From NCBI GenBank assembly GCA_021604365.1, contig BQIZ01000009.1, positions 1 through 44,802 on the forward strand: DNA of 44,802 nucleotides, given 5' to 3'. Under the pieces are notes generated by a model, which was not told where the DNA came from, did not search any database, and saw only the letters and a list, made by a program, of their open reading frames with translations. This stretch comes from Nitrospirales bacterium (GTDB lineage: Bacteria; Nitrospirota; Nitrospiria; Nitrospirales; UBA8639). The translations under genes were made by a program, and so were the position numbers. Of the stretch, positions 1-44,802 are shown one piece after another (positions within the stretch are counted from its first letter, which is position 1; the number at the start of each line of letters is the position of its first letter).

Positions 1-1
1 A

Positions 2-265
2 TTCAGGGAAGGCGTGTCAAAAGAAGAATGGATTGCCACCCGAGGCCCCTATCTTCGGAATTTACAGTTAAAATATGTGCGCACCAAAATAGCCCACGAA
101 AAGATGGTAGGAGATGAAGCCCATGTAATCGTGCATGCTCACATTGTTACGGTGATGGGGGATCAGCCGCAGGATGAGTTGTACGTCCTACTGAAAAATC
201 CTGAGGGCAGGTGGGTGATCGATCAAGTGGAAGTGTATACGGAAACGTTTAATACGAGTCCCTGA
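2..265 (+). CDS. C-terminal end of a hypothetical protein (cut by window edge)
   Basis: The reading frame is open from the first bases of the window to a TGA at 263-265, so this is the 3' end of a gene that begins upstream. A GTG at 14 could serve as a start, but the frame continues past it and the residues before it read as ordinary protein. About 87 residues are visible. They alternate short beta-like stretches (HVIVHAHIVTVMGD, ELYVLLKN, GRWVIDQVEVYTE), which resembles the sheet of an NTF2-like or SnoaL-like domain. That resemblance is a guess from pattern only. The gene converges on the SulP remnant that follows on the other strand. No function is assigned. Confidence 0.55.
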   Translation, partial: FREGVSKEEWIATRGPYLRNLQLKYVRTKIAHEKMVGDEAHVIVHAHIVTVMGDQPQDELYVLLKNPEGRWVIDQVEVYTETFNTSP

Positions 266-276
266 AATGGAAGGAG

Positions 277-737
277 TTATAAGGTTTTGGCCGATCCAAA
301 GCTCATGGGGCCATCGACATGAATAAAGAGAATTTTCCCGTTGGCTTGTTCCAGGATCTTGGCTTCTTCCGGTAAAAGTGGGGTGCTGGGAGTGGGATTG
401 GTCAGGATGTGGAGATTGGCAGGTTCCAAATCAGTCATTCGTTTAACAGAGAACAGGCTGGCAAAGACCATTCTTACAACGGTGATAAAATCCATGAGCA
501 TGGTAGTTAGCCATGCCACGGTCATGGGGCCGAGGGGACCGGAAACTTGAGCGGGAGTGCCTCCGAAGATCGCAGCAAAAAATCCGACGAATATGGCCCC
601 GTACAAACCGGCAATGGCTTCTAATCCTGAGGCAATGCCAAAACCGAGTGCCAACGGTAGAGCCACGACAGTGGCTACCTTTCCTCGTAAATATCACCAC
701 GGAGATTATTGAAGTGTAACCCGTGAACAAGCCCCAT
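277..737 (-). pseudogene. SulP-family anion transporter remnant, internally deleted
   Basis: This is a decayed relative of the intact SulP gene at 37621-39330. Its N-terminus (MGLVHGLHFNNLRGDIY, from 737) matches VHGLHFNNIRGDLY of the intact copy. A one-base frameshift near 680 follows, and the frame resumes with VATVVALPLALGFG through the first transmembrane helices to GPLGPMTV. There it jumps directly to the last membrane helix, the FSVKRM linker and the start of the STAS domain, ending in GPMSFGSAK and a stop. Against the intact copy about 295 residues (roughly 82-378) are missing and the STAS domain is cut off. No functional transporter can be made. The 129-aa open stretch 277-666 is the part downstream of the frameshift. 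Confidence 0.88.
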
Positions 738-917
738 AGGGCATATCCTTGAGGAGTATTAATTGATGAAGGTGGCTGTGAGGATTTCGCTCTATCCCAA
801 GGTTTTTCGTCAAGGGGGGTAAACAGGGCGGGGCCTAGAAAAGACAAAGGGGAAATAAGCAGGATTGGGGGGAAAGGCTGAGGCAGGAATGGGCTCTAAA
901 CTTTGGTATAGGAAAGA

Positions 918-1493
918 TTAGTCAAGGGAAATTAGAATTTCCAATCCCCCCATGACATCATTTAATTTAAAGTCCCGTTTGGGACTTTCCTGGTGGGCAT
1001 TGTGGCAGTTGACGCAGGCTCGGCTTACGGCTCTATCAGGAAAAATAACTTGATAATAAGACTGGTTGTCCACCTGGATTTCTTGCTCAGTCACTTCTCC
1101 ATATTTAACAACTTGTTCCAGGGCTTTCCGTTCCCGGTCATTGTGAGGTGAATTCTCCGGATTCAAGGGCCAAAGACCCATCAACCGGTAACGAAACGGT
1201 TTCCCGGGAACCTGTAATCCTCGAGAGGCCTCTTTGAAAAATTGTGCGGGCAACGGCAATGTCCGTTCCTCCCGCCAATTTTCCGTTGCTGTGACAATCA
1301 GCATGTCTTCCATCCGTTCCACGATATGTTGGGTATAAAAGGTCCGGTCTGCTTGAAGGACGGCATGTAAATAGTCTGCGACCACACGGGTAGGAATGCC
1401 ATCCCGTGGTGTAATCTTTCCCCCGATGCCCACACCAATTCCCAAGGAAATGAGACTGGAGAAAAGGAGTATGAAAAAAAACTGACGAGTCAT
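918..1493 (-). CDS. DUF3365-type single c-haem protein
   Basis: About 191 aa. An N-terminal hydrophobic stretch (FFFILLFSSLISLGIGVGIGG) acts as signal anchor or signal peptide, followed by a soluble periplasmic domain. One haem-c site, CVNCH, lies near the C-terminus (Cys160-His164), followed by NAHQESPKRDFKLNDVMGG. The order of anchor, alpha/beta sensor-like domain and late CxxCH followed by a D-x-MGG segment is typical of DUF3365 (Tll0287-like) proteins, which bind one haem and are thought to sense redox state or gas. I chose the ATG at 1493 because it sits directly before the hydrophobic segment; an in-frame ATG at 1547 would add 18 polar residues. It lies downstream of two tiny ORFs and a sigma-54-like promoter on the same strand and may belong to that unit. 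Confidence 0.72.
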   Translation of the reverse strand: MTRQFFFILLFSSLISLGIGVGIGGKITPRDGIPTRVVADYLHAVLQADRTFYTQHIVERMEDMLIVTATENWREERTLPLPAQFFKEASRGLQVPGKPFRYRLMGLWPLNPENSPHNDRERKALEQVVKYGEVTEQEIQVDNQSYYQVIFPDRAVSRACVNCHNAHQESPKRDFKLNDVMGGLEILISLD

Positions 1494-1708
1494 AAGTCTA
1501 CCATTACCTTTTTGGCCTACATCCTCTCTGTCCTGTATATACTTCATTCTTCGCTTGAGGTGAATTAGGCAAAACTATAACAGGAGATCAACAAGACCTC
1601 ATACTTTTTAATACATGAAATTGTGGCTATGGCAATCGGGCGATGGGCGAATGGCGTGGGAAGGCAATCAACCGGAGGAGAATTAAGAAAAACGGAAGGT
1701 GTTCGAAT

Positions 1709-1783
1709 TTAATCCAAACCCAACCGATTTAATAATTGAATAACAATGATAGTCAAAATTGCAATGAGAGGGACATGTTCCAT
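1709..1783 (-). CDS. Tiny single-helix membrane peptide (24 aa)
   Basis: The ATG at 1783 opens a 24-aa peptide: MEHVP, then about 13 hydrophobic residues (LIAILTIIVIQLL), then NRLGLD. It starts one base after the stop of the preceding 21-aa ORF, the arrangement expected for translational coupling. It is too short for standard gene callers. Support comes from its hydrophobic, helix-like composition, the coupling, and the strong ribosome site and sigma-54-like promoter before the pair. No family is recognised. By analogy, peptides of this size with one helix are often accessory subunits of membrane complexes, but that is inference. Confidence 0.45.
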   Translation of the reverse strand: MEHVPLIAILTIIVIQLLNRLGLD

Positions 1784-1784
1784 G

Positions 1785-1850
1785 TTAGAACCTCGAAAGC
1801 ACCGCCCATGTGATGAGTAAAATTAGAGTAAAGCCTTCCATTCTGTTCAT
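1785..1850 (-). CDS. Tiny single-helix membrane peptide (18-21 aa)
   Basis: A perfect AGGAGG is followed by two in-frame ATGs. The one at 1850 abuts it. The one at 1841 has a normal 9-base spacing and is the better start, giving 18 aa (MEGFTLILLITWAVLSRF). The peptide is essentially one short membrane helix with an arginine near the end. It is followed one base later by the 24-aa ORF. The strong Shine-Dalgarno and a sigma-54-like promoter 35 bases upstream argue for a real expressed unit. Function unknown. Confidence 0.5.
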   Translation of the reverse strand: MNRMEGFTLILLITWAVLSRF

Positions 1851-1885
1851 CCTCCTGATTTTTCTGGATCTTGTTTGAATAATTT

Positions 1886-1901
1886 TGCAAGGCAAATGCC
1901 A
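1886..1901 (-). promoter_or_regulatory. Sigma-54 (-24/-12) promoter for the tiny-peptide pair
   Basis: Read on the minus strand the site is TGGCATTTGCCTTGCA. The consensus is TGGCACRNNNNTTGCW. GG at -24 and GC at -12 are exactly ten bases apart and the TTGCA block is complete; only the C at position 6 and the purine at position 7 differ. Expected transcription start is about 1875, giving a leader of 25-35 bases to the AGGAGG and ATG of the 18-aa peptide. Confidence 0.68.
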
Positions 1902-2092
1902 ATAAGTGTTATCTTGATTATTATTGAAATATCCAGAAATATCATTGACTTATGTGTTTCAAGAAATATTTCGTCCATTCTTATCATTGGAAATGAGCGA
2001 ATTTATTAAGTAAGCACTGTGCGTTATCGCTCGATTTTTGTAGTTAATAGAGTCAAATGATTGAGAGGTACTAAATACATGCTGGCCATCAC

Positions 2093-2307
2093 ATGGGAGT
2101 GGTCGAGCTATTAAAACCTTGGTAGGGACATGAGGCCATTCAGGAAATCTCGCTGGTCATAAAGGTTTCAGGAGATTTTGGGGTAGCAAGTAATGTCGAC
2201 ATACATGGACACTTGCTGATCAACTGGGCCAATGCCACCGTCCTGACTTTTGTGAACATGCAATTGAGGCCATTTTTGACTTACTCGGTAAGTGAACATT
2301 AATAAGT
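2093..2307 (+). pseudogene. Possible unrecognised coding remnant with in-frame stop
   Basis: From ATG 2093 the frame reads MGVVELLKPW, a TAG, then GHEAIQEISLVIKVSGDFGV and on through GHLLINWANATVLT to a TAA at 2305-2307. The stretch after the stop looks like genuine protein (a beta strand, a GDFGVA turn, then HGHLLINWANATVLT) and sits in an otherwise gene-poor, decaying region. I do not recognise the family. The alternative is that it is chance open frame. Confidence 0.25.
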
Positions 2308-2896
2308 TGGCGGTTTAGAGGAAACGCATCATTCGTGAATGAAAGAGCACAGAAGTGGGAGGATTAAGTAGCGATTCAGAATGTCTTGATACATCCTAAG
2401 ATCCTGGTCGGAACTGAAAGTTTGTGAAGGTTGGGTGATGAGAGAAAACTTATAGCTTTTCCATAAACTCTCGATTGGTAAAAAGGGACAGTGATTGATT
2501 GGAATGGCTATAAATAAATTTTGTATGCGAAAGGGGAATAAAAAAGATAGGCGACTGTTGAGGGTGTTTCTTTCGGTTGAATGTGGTGGGGAAAAATTAC
2601 CCTCTCCCTTCAAAAGCAAAGGGTGTCTTTTTCAAAATGATGAATCAAAAAATCTTATCGGATCTCCGCGTACGTCTAAAGACATGCTGGTTCTGGGTTA
2701 CAGCATATTGAAAACTTGAGAAAACAGCCAAAGTGATTGGAGGAATCATGGTAAATCCTGCCACAATTTCCTGCCACAATTGGCTTGATCTCACTTTTAG
2801 TTCAATTGAATATTATGGACCCCTTACCGCTTCACCGCTTAAATGGATCGGTTTTCGGAAATAATATGCTTTTTCTAGCAAAAACATTTTAAACTT
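2308..2896. other. Gene-poor stretch, nothing recognisable
   Basis: Short ORFs of under 100 codons occur on both strands but none shows a known motif, a good ribosome site or convincing composition. A short tandem repeat, CCTGCCACAATT occurring twice, lies at about 2757-2784. The region lies between two pseudogenes and probably consists of decayed sequence. Confidence 0.5.
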
Positions 2897-3610
2897 TTAA
2901 ATTAAAGGCTTTCCCGCGCCATTAACGACGACATAAGAGTTCTCAACCCAAATCCAGCCTTTTATGGGCTGGACCGTGAGTTTGGACACCAGTAAATACG
3001 GCATAGGCGGTTGTGCTTGGGTCGACCGTTAGTCTGATCATCCGTTCAAGATCTTTTCTAATGATATTTTGGGTGATTTTTGTCAGGGCGACCAAATCCG
3101 GAATTTTTCCGAATCCAAAATTTCCGAAAAGGCGTTGAGTGAGGAGACTCTACTCCACGTCGTCCGGATTCACCTCCAGGTTGATTTCCCCTTGAGAACA
3201 GTCTTGAAGCACCTTAATCAAAGCCCCACAGGATCGGGATAAGGTCTGGCGTCCTGAGCGGCGACAATTTCCAGAGGTGCCATTTTCATTGATGGCGATA
3301 GGGGGGAAGACAAATAGACGTATCTTTCCCTGCCATCAGTATTGGGTGCATGATGATGGGCGGCCTGAAAGCCCACGACACCCAGATACAACATTCCGGC
3401 CAGACTTGAAAAGTTAAAAGCTCCATTCCAGGCATTGTGGAGTCTGTTCATGAATGGGGTCGCTACCTCGTCCCGACACACGTTCACCAAGGCGATTGAG
3501 TTCCCCTGATTCATGCCAAAGAGGCCTAACCGGAATTAGGTATAATCCACGAATGCCTCACACGGATAGGCATGGGGAAAAATCCGGTCCAAGGCTTCCT
3601 AAAAACGAAG
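2897..3610 (-). pseudogene. LCIB-like (theta-type) carbonic anhydrase pseudogene
   Basis: Three frames joined end to end give one recognisable protein. The N-terminal piece is EALDRIFPHAYPCEAFVDYT, then an in-frame TAA (3536-3538), then FRLGLFGMNQGNSIALVNVC with RDE next, and later FNFSSLAGMLYLGVVGFQAA, HHHAPNTDGRERYVY. A frameshift in a run of six G (plus strand 3301-3306) leads to IAINENGTSGNCRRSGRQ and SCGALIKVLQDCS, then a TAG (3150-3152), then SLLTQRLFGNFGFGKIPDLV, DPSTTAYAVFTGVQTHGP, and after a second frameshift WVENSYVVVNG. The CRDE, SSLAGM, GF.AAHHHAP, GRERYV and VFTG..HGP blocks are those I know from the LCIB family, which includes beta-fold zinc carbonic anhydrases. Two stops and two frameshifts make it non-functional. 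Confidence 0.78.
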
Positions 3611-4223
3611 GGGCCTGGGTGAGTTTCGGTTGATGAAGAATTGGGAGCTGACAGAGTTGACATGAGGATATTTTTCTTATTCAGTGAGTTTTCGGAAAGT
3701 GGATCATGTCCCAATTGAGAATAAGGGAGAGCCAAGGAAGTGCCAGTCAAGGCCGGTGCCTTTTACGGAAGGATGCATGGATTTACATGGAAGTATTGAT
3801 ATTTCAATTGCCATCGATCGCGCAGTGAAAAAGAAGAGGTGCGGAGTTGCACTATGCGACTGTACTAAAAATTTCTATGACCAGACCTGTTTGGATTCAG
3901 ATTAGGGAAATAGTCGAAACAATGCTCAGCTCTATTAAACTTGAAAAAGTATCGTCTTCAGAAAGAAGGCCGGGCGGTTCTAATAAAGCCGGTATTTTGT
4001 TCAGGCAAAAGTCCTTCGCACTATTCAGTAGACAGCTTTGGGGAATTCGAGAGAAAGTTACTCAAAAAGTGTGTTTCACAATCGGTGGAGGCAGCACCAT
4101 GCCTGTCTAAGGCTTGAGCCCTGAGTTTAAGCCTGGGGAGTAATTGAGGAATTTTTCCCCGTATCAAGAGAAGAGTGTGTCAAAGGGAAAGGCAAATGAA
4201 TGGAAAGATCCCCGGCTCATGCC
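3611..4223. other. Gene-poor stretch between pseudogene and regulator
   Basis: Two overlapping short plus-strand frames (3684-3905 and 3847-4110) are open, but neither has a recognisable motif, credible ribosome site or protein-like composition. No hairpin with a T-run was found for the minus-strand regulator gene that ends at 4224. The decayed N-terminus of the carbonic anhydrase may extend somewhat into this stretch. Confidence 0.45.
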
Positions 4224-5612
4224 TTAGGACCTTTCTGTTGTATGAGAAAAATTTTTCCGTAATTGGATGTAATCATCCAGTGCCTGTTTAGAAATCTGAA
4301 GATAGCGAGCCGCCCGTTCTCTGTCTTGCTTGGTGAATCGCAGGACTTCATCAATCACCATGACTTGTATATCTTGTAGGCTGTGTTGGCCAATCTCAAA
4401 AAGCACCCGACCAATATTTGGGGAGAGTCCGTCTCCCTCGCCAGGATGTTGCGAGTAAAAGTCCAGGGAAGTAAGAACTGGTCCTTGGGAGCACAATACC
4501 GCCCTGCGAATCATGGCCTCCAATTCTCGGATGTTCCCAGGGAAAGGGTAAGTATCCAATAGCGGGGGGATGGAAGAATCAATGTCGAGTTTGGGACGGC
4601 CGATTTCTTCACCATAGACCTGAATGGTTTTGATCACCAGGGGGATGATGTCTTCTTTGCGTTCACGAAGGGGAGGAATAAAGAGTTGCCGTTTTTGGAG
4701 GAGAGACAGTAATTCTGGATGAAATATGTCCTTGTAGCCTGTTTGATCCTGTGGGGTCGCACTGGTCACCACAAGTCGATTGTTAATGGGGAGACGGTCA
4801 AACCCTCCCATTCGACAAAATGAACGGGTACGAATGGCCTCGGCCAACGATCCTTGAACCGGAATGGATAAATGTTCTATCTCATCAACAAATAGTGTTC
4901 CTCCATCGGAATGTTCAAGTGCTCCTGGCATGCTTTGGCTTGCACCACTAAATGCTCCGCGTTCATATCCAAATATTTGTGGCTCAAGGAGGGATCCACT
5001 CTGTTCATTGCAACTGACTGTGACAAACGGGCCGAGGTGTTTGCGGCTATTATAATGAAGAATTCGTGCCAAGAATTCCTTTCCCGTCCCTACCTCCCCT
5101 TGAAGGAACACAAAGGGAGCGTCCTGAGCGTCGAGAATTTTGAGTTGTTCAATGACCTTGGTCATGGCTGGACTCCTGGCGATTACATGTTCCCAGGAAT
5201 ATTGCCGTTGTTTCTCGAAAGCAGAAAACTCAATTCGACGCCTTAACTCCAGGAAGGTAATGGCACGATGTAAGGCTGGCTCAACCGTTGAGAAATCAAT
5301 GGATTTAATTAAGAAATCATACGCTCCGAGCCGCATTGCCTCCACCGCATCCTCGACGCTCCCATAAGCTGTCAACATGAAAATCAGGGTTTTAGGAATT
5401 GTTTGTCGAATTTGTCGTAAGGTTTCGAGTCCATCCATTTCTGGCATTTTAAGATCCAGGAACAGCAAATCAGGAATTTCATGTTCCAATGCCTCAATGA
5501 GCGAGGCTCCTGAATGGAAGCTTCTCACAAGGTGCCCTTTTTTCACCAACCGCCGACTTAATGCAGAACATACATTTTGATCATCGTCGGTCACAAAAAT
5601 TGTTGCACGCAT
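4224..5612 (-). CDS. Degenerate NtrC-family response regulator
   Basis: 462 aa, the same length as its paralogue at 13164-14552. Domains: receiver (1-120, acidic D9-D11, phospho-acceptor D53 in FLDLKMP, K103), AAA+ domain (about 143-375), C-terminal helix-turn-helix (about 412-452). The receiver and Walker A (GEVGTGKE, 172-179) and Walker B (DE at 243-244) are kept. Key residues for sigma-54 activation are not. The GAFTGA loop is GAFSGA (219-224), and the segment that normally reads FREDL..RL reads FHPELLSLL (about 297-305), so both arginine-finger positions are replaced (His298, Leu304). Sensor I lacks its usual ATNRD (ATPQD). ATP-driven remodelling is therefore doubtful. It may act as a DNA-binding antagonist or phosphorylation-dependent switch. 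No kinase gene is adjacent. Confidence 0.87.
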   Translation of the reverse strand: MRATIFVTDDDQNVCSALSRRLVKKGHLVRSFHSGASLIEALEHEIPDLLFLDLKMPEMDGLETLRQIRQTIPKTLIFMLTAYGSVEDAVEAMRLGAYDFLIKSIDFSTVEPALHRAITFLELRRRIEFSAFEKQRQYSWEHVIARSPAMTKVIEQLKILDAQDAPFVFLQGEVGTGKEFLARILHYNSRKHLGPFVTVSCNEQSGSLLEPQIFGYERGAFSGASQSMPGALEHSDGGTLFVDEIEHLSIPVQGSLAEAIRTRSFCRMGGFDRLPINNRLVVTSATPQDQTGYKDIFHPELLSLLQKRQLFIPPLRERKEDIIPLVIKTIQVYGEEIGRPKLDIDSSIPPLLDTYPFPGNIRELEAMIRRAVLCSQGPVLTSLDFYSQHPGEGDGLSPNIGRVLFEIGQHSLQDIQVMVIDEVLRFTKQDRERAARYLQISKQALDDYIQLRKNFSHTTERS

Positions 5613-5889
5613 AGTAGTCCTTGTTTAGGAGATCAATAAAGAAATTGTACCGCCATTTTATTGTACTTTCCCATCTTTGGTCATTGATATCAACCGCAGA
5701 GGAGTTCGGGAAACAGGGTATTTTTAGGTATGGGTCTTTTGTAATAATTGGAAGGAGGGCCCCAGCCATCGTCCTGAATTCAAGGGGTATTGGATAACTG
5801 TCAGGACTGACTTTCAAATGATCTTAACCCTAATGAATGGGGAAGAGGCAATGCGTTTGGATGTCGTATGTCCTCTTTCGTTGCCGCAC

Positions 5890-6018
5890 TCACCATGGCT
5901 CCCACCCATAGCGCAGAGGTTCAACCATTTCAATGTAGTTGTTCGTTTCGCCCAGGTAGATGCCGATTGCCAGCCCGAGAATAACAATAAACAGCCATGC
6001 TTTTGTTAAGGTGTTCAT
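5890..6018 (-). CDS. Small membrane peptide (42 aa)
   Basis: ATG at 6018, with a GAGGA-type ribosome site (GAGGACACGACA) just before it, opens a 42-aa protein. It begins MNTLTKAW, runs through one membrane helix (LFIVILGLAIGIYLG) and ends in a soluble tail ETNNYIEMVEPLRYGWEPW that is rich in aromatic residues and proline. The helix, positive-inside N-terminus and good ribosome site support a real gene. It is divergent from the porin gene. A sigma-54-like site lies about 30 bases upstream. No family recognised. Confidence 0.6.
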   Translation of the reverse strand: MNTLTKAWLFIVILGLAIGIYLGETNNYIEMVEPLRYGWEPW

Positions 6019-6355
6019 TGTCGTGTCCTCTTTATGCAAAGGCTATTACGCAAAGTCTATACCCATAGGATACCTCTGGAATTTAGGTGTTCAACAGTTG
6101 AGCCTCACCAATTGTATTCGTTGGTTCCACACAATTATCAGTCATGTCCGTATCAATAATGTTTGCGCCTTATTTTCGAACACAATCAGCCGGCGTGCGA
6201 TGATGCACAGGGGGTTATGTGTGAAATGGCACCATTTTTCAGGTTTTGGTCACTGTGCATGAAGGCAGAAGCCAGGGGGAAATTTGATAGGAAGGTAAGG
6301 CAAATTTTGAAAATGAAAATTATTATGATCGGCTTCTGTCTTGTATGGAGATCCG
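6019..6355. other. Divergent intergenic region between 42-aa peptide and porin
   Basis: No further gene is visible. Apart from the minus-strand sigma-54-like site, the plus strand has a TGGCAC at about 6224-6229, but the sequence ten bases on is TTCA rather than TTGC, so it is not counted as a promoter. Confidence 0.4.
6049..6064 (-). promoter_or_regulatory. Candidate sigma-54 promoter for the 42-aa peptide
   Basis: On the minus strand the site reads GGGTATAGACTTTGCG. GG and GC have the required ten-base spacing and TTGC is complete, but the -24 element is only GGGTAT instead of TGGCAC. The expected start would give a leader of about 20 bases. This is the weakest of the four sigma-54-like sites in the window. 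Confidence 0.35.
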
Positions 6356-7747
6356 ATGAAAATTATTGGAGTGATATGTTTAGGCCTCCTTTTCTTGCTT
6401 GGAGGCCTGTTAGAGGAAAATCTTGCACATGGGGCTGAAAATGGAACTCATACCAAAGAGTTCCCGAGTGATTTTGATCGCTTGAAAACTGTTTTGCAAA
6501 AGACTAATACGCTTTCTGCTCTGACGCCGGAATGGCTGGATTTGGGAGTAGAACATCGAACACGCTATGAAACGTTTAATCAGAGTTTTACGAAAGGCAC
6601 AGCAGGAAGTGATCAGATGGTTGCGCTGCGGACGAGGATTTTGTTGGGAATTAAGGATATTTGGGACCCTATCCGATTCACCCTGGAACTCGCAGATTTT
6701 CGGGCTCCTGTGGCTGACCGGGGACAGGATCACAATCCCAATTTTGTCGATCATCTGGATATTTTTCAACTTCATCTTGATCTGGTGTCTCAGGATTTTT
6801 TCGGAACAGGGACTTCAGGCAAACTTGAAGTCGGCCGTTTAGTCATGGATTTTGGAGAAGGGCGTCTTATAGCAGGGCATCGTTTTGGAAGCTTTACTCC
6901 ATCATTTGATGGTGTGCAATTAATCCTTGGGGAAGATAAACGCTCTGATTGGGGGCTCCGGGCCTTTGTCACGCAACCGGTCCAACGTCATACGGTTAGC
7001 CCGGATTGGACTAGCCCCATTAGCTACTTTTCCGGTGCGGCGATTTCCAGCCGTCATGTCCCCTGGGCTAATGGGGAGTTATACATTTTTCAATTGAATG
7101 AGGGGAGTAATCTTCAAAAACGGAATCTTTCCACTATGGGATTTCGAGTATTTTCCAAACCTGCAAAAGAACAATTTGATTACGAGATAGAATCGATGTA
7201 CCAGTTTGGAGAGGTCGATCATACGAATCACTTTGCACATCGACATCACGGTGAGGTGGGCTATAGTTTTGCGACTGAATGGCCCTTGCGATTTGTCTAT
7301 CTGTTCGACTACTCGTCCGGAGACAGGAACTCGAAAAAGAATTTTGATTTCTTGTTCGCAAAACGTCGCGCAGAATATGGACCATCCGGAATTTTTGGAA
7401 TCATTTTTCCATCCAATATTTTTTCACCTCTTGGGTTTCGCTCGACTCTCCAACCGATCTCCACGGTCAGGTTGATGGTATCTTATCGCGCCTTCTGGCT
7501 GGCAAATGGCCGCGGCCCTTTTGTGGGCAGCGGTCTGCAAGACCCGACCGGTCGAGCAGGCACTTTCCTTGGCAATATGTTGGATAGCTCCATAACATGG
7601 GCCCCTCAGGCGGGTTATTTCCGGCATACGACATTTGAGGTGGGATATACGCGTTTTTTTAAAGGCTCCTATTTCGATCGGGTGCCACAAAGCCCTGGGA
7701 CAGCCGATGTCAATTATGTCTATACCATGGCGACATTGACATTCTAA
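6356..7747 (+). CDS. Alginate-export-family outer-membrane porin
   Basis: 463 aa from ATG 6356, chosen because GGAG lies just before it and a signal peptide follows directly (MKIIGVICLGLLFLLGG, then LAHGAENG). An upstream in-frame TTG at 6341 is less likely. The mature part shows alternating amphipathic strands and begins with the LDLGVEHRTRYETF and RTRILLGIKDIW blocks typical of alginate_exp (PF13372-like) porins. It ends in MATLTF, a terminal phenylalanine suited to beta-barrel assembly. The expected structure is an 18-strand or similar barrel in the outer membrane. Substrate cannot be read from sequence; in this family it ranges from polysaccharide to small anions. A GC-rich hairpin follows the stop. 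Confidence 0.75.
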   Translation: MKIIGVICLGLLFLLGGLLEENLAHGAENGTHTKEFPSDFDRLKTVLQKTNTLSALTPEWLDLGVEHRTRYETFNQSFTKGTAGSDQMVALRTRILLGIKDIWDPIRFTLELADFRAPVADRGQDHNPNFVDHLDIFQLHLDLVSQDFFGTGTSGKLEVGRLVMDFGEGRLIAGHRFGSFTPSFDGVQLILGEDKRSDWGLRAFVTQPVQRHTVSPDWTSPISYFSGAAISSRHVPWANGELYIFQLNEGSNLQKRNLSTMGFRVFSKPAKEQFDYEIESMYQFGEVDHTNHFAHRHHGEVGYSFATEWPLRFVYLFDYSSGDRNSKKNFDFLFAKRRAEYGPSGIFGIIFPSNIFSPLGFRSTLQPISTVRLMVSYRAFWLANGRGPFVGSGLQDPTGRAGTFLGNMLDSSITWAPQAGYFRHTTFEVGYTRFFKGSYFDRVPQSPGTADVNYVYTMATLTF

Positions 7748-7773
7748 TTCCTCGGTTGGTCCTCGCAGAGCCT

Positions 7774-7810
7774 CCCTTTCCCATTCCACTATCTTTCCAA
7801 AGGGAAAGGG
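7774..7810 (+). terminator. Hairpin after the porin gene
   Basis: CCCTTTCCC (7774-7782) and GGGAAAGGG (7802-7810) form a perfect 9-bp stem with a 19-base loop, 27 bases after the porin stop. The downstream sequence is pyrimidine-rich (TCCTCTTCCTCC) rather than a clean T-run, so termination efficiency is uncertain. Confidence 0.4.
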
Positions 7811-7993
7811 TCCTCTTCCTCCTGGTCCTGCCTGAACAAGATTAAATTTCGCACAGGGCACACCGTACGAAATCGCACAGAGGAGCTGAGCGAGAAAAAA
7901 GTAGCTAAGTCGGGCAGGAAAAACCTTGGCAGAATAATTTGAAATGTAAAGGAAAGTCAGAGAGTTTTCTTTGAGACGGACCTTTTTATTTAA

Positions 7994-8009
7994 TGGCATG
8001 TAAGTTGCC
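7994..8009 (+). promoter_or_regulatory. Sigma-54 (-24/-12) promoter of the SulP gene
   Basis: TGGCATGTAAGTTGCC matches TGGCACRNNNNTTGCW at all but two defined positions, with GG and GC exactly ten bases apart. Expected start is about 8021, giving a leader of about 70 bases with GGAGG shortly before the ATG at 8091. The nearest complete sigma-54 activator is the NtrC-type regulator at 13164-14552, about 5 kb away. Confidence 0.7.
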
Positions 8010-8090
8010 GATGATGCTTGTGGGGTAATGGAAAAGCATATCCTAGGGATTTTTTGTTAGTCAATGAGGGACTAGGCGGAGGCAAGAGGA

Positions 8091-9890
8091 ATGGACCACG
8101 TGGCTGCGGGTATTCGTGAGTATTTTAAAGATTTTAATTTCAAAGAAAACTTCAAAGGGATTACCGGCAATGTGAGAGGGGATGTGTTGGCGGGAATCAC
8201 GGTGGCGATGGTCGTGCTGCCCATGGCCCTGGCCTTCGGTGTGGCTTCCGGGCTCGGGGCGATTGCCGGCATGTGGTCGGCAGTGGCGGCTGGTCTTATT
8301 GCGGGTCCATTAAGCGGGTCAGCATGGTCGGTAGGTGGGCCGACGGGGCCGCTGACGATCCAAATTCTTTCCATGACTCAAACCAACAAGTTGGCTGATG
8401 GGAGTCCAGATCTGGTTTTCGTTTTCACGACCGTTGCCTTAGCGGGCTTTCTTTTAATTGTGATGGGCTTGTTGAAGCTCGGGCAGTTTATCAAGTTTAC
8501 CCCCTATTCAGTCATTTCGGGATTTATGACGGGTTTGGGTGTGCTGTACATGCTGCTTCAGCTCAACCCATTTTTGGGACTTCCCGGCGTCAAAAGTATC
8601 ACGTCCGCCATTACGGAATTACCATCCAGTTTGGCCCATGCATCCCCTGTGGCAATGGGGGTCGGGGTGTTGACTTTACTTATCGTGGTGTATTGGCCAA
8701 AAATTTCTCCCGTGACCTGGTTGCCTGGTCCATTGATCGGATTATTGGCTGGTACGGTCACAACCGTCGTGTTCGGGCTGGACATCCCGAAAATAGGAGA
8801 TATCCCCACCGGCTTCCCTGAACTGTATATTCCTGATCTCACACTACTGGAAAAAGCTTTTGTCCCGGCTGCGGCTTTGGCTGGATTATGTGTATTCGAT
8901 AGTCTCCTGACCTGTCTCATCGTGGATAATATGACCGGCACTCATCACAACAGTGACCGGGAGTTGGTTGCCCAGGGATCAGCCAACCTTTTCTCAGGTT
9001 TGGTTGGAGGATTGGGTGGAGCCACGAATACCATGCCTTGTGTCGTGAATATCCAGAGCGGGGCACGAACCAGGTTGTCTTCTGTCACAATGGGACTTGT
9101 ACTGCTTTCCTTTATTCTCGGTCTGGGTTCTTTGGCTGCCTCCATCCCTCTTTCCGCTTTGGCGGGGATCCTCCTCAAAGCCGGGTATGACATTCTGGAT
9201 ATGCGGGTGCTCCCTGTCGTCAGAAGATTGCCGACGTCTGATTTGATGGTGTTTGGTCTCGTGGTCTTAATGACCGTATTTTGGAACCTGCTGTCCGCCA
9301 TGGCAATGGGACTTGCAGTGGCCTTTTTCCGTTTCGTGAAAGATCAGTCCGATCGCTATAAGGCGGATCTCAGCCAACGCGATGAGGATGTAAAACAGGA
9401 AGAAGAAGACCTCATTTTTTCCTTCGCCAGGGATTATGCCAGGAAGATCAGTCAGAATGGGGTCAATATGGGCGAGCTTAGTGGTCGTTTTGAACATATC
9501 GTTCGGGATCGGCTAATCATCGTACGTCCCCACGGTCCCTTATTTTTCGGTGCGATTGATTGGCTGAATGAGACGGTGGAACATCTTGACGGCAAAGATG
9601 TGCTCATTATTCGATGCAAATGGTTGGATGAATTGGATTTATCGGGTGCCTATGCGTTAGGAGATTTAATTGAAGCTGCCAACTGTCGCGGGGTGGCGGT
9701 GTTGACCGCTGGCATGTCCCCTCGAACCCGACAGGTTCTTGCGGATTTAAATGAGCTTCCCAGGCTGAAAGGCGATTATATTTGCACACATTTTAATGAG
9801 GCCCTGGATATCGCGATGCAGATCGTGGAAAAGAAGGCAGTTGACGCTGGGCCACCGGCCCACAAAGAACCAGTGCTGGCATTCAGTTAG
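8091..9890 (+). CDS. SulP-family anion (bicarbonate/sulfate) transporter with STAS domain
   Basis: 599 aa, normal for SulP. The N-terminal amphipathic segment is followed by the signature VLPMALAFGVASGLGAIAGM, then about 12-14 membrane helices including the GGPTGPLT and NMTGTHHNSDRELVAQG blocks. A linker rich in acidic residues (about 428-448) leads to a C-terminal STAS domain (about 470-585, with DELDLSGAYAL around the regulatory serine). SulP proteins of this type include the Na+-dependent bicarbonate transporter BicA; substrate here is inferred from context, not proven. GGAGG precedes the ATG, and a sigma-54 promoter lies upstream. An nhaB pseudogene starts 54 bases downstream, mirroring the intact SulP-NhaB pair at 35831-39330, so this was probably a two-gene operon. 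Confidence 0.9.
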   Translation: MDHVAAGIREYFKDFNFKENFKGITGNVRGDVLAGITVAMVVLPMALAFGVASGLGAIAGMWSAVAAGLIAGPLSGSAWSVGGPTGPLTIQILSMTQTNKLADGSPDLVFVFTTVALAGFLLIVMGLLKLGQFIKFTPYSVISGFMTGLGVLYMLLQLNPFLGLPGVKSITSAITELPSSLAHASPVAMGVGVLTLLIVVYWPKISPVTWLPGPLIGLLAGTVTTVVFGLDIPKIGDIPTGFPELYIPDLTLLEKAFVPAAALAGLCVFDSLLTCLIVDNMTGTHHNSDRELVAQGSANLFSGLVGGLGGATNTMPCVVNIQSGARTRLSSVTMGLVLLSFILGLGSLAASIPLSALAGILLKAGYDILDMRVLPVVRRLPTSDLMVFGLVVLMTVFWNLLSAMAMGLAVAFFRFVKDQSDRYKADLSQRDEDVKQEEEDLIFSFARDYARKISQNGVNMGELSGRFEHIVRDRLIIVRPHGPLFFGAIDWLNETVEHLDGKDVLIIRCKWLDELDLSGAYALGDLIEAANCRGVAVLTAGMSPRTRQVLADLNELPRLKGDYICTHFNEALDIAMQIVEKKAVDAGPPAHKEPVLAFS

Positions 9891-10220
9891 AAAACGGTTA
9901 TTTTACCATTCGCTCACAAACCGGGCTTGTAGAGATTTGTAAATATGACATTCCGCTTCCTTCGTGCATTTGAACCAAGTTTTCTCGACCATGCCTCGAC
10001 GTGGTATAAGAGGACGATTCCCGCTTTCCTTGTTATTAAGCCCTGTTTGTTAAATACCCTCGGCCATTTTGTTACCGGCTGGTGCCTCGTTCTGGAGCTT
10101 ATGTTTACCCTGGCAAGGGCATTAAAAAGTTATCCTCTGCAATCAGGTGGGTTGTTGCCCCTTGAAAGGGTCCTGATCGGACTGGCAAAACCAGCAATCG
10201 TCTACCACGAAGCCTTGAAC

Positions 10221-10746
10221 TTAATATTCCCCGTGGTTTTGCCACGGGGATCTGATTTCCTAACAATGGCAGGGTGATCGAAAGTACCGTTCAGAAAGCC
10301 AGTCATTGTGTCTGGCAGGTTCACTACCACATCTTCTTCCCCGTGAAATACCGCAAGGCGTTATTGGCGGACGATGTTGTGGAAATCATTGTGGGTGTAG
10401 CGCGGGGCCTTGCCGAGCGTGACGATATGGAGTTTAAGCAGCTGGGCTGTGACCGGAACCATATTCATCTATTGTGTTCCGCTCATCCGAAAATTGCCCC
10501 GGGACAAATTGTGCGAGTGTTCAAGAGTATTACAGGAGGCGAATTGTTTCGGCGGAAACCGGCATTGCAGAAAGAGTTATGGAGTGGGAAATTCTGGTCT
10601 GATGGTTATGATGTCGGGACCGTAGGTGAAAGAGGGAATTGACAGGTAGTCGAACAGTATGTGCAAAAGCAAGGGGAGCCGCGAGAAGATCTCCGACAGT
10701 TTACTTTCTTCTAATACCACGTGGTCTTGCCCCGGGGATATTTATT
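10221..10746 (+). mobile_element. IS200/IS605-family insertion sequence inside nhaB
   Basis: The left end is marked by a perfect 8-bp hairpin, CCCCGTGG (10229-10236) with GCCACGGGG (10241-10249), just inside the junction with nhaB sequence. The right end has a related, damaged palindrome, CCACGTGGTCTTGCCCCGGGG (10718-10738). Subterminal hairpins without terminal inverted repeats are typical of this family, which moves as single-stranded DNA using a Y1 HUH transposase. The body encodes one tnpA-like ORF and no tnpB. Exact ends can only be placed within a few bases by comparing with the intact nhaB copy. No flanking target duplication is expected or seen. Confidence 0.8.
10274..10714 (+). pseudogene. 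tnpA: IS200-like transposase TnpA, truncated by a premature stop
   Basis: The ORF (GTG start 10274) shows the Y1 transposase layout: HYHIFFPVKYRKAL, then the HUH metal site NHIH (His63, His65), then KFWSDGYDVGTVGERGN. A TGA at 10640-10642 follows, yet the same frame continues as [17 protein letters not shown] and ends at a TAA at 10712-10714. The tyrosine in VVEQYV (position 129, 64 residues after the second His) is where the catalytic nucleophile of this family lies, so the stop removes the active-site tyrosine. The element should be immobile unless the stop is read through or it is helped in trans. Confidence 0.82.
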
Positions 10747-11234
10747 TTCAGGTCATTCTCCTCCTGATTTTCATGGTGGCCGGGATCTACTTCATAAAAG
10801 ATTTGCTGTTGTTTGTTTTTGCGAAAGTCTTACTCGAGGTCAGATCGAAAACGAACCCAGGTCTACTATTTGAGGGAATGAGAGCATTGTTGGATGCTCT
10901 CACCGCGGCGGCAGTCATTATTGCCGTGAACGTGGGGTTTTTAAAAGTGTCTCATCGGGTTCATCGGACGGCTTTTCCCGCCATTTATTTTCGTTTGTGA
11001 TCACAGACTGTTCTAATCTGACCATGCCATTTTTTATCCGTTAGTTGGAGTCGGACAATCTGTCAACTTGTTCAGGAAATAGACTCTGAGTAGGGGAATT
11101 AACCTGAGTCGGGCAGATCTCATAATGAGATTGGACAGGCTATTGGGGTATAGTGGATTGGGTTCTGATGAGGTATGACAGGCCTGAAAGGGTAAAGCTT
11201 GAAGGGACCGCAATATGGGTTTTGAGGATTAGCA

Positions 11235-13160
11235 ATGTCTCTCAATAAATTATTTTTAAATCTTCCGATTGCCAGGAAACTCCTTTTAGTCTCGGGTGTC
11301 CCGGTTTTGGCCGTCTTAATTTTGAGCCTGGTGACCTATAGGAGTGTGCAGACTTTTTCGCTGGATGAAGACCGCCTCAATGATGTGTATCATGTGCAAA
11401 GCGCGTCATCTGAATATATGCGATTGGTTGTGGATCTGGAAACCGGATTTCGCGGTTTTATTCTGACCCAACAAACTCCGTTTTTACAGCCCTATCTGGC
11501 AGCCAGACAACGAGTCATGTTACTGGGGAATTCCTTGAGACAAATGGTGGAGCCGATTGAGGACCAACGAAAGTTAATAGAATCTGTTCAAAAAATGATC
11601 GGCCAATTAATGAACGACAAAGATCGGATTATTGAACGGGTCAAAGCGGGGCATCCGGAGGAGGCCATGAACTATGTGGAGAGCGAGAAAGGTCGTACGC
11701 TCATGCTCGCGATTCGTGAAGAGATGGCTCGGTTTGATCGGCGGGAAGTCATGCAACTGCAAAGGGCACTTGGGAGTAGCGCTGCAGACCGGGCGGCCTT
11801 GATGGGAGTGGTCGTGTGGGGAGGGTCGTTGGCGTTGATTTTATTGTTGGTCCCTCTTCATCTCATTGCGCGGTCTATTACTGGTCCTTTAACCACTTTG
11901 GCCAAGGCCGTGGAAAATGTTTCCGGTGGGACCATCCCGAGGATTCCAGTTTTCCAAAGAGACGATGAAATTGGCGAATTGACGAAAGTCATGCAGACAA
12001 TGGGCACTCAAATCCGAAATCATATCCGCCGTATAGAACAGTCGGAACAGGAACTCAGAACGCTGAACCATGATTTAACCTCTTCGGAGGCCAAATATCG
12101 AGGAATAGTGGATTATGCGCCTATCGGGATATTCACGGCAAAAAAAGTTCACCTGATTTTTAGCAACCGGCAGAATTGGATTCTAGCCGGCAGGAGTTCC
12201 GATGAGGTGTTAGATCCTGAACACATGTGGGAGGCCATTCATCCGGATGATCGAGAGGGTGTGCGCGGGACTTTTCAAGTTGCCTGTCATCAAGGTGAGC
12301 CTTTTGAACGGGTCTTTCGCTTTCTGCATCCGGATGGAACTGTTCGAAAGGTCTTATGTCGGGCAGTACCGATTCAGGACGAAGGTGGTCAGACGATGGT
12401 ATACCAAGGGTTTAATGTGGATATCACGGCTTTAGAGCATATGCGTGCAAAGCTGAACCGATCTGAACGATTGGCTACGTTGGGCCAAATGGCTGCGGGT
12501 ATTGCCCATGAGATTCGAAACCCGCTTGTGGGTATTGGGTCAACTACGACCTTGCTGATGGATGATTTTCCTGAGGGTGATTCACGGCATGATGATCTCG
12601 TGACTATTCTCAAGGAAACCCGTCGATTGGACCGCATTGTAAATCAAATTGTTGACTTTGCGCGGCCAAGAGATTTGCTTCCCGTGACCTTTCAATTGAA
12701 AGATCTGGTTCTGGAGTCATTGCAGGTGCTCAATGAACCAATAAAACATAAGAACATTCAGGTCGAATTTCATCCGTCAGCAAATTTGGACCCCATCCAG
12801 GCTGATCGTGATCAACTCAAGCAAGTGTTGCTCAATGTGATCCAAAATGCCGTTGAGGCAATGTCGGATGGTGGAAATCTTTGTCTTTCCATTGAAGAGG
12901 AAAGCATTGAACGGAAGCCTGGGCTTCGTCTTAAAGTTAAAGATAATGGAACGGGAATCAGTCCAAACGCCCTCCCTCGAATCTTTGAGCCATTTTTCAC
13001 AATTGGCAAAAATCGGGGTACCGGATTGGGATTGCCTATTTGTCGGAATATTATCGAAGCCCATGGAGGCGAAATTCATGCAGAAAGTCAGTCAGGACTC
13101 GGGACCACTATGACATGGTGGCTTCCTTGCGTTTGCCAACCCCAACTTCCAACGGTGTAA
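11235..13160 (+). CDS. CHASE3-HAMP-PAS sensor histidine kinase
   Basis: 641 aa. Order: transmembrane helix 1 (about 15-36), periplasmic CHASE3 domain (about 40-180, with LETGFRGFILT), transmembrane helix 2 (about 188-208), HAMP (about 206-260), coiled linker, PAS with PAC (about 285-408), HisKA with H-box GIAHEIRNPLVGI (phospho-acceptor His425), and HATPase_c with N box (NVIQNAVEAM), G1 (VKDNGTGISP) and G2 (GTGLGLPICRNII). All catalytic motifs are intact. The NtrB-like core and the NtrC-type regulator starting three bases after its stop make this a cognate two-component pair. The signal sensed by CHASE3 is unknown. Confidence 0.92.
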   Translation: MSLNKLFLNLPIARKLLLVSGVPVLAVLILSLVTYRSVQTFSLDEDRLNDVYHVQSASSEYMRLVVDLETGFRGFILTQQTPFLQPYLAARQRVMLLGNSLRQMVEPIEDQRKLIESVQKMIGQLMNDKDRIIERVKAGHPEEAMNYVESEKGRTLMLAIREEMARFDRREVMQLQRALGSSAADRAALMGVVVWGGSLALILLLVPLHLIARSITGPLTTLAKAVENVSGGTIPRIPVFQRDDEIGELTKVMQTMGTQIRNHIRRIEQSEQELRTLNHDLTSSEAKYRGIVDYAPIGIFTAKKVHLIFSNRQNWILAGRSSDEVLDPEHMWEAIHPDDREGVRGTFQVACHQGEPFERVFRFLHPDGTVRKVLCRAVPIQDEGGQTMVYQGFNVDITALEHMRAKLNRSERLATLGQMAAGIAHEIRNPLVGIGSTTTLLMDDFPEGDSRHDDLVTILKETRRLDRIVNQIVDFARPRDLLPVTFQLKDLVLESLQVLNEPIKHKNIQVEFHPSANLDPIQADRDQLKQVLLNVIQNAVEAMSDGGNLCLSIEEESIERKPGLRLKVKDNGTGISPNALPRIFEPFFTIGKNRGTGLGLPICRNIIEAHGGEIHAESQSGLGTTMTWWLPCVCQPQLPTV

Positions 13161-13163
13161 CCA

Positions 13164-14552
13164 ATGCGTGCCAATATTTTTATCACGGATGATGATGATG
13201 TAGTTCGCCAGGCCATCAGCCGACGGCTCGCGAAGCGACACCATCAAGTTCGGAGTTTTGCGTCGGGAGAAGCCTTATTGGAAGCCCTTGACCATGATAT
13301 CCCGGATCTGATTTTGTTGGACTTGAAAATGGCCGGATTAAGCGGGCTGGATACTCTCAAGCATATTCGTGCCAAATCTCAGCAAGCCTTGGTCATTCTC
13401 CTTACAGCCTATGGCACGGTTGAAGAGGCAGTGGAAGCCATTAAACTCGGGGCCTATGATTTTCTGATTAAAAGCGTCGATTTTTCCAGCGTGGAGCCTG
13501 TGATCGAACGAGCATTGGACTATCTGGCTCTCCGCCGCCGTATCGACTTTGAAACGCAGGATAGGCCAGGTCGATATGCCTTAAACGGTTTGATTGCCAA
13601 TAGCCCCAGTATGAAAGAATTGGTTGGACAAATTCAGGAAATGGCCAAAAATCTGAAAACGACCGTGCTCCTTTTTGGAGAAACCGGAACAGGTAAAGAA
13701 TTTGTTGCCCGAGTGCTTCACCATAATGGTCCTCGGGACAAAGGTCCGTTTGTGGGAGTGAACTGTACAGCCATTCCTCAGGAATTATTTGAAAGTGAGT
13801 TGTTTGGCTATGAACGCGGGGCTTTCACGGGGGCAAACCAGCGGAAACTTGGCCTCTGTGAGCAGGCCGAAGGCGGGACCCTCTTTTTAGATGAGATTGG
13901 AGACCTCAATCCCTCAATGCAAGCAAAATTGCTTCGAGTTTTACAGGAACGTTCGTTCAAGCGGTTGGGGGGGCAAGAAGATATTGATGTGGATTTTCGT
14001 CTGATTGCGGCCACCAATCGGGATTTGCGCAAAGATGTGATGCAAGGCAGATTTCGGGAGGACTTGTTTTTTCGGTTGAATGTGGTGTCAATGACTCTCC
14101 CACCATTACGGAACCGAACAGAGGATATTATCCCGCTGGCTTTAGCGACGTTAATTCGACAAAGCAGCGAACTTGGTAAAGAGGTCACGGCGATTGAGCC
14201 CGAGGCCCAACGGCTGTTGGAACGCTATCCGTATCCTGGAAATATTCGTGAACTCGAAAATATTATGGAGCGTGCGACTATTTTTTGTCGTGGGAAAAGC
14301 TTGACGGAAGGGGATCTGCCTCGTGAAGTTCATGAAGAGGCACGTTCCTCAGTCAATGCGGTTGCTCGAGGGGATCAGCAGGTTGTTCGCATGGAAATGA
14401 TTCTTGGGGAACAAACCCTTGCGGCCATTGAAAGTGATTTGATTGAGGAAGTCATGCGATTGTCTGATTATAATAAAAGTCTCGCTGCCAAATATCTTGG
14501 CATTACCCGCTTTGCTTTGGACCGTCGCCTCAAAAAAATCCCCGAGTCTTGA
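13164..14552 (+). CDS. NtrC-family sigma-54-dependent response regulator
   Basis: 462 aa. The receiver (1-120) carries D53 in LLDLKM and the conserved lysine. The AAA+ domain has Walker A GETGTGKE (about 171-178), canonical GAFTGA, Walker B GGTLFLDEIGDL, sensor I ATNRDL, both arginine fingers in RFREDLFFRLNV, LPPLRNR, and sensor II GNIRELE. A Fis-type helix-turn-helix (SLAAKYLGITRFALDRRLK) closes the protein. Every residue needed to activate sigma-54 RNA polymerase is present, in contrast to its degenerate paralogue at 4224-5612. It is co-transcribed with the kinase before it. The sigma-54-like promoters at 7994, 19079, 1886 and perhaps 6049 are candidate targets. Confidence 0.93.
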   Translation: MRANIFITDDDDVVRQAISRRLAKRHHQVRSFASGEALLEALDHDIPDLILLDLKMAGLSGLDTLKHIRAKSQQALVILLTAYGTVEEAVEAIKLGAYDFLIKSVDFSSVEPVIERALDYLALRRRIDFETQDRPGRYALNGLIANSPSMKELVGQIQEMAKNLKTTVLLFGETGTGKEFVARVLHHNGPRDKGPFVGVNCTAIPQELFESELFGYERGAFTGANQRKLGLCEQAEGGTLFLDEIGDLNPSMQAKLLRVLQERSFKRLGGQEDIDVDFRLIAATNRDLRKDVMQGRFREDLFFRLNVVSMTLPPLRNRTEDIIPLALATLIRQSSELGKEVTAIEPEAQRLLERYPYPGNIRELENIMERATIFCRGKSLTEGDLPREVHEEARSSVNAVARGDQQVVRMEMILGEQTLAAIESDLIEEVMRLSDYNKSLAAKYLGITRFALDRRLKKIPES

Positions 14553-14626
14553 TCTCCCCCTATTGTTACCTGAGGTAGACCTTCTATGAAGATGGTCGAG
14601 TGTTTGTCTCCCAAGAACGGGTAGTC

Positions 14627-14648
14627 GTCCCGAAGTGTCCCTTCGGAC
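14627..14648. other. Hairpin between convergent genes
   Basis: GTCCCGAAG, a five-base loop, then CTTCGGAC form an 8-bp stem with one bulged C. It lies between the end of the response regulator and the end of the 37-aa peptide gene. No T-run follows on either strand, so it is only a possible terminator. Confidence 0.28.
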
Positions 14649-14667
14649 AATTGGATACCATCTGTGT

Positions 14668-14781
14668 TCACAGAGAGAAGGGGCCGGTCCCCAGGAATTT
14701 TTTTCGATTTTTTAGAAGAACAACGATGCCAATGATTCCAATCAACAGAGCCAAAATTCCAAGTGTTTCCATTCCTCCCAT
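14668..14781 (-). CDS. Small single-helix membrane protein (37 aa)
   Basis: ATG 14781 is preceded by GGAG at a suitable spacing. The 37-aa product is MGGMET, one strongly hydrophobic helix (LGILALLIGIIGIVVLL), then a basic patch (KNRKK) and a short tail (FLGTGPFSL). An upstream in-frame start at 14871 would add 30 polar residues ahead of the helix and is less likely. A membrane helix followed by a positive stop-transfer patch suggests a type I or N-out orientation. Unknown family. Confidence 0.5.
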   Translation of the reverse strand: MGGMETLGILALLIGIIGIVVLLKNRKKFLGTGPFSL

Positions 14782-15173
14782 CTTGCTATTCTCCTTCTCC
14801 GATTCCGTTGTTTCTCTGTTTTTTGCTCGGTATCTGTGTCTTGTACGGGCAAAGAACTGTGTCTCGACCAATTCCTGACTAAGTCGTTCATATCCTTCCT
14901 GTTTTTATGGAAATCGTCAAGGTGTCTTTTTGAAAAGGAATGCTGGATGCCATCAGTGTTGGAATCTGGTAGTCAGGTTTATTGCTAAGGAACATGCGTC
15001 ACAGTGATTATGATGATGAGCGCGCAAGGCGGTTGAAAAAACTTTGAAGACCAAGCCTATGCTTGCTCGTGGTCCACATGCTGTTTGTTGGTCTGAAGTC
15101 TTGAGTTTGAGTAGCGTTGTGGCCCAAGCAAACCGCTGATAGAATTGTGTGTTCATGAAAACCGTAATCACTC
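14782..15173. other. Intergenic region upstream of priA and the 37-aa gene
   Basis: Divergent spacer of about 390 bases. A minus-strand frame (14953-15171) is open but lacks motif and ribosome site. No clear promoter or repeat was seen. Confidence 0.4.
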
Positions 15174-17495
15174 ATGCTTGCTGACGTTGTCCTGCCGGGC
15201 AGGCGTTTTCAGGTCTTCACCTATCAAGTCCCCGCCCATTTGCTTTCCCTGCTTCATGTAGGAAGTCTCGTGGTGGTGCCTTTAGGCTCTGCTGTCGTTT
15301 CTGGAGTGGTCGTTTCGCTTTTTGAAACACAAAACTCTTCTTCCCAGCACACGAAGTTACGTCAAAAATCGTTACGTGCCATTCTTTCGTTGGAGGGTGA
15401 TGTTGGGAGCAGTCCTTTGGAACACAACCTTATTCGGTTGGTTGAAAAAATTTCAGATTATTATCTGGCTCCTTTCGCCGCATGTTTGCGACTGATTGTT
15501 CCCCCACATTCGATGCAAGTGATGAGGCGTGTATTCTTAACCGACAAAGGTCGTCAGGCTCTGTCGGACAGGTCGTTGCCATCTGACGTCCCGTTGGTCC
15601 TTCGAAAGTTAGAGCGGGCTCCCAGGGGATTACTCCGATCCTCTCTTATACGAACAATGAACAATGTTCCAGCTATTCTGACTCGTGCGAAAAAGAATGG
15701 ATGGATTACTGAACAGTCGACTATGCCCTCGGGATCCAAGGCTTCAAGCCCGGTCCGTGAAATCAATGCTGGACGAAAGCCGGTGCCTTCTATTATCCGA
15801 GGGTTATTTGATTCTCCTGAAGAAGAAGCTAGGGAGCTGCCGGAATCTGCCCAACGAATGGAGTCCAGCTCCTTTCGCGATAACCGGATATGGAAGGATC
15901 TGGTGTCTGCCGTGCAGTCCGGTGGTTTTCAGGAGGTTCCTGTTGTGGGATCAGAGTCCGTCCGACAGGATCTGTTATTGAAGATGATTCAGACCATTAT
16001 AGAACGGGGCCGTCGAGTGCTCATTCTTGCTCCCGAAGTGCAGGAAGTCGAAATCCTTGGGGAACAGGTTCGATTCCAGGTGGGGGGTCAGGTTGAGATC
16101 TATCATAGCCATCTTTCGACAACGGTTCGTGCTGCTCAATGGGAACGGATTCGACAGGGTAATGTGCAGGTCGTGGTGGGGACTCGATCTGCGCTATTCC
16201 TGCCTGTTCCAAATTTGGGGCTCATTTGGATCAATCAAGAGGAGAATTCGTCCTTTAAGGATGAGCATTTTCCGTATTTTCACGCTCGGGACGTTGCGCG
16301 AATGCGAGGCGATTGTGAGCAGGCGCTCGTGGTCTATGGTTCGACGCGGCCTTCTTTGGAGCTATATGGACGTTTTACCGAGCAGGTCGGTGAGGCGCTG
16401 GAAGACCCATCACAGCAGATTCCTCAGGTGGAAATGGTCGATTTACGCACCTTACCTTATGAGACCATTCTATCTCCGGTTTTACTTGCCAGGATTACTC
16501 AGGCCCTGAAGGAGGGCGAGCAACTTATTTTACTTCTCAATCGCAAGGGGTTTTCCGGTGCCCTGGTGTGCCGAGATTGTGGGAAGGCTCCGATCTGTCA
16601 CACTTGCGGAGTTCCATTGAAACTCTATCAGCGTCCTTCACGTTTGATGTGTACCTACTGTGATGGAATTGAACCAACTCCTGAAATCTGTCCCACTTGC
16701 CATGGCAGGGTGTTTCGATTTTCTGGTACGGGAACTCAGCGATTGGAGGATGAGGTGACCCGTCTTTTTCCGGAGGTTTCTGTCGCTCGGTTCGATCGGG
16801 AAAATGTGAAAACTCCCGAGGCCGCCGATGCGATCTTGCGCCAATTCCGGCAGGGAGAGATTGGAGTGTTGATTGGGACGGAATTTTTAGTTCATCAGTC
16901 AGATCCACCTATGGCTCCGGTGATTGGGTTCCCTCAAGCCGATCTTGGGCTCCATATTCCTGACTTTCGATCAGCCGAACGAACGTTTCAGATGTTGTCG
17001 AGGGCTTTCACCTTGGCCCGGAATGGGCAGGAGCCAGGGGAGGTGATTCTACAAACCAGAATCCCCGATCATCATGTACATACCGCCATGGGGCACCATC
17101 GTCCTAGAATGTTTTATGACCACGAACTGCAGTTGCGTGACCTATTAGGATATCCCCCGGCTACCCATGTGATCTTGTTGGTTGTAACTGGGGATCAGAT
17201 GCCACGCGTTCAAAGGGTCGTGGATTTTCTGCATCAACGATTGAAAGATTTTGAAGCGAGAAGAGTTCCTTGTGCAGAGGGAAAGGGGATCCTCGGAACA
17301 TCAATGATCTTGGGGCCGATGGTATCTAAGAAACCCGGGCGGATTAAAAAAAATCGCGTACTTTTTTTGATGAAAACGGATGATTTAACGGAAGCACAGC
17401 GAGGACTTCGAGCTATACAGCGGGAGTATGAAGCGGAATTTCACAAAGATCCTGTGGTTGTTGAATTCAATGTTGATCCCATGGACATACAGTAG
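15174..17495 (+). CDS. priA: PriA-like primosomal protein N' with degenerate helicase motifs
   Basis: 773 aa, normal PriA length. It has the 3'-DNA-binding N-terminus (LPGRRFQVFTYQVP), two RecA-like lobes, and the zinc domain with all eight cysteines (C466, C469, C475, C478, C493, C496, C506, C509). The lobe 1 block GTRSALFLPVPNLGLI and lobe 2 block ADLGL.IPDFRSAERTFQ are well kept, so identity is secure. The ATPase motifs are not: Walker A GVTGSGKTE is PVVGSESVRQ (256-265), DEEH is NQEE (354-357), the SAT motif is STR, GTQM.AKG is GTEFLVHQS, and the GRAGR arginines are replaced by TLARNG. It probably still recognises stalled forks or loads partners but cannot unwind DNA. The frame is intact throughout, so this is not a pseudogene. 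Confidence 0.88.
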   Translation: MLADVVLPGRRFQVFTYQVPAHLLSLLHVGSLVVVPLGSAVVSGVVVSLFETQNSSSQHTKLRQKSLRAILSLEGDVGSSPLEHNLIRLVEKISDYYLAPFAACLRLIVPPHSMQVMRRVFLTDKGRQALSDRSLPSDVPLVLRKLERAPRGLLRSSLIRTMNNVPAILTRAKKNGWITEQSTMPSGSKASSPVREINAGRKPVPSIIRGLFDSPEEEARELPESAQRMESSSFRDNRIWKDLVSAVQSGGFQEVPVVGSESVRQDLLLKMIQTIIERGRRVLILAPEVQEVEILGEQVRFQVGGQVEIYHSHLSTTVRAAQWERIRQGNVQVVVGTRSALFLPVPNLGLIWINQEENSSFKDEHFPYFHARDVARMRGDCEQALVVYGSTRPSLELYGRFTEQVGEALEDPSQQIPQVEMVDLRTLPYETILSPVLLARITQALKEGEQLILLLNRKGFSGALVCRDCGKAPICHTCGVPLKLYQRPSRLMCTYCDGIEPTPEICPTCHGRVFRFSGTGTQRLEDEVTRLFPEVSVARFDRENVKTPEAADAILRQFRQGEIGVLIGTEFLVHQSDPPMAPVIGFPQADLGLHIPDFRSAERTFQMLSRAFTLARNGQEPGEVILQTRIPDHHVHTAMGHHRPRMFYDHELQLRDLLGYPPATHVILLVVTGDQMPRVQRVVDFLHQRLKDFEARRVPCAEGKGILGTSMILGPMVSKKPGRIKKNRVLFLMKTDDLTEAQRGLRAIQREYEAEFHKDPVVVEFNVDPMDIQ

Positions 17496-17520
17496 CAACG
17501 GATTGGCCTCATACGCGTGA

Positions 17521-17961
17521 TTAGCCTGATTGCCTTCTTGACTGTTTCTTCTGGTTTTTTGTTTTGGGAGCGGTGTTTGAAGGGGCGGGCGGGGAATTTT
17601 TATCTCGGGTGCGTTTAAAAATACCATAGGCGAAGGTCATCCAGAACACCCCGGAAAACAGGCCAAACAACACGGCGGTAAAAATTCGTTCCAATTCTTC
17701 TAGTGGAGGTTCTGGTCCCAGCTTTTGAAGGTCGGCCATTTGCATGATGGGCCATGCCAAACTTTCTACTCCTAAGAGCAGCGTGGAGGTCGCCCAGATT
17801 AATCCAATAGACGGACTTTTCCAGGCCAACAGGATGGCCAGCCCGATGGCCAGAGCAATTCCGATAGGTATCGGTAAAGCTCCCACTAATAACCAGAGTC
17901 CCACCGTAACCGTGAGGCTACCCAAAACAGCGTTCAGTTGATGCCACAAATTATCATTCAT
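17521..17961 (-). CDS. Hypothetical membrane protein
   Basis: 146 aa. About four hydrophobic segments: LGSLTVTVGLWLLVGALPIP, IGIALAIGLAILLAW, IGLIWATSTLLLGVESLAW and FTAVLFGLFSGVFWMTFAYGIF. A basic, proline- and lysine-rich cytoplasmic tail follows (KRTRDKNSPPAPSNTAPKTK). It converges on priA with 25 bases between them. I do not recognise a family, and there is no functional context. Confidence 0.65.
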   Translation of the reverse strand: MNDNLWHQLNAVLGSLTVTVGLWLLVGALPIPIGIALAIGLAILLAWKSPSIGLIWATSTLLLGVESLAWPIMQMADLQKLGPEPPLEELERIFTAVLFGLFSGVFWMTFAYGIFKRTRDKNSPPAPSNTAPKTKNQKKQSRRQSG

Positions 17962-18070
17962 CTCGAATCGTCCTAGAAAGTCCTGTCAACGCTGCCCACC
18001 TTACCATAGCCCATCATTGCTCAGCATCTTGTATTGTCCTGGTGGATGATCCGGCATGCGGCGATTGGAT

Positions 18071-18895
18071 CTAGCGACCAATATCAACCAACGGTTCCGT
18101 GGTGAGGGAATAGGCCCCGCGAGGGTTATTTCCCAGGTGGTTTGATTGGTGGAGCTCTTCAGGTGTTGGCGTGGTTTCACAGTCCGGAGTTAGCACGATT
18201 CCCCAATGCGCATTTTCTGTACAGGTATTGTCGAGGATAAGCGCCTTGGCGAGATGAAAGAGGAGAATGCCACTGAGCATATTTCCCCGACAGATGTTTT
18301 TAATCATATCGGGTCGAGTGCCCTCGTCCCGTGTGGCAATTCCAAAATGATGATTTCCAAAACACGCATTTTCGCGCAAATAAGGCTGAGCTCCGGCAAA
18401 AGAAAAAATACCGGACTCCCGATTATGAGAAACCTCGTTGGCGAGCAAGGTCGGGCGGCAATCCGGTCCATAAATCACGACTCCGGATAACAGTCCTTCC
18501 GTGGCCCTGCAGTGAGATATCGTGCATACCGAATCTAAAATATTCAGTGCGGAATGTTGGTCGCTGCCCACATACCGAAACGTTACGCCGGTAATGTTCC
18601 CTCCAGAGACTCGCTGAAGGTAGCAAGGGCTGCTTCGTCGATTGAATATCGTGACCTGGTCCCGGCCGGCGCCGACAAGATGGATGGTTCGCTCAGTTAT
18701 TACCAGCCGATCTTCATATACCCCCGGTCGAATGAATATTTGATCATCTTCTTGGGCTTGAGCGAGAGCTTCGCTGGGTAAGGTGAAGCTACCTGGGCGC
18801 TTCGCGTCCACAGTTAACGTTTTTCCCCCGAATGGATTAAGGGGTGGTTCGTGAAGGGGTGATTGTTCAACGGACAAGGCTTTCTCCTCTTTCAA
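18071..18895 (-). CDS. Right-handed beta-helix repeat protein (NosD/CASH-like)
   Basis: 274 aa with no signal peptide. After a 40-residue lead, FIRPGVYEDRLVI and IHLVGAGRDQVTI open a parallel beta-helix. Coils of about 22-24 residues follow, each with a turn such as HCRATEGLLSGVVIYG, NEVSHNRESGIFSFAG, NACFGNHHFGIATRD, NICRGNMLSGILLFH and NTCTENAHWGIVLTP. The repeated N-x-C/N...SGI pattern is that of pectin-lyase-fold or CASH-domain proteins. Such folds bind or cleave polysaccharide, or act as scaffolds. No catalytic site of a known lyase could be seen. Divergent from the di-haem oxidoreductase gene. Confidence 0.72.
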   Translation of the reverse strand: MKEEKALSVEQSPLHEPPLNPFGGKTLTVDAKRPGSFTLPSEALAQAQEDDQIFIRPGVYEDRLVITERTIHLVGAGRDQVTIFNRRSSPCYLQRVSGGNITGVTFRYVGSDQHSALNILDSVCTISHCRATEGLLSGVVIYGPDCRPTLLANEVSHNRESGIFSFAGAQPYLRENACFGNHHFGIATRDEGTRPDMIKNICRGNMLSGILLFHLAKALILDNTCTENAHWGIVLTPDCETTPTPEELHQSNHLGNNPRGAYSLTTEPLVDIGR

Positions 18896-19078
18896 AATTA
18901 TTCTGGCAAATGGCTACCCTGAAATCTATGGGACCTAAAATGGATCGACCGTTTATCAAGCATGTGAGTGGAAACCGAAGGGTGAACCATACGGAATTTC
19001 GAAGAATGACATTTCATAATCTAAAATCAAATTTCTTTTACGGCCAAAAAGTTCTGTTATGTTGGTATTTTATGTTTT

Positions 19079-19094
19079 TGGCATTAGATTTGCT
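19079..19094 (+). promoter_or_regulatory. Sigma-54 (-24/-12) promoter of the di-haem oxidoreductase
   Basis: TGGCATTAGATTTGCT against consensus TGGCACRNNNNTTGCW: correct ten-base GG-to-GC spacing, complete TTGCT, and mismatches only at C6 and R7. It shares the TGGCAT -24 box with the sites at 7994 and 1886. Expected start is about 19106, leaving a 190-base leader that contains the direct repeats. Confidence 0.65.
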
Positions 19095-19190
19095 GTGGAT
19101 ATTTTCCTTTGTACAAAAAATAAACAGTAAAGTCTTTTTTGTCTAAAATTATTTTTTTTAATGGTTGAAATTTTTTTTTAAGGAATGGGG

Positions 19191-19264
19191 AGCAGTCCGC
19201 TGCCGCCCTCATTAACTTCAATTGTGTCTGTCAGAGCAGTCCGCCTTCCCCTCATTAATTTCAA
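19191..19264 (+). repeat. Two copies of a ~30-bp direct repeat
   Basis: Copy 1 (19191-19221) begins AGCAGTCCGCTGCCGCCCTC and continues ATTAACTTCAA. Copy 2 (19235-19264) begins AGCAGTCCGCCTTCCCCTC and continues ATTAATTTCAA. The centre-to-centre distance is 44 bases, about four helical turns. It lies directly before the ribosome site of the gene starting at 19294. It may be a paired operator or simply a local duplication. Confidence 0.6.
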
Positions 19265-19293
19265 CAGGTTCCCCCAGGAAAGAGAGTTTCGTT

Positions 19294-20892
19294 ATGTCAA
19301 AGAATGGGAGAAGTAGTATGTCTCTGTTCTTTTTGTTCCTAGTGCTGGGCACGCTGTTGTTTGTAAAAGGTTTATCTGGAGCGCAGGCACAGGAAACGGA
19401 CATTTTTCAACACCCTAATTCTGAACAGGCAGGGATTAAAAAATCTTTGGAGCAGCAAATTGGGGCTGGCCGGGGAGATATCAACACTCCTGATTCCTCG
19501 CTTTATATTATTAGCAGGGATCCGTTCCGCTCGATTCGTCGTGGGCGAAATATTTTTCAACGCAAATTCACCCTATCTCAAGGGATGGGCCCACGCAATG
19601 GTGACGGGTTTGGAGATATTAGCGCCGATGCCTCGCTGGGCGCAGGTTTAGCGGATAGTTGTGCGGCCTGCCACGGACGTCCACGTAGCTCGGCAGGATT
19701 TGGTGGGGACGTGTTTACCCGTCCGGATAGTCGGGATGCCCCGCATTTATTCGGGTTAGGGCTTATCGAAATGCTTGCCGATGAAATTACCCAAGATCTT
19801 CGGCAAACCCGGGATCAGGCCATTGCCAGAGCCAAGGGTGGACGAGGCGTGGAGGTGTCGTTGAAGAGTAAAGGCATTTCCTATGGAAAGATTAGAGTCA
19901 ATCCTGACGGTTCGGTCGATCCATCACACCTGGAAGGTGTCGATAAGGATTTGCGGGTACGGCCATTTTTTCATCACGGCGGCACCATTTCCATCAGGGA
20001 GTTTGTGGTGGGGGCATTGAATGGGGAAATGGGTATGGAGGCTTTTGATCCTGATCTGGCGAAGGCTGCTGGCGGTGAGGAAGTGGTCACACCATCTGGA
20101 ATGGTGTTAAACGGAAAGACCGATACCATCGAAACGCCTCCGGCTTTCAGTGAAAGTGATGATTCGGATCGAGATGGGGTTGCCAATGAAGTGCCCGTGA
20201 GCCTGGTGGACCATCTTGAGTTCTATTTATTGAATTATTTTAAGCCCGCCATTGGGCGTGAGACGAAAGATAGCCAAAGGGGGCAGAGGCTCTTTAAGGA
20301 CATTCAATGCACCGGCTGTCATATCCAAAATTTAGTCATTGAGAAAGATCGACGTGTGGCTGATGTGGAAACCACTTATGACAGTCGACGAGGGATTTTC
20401 AATGATCTTTTCGCCGTGGCCACTCCTTTGTTCCAGGAAGTCCAGGGTTCGGGTTCGCCTTCGGTGAAAAAACCCAACGGTCAGCGGTTTGTCGTCAAAA
20501 ATATCTATGCGGATTTCAAACGCCATGACTTAGGCTCAACCTATTGGGAACGCAATTTTGATGGTTCTTTGACTAAGGAGTTTATGACCGAACCACTATG
20601 GGGAGTAGGTACAACTGCTCCTTACGGTCATGACGGGCGGAGCATCGATCTATGGTCGGTCATCATGCGGCATGGAGGAGAGGCGAAAAATGCACGGGAT
20701 CGTTTTGCCCGGTTATCAGAGGAGCAGCAAGGGCAGGTTATAGATTTTCTACAGACTCTGGTCTTGTTTCCACCGGACGATACAGCTTCCAATTTAAATC
20801 CTGGCGATTCTCAGGCCCAGAATTTCCCGCAATATGGACATGGTAATATTGCCTTGCCTGCGTTATTCAACAATCCTAGCGATTTGGAATAA
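19294..20892 (+). CDS. Di-haem oxidoreductase (DHOR/DUF1111 family)
   Basis: 532 aa from ATG 19294, chosen for the AGGAAAGAGAG ribosome site just before it and for the signal peptide that follows (MSLFFLFLVLGTLLFVKGL, cleavage near AQAQE). Two haem-c sites are present, CAACH (C123-H127, followed by GRPRSSAGFGGD) and CTGCH (C339-H343). Between them is the long helical and loop segment of the DHOR family, with FGLGLIEMLADEI, RPFFHHGGTISIREF and DHLEFYLLNYF. The late block PLWGVGTTAPYGHDGRS supplies the typical distal residues. The protein should be periplasmic and resembles MauG/cytochrome-c-peroxidase relatives called thiol oxidoreductases. True substrate is unknown. It is preceded by a sigma-54-like promoter and a direct repeat. 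Confidence 0.88.
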   Translation: MSKNGRSSMSLFFLFLVLGTLLFVKGLSGAQAQETDIFQHPNSEQAGIKKSLEQQIGAGRGDINTPDSSLYIISRDPFRSIRRGRNIFQRKFTLSQGMGPRNGDGFGDISADASLGAGLADSCAACHGRPRSSAGFGGDVFTRPDSRDAPHLFGLGLIEMLADEITQDLRQTRDQAIARAKGGRGVEVSLKSKGISYGKIRVNPDGSVDPSHLEGVDKDLRVRPFFHHGGTISIREFVVGALNGEMGMEAFDPDLAKAAGGEEVVTPSGMVLNGKTDTIETPPAFSESDDSDRDGVANEVPVSLVDHLEFYLLNYFKPAIGRETKDSQRGQRLFKDIQCTGCHIQNLVIEKDRRVADVETTYDSRRGIFNDLFAVATPLFQEVQGSGSPSVKKPNGQRFVVKNIYADFKRHDLGSTYWERNFDGSLTKEFMTEPLWGVGTTAPYGHDGRSIDLWSVIMRHGGEAKNARDRFARLSEEQQGQVIDFLQTLVLFPPDDTASNLNPGDSQAQNFPQYGHGNIALPALFNNPSDLE

Positions 20893-20927
20893 AGGAAGTT
20901 TTCTTTATTCTTATCTGCCTAATGGAA

Positions 20928-20960
20928 TCAAGCCCGTGATCCATAGGTTCACGGGCTTGA
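20928..20960 (+). terminator. Strong hairpin after the di-haem oxidoreductase
   Basis: TCAAGCCCGTGA (20928-20939) and TCACGGGCTTGA (20949-20960) form a perfect 12-bp stem with a nine-base loop, 36 bases past the stop codon. No T-run follows, so it may end transcription inefficiently or mainly protect the 3' end of the mRNA. Confidence 0.5.
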
Positions 20961-21181
20961 ACCCTCTCTCGCAATTGGGGATGTTTTCCATTGCCTTTCT
21001 CATTTTTGCGCGATGCGACATCAAGCGGGAAAGAAAACCATCTGGATTTCAACTAGGTGGCTCCTCACCCCCCTTGTTTAGAATTATCGGGTGTCAACAC
21101 CCACATCACGTATCGATTTGAAATTAAAAGAAGACATTTCTTATCTTCAAGAAATGTTCTGAGATCTGGGAGAAAGACGGG

Positions 21182-21850
21182 TTAATTATTCTCAAATGCT
21201 TGGCGGGTTGCGAAGACCTCGCCTGGATGGATCAGGAGCAGGCAATCGCCATCAACCGGATCCTTATGAAAGAGTGCGAAGGTGAGGCAGAGCTGAGGGG
21301 TCGGTTCAGGAGAAAATGGTAACAAGATGGGAACATCCACCAAGGGAGTTGGTGTTTTCAGGATGGCCAACCGGAGACGGACAGCCACCAGTGTATCGCG
21401 TAGGCGTGTCTGAATAAGTTCTTCGGAATAATCCGGAGAAGGCGTGATGTATTTGTCCCAGAGCGGATTGGTCATGCCCACACAGAAATCCAGCCCAACG
21501 CTTTGCGCAATAGTCGTAACATCTTTAAGTATCCCAGATTCAATGGCTTCTTTGCGGGATCCAATCGGGAGTGATTCAAATTCTGCAGGGATATCTCCTG
21601 AACTCAGGGAAAGAGCTAACTGGGATGATTCAGAGAGTTCTGAAGGTAAAAGGTTAGATCTATCCTGGGAGTCGGTGTCGTCTTTTTCTAAAGGAGCAAG
21701 ATCGCCCAGAGGTGTCTTCCTTAATGCTTGAAGAAGACCTTCATAGACGGCTTTGGCGGAATCCGTCCATGAATCATTCATCGGCAATCCTCGAAAGGCC
21801 GCCTCAGAGGCTTTTTTCTCATCATGGGTTAACATGCGTCCTGGATTCAT
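21182..21850 (-). CDS. Hypothetical protein
   Basis: 222 aa, soluble, no signal peptide. The N-terminal half is helical and acidic (MLTHDEKKASEAAFRG, AKAVYEGLLQALRK). A serine-rich linker (LLPSELSESSQLALSLSSGD) leads to an alpha/beta C-terminal half with VGLDFCVGMTNPLWDKYI, DTLVAVRLRLAILKTP and LCLTFALFHKDPVDGDCLLL. The C-terminal block reads like a conserved small domain but I cannot name the family. Same strand as the DUF2294 gene upstream, about 180 bases away. Confidence 0.6.
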   Translation of the reverse strand: MNPGRMLTHDEKKASEAAFRGLPMNDSWTDSAKAVYEGLLQALRKTPLGDLAPLEKDDTDSQDRSNLLPSELSESSQLALSLSSGDIPAEFESLPIGSRKEAIESGILKDVTTIAQSVGLDFCVGMTNPLWDKYITPSPDYSEELIQTRLRDTLVAVRLRLAILKTPTPLVDVPILLPFSPEPTPQLCLTFALFHKDPVDGDCLLLIHPGEVFATRQAFENN

Positions 21851-22029
21851 ACCTTCAAAGATAAGCTATATTTCTAAGAAGTCAAGAGTAAAACTTTTCT
21901 GTCTCCAAATAAGCCAAGAAGGGAAACACAGAAAGAGTTGTGAATTCAGTCCAGAAAGCGGTCCAATCAGCCCAGTCATTTACAGATAGCAAGGTGGTTG
22001 ATCTTCCAATCTCTTCCAATCGAGGATTT

Positions 22030-22401
22030 TCAGCGAAAGGTTGCCTCCAAATCACGATCTAAAGTAAGGACGATGATGCGTTCTTCGATTCGGGTATCGA
22101 TATCTGTAAATAGAGCAGTCGTTTCCGCTCCGGTGATCTCCAACATTTCACGACACAGTTGCTCTCTCCCTTGGGAAATGAGATTTTGGCGCATCTGCTT
22201 GACCATTCCAATGCCTTCTTCACTCTTGGCCAGCTGGCGTTCAGCTGGCGTAAGAACGCCCTTGAGCCGAATGAGAATGGTGTCACGGAGTATAGAGGCT
22301 CGAACATCGGTGGGGCCGCGGCCCATGAATTCCTGCTCAAACTTAATGATGGCATTTCGAATTGCCGATTCCATTTCACCTCGTGTGACGGTGGGTTTCA
22401 T
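22030..22401 (-). CDS. DUF2294-family protein
   Basis: 123 aa from ATG 22401 (MKPTVTRGEMESAIRNAIIK). In-frame starts at 22437 and 22458 are possible but have no better ribosome site. The block FEQEFMGRGPTDVRASILRD, then TILIRLKGVLTPAERQLAKS, then GREQLCREMLEITGAE with a closing hydrophobic strand is that of the DUF2294 family of small cytoplasmic proteins of unknown function. It is divergent from dabA with about 515 bases between start codons. Confidence 0.7.
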   Translation of the reverse strand: MKPTVTRGEMESAIRNAIIKFEQEFMGRGPTDVRASILRDTILIRLKGVLTPAERQLAKSEEGIGMVKQMRQNLISQGREQLCREMLEITGAETTALFTDIDTRIEERIIVLTLDRDLEATFR

Positions 22402-22458
22402 GCGGTCATGCTTTCTGGTATGAGCGATCTTCCCCATCAAAATCGGATGTTTGCACAT

Positions 22459-22915
22459 TCCCGAGGAAAATCTCGGAAACTTGAGAAACAGCCTATCCCC
22501 CTGATATAAGCGTAATGCTGAGGTGAGGTCAAGAAGAGGGCGGGCTTCTTCTCAAATGTTCGAGGAGAATGGTCTCTGTGCTGATTTTGACTTTGAGCGT
22601 AGAATGGGTTTGTCGGATCGCCTGCATCATTCACCATGTGATTGAGGAAAGCGATAGAATAAGCCAATCGAGTGATCTCCTGAAGCCAGTAAGAGGAGGC
22701 GTCCCTCGGTTGGCTTTTTTTTGTCAATTGAGTTAATCGAGTGTTGCCCAATTGACTGAAATCAAATGAGTTGGGTGCATGGTCCTGTCAGGTTTTCCCC
22801 TCTGCCATTTCACCCTGATTCCCGTTATCTTATCCAGAAATAGCACAAATGGTTTCTCTATGACTTGATTTGACGATGGTAGACGTCCGTGCTCTAAAAA
22901 AATGGAAATGGGGCA
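22459..22915. other. Spacer upstream of dabA
   Basis: A 104-codon minus-strand frame (22437-22751) is open but has no known motif and overlaps the DUF2294 N-terminus in another frame; it is not called. The stretch holds a terminator-like hairpin at 22683 and an 8-bp inverted repeat, GTCAATTG (22723-22730) and CAATTGAC (22749-22756). A possible sigma-70 pair is TTGACG (22870) with TCTAAA 17 bases later. No sigma-54 site was found. Confidence 0.4.
22683..22722 (+). terminator. Intrinsic-terminator-like hairpin in the dabA upstream region
   Basis: AAGCCA (22683-22688) pairs with TGGCTT (22711-22716), and GAGG with CCTC forms an inner stem. A run of eight T (22715-22722) follows. The plus strand has no gene for 1.8 kb upstream, so it either stops stray transcription or acts as a leader attenuator for dabA. 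Confidence 0.45.
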
Positions 22916-25900
22916 ATGAACAAGGTTGAGCAAGATCCCTTATCCGTGAAGAGTTGGGAATGGCTTCGAGAAATCGTTGATGAGGCGTGTCAGCCCATCG
23001 GTCCATATTGGCCGATGAAATCATTTGCCTATTATAATCCCATTCGGGACCTCGAGCATTTACCATTTGCCCGTGCGATTGAAGCCGCGAACCAGTTGTT
23101 GGGTGCCAAGGGGTTTCTGCCTGTTGAAGAGTATCGCCAAATTTTTCATCAAGGTCGAATCACTCTTTCGGCCATTGGCCAGGCTCTTCGGCGCGTAGGA
23201 CCCCCCCTGCCGTCTCGAACCACCGTGCAGGTTGGTGACCGTAGCATTCATGTCCAAGATGTCTGGCGCATTCATGCTATATACGGGATTGAAATCTTAC
23301 CTGCTGTGCAGCTGACGTGGACACTGGAACTAGAAGGTCTGAACACACGATTTCGATTCGATCTTCCGGAGGATTCTCGAACATTCATTATTAACCGAAC
23401 TATTCGGGAGTGCGAGAGGTGCCGACATGATCCGGAATCGGCCTATCTGCACAACCTCTGGAAAAGTTCGTTGGCGGCATGCCAATTGTTCGACCCTGTG
23501 TCGGGTATGGGTTCATTTCAGGCATCGGACCTTGGTCGGAGCTCTCATCAATCAGGAAAAGAAGCCCATTCTGTCACGGTTGATTTACCTAGAGACCGAA
23601 CGCTGAGTGATTGGCTGGACAGTGAGACGGGGAGCGCGCTGGTTGAGACCATTAATACGCACATGATCAAATGGATTGCGGCATTTGTTGACGAAGGTGT
23701 TGCGGGATGGAGTATGCCTTCAAGAGGTAAGGGGTTTTTTGCTGCATGGCGAGAATTGGCCGAATGGGATCTCTCAGGCAGATTTCTCGGGATTCCGGAT
23801 CTCCGACAAAAGTTTCGCGAATTGTCCGACGTACCGGAAGAGATGTTGTGCAAGCATCTGCAGGATCTCAATATCCCGAAAGAACGTTGGCAAGAGTATC
23901 TCTCTCGTCATCTTGCTCAATTGCCAGGTTGGGCAGGGTTTATCCGCTGGCGTGGAGACCATGCCGGATATCCTGCCCAACAACACTATCCCATTGATCC
24001 TCTGCAATATCTGGCCGTCCGGCTCTTTTATGAATCGGGAATGGTAGAGGGACTTTGCCAACGGGAATGGGGCATCAAAGGGACGTTACCTGGACTCCAA
24101 GCCTACTGGAACGAACAGGGTAAGCATGAACAGGCCTTGAGTCTCTCTTCTTCTCACGCCACTGATGCTAATGATCACGCGGTGTGCCATCATGCTTGGC
24201 GACTTTTTCACCTGGCTCAGTTTTTGGAATTGACCCCAATTGAGGTGCACGAATTGTCTTATAGCGACATGGCAACCTTATTGGAATGGCTGGATCTCTT
24301 TCCCCAATCTTCACATGGAACGGTATGGCTTGAAGCGTATGAGGACGTCTATCGAGAGTCATTGCTGAGGAACATCAGCGGACATCAAGCTGTGGCTCCC
24401 GTTTGCAATGAACGGCCTCGGGCGCAAGGGATTTTTTGTATTGATGCTCGCTCAGAATCGTTTCGTCGTCATCTTGAAGCTCAGGGACCGTATGAAACAT
24501 TTGGGTATGCGGGATTTTTTGGGGTGTCCATGAGTCATGTGGCATTTGATAGCCACGACCACTTGGCTTTGTGTCCAATTTTGTTGACACCAAAAGCGGA
24601 AGTGATCGAAGTTCCGCGGATGGGGCAGCATGAAAGGGTGAAGAGCTACCTTTCCGGTACCAGATGGCATCAATTCAGTCATCTCCTCTTTCATGATCTG
24701 AAACACAATCCATTTGCCTCCTTTATGCTGATTGATGTGCTAGGAATGTTTTTCAGCGTTGGATTGGTCGGGAAAACGTACTTTCGAACCTCCTTCGATG
24801 CCGTCAAACAGTGGGTGCAGGAATGGTTGGGGAGCACCGTTGTCACGCATATTCCTGTTGAGCCTTCAGGCGATGATGAGAAAAAAAATCCGCGTGTGGG
24901 AGAACTGACACAAGGTTTTACCACATTGGAGCAAGCGGCCTTTGTGGAGGGTGGATTGCGTGTGATCGGGCTCACGAAAAATTTTGGCCGGTTTGTGATG
25001 GTCTGCGGTCATGGAAGCCAATCCGAGAATAATCCCTATTATGCGGCCCTGGACTGTGGCGCATGTGGGGGCAGTCATGGTGACCCGAATGCTCGTGCTT
25101 TTTCGGCCATGGCCAATAATCCAGAGGTTCGACAGATTCTGAACGATCATGGGTTGGTCATTCCGGAGGACACCTGGTTTCTTCCCGCCAAACATAACAC
25201 AACCACAGATCGAGTGATGTTGTATGACCTTGTCGATGTTCCTGCTATCCATTTAGAGGAATTAGGACTGTTGGTGAGAGACTTGGAGCAGGCTGGTACA
25301 CATCAGGCATTGGAACGATGTGGGCGAATTCCCGGCGCTCCGACAGCCGTGTCTCCTAATGACGCGTTTAAACATGTCAGGCAACGGAGCATGGATTGGG
25401 CGAATTCTCGTCCTGAATGGGGATTATCAGGGAACGCGGCCTTTTTGATTGGAAGGCGGGCTCTTACCAAGGGGCTGGATTTGGAAGGGAGAGTCTTTTT
25501 GCATTCCTACGATCCCGACTCCGATCTGGATGGGAGCCTTCTTGAAAAAATCATGACCGCACCCCTCATCGTGGGTGAATTGATTAACTTAACGTATTAC
25601 TTTTCCGGCGTGGATCCTTGGGCCTATGGGAGTGGAAGTAAGGTCATTCACAATATGGTTGGCGGAGTTGGAGTGATGTTGGGGAGTCAAAGCGATCTGC
25701 AAAAAGGCCTTCCCCTTCAATCGGTAAACGATGGGGCGCGGCATTATCATGAACCCATGCGCTTGCTCGCCATCATTGAGGCACCGCCGGATCGAATCCG
25801 GTCTATCATTCAGAAGCATGCCTTGCTTCAACATGTCTTCCATAACCAATGGATGAATGCCATAGCGTTTGAGCCAGATTCCAAAGGATTTTCACGGTAT

Positions 25901-25942
25901 CTCTCGGATTCAACGTGGGAACCCGTCACGACTACAATATGA
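22916..25942 (+). CDS. dabA: DabA-type inorganic-carbon accumulation subunit (DUF2309/UPF0753)
   Basis: 1008 aa. DabA is the cytoplasmic, beta-carbonic-anhydrase-like subunit of the DAB energy-coupled CO2 pump: it hydrates CO2 to bicarbonate while a membrane partner supplies ion gradient. The predicted zinc ligands are present with the family spacing: C508 and D510 in FCIDARSE, H699 in CGHGSQSENNPYY, and C714 in ALDCGACGGSHGDPNA. H699 to C714 is 15 residues, as in the characterised Halothiobacillus protein (H524, C539). The N-terminus (PIGPYWPMKSFAYYNPIRDL) and C-terminus (INLTYYFSGVDPWAYGSGSK, NMVGGVGVMLGSQSDLQ) also fit. The protein is about 180 residues longer than that reference. It is soluble or peripheral. 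The mrp-like operon follows after 477 bases on the same strand. A weak sigma-70 promoter (TTGACG-17-TCTAAA) lies just upstream. Confidence 0.93.
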   Translation: MNKVEQDPLSVKSWEWLREIVDEACQPIGPYWPMKSFAYYNPIRDLEHLPFARAIEAANQLLGAKGFLPVEEYRQIFHQGRITLSAIGQALRRVGPPLPSRTTVQVGDRSIHVQDVWRIHAIYGIEILPAVQLTWTLELEGLNTRFRFDLPEDSRTFIINRTIRECERCRHDPESAYLHNLWKSSLAACQLFDPVSGMGSFQASDLGRSSHQSGKEAHSVTVDLPRDRTLSDWLDSETGSALVETINTHMIKWIAAFVDEGVAGWSMPSRGKGFFAAWRELAEWDLSGRFLGIPDLRQKFRELSDVPEEMLCKHLQDLNIPKERWQEYLSRHLAQLPGWAGFIRWRGDHAGYPAQQHYPIDPLQYLAVRLFYESGMVEGLCQREWGIKGTLPGLQAYWNEQGKHEQALSLSSSHATDANDHAVCHHAWRLFHLAQFLELTPIEVHELSYSDMATLLEWLDLFPQSSHGTVWLEAYEDVYRESLLRNISGHQAVAPVCNERPRAQGIFCIDARSESFRRHLEAQGPYETFGYAGFFGVSMSHVAFDSHDHLALCPILLTPKAEVIEVPRMGQHERVKSYLSGTRWHQFSHLLFHDLKHNPFASFMLIDVLGMFFSVGLVGKTYFRTSFDAVKQWVQEWLGSTVVTHIPVEPSGDDEKKNPRVGELTQGFTTLEQAAFVEGGLRVIGLTKNFGRFVMVCGHGSQSENNPYYAALDCGACGGSHGDPNARAFSAMANNPEVRQILNDHGLVIPEDTWFLPAKHNTTTDRVMLYDLVDVPAIHLEELGLLVRDLEQAGTHQALERCGRIPGAPTAVSPNDAFKHVRQRSMDWANSRPEWGLSGNAAFLIGRRALTKGLDLEGRVFLHSYDPDSDLDGSLLEKIMTAPLIVGELINLTYYFSGVDPWAYGSGSKVIHNMVGGVGVMLGSQSDLQKGLPLQSVNDGARHYHEPMRLLAIIEAPPDRIRSIIQKHALLQHVFHNQWMNAIAFEPDSKGFSRYLSDSTWEPVTTTI

Positions 25943-26419
25943 TTTTGCAATGGGAAGGAAAGTCTTTTTGACTTTTGCCGTGCTTGGAATGGCTGAGCGA
26001 ATCACGCATCATCTCAAATGAGAGATGTTTAATTCCTAGGGATTTCGGTTTCACCTACAGGATCCAGTTGTCCTAAGTAGGCTGGGTAATAGACTCCAAT
26101 CGAATCTTTCCCTTGATTCGCAGTTGTGGATGGAAGAGGGTGCCTGTTATAAGGTCAGAGGCTTGTGGGTATTGAAAGCGATGAGGCTCATCTTTGTATT
26201 TGGCGCAGACCAAGTAGGGAGAGTGGGAGCATCCGGTTTTCCGAAATGTCATTTGCATCATGGCCGTAGGGTTCCCAGCATTTTGTTTGTTCCGATAGGC
26301 TGGAGACAGTACATGCCAACCAGGTTTTTTGAATACTTCATTCGAAAAACATATGGTTGGCTTTTTTTTTACCGTATCGGATTCATTGAGTTAAGATTTT
26401 GGTCTGAGAATAGCGCTGG
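25943..26419. other. Spacer between dabA and the mrp-like operon
   Basis: No convincing gene. Frames are open on both strands (plus 26124-26423, minus 26073-26261) but neither has a motif or ribosome site. A small hairpin, CATCTC (26010-26015) with GAGATG (26022-26027) followed by TTT, could be a weak terminator for dabA. The antiporter genes may therefore have their own promoter here, which I could not identify. Confidence 0.4.
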
Positions 26420-26911
26420 ATGAAGTCTTCTTATCTGAAACAGTTTATCGCTAACACCTTGGCTCTTTTTAGTGTCTGGCTTGTGTTATCAGGGAAGTAC
26501 GACAATTTTCACCTCGTACTTGGATTCATGGCATCTTGTGGAGTGGCGTGGTTAAACACCGGATTCCCTCATTCTCCCTTTCATAATTTTCCATGGGCTC
26601 GTGTTGTTCTGTACAGCCCCTGGCTCTTTCTTCGAATTGTCGAGAGTAGTCTGCACCTGACGAAACTCATTCTCAATCCCTCATTACCCATTAATCCCAG
26701 ACTCATTACTTATCAGTCTCATTTAAAGCATCGGGGTGCCATTGTCCTGCTTGGAAATTCCGTGACCTTGACGCCTGGCACCATTACCGTTGAAGCCAAC
26801 GGCAATACATTTCTGGTGCATGCGATAGATGAGACAGCAGCAAAGGATCTCACGACAGGCCGGATGGAGCGTAAACTCGCCTGGGTTTTTCAGGAAGATA
26901 CGAATCACTGA
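26420..26911 (+). CDS. mrpE: MrpE/MnhE-like cation antiporter subunit
   Basis: 163 aa with three N-terminal membrane helices (LALFSVWLVLSG, LVLGFMASCGVAWL, ARVVLYSPWLFLRIV) and a cytoplasmic C-terminal domain. The MnhE signature is clear: ESSLHLTKLILNPSLPINP, GAIVLLGNSVTLTPGTITVE and FLVHAIDE. MrpE is an accessory subunit needed for assembly of Mrp-type Na+/H+ antiporters. It opens the antiporter block, and its TGA overlaps the mrpF ATG by one base. There is no strong ribosome site before the ATG. Confidence 0.9.
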   Translation: MKSSYLKQFIANTLALFSVWLVLSGKYDNFHLVLGFMASCGVAWLNTGFPHSPFHNFPWARVVLYSPWLFLRIVESSLHLTKLILNPSLPINPRLITYQSHLKHRGAIVLLGNSVTLTPGTITVEANGNTFLVHAIDETAAKDLTTGRMERKLAWVFQEDTNH

Positions 26912-27177
26912 TGATTGATTTTTTTCTGTTTTTATTAATCACGTTGTCTTTTCTGATTCTCGTGTATCTGTACCGGGTGATCCAGGGTCCCACCGTGTTT
27001 GATCGGGTATTAGGGTTAGCGGGAATTTCGACCAAAGCCATCATTCTGGGTGTTGTGATGGGAACAGTCTATGACCGTGTAGAGATGTTCGTGGATATCT
27101 CCACGGGGTATGCGCTTCTCAATTTGGTTGGAGCATTTGCCATTGCCAAATTTCTTGAGCAACGAGGGACACCCTAA
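26911..27177 (+). CDS. mrpF: MrpF/MnhF-like subunit
   Basis: 88 aa, three membrane helices. The family block VIQGPTVFDRVLGL.GISTKAI is present, as is the conserved aspartate of the third helix region (FVDISTGYALLNLVGAFAIA). MrpF is a small core subunit of Mrp antiporters, packed with MrpG and MrpE. Its stop is immediately followed by the mrpG ATG (TAAATG). Confidence 0.9.
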   Translation: MIDFFLFLLITLSFLILVYLYRVIQGPTVFDRVLGLAGISTKAIILGVVMGTVYDRVEMFVDISTGYALLNLVGAFAIAKFLEQRGTP

Positions 27178-27477
27178 ATGGTCGTTCTTGCCATCGGCTT
27201 AATTCTGGTGGGGGTATTTTTTCTGGTGGTGGCTGCCATTGGTACAATACGCCTTCCCGACGTATTTACGCGATCCCATGCGGTCTCCCTGACTGATTCC
27301 CTTGGTGCCATTTGCGTCCTCGCGGGCCTTGCTTTGTACCAGGGATTCGGGATCAATATGCTGAAGATCCTGGTCGTTCTGGTCTTGCTCATCCTTTTAA
27401 ATCCGGTCATTGCTCATGCCACCATTCGAGCGGCCAATCGGGCGGGCCTCAAACCTCAGACGAAGGAAGACCCATGA
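27178..27477 (+). CDS. mrpG: MrpG/MnhG-like subunit
   Basis: 99 aa, three membrane helices. The conserved block AAIGTIRLPDVFTRSHAVSL followed by TDSLGAICVLAGLAL identifies MrpG (normally GLLRLPD.ytRmHAatK.tLG). The later helix MLKILVVLVLLILLNPVIAH ends in the typical N-P-x-x-x-H. It overlaps the next gene by four bases, implying translational coupling. Confidence 0.9.
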   Translation: MVVLAIGLILVGVFFLVVAAIGTIRLPDVFTRSHAVSLTDSLGAICVLAGLALYQGFGINMLKILVVLVLLILLNPVIAHATIRAANRAGLKPQTKEDP

Positions 27478-28007
27478 TGTATTCAGTGAATATTGCTTTG
27501 CTGCTACTCCTGGTCCTGACGGCCGCCAGCGCAACATTTTTGGTCAAGGAATTGATGAGTTCAGTGTTTATTCTCGGGTCGTATAGTTTCTTCCTGTCTC
27601 TGGTTTGGGCCTGGCTGGGTGCGGTGGATGTGGCATTTGTGGAAGCCGTTATTGGAGCTGGGTTGGGCACCGTGTTGTTCCTCATCACTCTGTTTGATAC
27701 CGCTCCAAAGGATAGCCGCCTTCGTCGTCCCCCTCCTCCTCTTGCAGGAGTGCTGGGGTTGCCCTTGTTGGGCCTTCTGTTGTTACTCGCGGCTAATGAT
27801 CTTCCTCAGTTCGGCGACCCGACCTCACCGCCCAACGTGCATATTTCTCCTGTGTACTTACAGAATAGCTATGCGGACACGCTCACGCCGAATGTGGTCA
27901 CCTCGGTGCTGATGGACTATAGGGCATTTGATACGTTGATTGAGACCGTGGTGATTTTTACGGCTGGCATTGCCTGTGCGTTGTTATTAAGGGAGCCAGG
28001 CTCATGA
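27474..28007 (+). CDS. MbhD/MbhE-like protein: detached C-terminal half of MrpA
   Basis: 177 aa from ATG 27474, which overlaps the mrpG stop; ATG 27477 is an alternative. The first half (LVKELMSSVFILGSYSFFLS, VDVAFVEAVIGAGLGTVLFL) is the DUF4040/MbhD module with the family's AFtEa.lGaG pattern. The second half (TPNVVTSVLMDYRAFDTLIE, TVVIFTAGIACALLL) is the MbhE/MrpB-N module. In Mrp antiporters these two modules form the C-terminal part of MrpA. Here they are a separate gene, and the NuoL-like N-terminal part is encoded by the gene at 30320. Confidence 0.85.
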   Translation: MMYSVNIALLLLLVLTAASATFLVKELMSSVFILGSYSFFLSLVWAWLGAVDVAFVEAVIGAGLGTVLFLITLFDTAPKDSRLRRPPPPLAGVLGLPLLGLLLLLAANDLPQFGDPTSPPNVHISPVYLQNSYADTLTPNVVTSVLMDYRAFDTLIETVVIFTAGIACALLLREPGS

Positions 28008-28453
28008 AACAGATCCATGACAGCATCATTGTTCAGAGCATGAGTCGATTGCTCATTCCTCTGGCACAGTTATTTGCCTTTTATGTCTTGTTCTTCGGCC
28101 AGTACGGCCCGGGAGGAGGATTTGTAGCTGGCGTCATTTGGACGACTAGTATGATCCTGGCCTTTTTGGTGTTTGGGCTGAAGTCCCCTCAGGGGCGTCT
28201 GGTAGAAAAGGTGTTGCATGGCGATGGGATCGGATTGATTATTTTTGTGGGAGTGGGTGGTTTATGTCTCATCGGAGGTGGGGAATTTCTCAACTATGCC
28301 AATTTGGAAATTCCGGGTTTGGATGCTCCGGCACGTCGGTACATGGGGATTCTATTAGCACAAATCGGGGTGGCCGTGGACGTGGCGGTAACCGGTATCT
28401 CTATTGTTCTCAGCTTGGCCTATCACGATACCGAGCAGGAGTATGATGTTTGA
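28004..28453 (+). CDS. mrpB: MrpB/MnhB-like subunit
   Basis: 149 aa, four membrane helices. The MnhB signature is SRLLIPLAQLFAFYVLFFGQ followed by YGPGGGFVAGVI; the GPGGGF loop is diagnostic. The last helix ARRYMGILLAQIGVAVDVAVTG also fits. It is coupled to its neighbours by a four-base overlap upstream and an 11-base overlap with mrpC. Confidence 0.92.
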   Translation: MKQIHDSIIVQSMSRLLIPLAQLFAFYVLFFGQYGPGGGFVAGVIWTTSMILAFLVFGLKSPQGRLVEKVLHGDGIGLIIFVGVGGLCLIGGGEFLNYANLEIPGLDAPARRYMGILLAQIGVAVDVAVTGISIVLSLAYHDTEQEYDV

Positions 28454-28823
28454 GTTGATTGGAGGGTGGCTCCAGCGCCCCAACTATATTGCCTTTGTGC
28501 TGCTGTTTCTGTGGGGCATCTATATTATGGTGACCCGGTACAATCTCGTGAAAAAACTTATCGGGATGTATCTCATGCAAACGAGTGTGATTTTTTTTCT
28601 CGTCACGACAAGTGCCAAGCGAGATGCTACTGTGCCTATTTTGCTCTCCACTACGGAAATTATTCAGCCTGAAGTCTATGCCAACCCTCTCCCTCATGTT
28701 TTGACATTGACGGCGATTGTCGTGGGCGTTGCCACCCTGGGAGTATCTTTGGCCCTGGCCGATGCCATTTATAAAAAATACGGCAGCCTGGACGAGGAAG
28801 AAATTCTCAAAAGGATGGAATGA
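28443..28823 (+). CDS. mrpC: MrpC/NuoK-like subunit
   Basis: 126 aa from ATG 28443 (or 28446, both in frame). Three helices in NuoK order: NYIAFVLLFLWGIYIMVTRY, NLVKKLIGMYLMQTSVIFFL and ANPLPHVLTLTAIVVGVATL. The block PLPHVLTLTAIVVGVA is the MrpC hallmark. The C-terminal tail KKYGSLDEEEILKRME is short and acidic. MrpC is the NuoK homologue in Mrp and contributes to the ion path between antiporter modules. Confidence 0.9.
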   Translation: MMFELIGGWLQRPNYIAFVLLFLWGIYIMVTRYNLVKKLIGMYLMQTSVIFFLVTTSAKRDATVPILLSTTEIIQPEVYANPLPHVLTLTAIVVGVATLGVSLALADAIYKKYGSLDEEEILKRME

Positions 28824-30289
28824 CGCGACACCTTCCCGTAATTCTTTTCCTTTTACCTCTCGGGTTGGCCATTTGTCTGCCATTAATCGGAATTAGGCGC
28901 CGGGAGTGGTGTCGGCCATTAGCGATTGGAGTGCTGGCTGCCATGGTCCCGGTCTCCTTCGCCAGTCTGGTAGGCGTTCTTCGCAACGGAACCATTCATT
29001 ATGACTTTGGGGGATGGGCCGCTCCGGTCGGGATTGAGTGGGTGGCGGACGGATTGGCCAGCGTCATGACCGTGGCCTTAAGTCTCGTCGGGTTAGTGTG
29101 TATCACCTTCCTTAGCTCGGTATTATTTCCCTATCTCGGCAGCCGGATTGTCCCGTTTTATACGCTGGTTTTGCTATTGATCGCCAGTCTGACCGGCATG
29201 GTGTTTGCCGGAGATTTGTTCAATCTTTTCGTTTTCTTAGAAGTATCCGCCTTGTGTGCCTATGCCTTGGTGGGGTTGGCTGGCGGGAAGGCGCTTGTTG
29301 CCGGATTCCGGTATTTAATTTTAGGCACCTTCGGAGCCTCTTTGTATCTTCTGGGAGTGGGGTATTTGTACGCCGAGACGGGTACGCTCAATATGGCGGA
29401 TCTGGCGCAGCGGGTGCCACCCTTGGTGGGTTCTAAGGCCATCGCTGTCGGAGTGTTATTTATGTTTATCGGTCTGGGTATCAAGATGGCATTAGTGCCC
29501 CTCCACGGGTGGTTGCCGGATGCCTACACGCATGCTCCGGACCGCGTATCACCCATGCTGGCTTCCTTAGTGACCAAGGTCGCCCTCTATGGATGGATTC
29601 GTATTATGTTTTGGGTGCTCGGAGCCCATGCGGTGGTCTACCGGATTCCCGTTCTGTTTTTAGTGGGAGTGTTGGGCGCTCTTGCGGCCTTGGTTGGCGC
29701 ATTCCTGGCTTTGTCCCAGACAGAAATTAAACGCATGTTTGCGTATGGAGGCCTTTCGCATATCGGATTGATTCTGGTGGGAATTAGTCTCGGGAATCAA
29801 ACCGGTTTTGTCGGAGGAGTGTTTTATCTCTTGAATGATGCTGTGATGCAGGCGGGTTTGTTTTTCTGGGCAGGGGGGATTATTCACCTGTATGGGGTTC
29901 GCACGATTGAGGATCTTGGGCGATTGCAAGGAGGAGCGGGATGGATGTCGGTGGCCCTGGTCGTCATAGCCCTGTCAATGATCGGAATTCCTCCAACAGG
30001 GGGATTTTTTGGAAAATGGTATATCATTCTTGGCGCGGTGGAAGCACAAAATTACCTTGCCATTGTCGCGGTGCTGATTGCGACTCTGTTAACTCTGGCC
30101 TACTTTGCTAAATTATTTGAACGGGTATTTCGGGAACGCTCCGCCCAGCAACCTGCTGTCATACGTGAGATTCCGTTGGCGGTGAAAATTAGTCTCGGCG
30201 CCACGTCGGTGGCGGTCATTGTTTTGGGACTGATGAGCGATCACATTGTCAGCTTTCTCCTCAAGAACGCGGTTCCACCCGGGCTTTAG
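28820..30289 (+). CDS. mrpD: MrpD-like (NuoN-like) antiporter subunit
   Basis: 489 aa, about 14 membrane helices. The proton_antipo_M core is intact: TM5 glutamate E141 in FLEVSALCAYALVG, the central lysine in GLGIKMALVPLHGWLPDAYT, HAPDRVSPMLASLVTKVALY, and the discontinuous helix near GGLSHIGLILVGISLG. It overlaps mrpC by four bases (ATGA). The PDAYTHAPDRVSP stretch is more like MrpD than NuoM or NuoL. It is one of three antiporter-type subunits in the operon, each a potential H+ or Na+ channel. Confidence 0.9.
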   Translation: MTRHLPVILFLLPLGLAICLPLIGIRRREWCRPLAIGVLAAMVPVSFASLVGVLRNGTIHYDFGGWAAPVGIEWVADGLASVMTVALSLVGLVCITFLSSVLFPYLGSRIVPFYTLVLLLIASLTGMVFAGDLFNLFVFLEVSALCAYALVGLAGGKALVAGFRYLILGTFGASLYLLGVGYLYAETGTLNMADLAQRVPPLVGSKAIAVGVLFMFIGLGIKMALVPLHGWLPDAYTHAPDRVSPMLASLVTKVALYGWIRIMFWVLGAHAVVYRIPVLFLVGVLGALAALVGAFLALSQTEIKRMFAYGGLSHIGLILVGISLGNQTGFVGGVFYLLNDAVMQAGLFFWAGGIIHLYGVRTIEDLGRLQGGAGWMSVALVVIALSMIGIPPTGGFFGKWYIILGAVEAQNYLAIVAVLIATLLTLAYFAKLFERVFRERSAQQPAVIREIPLAVKISLGATSVAVIVLGLMSDHIVSFLLKNAVPPGL

Positions 30290-30319
30290 CAGGATTGGGC
30301 ATATGGTGACCTCCTGATT

Positions 30320-32497
30320 ATGACATTCCTCATACTTATTCCCCTCCTTCCTCTGATGGCCGTTCTGATTCTCGTGCTGGGGAAACCCTGGCTTGGAGAG
30401 CATGGCCATAGGATCGGCATTCCTGCGATGGCTCTCTCCTTCGCGTTTTCCGCCATCGCGTTTGCTCGCGTCGCATCAGACGGAGCCTTCTCCATTCCAC
30501 TCTACCGATTATTCAAATCGGGAGACCTGGTTGTAGAATTGGGTCTCTATGTCGACCAGCTAACGGTGTTGCTTCTGCTCTTGGTGACCGGTGTGAGCAG
30601 CGTGGTGCATGTGTATGCGTCTCGTTATATGATCGGCGATCACCGGTATAACCGTTTCTTTGCGGTCATCGCGCTGTTTACGTTTTCGATGATCATGCTG
30701 GTTATGAGCAATAATCTGCTCATGCTGTTTGTGTTCTGGGAGATCATGGGAATTTGTTCGTATTTGTTGATTTCTCATTGGGGGGAGCGGCAATCATCTG
30801 CTCAGGCCGCGACCAAGGCCTTTCTCGTGAATTCGGTCGCGGATGTGGGCTTAGGTTTTGGGGTCATTCTGACCTTTTCCACTTTTGGAACACTGGATAT
30901 TCAGACGATTTTAGGGGAAGCCCCATCCATACAGGGAAACACCATCAACCTGTTCGGCTGGCTCGGGCTGGACGTGCCCATTCATATCCTCACGCTCATT
31001 ACGCTTGTTCTTTTCCTGGGAGCCATGGGAAAGTCCGCACAAGTGCCATTCCATGTCTGGCTCCCCTTTGCCATGGAAGCGCCCACACCCGTTTCCGCGT
31101 TGATTCACGCCGCGACCATGGTGAATGCCGGACCCTTCTTGTTGGTTCGCATGAGTCCCCTCGTGATCCTTTCCCCCGAAGCCATGACCGTCATTGCGTT
31201 GATTGGAGGTGTGACCGCACTTTTTGCAACCCTTGTCTCCCTGACTCAGGTGGATATTAAGCGCATGCTGGCGTTTTCCACCATTGGTCAAATCGGTTTC
31301 ATGATCATGACTTGCGGAGTCGGAGCCTTTGTCATCTCTATTTTTCATATGTTGGCCCATGGATTTTTGAAAGGATTTTTATTTCTGTCAACTGGAAATG
31401 CACTTCGTTCCGTTGGCTCCCATGAACATGTGCCTTCGTCGCATTTTCCTCATGGCTCATCAATACGTTCTATGGGGCCCCTAGTGTTAGGCGCTTTGCT
31501 GTTGGCCTGTCTTCCGCCGTTCCTCATTTTTTTCGGGCCGTATGAGCAATTGTGGATGATTCAACCGGGATCCTCTGCCCAATGGACATTTTGGATTTTG
31601 GGGTTTCTGACGGTATTTTTTTCTGCCATGTATGTCATGCGGGGTGTCCTGGTCTTGTTTGGTCAACCGCATTCGATAGGTCATGGAAGTGGAATGGGGA
31701 GGCAGGCCATTCAGCCTCGTTTCTTTTCCCCCATCCACTTTCTGGGAATTTTGGCTGTCATTGGAATATTTGGAAGCCTGTTGCTGGTCTTGTGGAGTTG
31801 GTTTTCGGAATTTCTGTCCCCTGTCGTGGGACATCGGATGGCCCAGATTCCAAAGACAACTTTGAGTGAGACCGGCTTGCAACTTCTTTTTGCATTTGCT
31901 GTGGCTATGGGCGGTATCGCGGTTGGGTACTTTTCCTTGACAAAATCCTCGGGTTCCTGGTTCCACCAATCGGATATGAGCAAGCGATGGTATGTCCACT
32001 TTATGAATAAATTGTATTTCGATGAAATATATGAGGCGTATGTTGTGGTGCCCACTCTTCGGTTGGCCCGATGGCTATGGCGGGTTGTCGACCGGAACGT
32101 GTTCGACGCCCTTATCATGGGAATCGCAAATGTGTCAGTGTTGGCGGCGAAGTGGATGTGGCGGGTGGTGGACCTACGGGGGATTGACGGGCTGGTAGTA
32201 GGCTTGGGACGGAACAGCGTAGGAATGGCCGGTTGGCTTTGGCGGGTGGTGGACCTTCGCGGTGTCGATCGGGTCGTCGTGGGTATCGGCCAACGCAGCC
32301 TTGGTATTGCCAACTGGCTATGGAAAAGAATCGAGATCAAAGTTCTCGATAAGAATGTGGTTCGTGCCGGGAATCAAGCCGCGAGCACAGGGAATATGAT
32401 GCAGGAACTAGAGCCTCGCACGTTACAGCACCATTTACTGGTCATGATTTTCTGGCTCATTGTGGGAATTGGGTTGTTGTTTTGGTTTGTCGTGTGA
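30320..32497 (+). CDS. NuoL/MrpA-N-like antiporter subunit with repeat-expanded C-terminus
   Basis: 725 aa. The NuoL core has the N-terminal domain (GLYVDQLTVLLLLLVTGVSS, VYASRYM), TM5 glutamate E141 in FWEIMGICSYLLI, TM7 lysine K238 in GAMGKSAQVPFHVWLPFAME, and the APTPVSALIHAATMVNAGPF block. After KLYFDEIYEAYVV, where NuoL usually has one WRVVD segment, a 27-residue unit is repeated four times: W585, W612, W639 and W666 each start W-x-W-(R/K)-(V/R)-(V/I)-(D/E), followed by about 20 residues with VVVG-type hydrophobics. A final helix closes the protein. Being NuoL-like, it is also the best candidate for the DabB-type partner of DabA and stands in for the missing N-terminal half of MrpA. Confidence 0.9.
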   Translation: MTFLILIPLLPLMAVLILVLGKPWLGEHGHRIGIPAMALSFAFSAIAFARVASDGAFSIPLYRLFKSGDLVVELGLYVDQLTVLLLLLVTGVSSVVHVYASRYMIGDHRYNRFFAVIALFTFSMIMLVMSNNLLMLFVFWEIMGICSYLLISHWGERQSSAQAATKAFLVNSVADVGLGFGVILTFSTFGTLDIQTILGEAPSIQGNTINLFGWLGLDVPIHILTLITLVLFLGAMGKSAQVPFHVWLPFAMEAPTPVSALIHAATMVNAGPFLLVRMSPLVILSPEAMTVIALIGGVTALFATLVSLTQVDIKRMLAFSTIGQIGFMIMTCGVGAFVISIFHMLAHGFLKGFLFLSTGNALRSVGSHEHVPSSHFPHGSSIRSMGPLVLGALLLACLPPFLIFFGPYEQLWMIQPGSSAQWTFWILGFLTVFFSAMYVMRGVLVLFGQPHSIGHGSGMGRQAIQPRFFSPIHFLGILAVIGIFGSLLLVLWSWFSEFLSPVVGHRMAQIPKTTLSETGLQLLFAFAVAMGGIAVGYFSLTKSSGSWFHQSDMSKRWYVHFMNKLYFDEIYEAYVVVPTLRLARWLWRVVDRNVFDALIMGIANVSVLAAKWMWRVVDLRGIDGLVVGLGRNSVGMAGWLWRVVDLRGVDRVVVGIGQRSLGIANWLWKRIEIKVLDKNVVRAGNQAASTGNMMQELEPRTLQHHLLVMIFWLIVGIGLLFWFVV
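32072..32395 (+). repeat. Four tandem 81-bp in-frame repeats within the NuoL-like gene
   Basis: The TGG codons that open each unit lie at 32072, 32153, 32234 and 32315, an exact 81-base period. Units 2 and 3 are closest (both encode WRVVDLRG-(I/V)-D followed by VVVG/LVVG); units 1 and 4 have diverged. The exact period and graded similarity indicate tandem duplication within the gene. Confidence 0.85.
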
Positions 32498-32632
32498 TTC
32501 CGCAGATAGCTTGACAATGATTGAGTGATAACGAACACGATACCGAAATCCAATCCCGCGGTGTGTGAAAAACGAGAGGGCGTCTTTCATGTCCTGGAGG
32601 TGCCATGACCGGCATGTCATGAAGGGGAGACT

Positions 32633-34141
32633 ATGAACACAATCTTCACTGAACATCTTTTGAGTATCATGATTGCCATTCCGTTTTTGGGCATTGCGAT
32701 CATTGCCTTCATTCAGGATCAGGAATGGATTCGGCGCGTGGCACTTGGGTGTACCATGGGGGATGGTGTTCTCTCACTGGTGCTAATAAAAGAGTTCGAT
32801 TTTTCCATTCAAGGAATGCAATTCGTGGAGCGGATGGCATGGATGCCGACCTTTAATATTCAATATGCTGTTGGAGTGGATGGTATTAGTCTTCTTCTGG
32901 TTTTACTCACGACTCTGCTCTGTCCCTTTTGCGTCCTGTGCTCCTGGAAGTCAATTACCACTCGTGTACGCTCCTTTATGGCCATGATTCTGTTGGTCGA
33001 AGGGGCCATGATTGTGGTGTTTACCGCTCTGGACCTGTTTTTGTTTTTTATGTTGTGGGAAGTCACGATGATTCCCATGTATTTCATGATCATTTTGTGG
33101 GGTGGCCCCCAACGGATAGCAGCCGGCATCAAATTCGTCTTGTATAGTTTGTCAGGAAGCCTGATCTTACTTCTGGCGATACTCGGGTTGTACGTGGAAG
33201 GAGGGCGGACATTTGATATTTTAGCGTTGGCGGAGAACACCTATTCCCCCGATGCCCAGTTTTGGATATTTCTGGCGTTTTTCCTAGCCTTTGCCATTAA
33301 ATTACCCATGTTGCCGTTTCACACATGGTTACCGGATGCCCATTCCGAAGCCCCCACTGCCGGAAGCGTCCTATTGGCCGGGGTGCTGTTAAAAATGGGT
33401 GGGTATGGATTTTTACGCTTTTGTCTCCCCATGTTCCCGGAAGCTTCAGTGACCTTTGCCCCCTTTATCTTATGGTTATCCGTGGCGGCTATTGTGTATG
33501 GGGGGTATATGGCCTTGGCACAGTCGGACCTGAAAAAGCTGGTGGCCTATTCGTCCATTTCGCATATGGGATTCGTGACCTTAGGGATTTTTGTGTTCAA
33601 TAATTATGGTATTCAAGGAGCCATCTTGCAGATGGTGAACCATGGAATAACCACAGGAGCCCTCTTTTTGGCTGTCGGTCAATTGTATGATCGGACCCAT
33701 AGCCGGTCGATTCAGGATTACGGAGGATTGCAAAAATCGATGCCTCGATTTGTGGCACTTTTTTGTCTGTTTTCAGTGGCATCCTTCGGACTGCCTGGTA
33801 CATGCAATTTTATTGGTGAATTTTTGGTCTTGGTCGGAACGTCTTTTGAAAGCTATGTCATGGTGTTGTTGTCCATGGGGGGCATTGTCCTTGCGGCGGC
33901 GTATATGCTTTGGATGCTCCAACGGGTGGTGTTGGGACAACCCAAAAATTCCACCATCGCACAACTACCGGATCTGAGTATGCGAGAGCTGGCCACGGTG
34001 ATCCCGCTTGCGGTTTTAATCTTGGGGATCGGCTTGTACCCGTCACCACTTATGGAAATGATGGATTCGAGCGTCACGCACTTGGCTCAGCATATGGCAC
34101 AGTATCAGGTGGGGATGATCCATGAAGTGATCCTTCGGTAA
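32633..34141 (+). CDS. NuoM-like antiporter subunit
   Basis: 502 aa, about 14 membrane helices, with GGGGAGACT before the ATG as ribosome site. NuoM features: AVGVDGISLLLVLLTTLL, TM5 glutamate E143 in MLWEVTMIPMYFMIILWGG, TM7 lysine K223 in AIKLPMLPFHTWLPDAHSEA, then PTAGSVLLAGVLLKMGGYG and AYSSISHMGFVTLGIF. Mrp antiporters do not usually carry an NuoM, so this is an extra pump-type module at the end of the operon, 135 bases after the NuoL-like gene. The rest of complex I is absent, so it is not a respiratory NDH-1 locus. Confidence 0.92.
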   Translation: MNTIFTEHLLSIMIAIPFLGIAIIAFIQDQEWIRRVALGCTMGDGVLSLVLIKEFDFSIQGMQFVERMAWMPTFNIQYAVGVDGISLLLVLLTTLLCPFCVLCSWKSITTRVRSFMAMILLVEGAMIVVFTALDLFLFFMLWEVTMIPMYFMIILWGGPQRIAAGIKFVLYSLSGSLILLLAILGLYVEGGRTFDILALAENTYSPDAQFWIFLAFFLAFAIKLPMLPFHTWLPDAHSEAPTAGSVLLAGVLLKMGGYGFLRFCLPMFPEASVTFAPFILWLSVAAIVYGGYMALAQSDLKKLVAYSSISHMGFVTLGIFVFNNYGIQGAILQMVNHGITTGALFLAVGQLYDRTHSRSIQDYGGLQKSMPRFVALFCLFSVASFGLPGTCNFIGEFLVLVGTSFESYVMVLLSMGGIVLAAAYMLWMLQRVVLGQPKNSTIAQLPDLSMRELATVIPLAVLILGIGLYPSPLMEMMDSSVTHLAQHMAQYQVGMIHEVILR

Positions 34142-34602
34142 ATGACATGACTGGCAGCAGTCGCGACAAAGACTATTAGCCCCTGCCGGGAGATCTCTCG
34201 GTTGGTGACCACGAGGGATGACTATCAGGCTTCTTTCAACCCCGAATCCCTTCTTGCCAATAATCTTCCCCCTTCATCTTTCCCCTTAGATCCCCTGTGA
34301 ATTAAAGCAGCCTCAGTTGTGGTCCTTGGGAAATGTTGACAGGCCATTCTGACGTTTTTGCCAAATTTTCACAGTGTTCTTGCTGTTTTCTCAAGTGGCC
34401 TGTCAAAAATGCCGAGAATAATCTTCTCTGCTCTATTGTGTGGTGGAGGCATCTTCCATTTACTAGGGGAAGGATGATGGTAGTACCCAGAAGAGTAGAT
34501 CGAAACAATATAGGCCAAAAGTTACCAATCAGCCTTGAATCCTCAGGTTTCATTGATTACCGAGAGATTGGGAGAGGCGGTAAACGTGGAGGAGCAGGAA
34601 CC
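34142..34602. other. Intergenic region with long inverted repeat
   Basis: No gene is called; an upstream in-frame start at 34333 for the lipoprotein is rejected. TTGACAGGCCA (34336-34346) and TGGCCTGTCAA (34396-34406) form a perfect 11-bp inverted repeat separated by 49 bases. It may be the terminator of the antiporter operon, an operator pair, or part of an RNA. Confidence 0.45.
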
Positions 34603-35682
34603 ATGAAACTGATCAATATTTTACTTCTGGCAATGGTGTGTGCGGTTGTGGTGGGCTGTGTGAGCCAGCAATCACATGAACGTGCTCTCCAAGAATATGA
34701 AGAGAGCCAAGAATCCAGCGCCGTGGAACTTGAACGGTTGCAGCAGGCTGTTGAAGAGAAGCAAATGGAAGTCATGCAGCTTCAAGAAACCAAAGTGGCC
34801 CTCGAGCATACCGTTGAAGTGCAAGACCAAATTAAGGAAGAACAACTAGCCGCGGTTCAACAAGAAGTCGAAGCACTGTATGCACAAATCCGGAAACTCA
34901 GCAACTCGGAAGGAGTCGGTTCTCTGTCCGATCCTCTTTTTGGGGGAGGGCCGGTGGATTACCATGATTTGAGGGCTGCTCTTACACAAATCCGGTCGGG
35001 TTTAGATGGGCAAATTGGCCAGGTGTCTCATCTTCGTGAAGAGAATAGTCTGCTGGAGAAAGAGCTTTCGGCTTTGGAAGCTAGACTCAAGGAAGTGGAG
35101 CGGTTAAAACATGAGTTGGAATTGGTCCGAAAAGCTCGTGAAATTCAGGAAGCGCAACTGGCAAAAGTCAAATATGAAGTGTTCACAGTCGGAGAAGAGA
35201 TCGATCGCATTACCAAAGCGCTTGAGGACAAATTTGGCAAAAGTCTTGTGGTGACTCAACACCATGATCGATTAGTGTTGACGATGCTGGGGCAAATCCT
35301 CTTTGAATCCGGTGAAGCGGATTTGACTCCTCTAGGTCTTACGATCATGAAACAGGTGGGCCAGGTGTTAGTCACCTTGCCGGGGAAAAGCATCCAAGTT
35401 GAAGGGCACACGGACAACCACCGCATTTATGGACAGCTGCAAAAACAGTATCCCACGAATTGGGAACTTTCAACCGCCAGGGCCACCACAGTTTTGCGGT
35501 ATCTGATTGAGCAAACCGGAATGAATCCCAATCAATTCTCAGCAACGGGTTATGCGGATAGGCGACCCGTGATGACTAATGAAACTGAGGAGGGAAGAGC
35601 CCAAAATCGTCGTGTGGAAATCGTTCTGTACCCGGAACGGGTCGTTCAGGATAATGAAACTGTTGCAACGCTGGCCCGGTAA
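34603..35682 (+). CDS. OmpA-family peptidoglycan-binding lipoprotein
   Basis: 359 aa from ATG 34603, which has GGAGGAG just before it and is followed by a lipoprotein signal (MKLINILLLAMVCAVVVGC, lipobox VVGC, Cys19). A long coiled coil follows (about 25-210, heptad-rich with ERLQQAVEEKQMEVMQLQE and EKELSALEARLKEVERLKHE). A C-terminal OmpA domain (about 225-345) carries the peptidoglycan-binding signature VEGHTDNHRIYG and NWELSTARATTVLRYL, then RRVEIVL. The product is probably anchored in the outer membrane with a periplasmic stalk gripping peptidoglycan. No obvious link to the neighbouring antiporter operon. Confidence 0.88.
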   Translation: MKLINILLLAMVCAVVVGCVSQQSHERALQEYEESQESSAVELERLQQAVEEKQMEVMQLQETKVALEHTVEVQDQIKEEQLAAVQQEVEALYAQIRKLSNSEGVGSLSDPLFGGGPVDYHDLRAALTQIRSGLDGQIGQVSHLREENSLLEKELSALEARLKEVERLKHELELVRKAREIQEAQLAKVKYEVFTVGEEIDRITKALEDKFGKSLVVTQHHDRLVLTMLGQILFESGEADLTPLGLTIMKQVGQVLVTLPGKSIQVEGHTDNHRIYGQLQKQYPTNWELSTARATTVLRYLIEQTGMNPNQFSATGYADRRPVMTNETEEGRAQNRRVEIVLYPERVVQDNETVATLAR

Positions 35683-35830
35683 TACAAGCCGGGAACCACA
35701 ATAGTCGATATGGCTTCAGAAGTGGTGCTTCCGAGCCTTCACGTCCCTTTTCTCCTCCCTGCAGTCGTTGGTCAGCCTTGCTGCAGAGATGCAGTTTCTT
35801 TTCCCTGCCACTATCGGATCTTTCCCACAA

Positions 35831-37474
35831 TTAATGCACTGCCGGTTCTGTGGGATTGCCGGAGCTACTCAGGCTATGATGTTGGAGGAGTCCGGTGTCG
35901 TATAGATATGCTGTCGCCGGATCTAATAAAAAATATACGGCAAACAGACCGACACTCGCCATGGTCAACGTATAGGGAAGCGCCATCCAGACCATTTTCC
36001 CATAAGATAAACGGATAACCGGAGCCAGTGAAGAGGTTAATAAAAATAAAAATGCGGCCTGTCCGTTTGGAGTCGCCACACTGGGAATATTCGTGCCGGT
36101 ATTGATGGCAACGGCCAAAAGGTCAAATTGGTCACGGGTAATGGTGCCCGCCTGGTAGGCACGGAGCACTTCCTGGACGTAAACCGTCGCAACAAAGACA
36201 TTGTCGCTGATGGCCGACAGAATGCCATTGGCCAGGTAAAACATGCCGATTTGATGCGATCCCTCCAAACTTAATCCATATCCGATAATGCCAGAAAACA
36301 GGTTCTGGTCCTGGATCACGGCCACAATGGCGAAAAAAACGACGAGGAGCGCCGTGAAGGGAAGCGCTTCCTTGAACGCCTCTCCAAGTTGGTGCTCATC
36401 GATTATCCCGTTAAAGGCGGTAATAAACACGATCACCGTGAGACCGATGATTCCAACTTCCGCCAGGTGAAAGGCTAAGGCAAAAATTAACCAAATGCCC
36501 GCAATCGCTTGAATAATAAGCTTCGCCGTGTCCGCGGAATCTCGTCGTTTCTGTTGCTCGGTTTCGAATTCCACCAAAATGAGGCGAACGGGATCCGGGA
36601 GCTGAAAGCCATAATCAAACCATCGTAATTTCTCAACGATGGTGCAGGTGAACCATCCCGTGACCAGAACCGGAAGCGTCACGGGGGCCATGCGCAAAAA
36701 GAACTCCAAAAATTCCCAGCCCGCTTTGTCCGCGATCAATAAATTTTGGGGTTCCCCTACAAGAGTACAGACCCCACCTAATGCGGTACCAACCGCTCCG
36801 TGCATTAATAAATTGCGAAGGAAGCCTCGGAAATTGTCCAAATTTTCACGGTGGAGAGAGTCGATCTCATGATCGCTTGTCGAATCATAAGAGGTCTGAG
36901 ACGATTTGCCAGAGGCCACCCGGTGGTAAATGTTATAGAAACCCAACGCGACGGCAATGATGACTGCTGTGACCGTCAAGGCATCGAGGAATGCCGAAAG
37001 AAAGGCACCCATGATCGAAAACAAGAGCCCCAACAAAACTTTTGAACGGACGCCCAATAAAATTTTGGTAAACAGAAACAGGAGTAAATCTTTCATGAAG
37101 TAGATCCCGGCCACCATGAAAATCAATAGCAGGATCACTTGAAAATTATTGAGTGCCTCATGATAGACCGTTGCCGGAGTGGTCATCCCCAATAAGACAG
37201 CTTCAAGTGCGAGCAAGCCACCGGGTTGTAGCGGATAACTTTTGAGAGCCAGGGCTAAGGTAAAGATAAATTCCAGTATGAGCACCCACCCGGTGTAAAA
37301 GGAGCCAATGCTCATCAATAAGATGGGATTGAGGATTAAGAATCCTAGAATGGTCAGCTTGTACCAGGTTGGAGTGTGGTTCAAGAAATTCTGAATGAGC
37401 GCCTGAGGGACTGTCGTTTTCATTTCAGTTAGGTGACCTTTCGGACCGGTGGTCCCGGATGGAGTCTGACTCAT
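35831..37474 (-). CDS. nhaB: NhaB-like Na+/H+ antiporter
   Basis: 547 aa, about 12 membrane helices. The N-terminal portion ([50 protein letters not shown]), the block [20 protein letters not shown] with NLLIA following, and the closing [20 protein letters not shown] and [20 protein letters not shown] are those of NhaB. It exports Na+ in exchange for H+. An internal start at 37423 (MKTTVPQAL) is also possible. It follows the SulP gene on the same strand after 146 bases, and the same order occurs at 8091-11000 where nhaB is broken. The likely role is to restore the Na+ gradient used by a Na+-coupled SulP. Confidence 0.9.
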
Positions 37475-37620
37475 TAATTCAATATCACTATGGTCAATTT
37501 GTTTGGTAGTGATCTCTTTCGTATCCAGGCCTTTAATAGGGCGGATGGAGTGAGGAGTTCGGCATATACAATAAAGACTTTTTCCGAAACCGGGAAGGCG
37601 ACATTGTTGAAAAACCTACC

Positions 37621-39330
37621 TTAGGAGGGTTCCGGATTTTTAGACAGAACTTCTGTGGGAGGGGTATCGAACGGATGGGTGGATCCGCCGATATGAGCGG
37701 CGTGGCGTAATGCATCCAACCGAAGAGGGTATCGATGCTCGGGTGGGACTTGATCCAGCACCCCGAGTCCTTTGAGGACTCGAGCCACTCCCGGACGCAT
37801 ACCCACGAAAAAAACATGCTGGTGATGAGTTTTCACCATCAGGAGCATGTCTTCGATGGCTAATGCAGCGGTTCCGTCAATTGAAGGCACCGATGTGAGA
37901 TCAAGAACCACGCTGGAAAAAGAATTGAAACCTTTCACAGATTCTAACCGACGAACCATGTCCTTAGCCGATCCGAAACTCATCGGCCCATTCACATGAA
38001 TCATGATAATACGCTCGCAGTTTCGATCGAGGATGCGTTGCTCCTCTTTTAACAGGGGTGTTTCATTCGAGGCCCCAGTGATCACACTGAGATTTTCAAG
38101 TTCCAGGTCGGCCATGCGCTTCACGAACATCACACTGGCCAAGACCACGCCAATTCCCACAGCCGTGATGAGGTCTACCAAAACAGTCACCAACAAGACC
38201 ACGATCATCACTAGAACTTCGGTTCGTGGAGCTTGCACCATATGCTTCAGAAATCGCCAATCGATAATATCGAATCCGACTTTGATAAGCAGGCCGGCGA
38301 GGACTGCAAGTGGAATTTTTTCGGCCAGGGGACCTAAGCCAAGTAACGTACCTAGGAGGACGACCGCCATAAACATTCCAGAGATAGGTGTACGGCCTCC
38401 AGTGCGAATGTTCGCCACAGATCTCATGGTGGCGCCGGCTCCAGGAAGGCCTCCGAAAAATCCCGCAGCCATATTCCCAATGCCTTGGCCGATCAATTCC
38501 CGATTGGAGTCATGTTGGGTCCGCGTCATGTTGTCACAGACGAGAGAAGTCAGCAGGCTATCAATTGTTCCCAATAATGCCAGGACGAGGGCTTCCTCAA
38601 CCATGAGTAAGAGTGCACTGGTATGCATGGTTGGCCAAATTAGCGTGGGAAATCCTGAAGGAATGTCTCCGATTACCGGAAGGGTTGGGAAGAACATCTC
38701 ACCGACAGTCGTTCCAACGATGAGAGCCAGCAACACGGGAGGAAGACGTTTGCCGATAGAGGCAGGAGTGAGATACACAATGGCTAGTGTGAGAGAACCT
38801 ACCAACATGGCGGGAAGAGAAAAAGATGCGAGGTACTCGGGCATCGCCATGATGTTGGCCACAACTTTGGACTTTGCTTCCAAACCGAGAAAGGGTGCAA
38901 CCTGAAGAATGAGAATAATTCCTCCGATGCCGCTCATGAATCCTGAAATGACAGGATAGGGGACCAAGGTGATATAACGACCAAACCCCATCAATCCAAA
39001 TAAGACTTGAAATCCACCTCCGAGAATGACCGCCGTAAATGCCACTGCCGGTTCATCGGCAAAGTTTAAGATGATGCCGGCCATTACCACGGTCATCGGT
39101 CCGGTCGGTCCCGAGGCCTGTGCAGGAGTCCCGCCGAAGAGCGCTGCGAAAAACCCCACAAAAATAGCTCCATAGAGACCGGCAATAGCCCCGAGTCCGG
39201 ATGTCACTCCAAAGGCCAAGGCGAGGGGTAAGGCCACGACCGCTGCCACTAATCCACCATACAGGTCTCCCCGTATGTTATTAAAATGAAGGCCGTGAAC
39301 CCAGGAAAGTATTGGAAAAGTAGCAGCCAT
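37621..39330 (-). CDS. SulP-family anion (bicarbonate/sulfate) transporter with STAS domain
   Basis: 569 aa. A short N-terminal amphipathic stretch (SWVHGLHFNNIRGDLYGG) leads to the SulP signature VVALPLALAFGVTSGLGAIA, then GGTPAQASGPTGPMTVV and NMTRTQHDSNRELIGQGIGN. A membrane domain of about 12-14 helices ends near 405. The STAS domain (about 435-545) has IHVNGPMSFGSAKDMVRRLE and SVPSIDGTAALAIEDML around its regulatory residue. BicA-type Na+/HCO3- symport is a reasonable guess from the pairing with NhaB and the dabA cluster nearby; sulfate cannot be excluded. AGGAGGG precedes the ATG. It is much closer to the remnant at 277-737 than to the SulP at 8091. Confidence 0.92.
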   Translation of the reverse strand: MAATFPILSWVHGLHFNNIRGDLYGGLVAAVVALPLALAFGVTSGLGAIAGLYGAIFVGFFAALFGGTPAQASGPTGPMTVVMAGIILNFADEPAVAFTAVILGGGFQVLFGLMGFGRYITLVPYPVISGFMSGIGGIILILQVAPFLGLEAKSKVVANIMAMPEYLASFSLPAMLVGSLTLAIVYLTPASIGKRLPPVLLALIVGTTVGEMFFPTLPVIGDIPSGFPTLIWPTMHTSALLLMVEEALVLALLGTIDSLLTSLVCDNMTRTQHDSNRELIGQGIGNMAAGFFGGLPGAGATMRSVANIRTGGRTPISGMFMAVVLLGTLLGLGPLAEKIPLAVLAGLLIKVGFDIIDWRFLKHMVQAPRTEVLVMIVVLLVTVLVDLITAVGIGVVLASVMFVKRMADLELENLSVITGASNETPLLKEEQRILDRNCERIIMIHVNGPMSFGSAKDMVRRLESVKGFNSFSSVVLDLTSVPSIDGTAALAIEDMLLMVKTHHQHVFFVGMRPGVARVLKGLGVLDQVPPEHRYPLRLDALRHAAHIGGSTHPFDTPPTEVLSKNPEPS

Positions 39331-39453
39331 TTTTTAGGAGGGAAGCCGTAAAGTCCGATGATGGGTCACAAATGCTACCAGGAAAAGAAAAGTCACGTAT
39401 ATGTCGTTGGGTATTAAGGAATCAGGCCGAAAAGTGATTCTTGTAAGCCTCGC

Positions 39454-41175
39454 TTATCCATTGAGACCTGGCTTGGTGGTCCGTTGGATGAATTGGCCAA
39501 TTTGAAGACCAATGGATGCAAACATGGCCAACAGTTCTTTGTCGGGCTTTTGGATATCCCGGTGGAAAAATTCGATGACTCCAAGAATTTCGATCCCCGA
39601 TTTAATGGGAAAGGCGAATCCGGAATGGAGACCTTCCTGTGCGGCAGCGTCAGCGCGCGGAAAATTCGGGTCGGACACCACATCGGTGACCCAGGATGGT
39701 TCGCCGCTTTTCCACACCCGGCCGGGTAATCCCACGCCTCGTGCAAACGTGATCGCATGGGATGCCTGCCGAAAGGCATCCAGATTTAAGTGAGGAGAAT
39801 GCCAGACATTGAGGCAACGCAAGATCTGTTGTGAGGAGTCCAGTATCCAAATAGCTCCGAGATCCCATCCTAAATTTTCACCAATGGCTTCCAGGATAAG
39901 AGAAGCCGCCTGAGTCATTCCAGCCGATTCGGCGAGAACATTGGTTAAGCCGTGATGGGTGGCCAGTCGACGTTCTTTATGCTCCCGTTCGATACCCTGG
40001 CCAATTTGAAATCCGATATTCGAAAGCCTTTGAAGCAACATATCATCTGCTTCCTCAGGGAATGGCGAGAAAAATTCGAGAACCGCTCTCGTATTCCCAG
40101 TTAGGCAAATGGGAATGGCGAATCCGGCGTGAAGTCCCACTGCCAGGGCTGCCTGGTTTCTAGGGTCTTTGGAATAGTCGGCAAGGTCCTTGATCCAAAG
40201 AGGGCTTCGATTACCCCACACCTGCCCAGCCAATCCTACAGTTGGCGTGAGCGCCCAACCGGAGTTTGATGATGACATTGCTTGGGCTTGAGGAGAGTCC
40301 TGTGGCCAAATGACGGCGGCTCCCAGAGCCTGTCGTTGATAGTCCATTCGCCAGAGGATGCCAACCCTCCAATCCAGCGTGTGGCAAATGGCTTTGAGAA
40401 TTTGAGGATATGTATCTGAAATGCTGGACGCGGTAGTCAGGATGTCTGCGATGGCATCGTGCAAGGCCAAGCGTCGCTCCGCACGCTTACGGTCAGTAAT
40501 ATCAATGCCAAACCCAATGAGGCCCGGTTGGTCGCCTTCCAATTTGCACAGACAATTTAAAAACCACCAGGGCTTCCCCTGCAAAATGCCATTGCTCTCA
40601 TAAAATACCGAATTGGCAAGAGTTCCTTCCTTGATTTCGCTTTTTATCCGATCAGGTGGTTCCAATGGAATTCGTCCAATGGCGGTAAGTTCCTTTAATC
40701 CGAAACGAGTCAGGCCGCGTCCGAAGGAATCATGCATGACCCCTTCCTGATCGATTCGAAATGCCACGGCCGGCATATTTGATAAAATGCCTGTTAGCAT
40801 GGAACTTTGATCGCGAGTTGCCGCATCAGCCTCTCGTACCTGCATGGCTAATAAGGCGGTGGACCAAATGGCAAACAAGGCAATGGAGCGATTGATTATG
40901 CCAATCCAGGGTTCCGTTCCGGCTGGGGATAAACCGTAACCCACGATTGTTAAGACCGTACACAAGCCGGCAAGACGCAAAGAGTCATTTTTTTCTGGTG
41001 ATCGAAGACCAATTAATACCACGGCAACATAGGGGACACCTTCCGCAATTCCAGTAGGAAGGAAAAAGTCCACGACGAATACTACACTGGCCACCATGAG
41101 GGCAAGCGATAAGATTTGTCCCCGATTATTTTGAGGACGTTCCCCCGAGCTTTGAAGAGTCAGCGGACTTGGCAT
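39454..41175 (-). CDS. Membrane sensor protein with PAS and two GAF domains, no output domain
   Basis: 573 aa from ATG 41175; an in-frame TTG at 41283 would add 36 residues and neither has a clear ribosome site. Three or four N-terminal membrane helices (LALMVASVVFVVDFFLP, GVPYVAVVLIGL, LCTVLTIVGYGL, SIALFAIWSTALLAM) are followed by a PAS domain (SSMLTGILSNMPAVAFRIDQ to GFGIDITDRKRAERR). Two GAF domains of about 150 residues follow, alike in sequence: GLAGQVWGNRSPLWIKDLAD with GLHAGFAIPI, and GLPGRVWKSGEPSWVTDVVS with GLHSGFAFPI. The protein ends 20 residues after the second GAF, with no kinase, GGDEF, EAL or phosphatase domain. Its partner is not evident. Confidence 0.8.
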   Translation of the reverse strand: MPSPLTLQSSGERPQNNRGQILSLALMVASVVFVVDFFLPTGIAEGVPYVAVVLIGLRSPEKNDSLRLAGLCTVLTIVGYGLSPAGTEPWIGIINRSIALFAIWSTALLAMQVREADAATRDQSSMLTGILSNMPAVAFRIDQEGVMHDSFGRGLTRFGLKELTAIGRIPLEPPDRIKSEIKEGTLANSVFYESNGILQGKPWWFLNCLCKLEGDQPGLIGFGIDITDRKRAERRLALHDAIADILTTASSISDTYPQILKAICHTLDWRVGILWRMDYQRQALGAAVIWPQDSPQAQAMSSSNSGWALTPTVGLAGQVWGNRSPLWIKDLADYSKDPRNQAALAVGLHAGFAIPICLTGNTRAVLEFFSPFPEEADDMLLQRLSNIGFQIGQGIEREHKERRLATHHGLTNVLAESAGMTQAASLILEAIGENLGWDLGAIWILDSSQQILRCLNVWHSPHLNLDAFRQASHAITFARGVGLPGRVWKSGEPSWVTDVVSDPNFPRADAAAQEGLHSGFAFPIKSGIEILGVIEFFHRDIQKPDKELLAMFASIGLQIGQFIQRTTKPGLNG

Positions 41176-41471
41176 AGAGTAATGGTGGTATTCATGAAAA
41201 TAGGGAATATTAGACAAATTATCCCCAGCATTCAGTCTCAATACTTCGATCCTACGATACGAAATGCACGCCACAGAGTGCAAGAGGAATCAGCGGGAGT
41301 AGATTACCTGGGCTGCCCGTCGGGAGAGCATTTTTTATGATTGGAGGCATTCTGTGGTCTGCAGAGGATCTGTTCGGGAATACGCAAAGTCCAGAAGTGG
41401 ATCCGTAGGCTCGACGGCTTTTTCCCTCTTATGCGAAGAGGACAAACTGAGGTAGGATAATCCTTACGCGC

Positions 41472-41840
41472 ATGAGTTCCACATCTCCTCAGGTCCATAT
41501 CTATCACGTTGCCGGGTTGGATGACCGTGATCGAGGGTTTAGTCGACAAATCCACGTCCTTCCTCGTGACGGAGGATTTCAGGCCAGACTCCGCTATGAA
41601 TCGCTTCAGATAGATGTCGACCCCGTGCCTACCGAAGACCAGGTCCTACTAGGTCTCATTCACCTGTTGCATGATAGAGGCTATCGGCAATTACGAACCC
41701 AACGTATCTTTATTGGTGAGCAGTATCTTGGGAATCAGGAGATGTGGGTGGAATATCCCGATCCCGAGGCTCCTCTTGAAACGAGGAACACATGGGTAGC
41801 CTGGCTTCGCCGGATCGTTGGTCGTTCCTCACCTTCGTAG
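41472..41840 (+). CDS. Hypothetical protein
   Basis: 122 aa, soluble, no signal peptide. It begins MSSTSPQVHIYHVAGLDDRD and contains RQIHVLPRDGGFQARLRYES, a helix in EDQVLLGLIHLLHDRGYRQL, and a basic tail VAWLRRIVGRSSPS. Codon use and composition look like real protein, and it stands alone between divergent and convergent neighbours. Family not recognised. Confidence 0.6.
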   Translation: MSSTSPQVHIYHVAGLDDRDRGFSRQIHVLPRDGGFQARLRYESLQIDVDPVPTEDQVLLGLIHLLHDRGYRQLRTQRIFIGEQYLGNQEMWVEYPDPEAPLETRNTWVAWLRRIVGRSSPS

Positions 41841-41910
41841 GGCTTCTTGTATCGCAAGGTCAAGTTTTGTGGGCGAGGACGGGATGGCGAGACATGCCTT
41901 GGAGTGATTA

Positions 41911-43287
41911 TCAGGATCCAGCCAGAGAGTTCAGGGCTCCGACTCCGGATTCTGCGGAAGAGGCAGAGGGAAAGTAGCTGATGATTCGACGAGGGTTGAG
42001 GCATTCCCTAATTCTGGGAGAAAGGTCAACCGGTCGAATGGCACTGACAATAGAGAGGGTTTCATCCTCTTCGGACAGGTTCAGAATAATCGGTTCATTT
42101 GAAGAGTTGGATTCATCATAGACGAGGATGACGGGCCTTAGCCGATTCGCGAGGTTCACGCTGGTAACAATCCCAATCTTCTGATTACTCAAGTTGACCA
42201 GTGAGCCTGGAGGGTAGACACCCAGTTGGCTGATCAACGAGACGACCGCGTCTTGCCATAGTGTGTGTCGACATTTCACGTATAAATAGGATAGGGCCTC
42301 TGAGGGAATGAGGGATTTGGTGGGATCCGGGTGATGACACAGTTCATCATATTCATCCACCACCATGACAATTTTGGCGAACATGCTGATTTGCGAATCT
42401 TTTTTCCCTGCTGGGAATCCTGACCCATTGAGGCGTTCATGGTGCCGGCAAATCACGTCAATTGCTTCATAGGGGAAATTAGGCAATTTTTCGACCATCT
42501 CTACCCCGAATTTCGGATGAGTACTCAAAAAGTTTTTCCGTTCGAAAGCAGACATCGACCCTTTTCGTAATAATTGCTCTGCAGAAAACCTGAGTTCGCC
42601 TATATCATGAAACAGAGCCCCAAGCGCCAGTTTTTCAGCGTCTTCCCGCGATAATCCTAAATCCTGCCCGACCATGAGAGACAATGAACACACGTTGAGG
42701 GCATGAAGAAAAAATTCCTCGTTCGGTTCGTTGGAACCGATCAGATTCAGCAGCGCTCGTGAGTTGTCAGCTATATCAAGAATTTCATAAAGCTCCCCGA
42801 CAATTTTCTCTGCTGTCCGGAGTCCGCGAGTTCGGCCGGAAATCACGTCCTGCATGACCTGTTTGGCTTCTTGCACCACCTCCTGGAATTGTCCACCAAC
42901 TGCTTGCAAATGCTCCTGGTAGACCTGGAAAGCTTCATGTTGTGCAATCTTCCGTTGAATAGGATTTTCAGGAGACGCATCTTCTTCTGAGGAATCGGTA
43001 GTGAGGTCGGGCTCAGATTCGTCCGAGGATTTTTCCCCCGGATTCCTTATGTTGTTGGCCTGCTCCCGGTCTGGTTTTTCCGTGCAATTGGAATGAGCTA
43101 TTTCCGGGTCTGAGCGGTCTGGATCGAAATACAATTTGACTTTTGTGAGTTCACGAATGGTATCAAGATCTTTCGTCAATTCGATTTTAAATGAATTGGT
43201 TGGGAATGGATGACTGAACCAGGATCCCTCGATCTTGATGTACAATCCCAGTCGAAGAGCGTTTGTATGAAGTGGAACGAAGGCCAT
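41911..43287 (-). CDS. HD-GYP domain protein (putative cyclic-di-GMP phosphodiesterase)
   Basis: 458 aa. N-terminal DUF3391-like region (1-60, ALRLGLYIKIEGSWFSHPFP and FKIELTKDLDTIRELTKVKL), a low-complexity acidic linker (about 65-112), then the HD-GYP domain (about 150-325). The metal and catalytic motifs are present: H227-D228 in LFHDIGEL, H257 in THPKFG, H282-H283 in CRHHERLNGSGFPAG, and D311 in MVVDEYDEL. The GYP triplet is GFP here, a conservative change seen in some members. A C-terminal extension of about 130 residues is not recognised. It would hydrolyse cyclic di-GMP in the cytoplasm. A 7-bp hairpin lies in its leader. Confidence 0.88.
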   Translation of the reverse strand: MAFVPLHTNALRLGLYIKIEGSWFSHPFPTNSFKIELTKDLDTIRELTKVKLYFDPDRSDPEIAHSNCTEKPDREQANNIRNPGEKSSDESEPDLTTDSSEEDASPENPIQRKIAQHEAFQVYQEHLQAVGGQFQEVVQEAKQVMQDVISGRTRGLRTAEKIVGELYEILDIADNSRALLNLIGSNEPNEEFFLHALNVCSLSLMVGQDLGLSREDAEKLALGALFHDIGELRFSAEQLLRKGSMSAFERKNFLSTHPKFGVEMVEKLPNFPYEAIDVICRHHERLNGSGFPAGKKDSQISMFAKIVMVVDEYDELCHHPDPTKSLIPSEALSYLYVKCRHTLWQDAVVSLISQLGVYPPGSLVNLSNQKIGIVTSVNLANRLRPVILVYDESNSSNEPIILNLSEEDETLSIVSAIRPVDLSPRIRECLNPRRIISYFPSASSAESGVGALNSLAGS

Positions 43288-43753
43288 GTTAGCTCCTTAT
43301 TTCAGTCATTTGTCATGACTGGTCTGGTCTCACGGTTGAGCCCTGGTTTTTCCGTGGGCACGAGAAATCGCCTGTGCGGGTTGTTTGCGCCGTTGTAAAC
43401 CGTTTTCCTATTAAAATTGTGGCCACTGCTATTTGTCGGAAGGAATGAGCCAGGAATTAAGGGAAAAGTCGAAAAATGGGTGGGAAAGAGAGGAAAGGGG
43501 AGTGCAATCAAGGAGATTGGGTGAGTCAGTATGGGTGTCCCCTCTATGAGGCGGTAGTGCGGATCAATTACTCAGGGCTGGTAGAGAACTTTGAGCGATG
43601 CCATGATTGCTTGATTCCTGTTCCCGACCACGTTACAACAGAATCTCATTCGCTCCGGTATAAAAACCTCCAAATGTAAAGAGAGTCTGGAAAAAACTCA
43701 TTGCCGGTCCCGTGGATGAAAACGTCATAACGCGCTTCACAATGATGGGGGCA
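43288..43753. other. Intergenic region with leader hairpin
   Basis: No gene with a credible motif. CAGTCAT (43303-43309) and ATGACTG (43315-43321) form a perfect 7-bp stem with a five-base loop, 15 bases upstream of the HD-GYP start codon. It may be an operator or leader structure. The rest of the stretch shows nothing. Confidence 0.4.
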
Positions 43754-44801
43754 TTATCGTTCTCCCCGAAGGCTTAAAGATTTGTCTGGGGTGGAGCTCT
43801 GCGTTTTGGTCATGGACGTTAAGCTGGCAAATAATTTTTTTCTGATAGGAAAGAACTCTGACTGCCCTTCTGTTAATTGTAAGAATCTACCAAAATATTG
43901 ATTCGCTAACCGATTATTCCCCATTCGCTCATAGACATAGCCCATGTTCAAATGGATATGGGGCAAATCCGGTTGGAGTGCCTCGGCTTGCCGGAGTTCA
44001 TGCACCGCAAGTTGGAAACTTCCTTGTTGTTGTGCGACCAGAGCTCGTTGAATCCATAATTGTGGGACTTTGTCGTTTCGTGCGAGGCCGCTCAGAAAAT
44101 ATTGATCGGCCTGATCGAGCTGACCTGTTCCCAAATACGCCGTTCCCATCCAAAACCATGGTTCCCAAGTGACGGGGGGATCATGGAAGAGTGGGGAGAG
44201 TATCGCCTGTGCCTCTTGGTATTTCCCGGTTTGAATGAGTTCTTGGGCGTGATGAAGCCTATTGGCTGGAGATCGCTGGGTCGGGTCTGTGACCTGACCA
44301 TTCTCCTGAGCCTCCTCGTTTTTCAGAGTAAGGGCTATCGTTTTATTAGGGACAGAAGGCTCGTCGTTAATAAGAGCTGTGGTGTTTGCAAACTCATCTA
44401 TAATGATCTTTTCTTCTTCTAAATCGACTTCCAACGGAATGGGATTAACTGTCTCATTGACGGATGTGGATTCCGCCAGGTCCGAATCTGGTTGTTCGGT
44501 CTGGGCAACGATTGCGACAGGAGAGCTGGTCCCGATTTTCTGCGGATCAGTGATCTGGCGTTTCGGTGATGGGTCTGGTGTTTGGGGTGGCATTGAGAGG
44601 GACGTGGGCGCGGTTTTCAGCTGTGGGTCATCGAGTGTAGGGGTGATTACTTGTGTTGCAGGTGCGGAGGAGGCCGGAATTTCTCCTACGGGTGGTGTGG
44701 GGAGAGCATGTTTGACATTCAATGGAGAGGACAGTTGCGATGAAATACTCTCTTGAGATGTGGGCGATTCCCCATCCGGTTCCTGGGTACCTGATACTGA
44801 A
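43754..44801 (-). CDS. TPR-repeat protein, 5' end outside the window
   Basis: The frame is open to the window edge, so the start is missing; about 348 residues are visible. The first 190 are low-complexity, rich in Pro, Ser, Thr and Glu (for example PPVGEIPASSAPATQVITPT), probably a disordered periplasmic or linker region. The C-terminal 130 residues hold about three or four TPR units: RLHHAQELIQTGKYQEAQAI, PWFWMGTAYLGTGQLDQADQ, LWIQRALVAQQQGSFQLAVH and IHLNMGYVYERMGNNRLANQ. TPRs mediate protein contacts. The N-terminal domain that would define its function is not in view. Confidence 0.8.
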   Translation of the reverse strand, partial: SVSGTQEPDGESPTSQESISSQLSSPLNVKHALPTPPVGEIPASSAPATQVITPTLDDPQLKTAPTSLSMPPQTPDPSPKRQITDPQKIGTSSPVAIVAQTEQPDSDLAESTSVNETVNPIPLEVDLEEEKIIIDEFANTTALINDEPSVPNKTIALTLKNEEAQENGQVTDPTQRSPANRLHHAQELIQTGKYQEAQAILSPLFHDPPVTWEPWFWMGTAYLGTGQLDQADQYFLSGLARNDKVPQLWIQRALVAQQQGSFQLAVHELRQAEALQPDLPHIHLNMGYVYERMGNNRLANQYFGRFLQLTEGQSEFFPIRKKLFASLTSMTKTQSSTPDKSLSLRGER

Positions 44802-44802
44802 A

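Follow-up and report, generated by a model that had tools for sequence, protein, structure and literature searches.

The window (the whole stretch of DNA analysed, 44,802 nucleotides) carries ten genes on the forward strand in the order dabA-mrpE-F-G-MbhD/E-B-C-D-NuoL-like-NuoM-like. This arrangement, put forward in the original prediction, is borne out by the ORF coordinates, by Pfam, which names all ten genes above curated cut-offs, and by NCBIfam, which assigns the last two to the NuoL type (TIGR01974, 471.7 bits, cut-off 407.5) and the NuoM type (TIGR01972, 618.9 bits, cut-off 263.8). The features are as follows:

22916..25942, + strand: dabA, encoding a 1008-aa subunit that resembles vectorial carbonic anhydrases and belongs to the Mrp-linked clade (PF10070, 843.9 bits)
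24437..25057, + strand: DabA active-site span with C508, D510, R512, H699 and C714 (from alignments; roles as described in PMC13144422)
24734..24736, + strand: D607 of DabA, at the place of the DabA2 finger Glu444 (phmmer alignment to 9rd0_A)
26420..26911, + strand: mrpE (PF01899, MNHE, 114.2 bits)
26911..27177, + strand: mrpF, with Ala at the site of the characterised MrpF Asp35 (PF04066, 39.9 bits; alignment to 6z16_F)
27178..27477, + strand: mrpG (PF03334, MnhG, 77.6 bits)
27477..28007, + strand: MbhD/MbhE-like gene, corresponding to the C-terminal part of MrpA (PF13244, MbhD, 52.7 bits; PF20501, MbhE, 34.4 bits)
28004..28453, + strand: mrpB (PF04039, MnhB, 73.9 bits)
28446..28823, + strand: mrpC (NuoK-like), start codon at 28443 or 28446 (PF00420, Oxidored_q2, 76.3 bits; alignment to 6z16_C)
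28820..30289, + strand: mrpD, antiporter-type subunit (Proton_antipo_M; E, K, K, D, K at E. coli NuoM 144, 234, 265, 348, 407)
30320..32497, + strand: NuoL-like subunit (Pfam, NCBIfam, residue alignment, tree)
31538..31543, + strand: P407-Y408 of the NuoL-like subunit, at E. coli NuoL K399-D400 (alignment)
32021..32494, + strand: lateral-helix region of the NuoL-like subunit, four 27-aa W-motif units and then the last TM (W motifs recur every 27 aa; the stretch from DEIY to the C-terminus is 158 aa long)
32633..34141, + strand: NuoM-like subunit (TIGR01972; E, K, K, H, E at E. coli NuoM 144, 234, 265, 348, 407)

The antiporter genes had been described as mostly overlapping; this holds from mrpE to mrpD, where neighbours overlap or abut, but 30 bp precede the NuoL-like gene and 135 bp the NuoM-like gene, and dabA and mrpE are 477 bp apart. 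The Pfam domain Proton_antipo_M is found in the three large genes mrpD, NuoL-like and NuoM-like. Of the Mrp (CPA3) set, MrpB, C, D, E, F and G are present; MrpA is split here, one half being represented by the NuoL-like gene and the other by the MbhDE gene. No redox or quinone subunit of respiratory complex I was found among the ten genes by Pfam and NCBIfam, the other ORFs of the window being inspected by eye only. The window also bears genes that we take to be of the SulP family (8091-9890 and 37621-39330) and a presumably NhaD/NhaB-like gene (35831-37474).

The only PDB sequence matching DabA at E ≤ 0.001 is DabA2 of DAB2 (9rd0, E 5e-112). In the alignments, C508, H699 and C714 correspond to the zinc-site Cys, His and Cys of DAB/MpsAB vectorial carbonic anhydrases, and D510 and R512 to their Asp-Arg dyad. 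All four residues originally named as intact zinc ligands (C508, D510, H699 and C714) are present, but D510 is not a ligand according to the solved DAB2 structure as described in PMC13144422, where two Cys and a His bind the zinc and the Asp holds the zinc-bound water. At the place of DabA2 Glu444 stands D607, so the carboxylate is kept and the residue changed. In DAB2 this finger carboxylate fills the TM12 Lys/Asp site of DabB, and replacing Glu444 by Ala or Gln abolishes activity (PMC13144422). The finger residue is Asp in 43 of 43 members of this DabA clade versus Glu in all 26 others; the Asp-for-Glu change and the link to Mrp genes fall on the same single branch of the DabA tree (support 80), and their match therefore reflects one event long kept, not many. 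An AlphaFold2 model of DabA places helices 572-595 and 599-621 at the position of the finger (pLDDT 43-68 by block); the models are of medium quality (mean pLDDT 69.7 for DabA and 65.8 for the NuoL-like subunit), low at the finger and the lateral helix.

The NuoL-like subunit keeps TM5 Glu141, TM7 Lys238, His343, His347 and Lys351. The TM12 Lys/Asp is absent from all 44 distinct NuoL-like sequences, including that of the window; the TM12 Lys is also absent from 25 of 25 DabB sequences (3 of them with a gap at the site) and present in 69 of 70 DabA-free Mrp/MrpA-type subunits. The earlier count of three antiporter-type subunits, each with a TM5 Glu, is correct for the Glu, found in all three large subunits of the window, but not for the NuoL-like subunit as a complete antiporter module, because it lacks the TM12 Lys. 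The TM5 Glu is retained in 44/44 NuoL-like sequences and in 0/25 DabB, which argues for a variant of DAB rather than a plain DAB. The tail after the DE.Y motif is 76-185 aa long in the NuoL-like family; the DabB of the same genome ends about 25 residues or fewer past the matching motif. AlphaFold2 predicts the lateral-helix region to be mostly helix, with low confidence there. Since it keeps both the TM5 Glu and a long lateral helix, the NuoL-like subunit could join DabA to the antiporter.

A 28-protein tree places the NuoL-like subunit and DabB together against complex I and MrpA (99/98); grouping with complex I is not rejected (p-AU 0.106), and a 99-row tree does not resolve whether the NuoL-like clade belongs next to DabB. 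The NuoL-like subunit is probably the sister of DabB, and given the two trees we set aside the TM12 loss as proof of common descent. Foldseek was also set aside as a test of this kinship: of the best 50 rows, 43 NuoL/ND5/NdhF-type chains come first, followed by an MrpA model at row 44, and DabB2 does not appear among these matches, in a library that may not include 9rd0. An origin of the NuoL-like/NuoM-like pair as stray genes of complex I was rejected, because the NuoL-like subunit has no TM12 Lys and the pair accompanies DabA in four phyla; the closest of the complex I proteins compared share 41-42% (NuoL) and 55-56% (NuoM) identity.

All five residues checked are kept in the NuoM-like subunit (44 rows, 39 distinct) and in MrpD (49 rows, 44 distinct). 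At the Na+ path sites of MrpA (Glu706, Asp792 and Glu796), the window has the MbhD-type Glu and an Asp/Glu pair, the MbhD/MbhE-like gene retaining this Glu and a DYRAFDTLIE motif in alignments to 6z16_A and 6u8y_D. MrpF Asp35 is replaced by Ala, and MrpC His37/His40 by Thr/Ile (alignments to 6z16_F and 6z16_C). The suggestion that Na+ could also drive CO2 hydration is not supported: these MrpF and MrpC residues are missing in the window, as they are in most relatives of this type of Mrp that have no DabA. A tie between the ligand loss and DabA was rejected, as most DabA-free operons of this kind lack the ligands too.

The genome search for the ten-gene order that the original prediction had proposed recovered it in Nitrospirota, Nitrospinota, Acidobacteriota and Planctomycetota. 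Among 35 loci with this NuoL type, 33 of which came from an MrpD-anchored scan made without use of DabA, dabA lies upstream in 28 and the contig begins there in 7, so that it is found in 28/28 loci not cut at the contig start. The NuoM-like gene follows in 33/35, the contig end coming first in the other two (L091 and L104). A DabA match lies within 3 kb of MnhE in 29 of the 37 family genomes having MnhE (one, G006, being a broken copy), and the gene order is therefore not due to chance. Of the 41 dabA-mrpE pairs measured, five duplicate loci among them, 15 have the two genes overlapping or at most 9 bp apart; in 20 pairs the gap is 121-586 bp, as in the window, and separate transcription is therefore possible. 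In three genomes (G018, G021 and G028) a dabAB pair lies between dabA and the Mrp genes; in G035 the contig begins 708 bp before mrpE with no DabA end visible there, the gap in near relatives being 477-484 bp. DabA and Mrp remnants decay jointly in G003, G006 and G011. Two supposed exceptions, G002 and G039, were rejected: their Mrp contigs, which begin within mrpF and break off within mrpC, bear the remaining genes of the set. Occurrence of the two parts apart in relatives, named at the outset as evidence against a joint machine, was found in position only, with dabA 263 kb from the Mrp genes in G013 and on a different contig in G008, but both parts are still there and no DabB was found.

DabB was not found in 13 of the 16 genomes searched, including the single-contig genomes G013 and G014. 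The lack in G015 says little, because this genome is 78% complete and also has a DabB-type DabA. The source genome of the window itself has a canonical DAB as well, with a long DabA beside a P-II-like gene on one contig (C40) and DabB on another (C146).

The reading as one DabA-Mrp machine is supported, though not proven, by the gene order in four phyla, the failure to find DabB in 13/16 genomes, the joint decay and the matched changes at the DabA/NuoL contact. We consider it probable that the ten genes form one membrane complex with DabA mounted on an Mrp-type antiporter and working as proposed below, and the DabA-Mrp combination is likely a new, bigger variant of the DAB pump. Its assembly, direction, ion and stoichiometry are our inference. 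The Mrp-type antiporter would have the DabB-like NuoL as its distal subunit and carry DabA as a vectorial carbonic anhydrase. DabA would sit on the cytoplasmic side and insert the two helices of its finger into the NuoL-like subunit, with Asp607 standing in for the lost TM12 lysine and completing the half channel. The TM5 glutamate and the long lateral helix may couple this subunit sideways to the NuoM-like subunit, MrpD and the small Mrp subunits, and downhill flow of ions (H+ most likely, Na+ possible) via several linked modules would drive one-way hydration of CO2 to bicarbonate, which would feed CO2 fixation.

DabA and the NuoL-like subunit alone might instead form an ordinary DAB heterodimer, the remaining Mrp genes being a separate, co-inherited antiporter. 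The probable sisterhood of the NuoL-like subunit and DabB and their common TM12 loss agree with this; however, the Mrp set minus the NuoL-like gene has no counterpart of the MrpA N-terminal part, the TM5 Glu lost in every DabB is kept throughout the NuoL-like family, the tail is far longer than in the genome's own DabB, and the NuoM-like gene comes next wherever the contig continues, so we regard a heterodimer as unlikely. It is quite improbable that the two parts are neighbours only. In that case Mrp would serve salt and pH homeostasis as a Na+/H+ antiporter and supply the Na+ gradient for SulP/BicA bicarbonate symporters, and DabA would work with some other partner. Such a role would suit the presumed SulP-family and NhaD/NhaB-like genes of the window and the SulP-like ORFs found directly upstream of dabA in many relatives. 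Mnh has been linked to marine Nitrospirales (PMC12342949), and for Ca. Nitrospira alkalitolerans a similar locus has been interpreted as a homeostasis antiporter feeding symporters, with DabA not named in the text covered (PMC7784846). Yet this DabA occurs in 13 genomes where DabB was not found, a plain antiporter leaves the TM12 loss of the NuoL-like subunit unexplained, and the characterised Na+ ligands are missing. Running in reverse, with CO2 hydration, favourable in an alkaline cytoplasm, driving cation export through the Mrp part, is highly improbable: an exergonic, ion-pumping reaction of COG3002 (DabA) proteins has been raised in PMC5700660, but for DAB2, the relative with a solved structure, the proton motive force is given as the driver (PMC13144422), and bicarbonate accumulation by DAB2 is reported to collapse with an uncoupler.

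Compared with known systems, the proposed DabA-Mrp machine shares with DAB2 (DabA2-DabB2 of Halothiobacillus neapolitanus, PDB 9rd0) the DabA active-site residues, a finger carboxylate and a NuoL-kin membrane partner without the TM12 Lys/Asp, whereas DAB2 has one membrane subunit, no Mrp genes, a finger Glu in place of Asp, and a DabB described as having no Glu in the TM5 region and a short lateral helix (PMC13144422). The canonical DAB of the same genome likewise has the same two families and active site, but a finger Glu, and a DabB of 564 aa with TM5 Gln, and the stretches of 4.7 and 3.7 kb around its genes contain no Mrp genes. DabA-free group 3-type Mrp operons (L115 of Rokubacteria, L118 of Omnitrophota and L074-L081 of other Nitrospirota) show the mrpE-F-G-MbhDE-B-C-D order and for the most part lack the same Na+ ligands; they differ in that two further genes of antiporter type, about 500 and 600 aa long and with TM12 Lys, come next, and in having no DabA in the stretches examined. 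The Mrp locus of Ca. Nitrospira alkalitolerans combines Mrp genes with NuoL/NuoM-like genes, BicA and NhaB (PMC7784846), and clade C of the ybcC neighbourhoods, described by text only, has ybcC (dabA) upstream of nuoL with NuoM and SulP (PMC5700660); neither account, as far as its text was covered, joins DabA and a full Mrp set into one machine, although PMC5700660 already links a larger number of membrane subunits to more ions. In the cyanobacterial NDH-1MS CO2-hydrating complexes, too, a vectorial carbonic anhydrase is mounted on a membrane arm of complex I type (PMC13144422), but they are driven by ferredoxin oxidation. It has further been pointed out that annotations may mistake DabB for a nuo or mrp subunit (PMC8305020), and a NuoL-DUF2309 operon was described in Leptospirillum (PMC9080137). 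Among the passages covered in the open PMC literature, none joining DabA with an Mrp set was found; within this scope the pieces appear to be known and their combination appears not to be described. More speculatively, and doubtful in our view, the machine could be a multi-ion-driven CO2 hydration device of an architecture intermediate between DAB and complex I. Its NuoL-like lateral helix, growing in 27-residue steps (n = 0 to 4), would act as a ruler for the antiporter units spanned, and lineages would gear the ions per CO2, possibly via more than one NuoM-like copy.

Chemolithoautotrophs trap CO2 with energy-driven DAB pumps, which have been described with one membrane subunit (DAB2) or two (DAB1), and Nitrospirota and Nitrospinota hold the main marine nitrite oxidisers. 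If the DabA-Mrp machine is real, it would show that the carbonic anhydrase module can be coupled to an ion machine with many subunits and no redox part, and it would offer a direct way to test the sideways passage of energy between antiporter modules of the complex I family. Moreover, genes now annotated as salt-tolerance antiporters would have to be re-read as genes for carbon uptake.

The ten open reading frames of the DabA-Mrp set lie at the positions of the original prediction and give the expected Pfam and NCBIfam matches, and the observation itself was right. The features of the window discussed here are as follows:

22916-34141, forward strand: dabA, mrpE, mrpF, mrpG, MbhDE, mrpB, mrpC, mrpD, NuoL-like and NuoM-like genes
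34333-35682: OmpA-type gene after the NuoM-like gene, kept in several relatives
35831-37474: NhaD/NhaB-like antiporter, named by eye
8091-9890 and 37621-39330: two SulP-like transporters, named by eye

Consecutive genes from mrpE through mrpD overlap or abut; dabA is separated from mrpE by 477 bp, mrpD from the NuoL-like gene by 30 bp, and the NuoL-like from the NuoM-like gene by 135 bp. In relatives, a further SulP-like gene often lies directly upstream of dabA. The window is an entire contig (C9) of a draft assembly of 4.02 Mb (303 contigs, 92.75% complete); judging from its named relatives, which are Nitrospirales MAGs, the organism is probably a Nitrospira relative of marine type. In Ca. 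Nitrospira alkalitolerans, a similar locus was read as a group 3 Mrp antiporter accompanied by BicA, NhaB and NuoM/NuoL-like genes, in passages that do not name DabA (PMC7784846); the OmpA-type gene is perhaps the motB of that paper, which is a guess. Lineage IV Nitrospirales are described as carrying Mnh with additional nuoL/nuoM (PMC12342949, in part), and ybcC (now dabA) has been placed upstream of nuoL, together with SulP and NuoM, with the suggestion that the number of ions rises with the number of membrane subunits (PMC5700660, in part). We found no paper in the open PMC literature proposing a DabA-Mrp machine.

To an MrpD alignment, an anchor that does not favor DabA, a collection of 84,980 species genomes gave at least 592 stretches (at least 527 relatives), of which the best 80, or 79 distinct loci, were used, and two loci (L067 and L072) were added by choice from a phylum search. 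Among these the NuoL type of the window occurs in 35 loci (by record title, 20 from Nitrospirota, 7 each from Nitrospinota and Acidobacteriota, and 1 from Planctomycetota; all 33 with a name are MAGs). DabA lies upstream in 28 of the 35, and in the other seven the contig stretch begins within 70 bp of the first mrp gene. The DabA-free Mrp loci of the same sets carry other antiporter-type genes, with no DabA match within the stretch. Across 41 dabA-mrpE pairs (including five duplicate loci, excluding the window) the gap ranges from -41 to 1909 bp and is at most 25 bp in 17. Across 395 sampled Nitrospirota genomes, 171 have DabA and 66 have MnhE; many genomes thus have DabA without Mrp, and many have Mrp without DabA. 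The Mrp link is specific to the DabA clade and NuoL type found in the window and does not extend to the families as a whole. L072 (genome G199) holds a DabA-Mrp set next to a DabA-free Mrp operon, the two oriented divergently. In L055 and L056 (G016 and G017), the DabA of the set is about 1260 aa long and a P-II-like gene directly follows the NuoM-like gene; L107, a Nitrospina-type contig, has rather diverged Mrp subunits and a DabA close to those of other Nitrospinota.

Within the family of the window genome, 46 of 48 genomes have a DabA match and 37 have MnhE; the two lie within 3 kb in 29 of these 37, counting G006, in which a broken window-type DabA adjoins broken Mrp genes. A dabAB pair sits between the window-type DabA and mrpE in G018, G021 and G028, and contig ends interrupt the region in G032 and G026. 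The two parts are on separate contigs in G008 and 263 kb apart in the single-contig genome G013. Among the 11 genomes lacking MnhE, G002 and G039 have an Asp-type or window-type DabA and an Mrp set broken at contig ends, G003 and G011 have remnants of the window-type DabA and of mrpB, in six others (G004, G005, G009, G010, G012 and G033) every DabA read belongs to the Glu type, and no DabA match was found in G031, a genome 84% complete. The window-type DabA and the Mrp set are thus nearly always kept or lost jointly, and the set is decaying in the small-genome genus of G003, G011 and G006. The remnants in these three genomes (L192, L193 and L052) lie near a whole or partial dabAB pair. In G035 (L195, contig G035:C519), 708 bp of contig precede mrpE with no DabA end therein, and near relatives differ. 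The window genome itself bears a second DabA at the end of contig C40, adjoining a P-II-like gene, and a DabB-type protein on contig C146.

The putative contact between DabA and the NuoL-like subunit can be compared with DAB2, the solved DabA2-DabB2 complex of Halothiobacillus neapolitanus. There, DabB lacks Lys399/Asp400 of NuoL TM12, a two-helix DabA finger with Glu444 occupies their place, replacing Glu444 by Ala or Gln eliminates activity, and NuoL Glu144 is missing from DabB as well (PMC13144422, in part). At the 399/400 site all 44 distinct NuoL-like sequences have P/S/T/A/G followed by Y/F; Lys399 is also lacking in all 25 DabBs (three with a gap there), and is present in 69 of 70 DabA-free Mrp/MrpA-type subunits (as many as two per locus), the exception (L082) having Asp in an FKDE that may reflect a one-residue shift. 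Glu144 is kept in 44/44 NuoL-like sequences versus 0/25 DabBs. Five NuoM channel residues are kept in all 44 NuoM-like rows (39 distinct, selected at ≥60% identity to the window), and MrpD keeps its five in 49/49 rows (44 distinct, ≥46% identity). The link to DabA would run through the DabB-like NuoL, whose TM12 Lys is gone in 44/44, and not through three complete antiporters. On the other side, Asp607 of the window DabA aligns with DabA2 Glu444. Among 69 distinct DabAs, with clade labels set by best BLAST hit and size, this residue is Asp in 43/43 of the window's clade (five of them, from G008, G013, G018, G021 and G028, not beside mrpE) and Glu in 26/26 others (two of them, that on C40 and L173, lacking a DabB within the stretch read). 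Because the two groups form the two sides of one tree branch (support 80), a single change kept across four phyla is indicated rather than repeated change.

Could these DabAs work with an ordinary DabB instead? Using the window genome's own DabB as query in 16 chosen genomes, we found DabB at ≥67% identity in three (G000, G021 and G022) and none in the other 13, where nothing exceeded 45% identity and matches above 200 bits were ORFs of 590-754 aa, which agree in size with complex I NuoL and the NuoL-like subunit. The 13 include the single-contig genomes G013 and G014 (100 and 99% complete); G015 is weak evidence for an absent DabB, as it is 78% complete and carries a DabB-type DabA. That DabA (L203, G015:C1, about 799-802 kb) has no DabB in its 9-kb stretch or, at high identity, in the genome. 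Elsewhere, L050, L178, L180-L182 and L199 have a gene of weak NuoM similarity placed between dabB and DabB-type dabA, and L178 and L180 carry two consecutive dabB copies. In a 28-protein tree, DabB and the NuoL-like group stand together against complex I and MrpA (99/98); placing the NuoL-like group with complex I is not rejected (p-AU 0.106), the complex I sequences do not form one group there, and the deep order is not resolved in a 99-row tree. DabB, NuoL-like and DabA-free sequences form one group each in both trees. It is improbable that DabA and the Mrp set are functional neighbors sharing no joint machine; the joining of DabA to the antiporter is supported on comparative evidence.

Which ion would drive the joint machine is a separate matter. 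In the Anoxybacillus Mrp structure, the cation path involves MrpF Asp35, MrpC His37/His40, MrpA Glu706 and Asp792/Glu796 (PMC7419157, in part). The window set retains the MbhD-type Glu and the Asp/Glu pair, has Ala at the MrpF Asp35 site (Asn in 49/51 DabA-linked rows), and has Thr/Ile at the MrpC His37/His40 sites. DabA-free loci keep the MrpF Asp in 4/22 rows (3 of the 22 misfit the pattern) and MrpC His37 in 4/26; because most of them share these losses, the losses are uninformative on DabA. Given the missing ligands, Na+ transport by this Mrp set is unproven. Na+ is reportedly probably not needed by DAB2 and is argued to be used by MpsAB (PMC13144422, in part).

The lateral helix of the NuoL-like subunit also varies regularly. 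Its length from the DE.Y motif to the C-terminus, measured in 38 sequences (including duplicates; 11 further sequences do not show the search pattern), ranges between 76 and 185 residues, and 36 lie within 2 of 76 + 27n (n = 0 to 4), the two exceptions both being 134. The helix region in the window (32021-32494) has n = 3, with similar 27-aa W-motif units, and L107 has the shortest helix (n = 0); the span is 72 residues in E. coli NuoL and 106-112 in three NuoL assigned, on our own reading, to the two-NuoM complex I kind. Repeat slippage can produce 27-residue steps. The step persists despite diverged repeats in L109, L110 and L112, which suggests selection on length. In two-NuoM complex I, a 26-27 aa insertion is tied to one additional pumping subunit (PMC9040806, in part). 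No set read has a second NuoM-like gene of this kind (the L095 copy is in two pieces). Judged from sequence comparison, the DabA-Mrp set would be a new form of the DAB kind.
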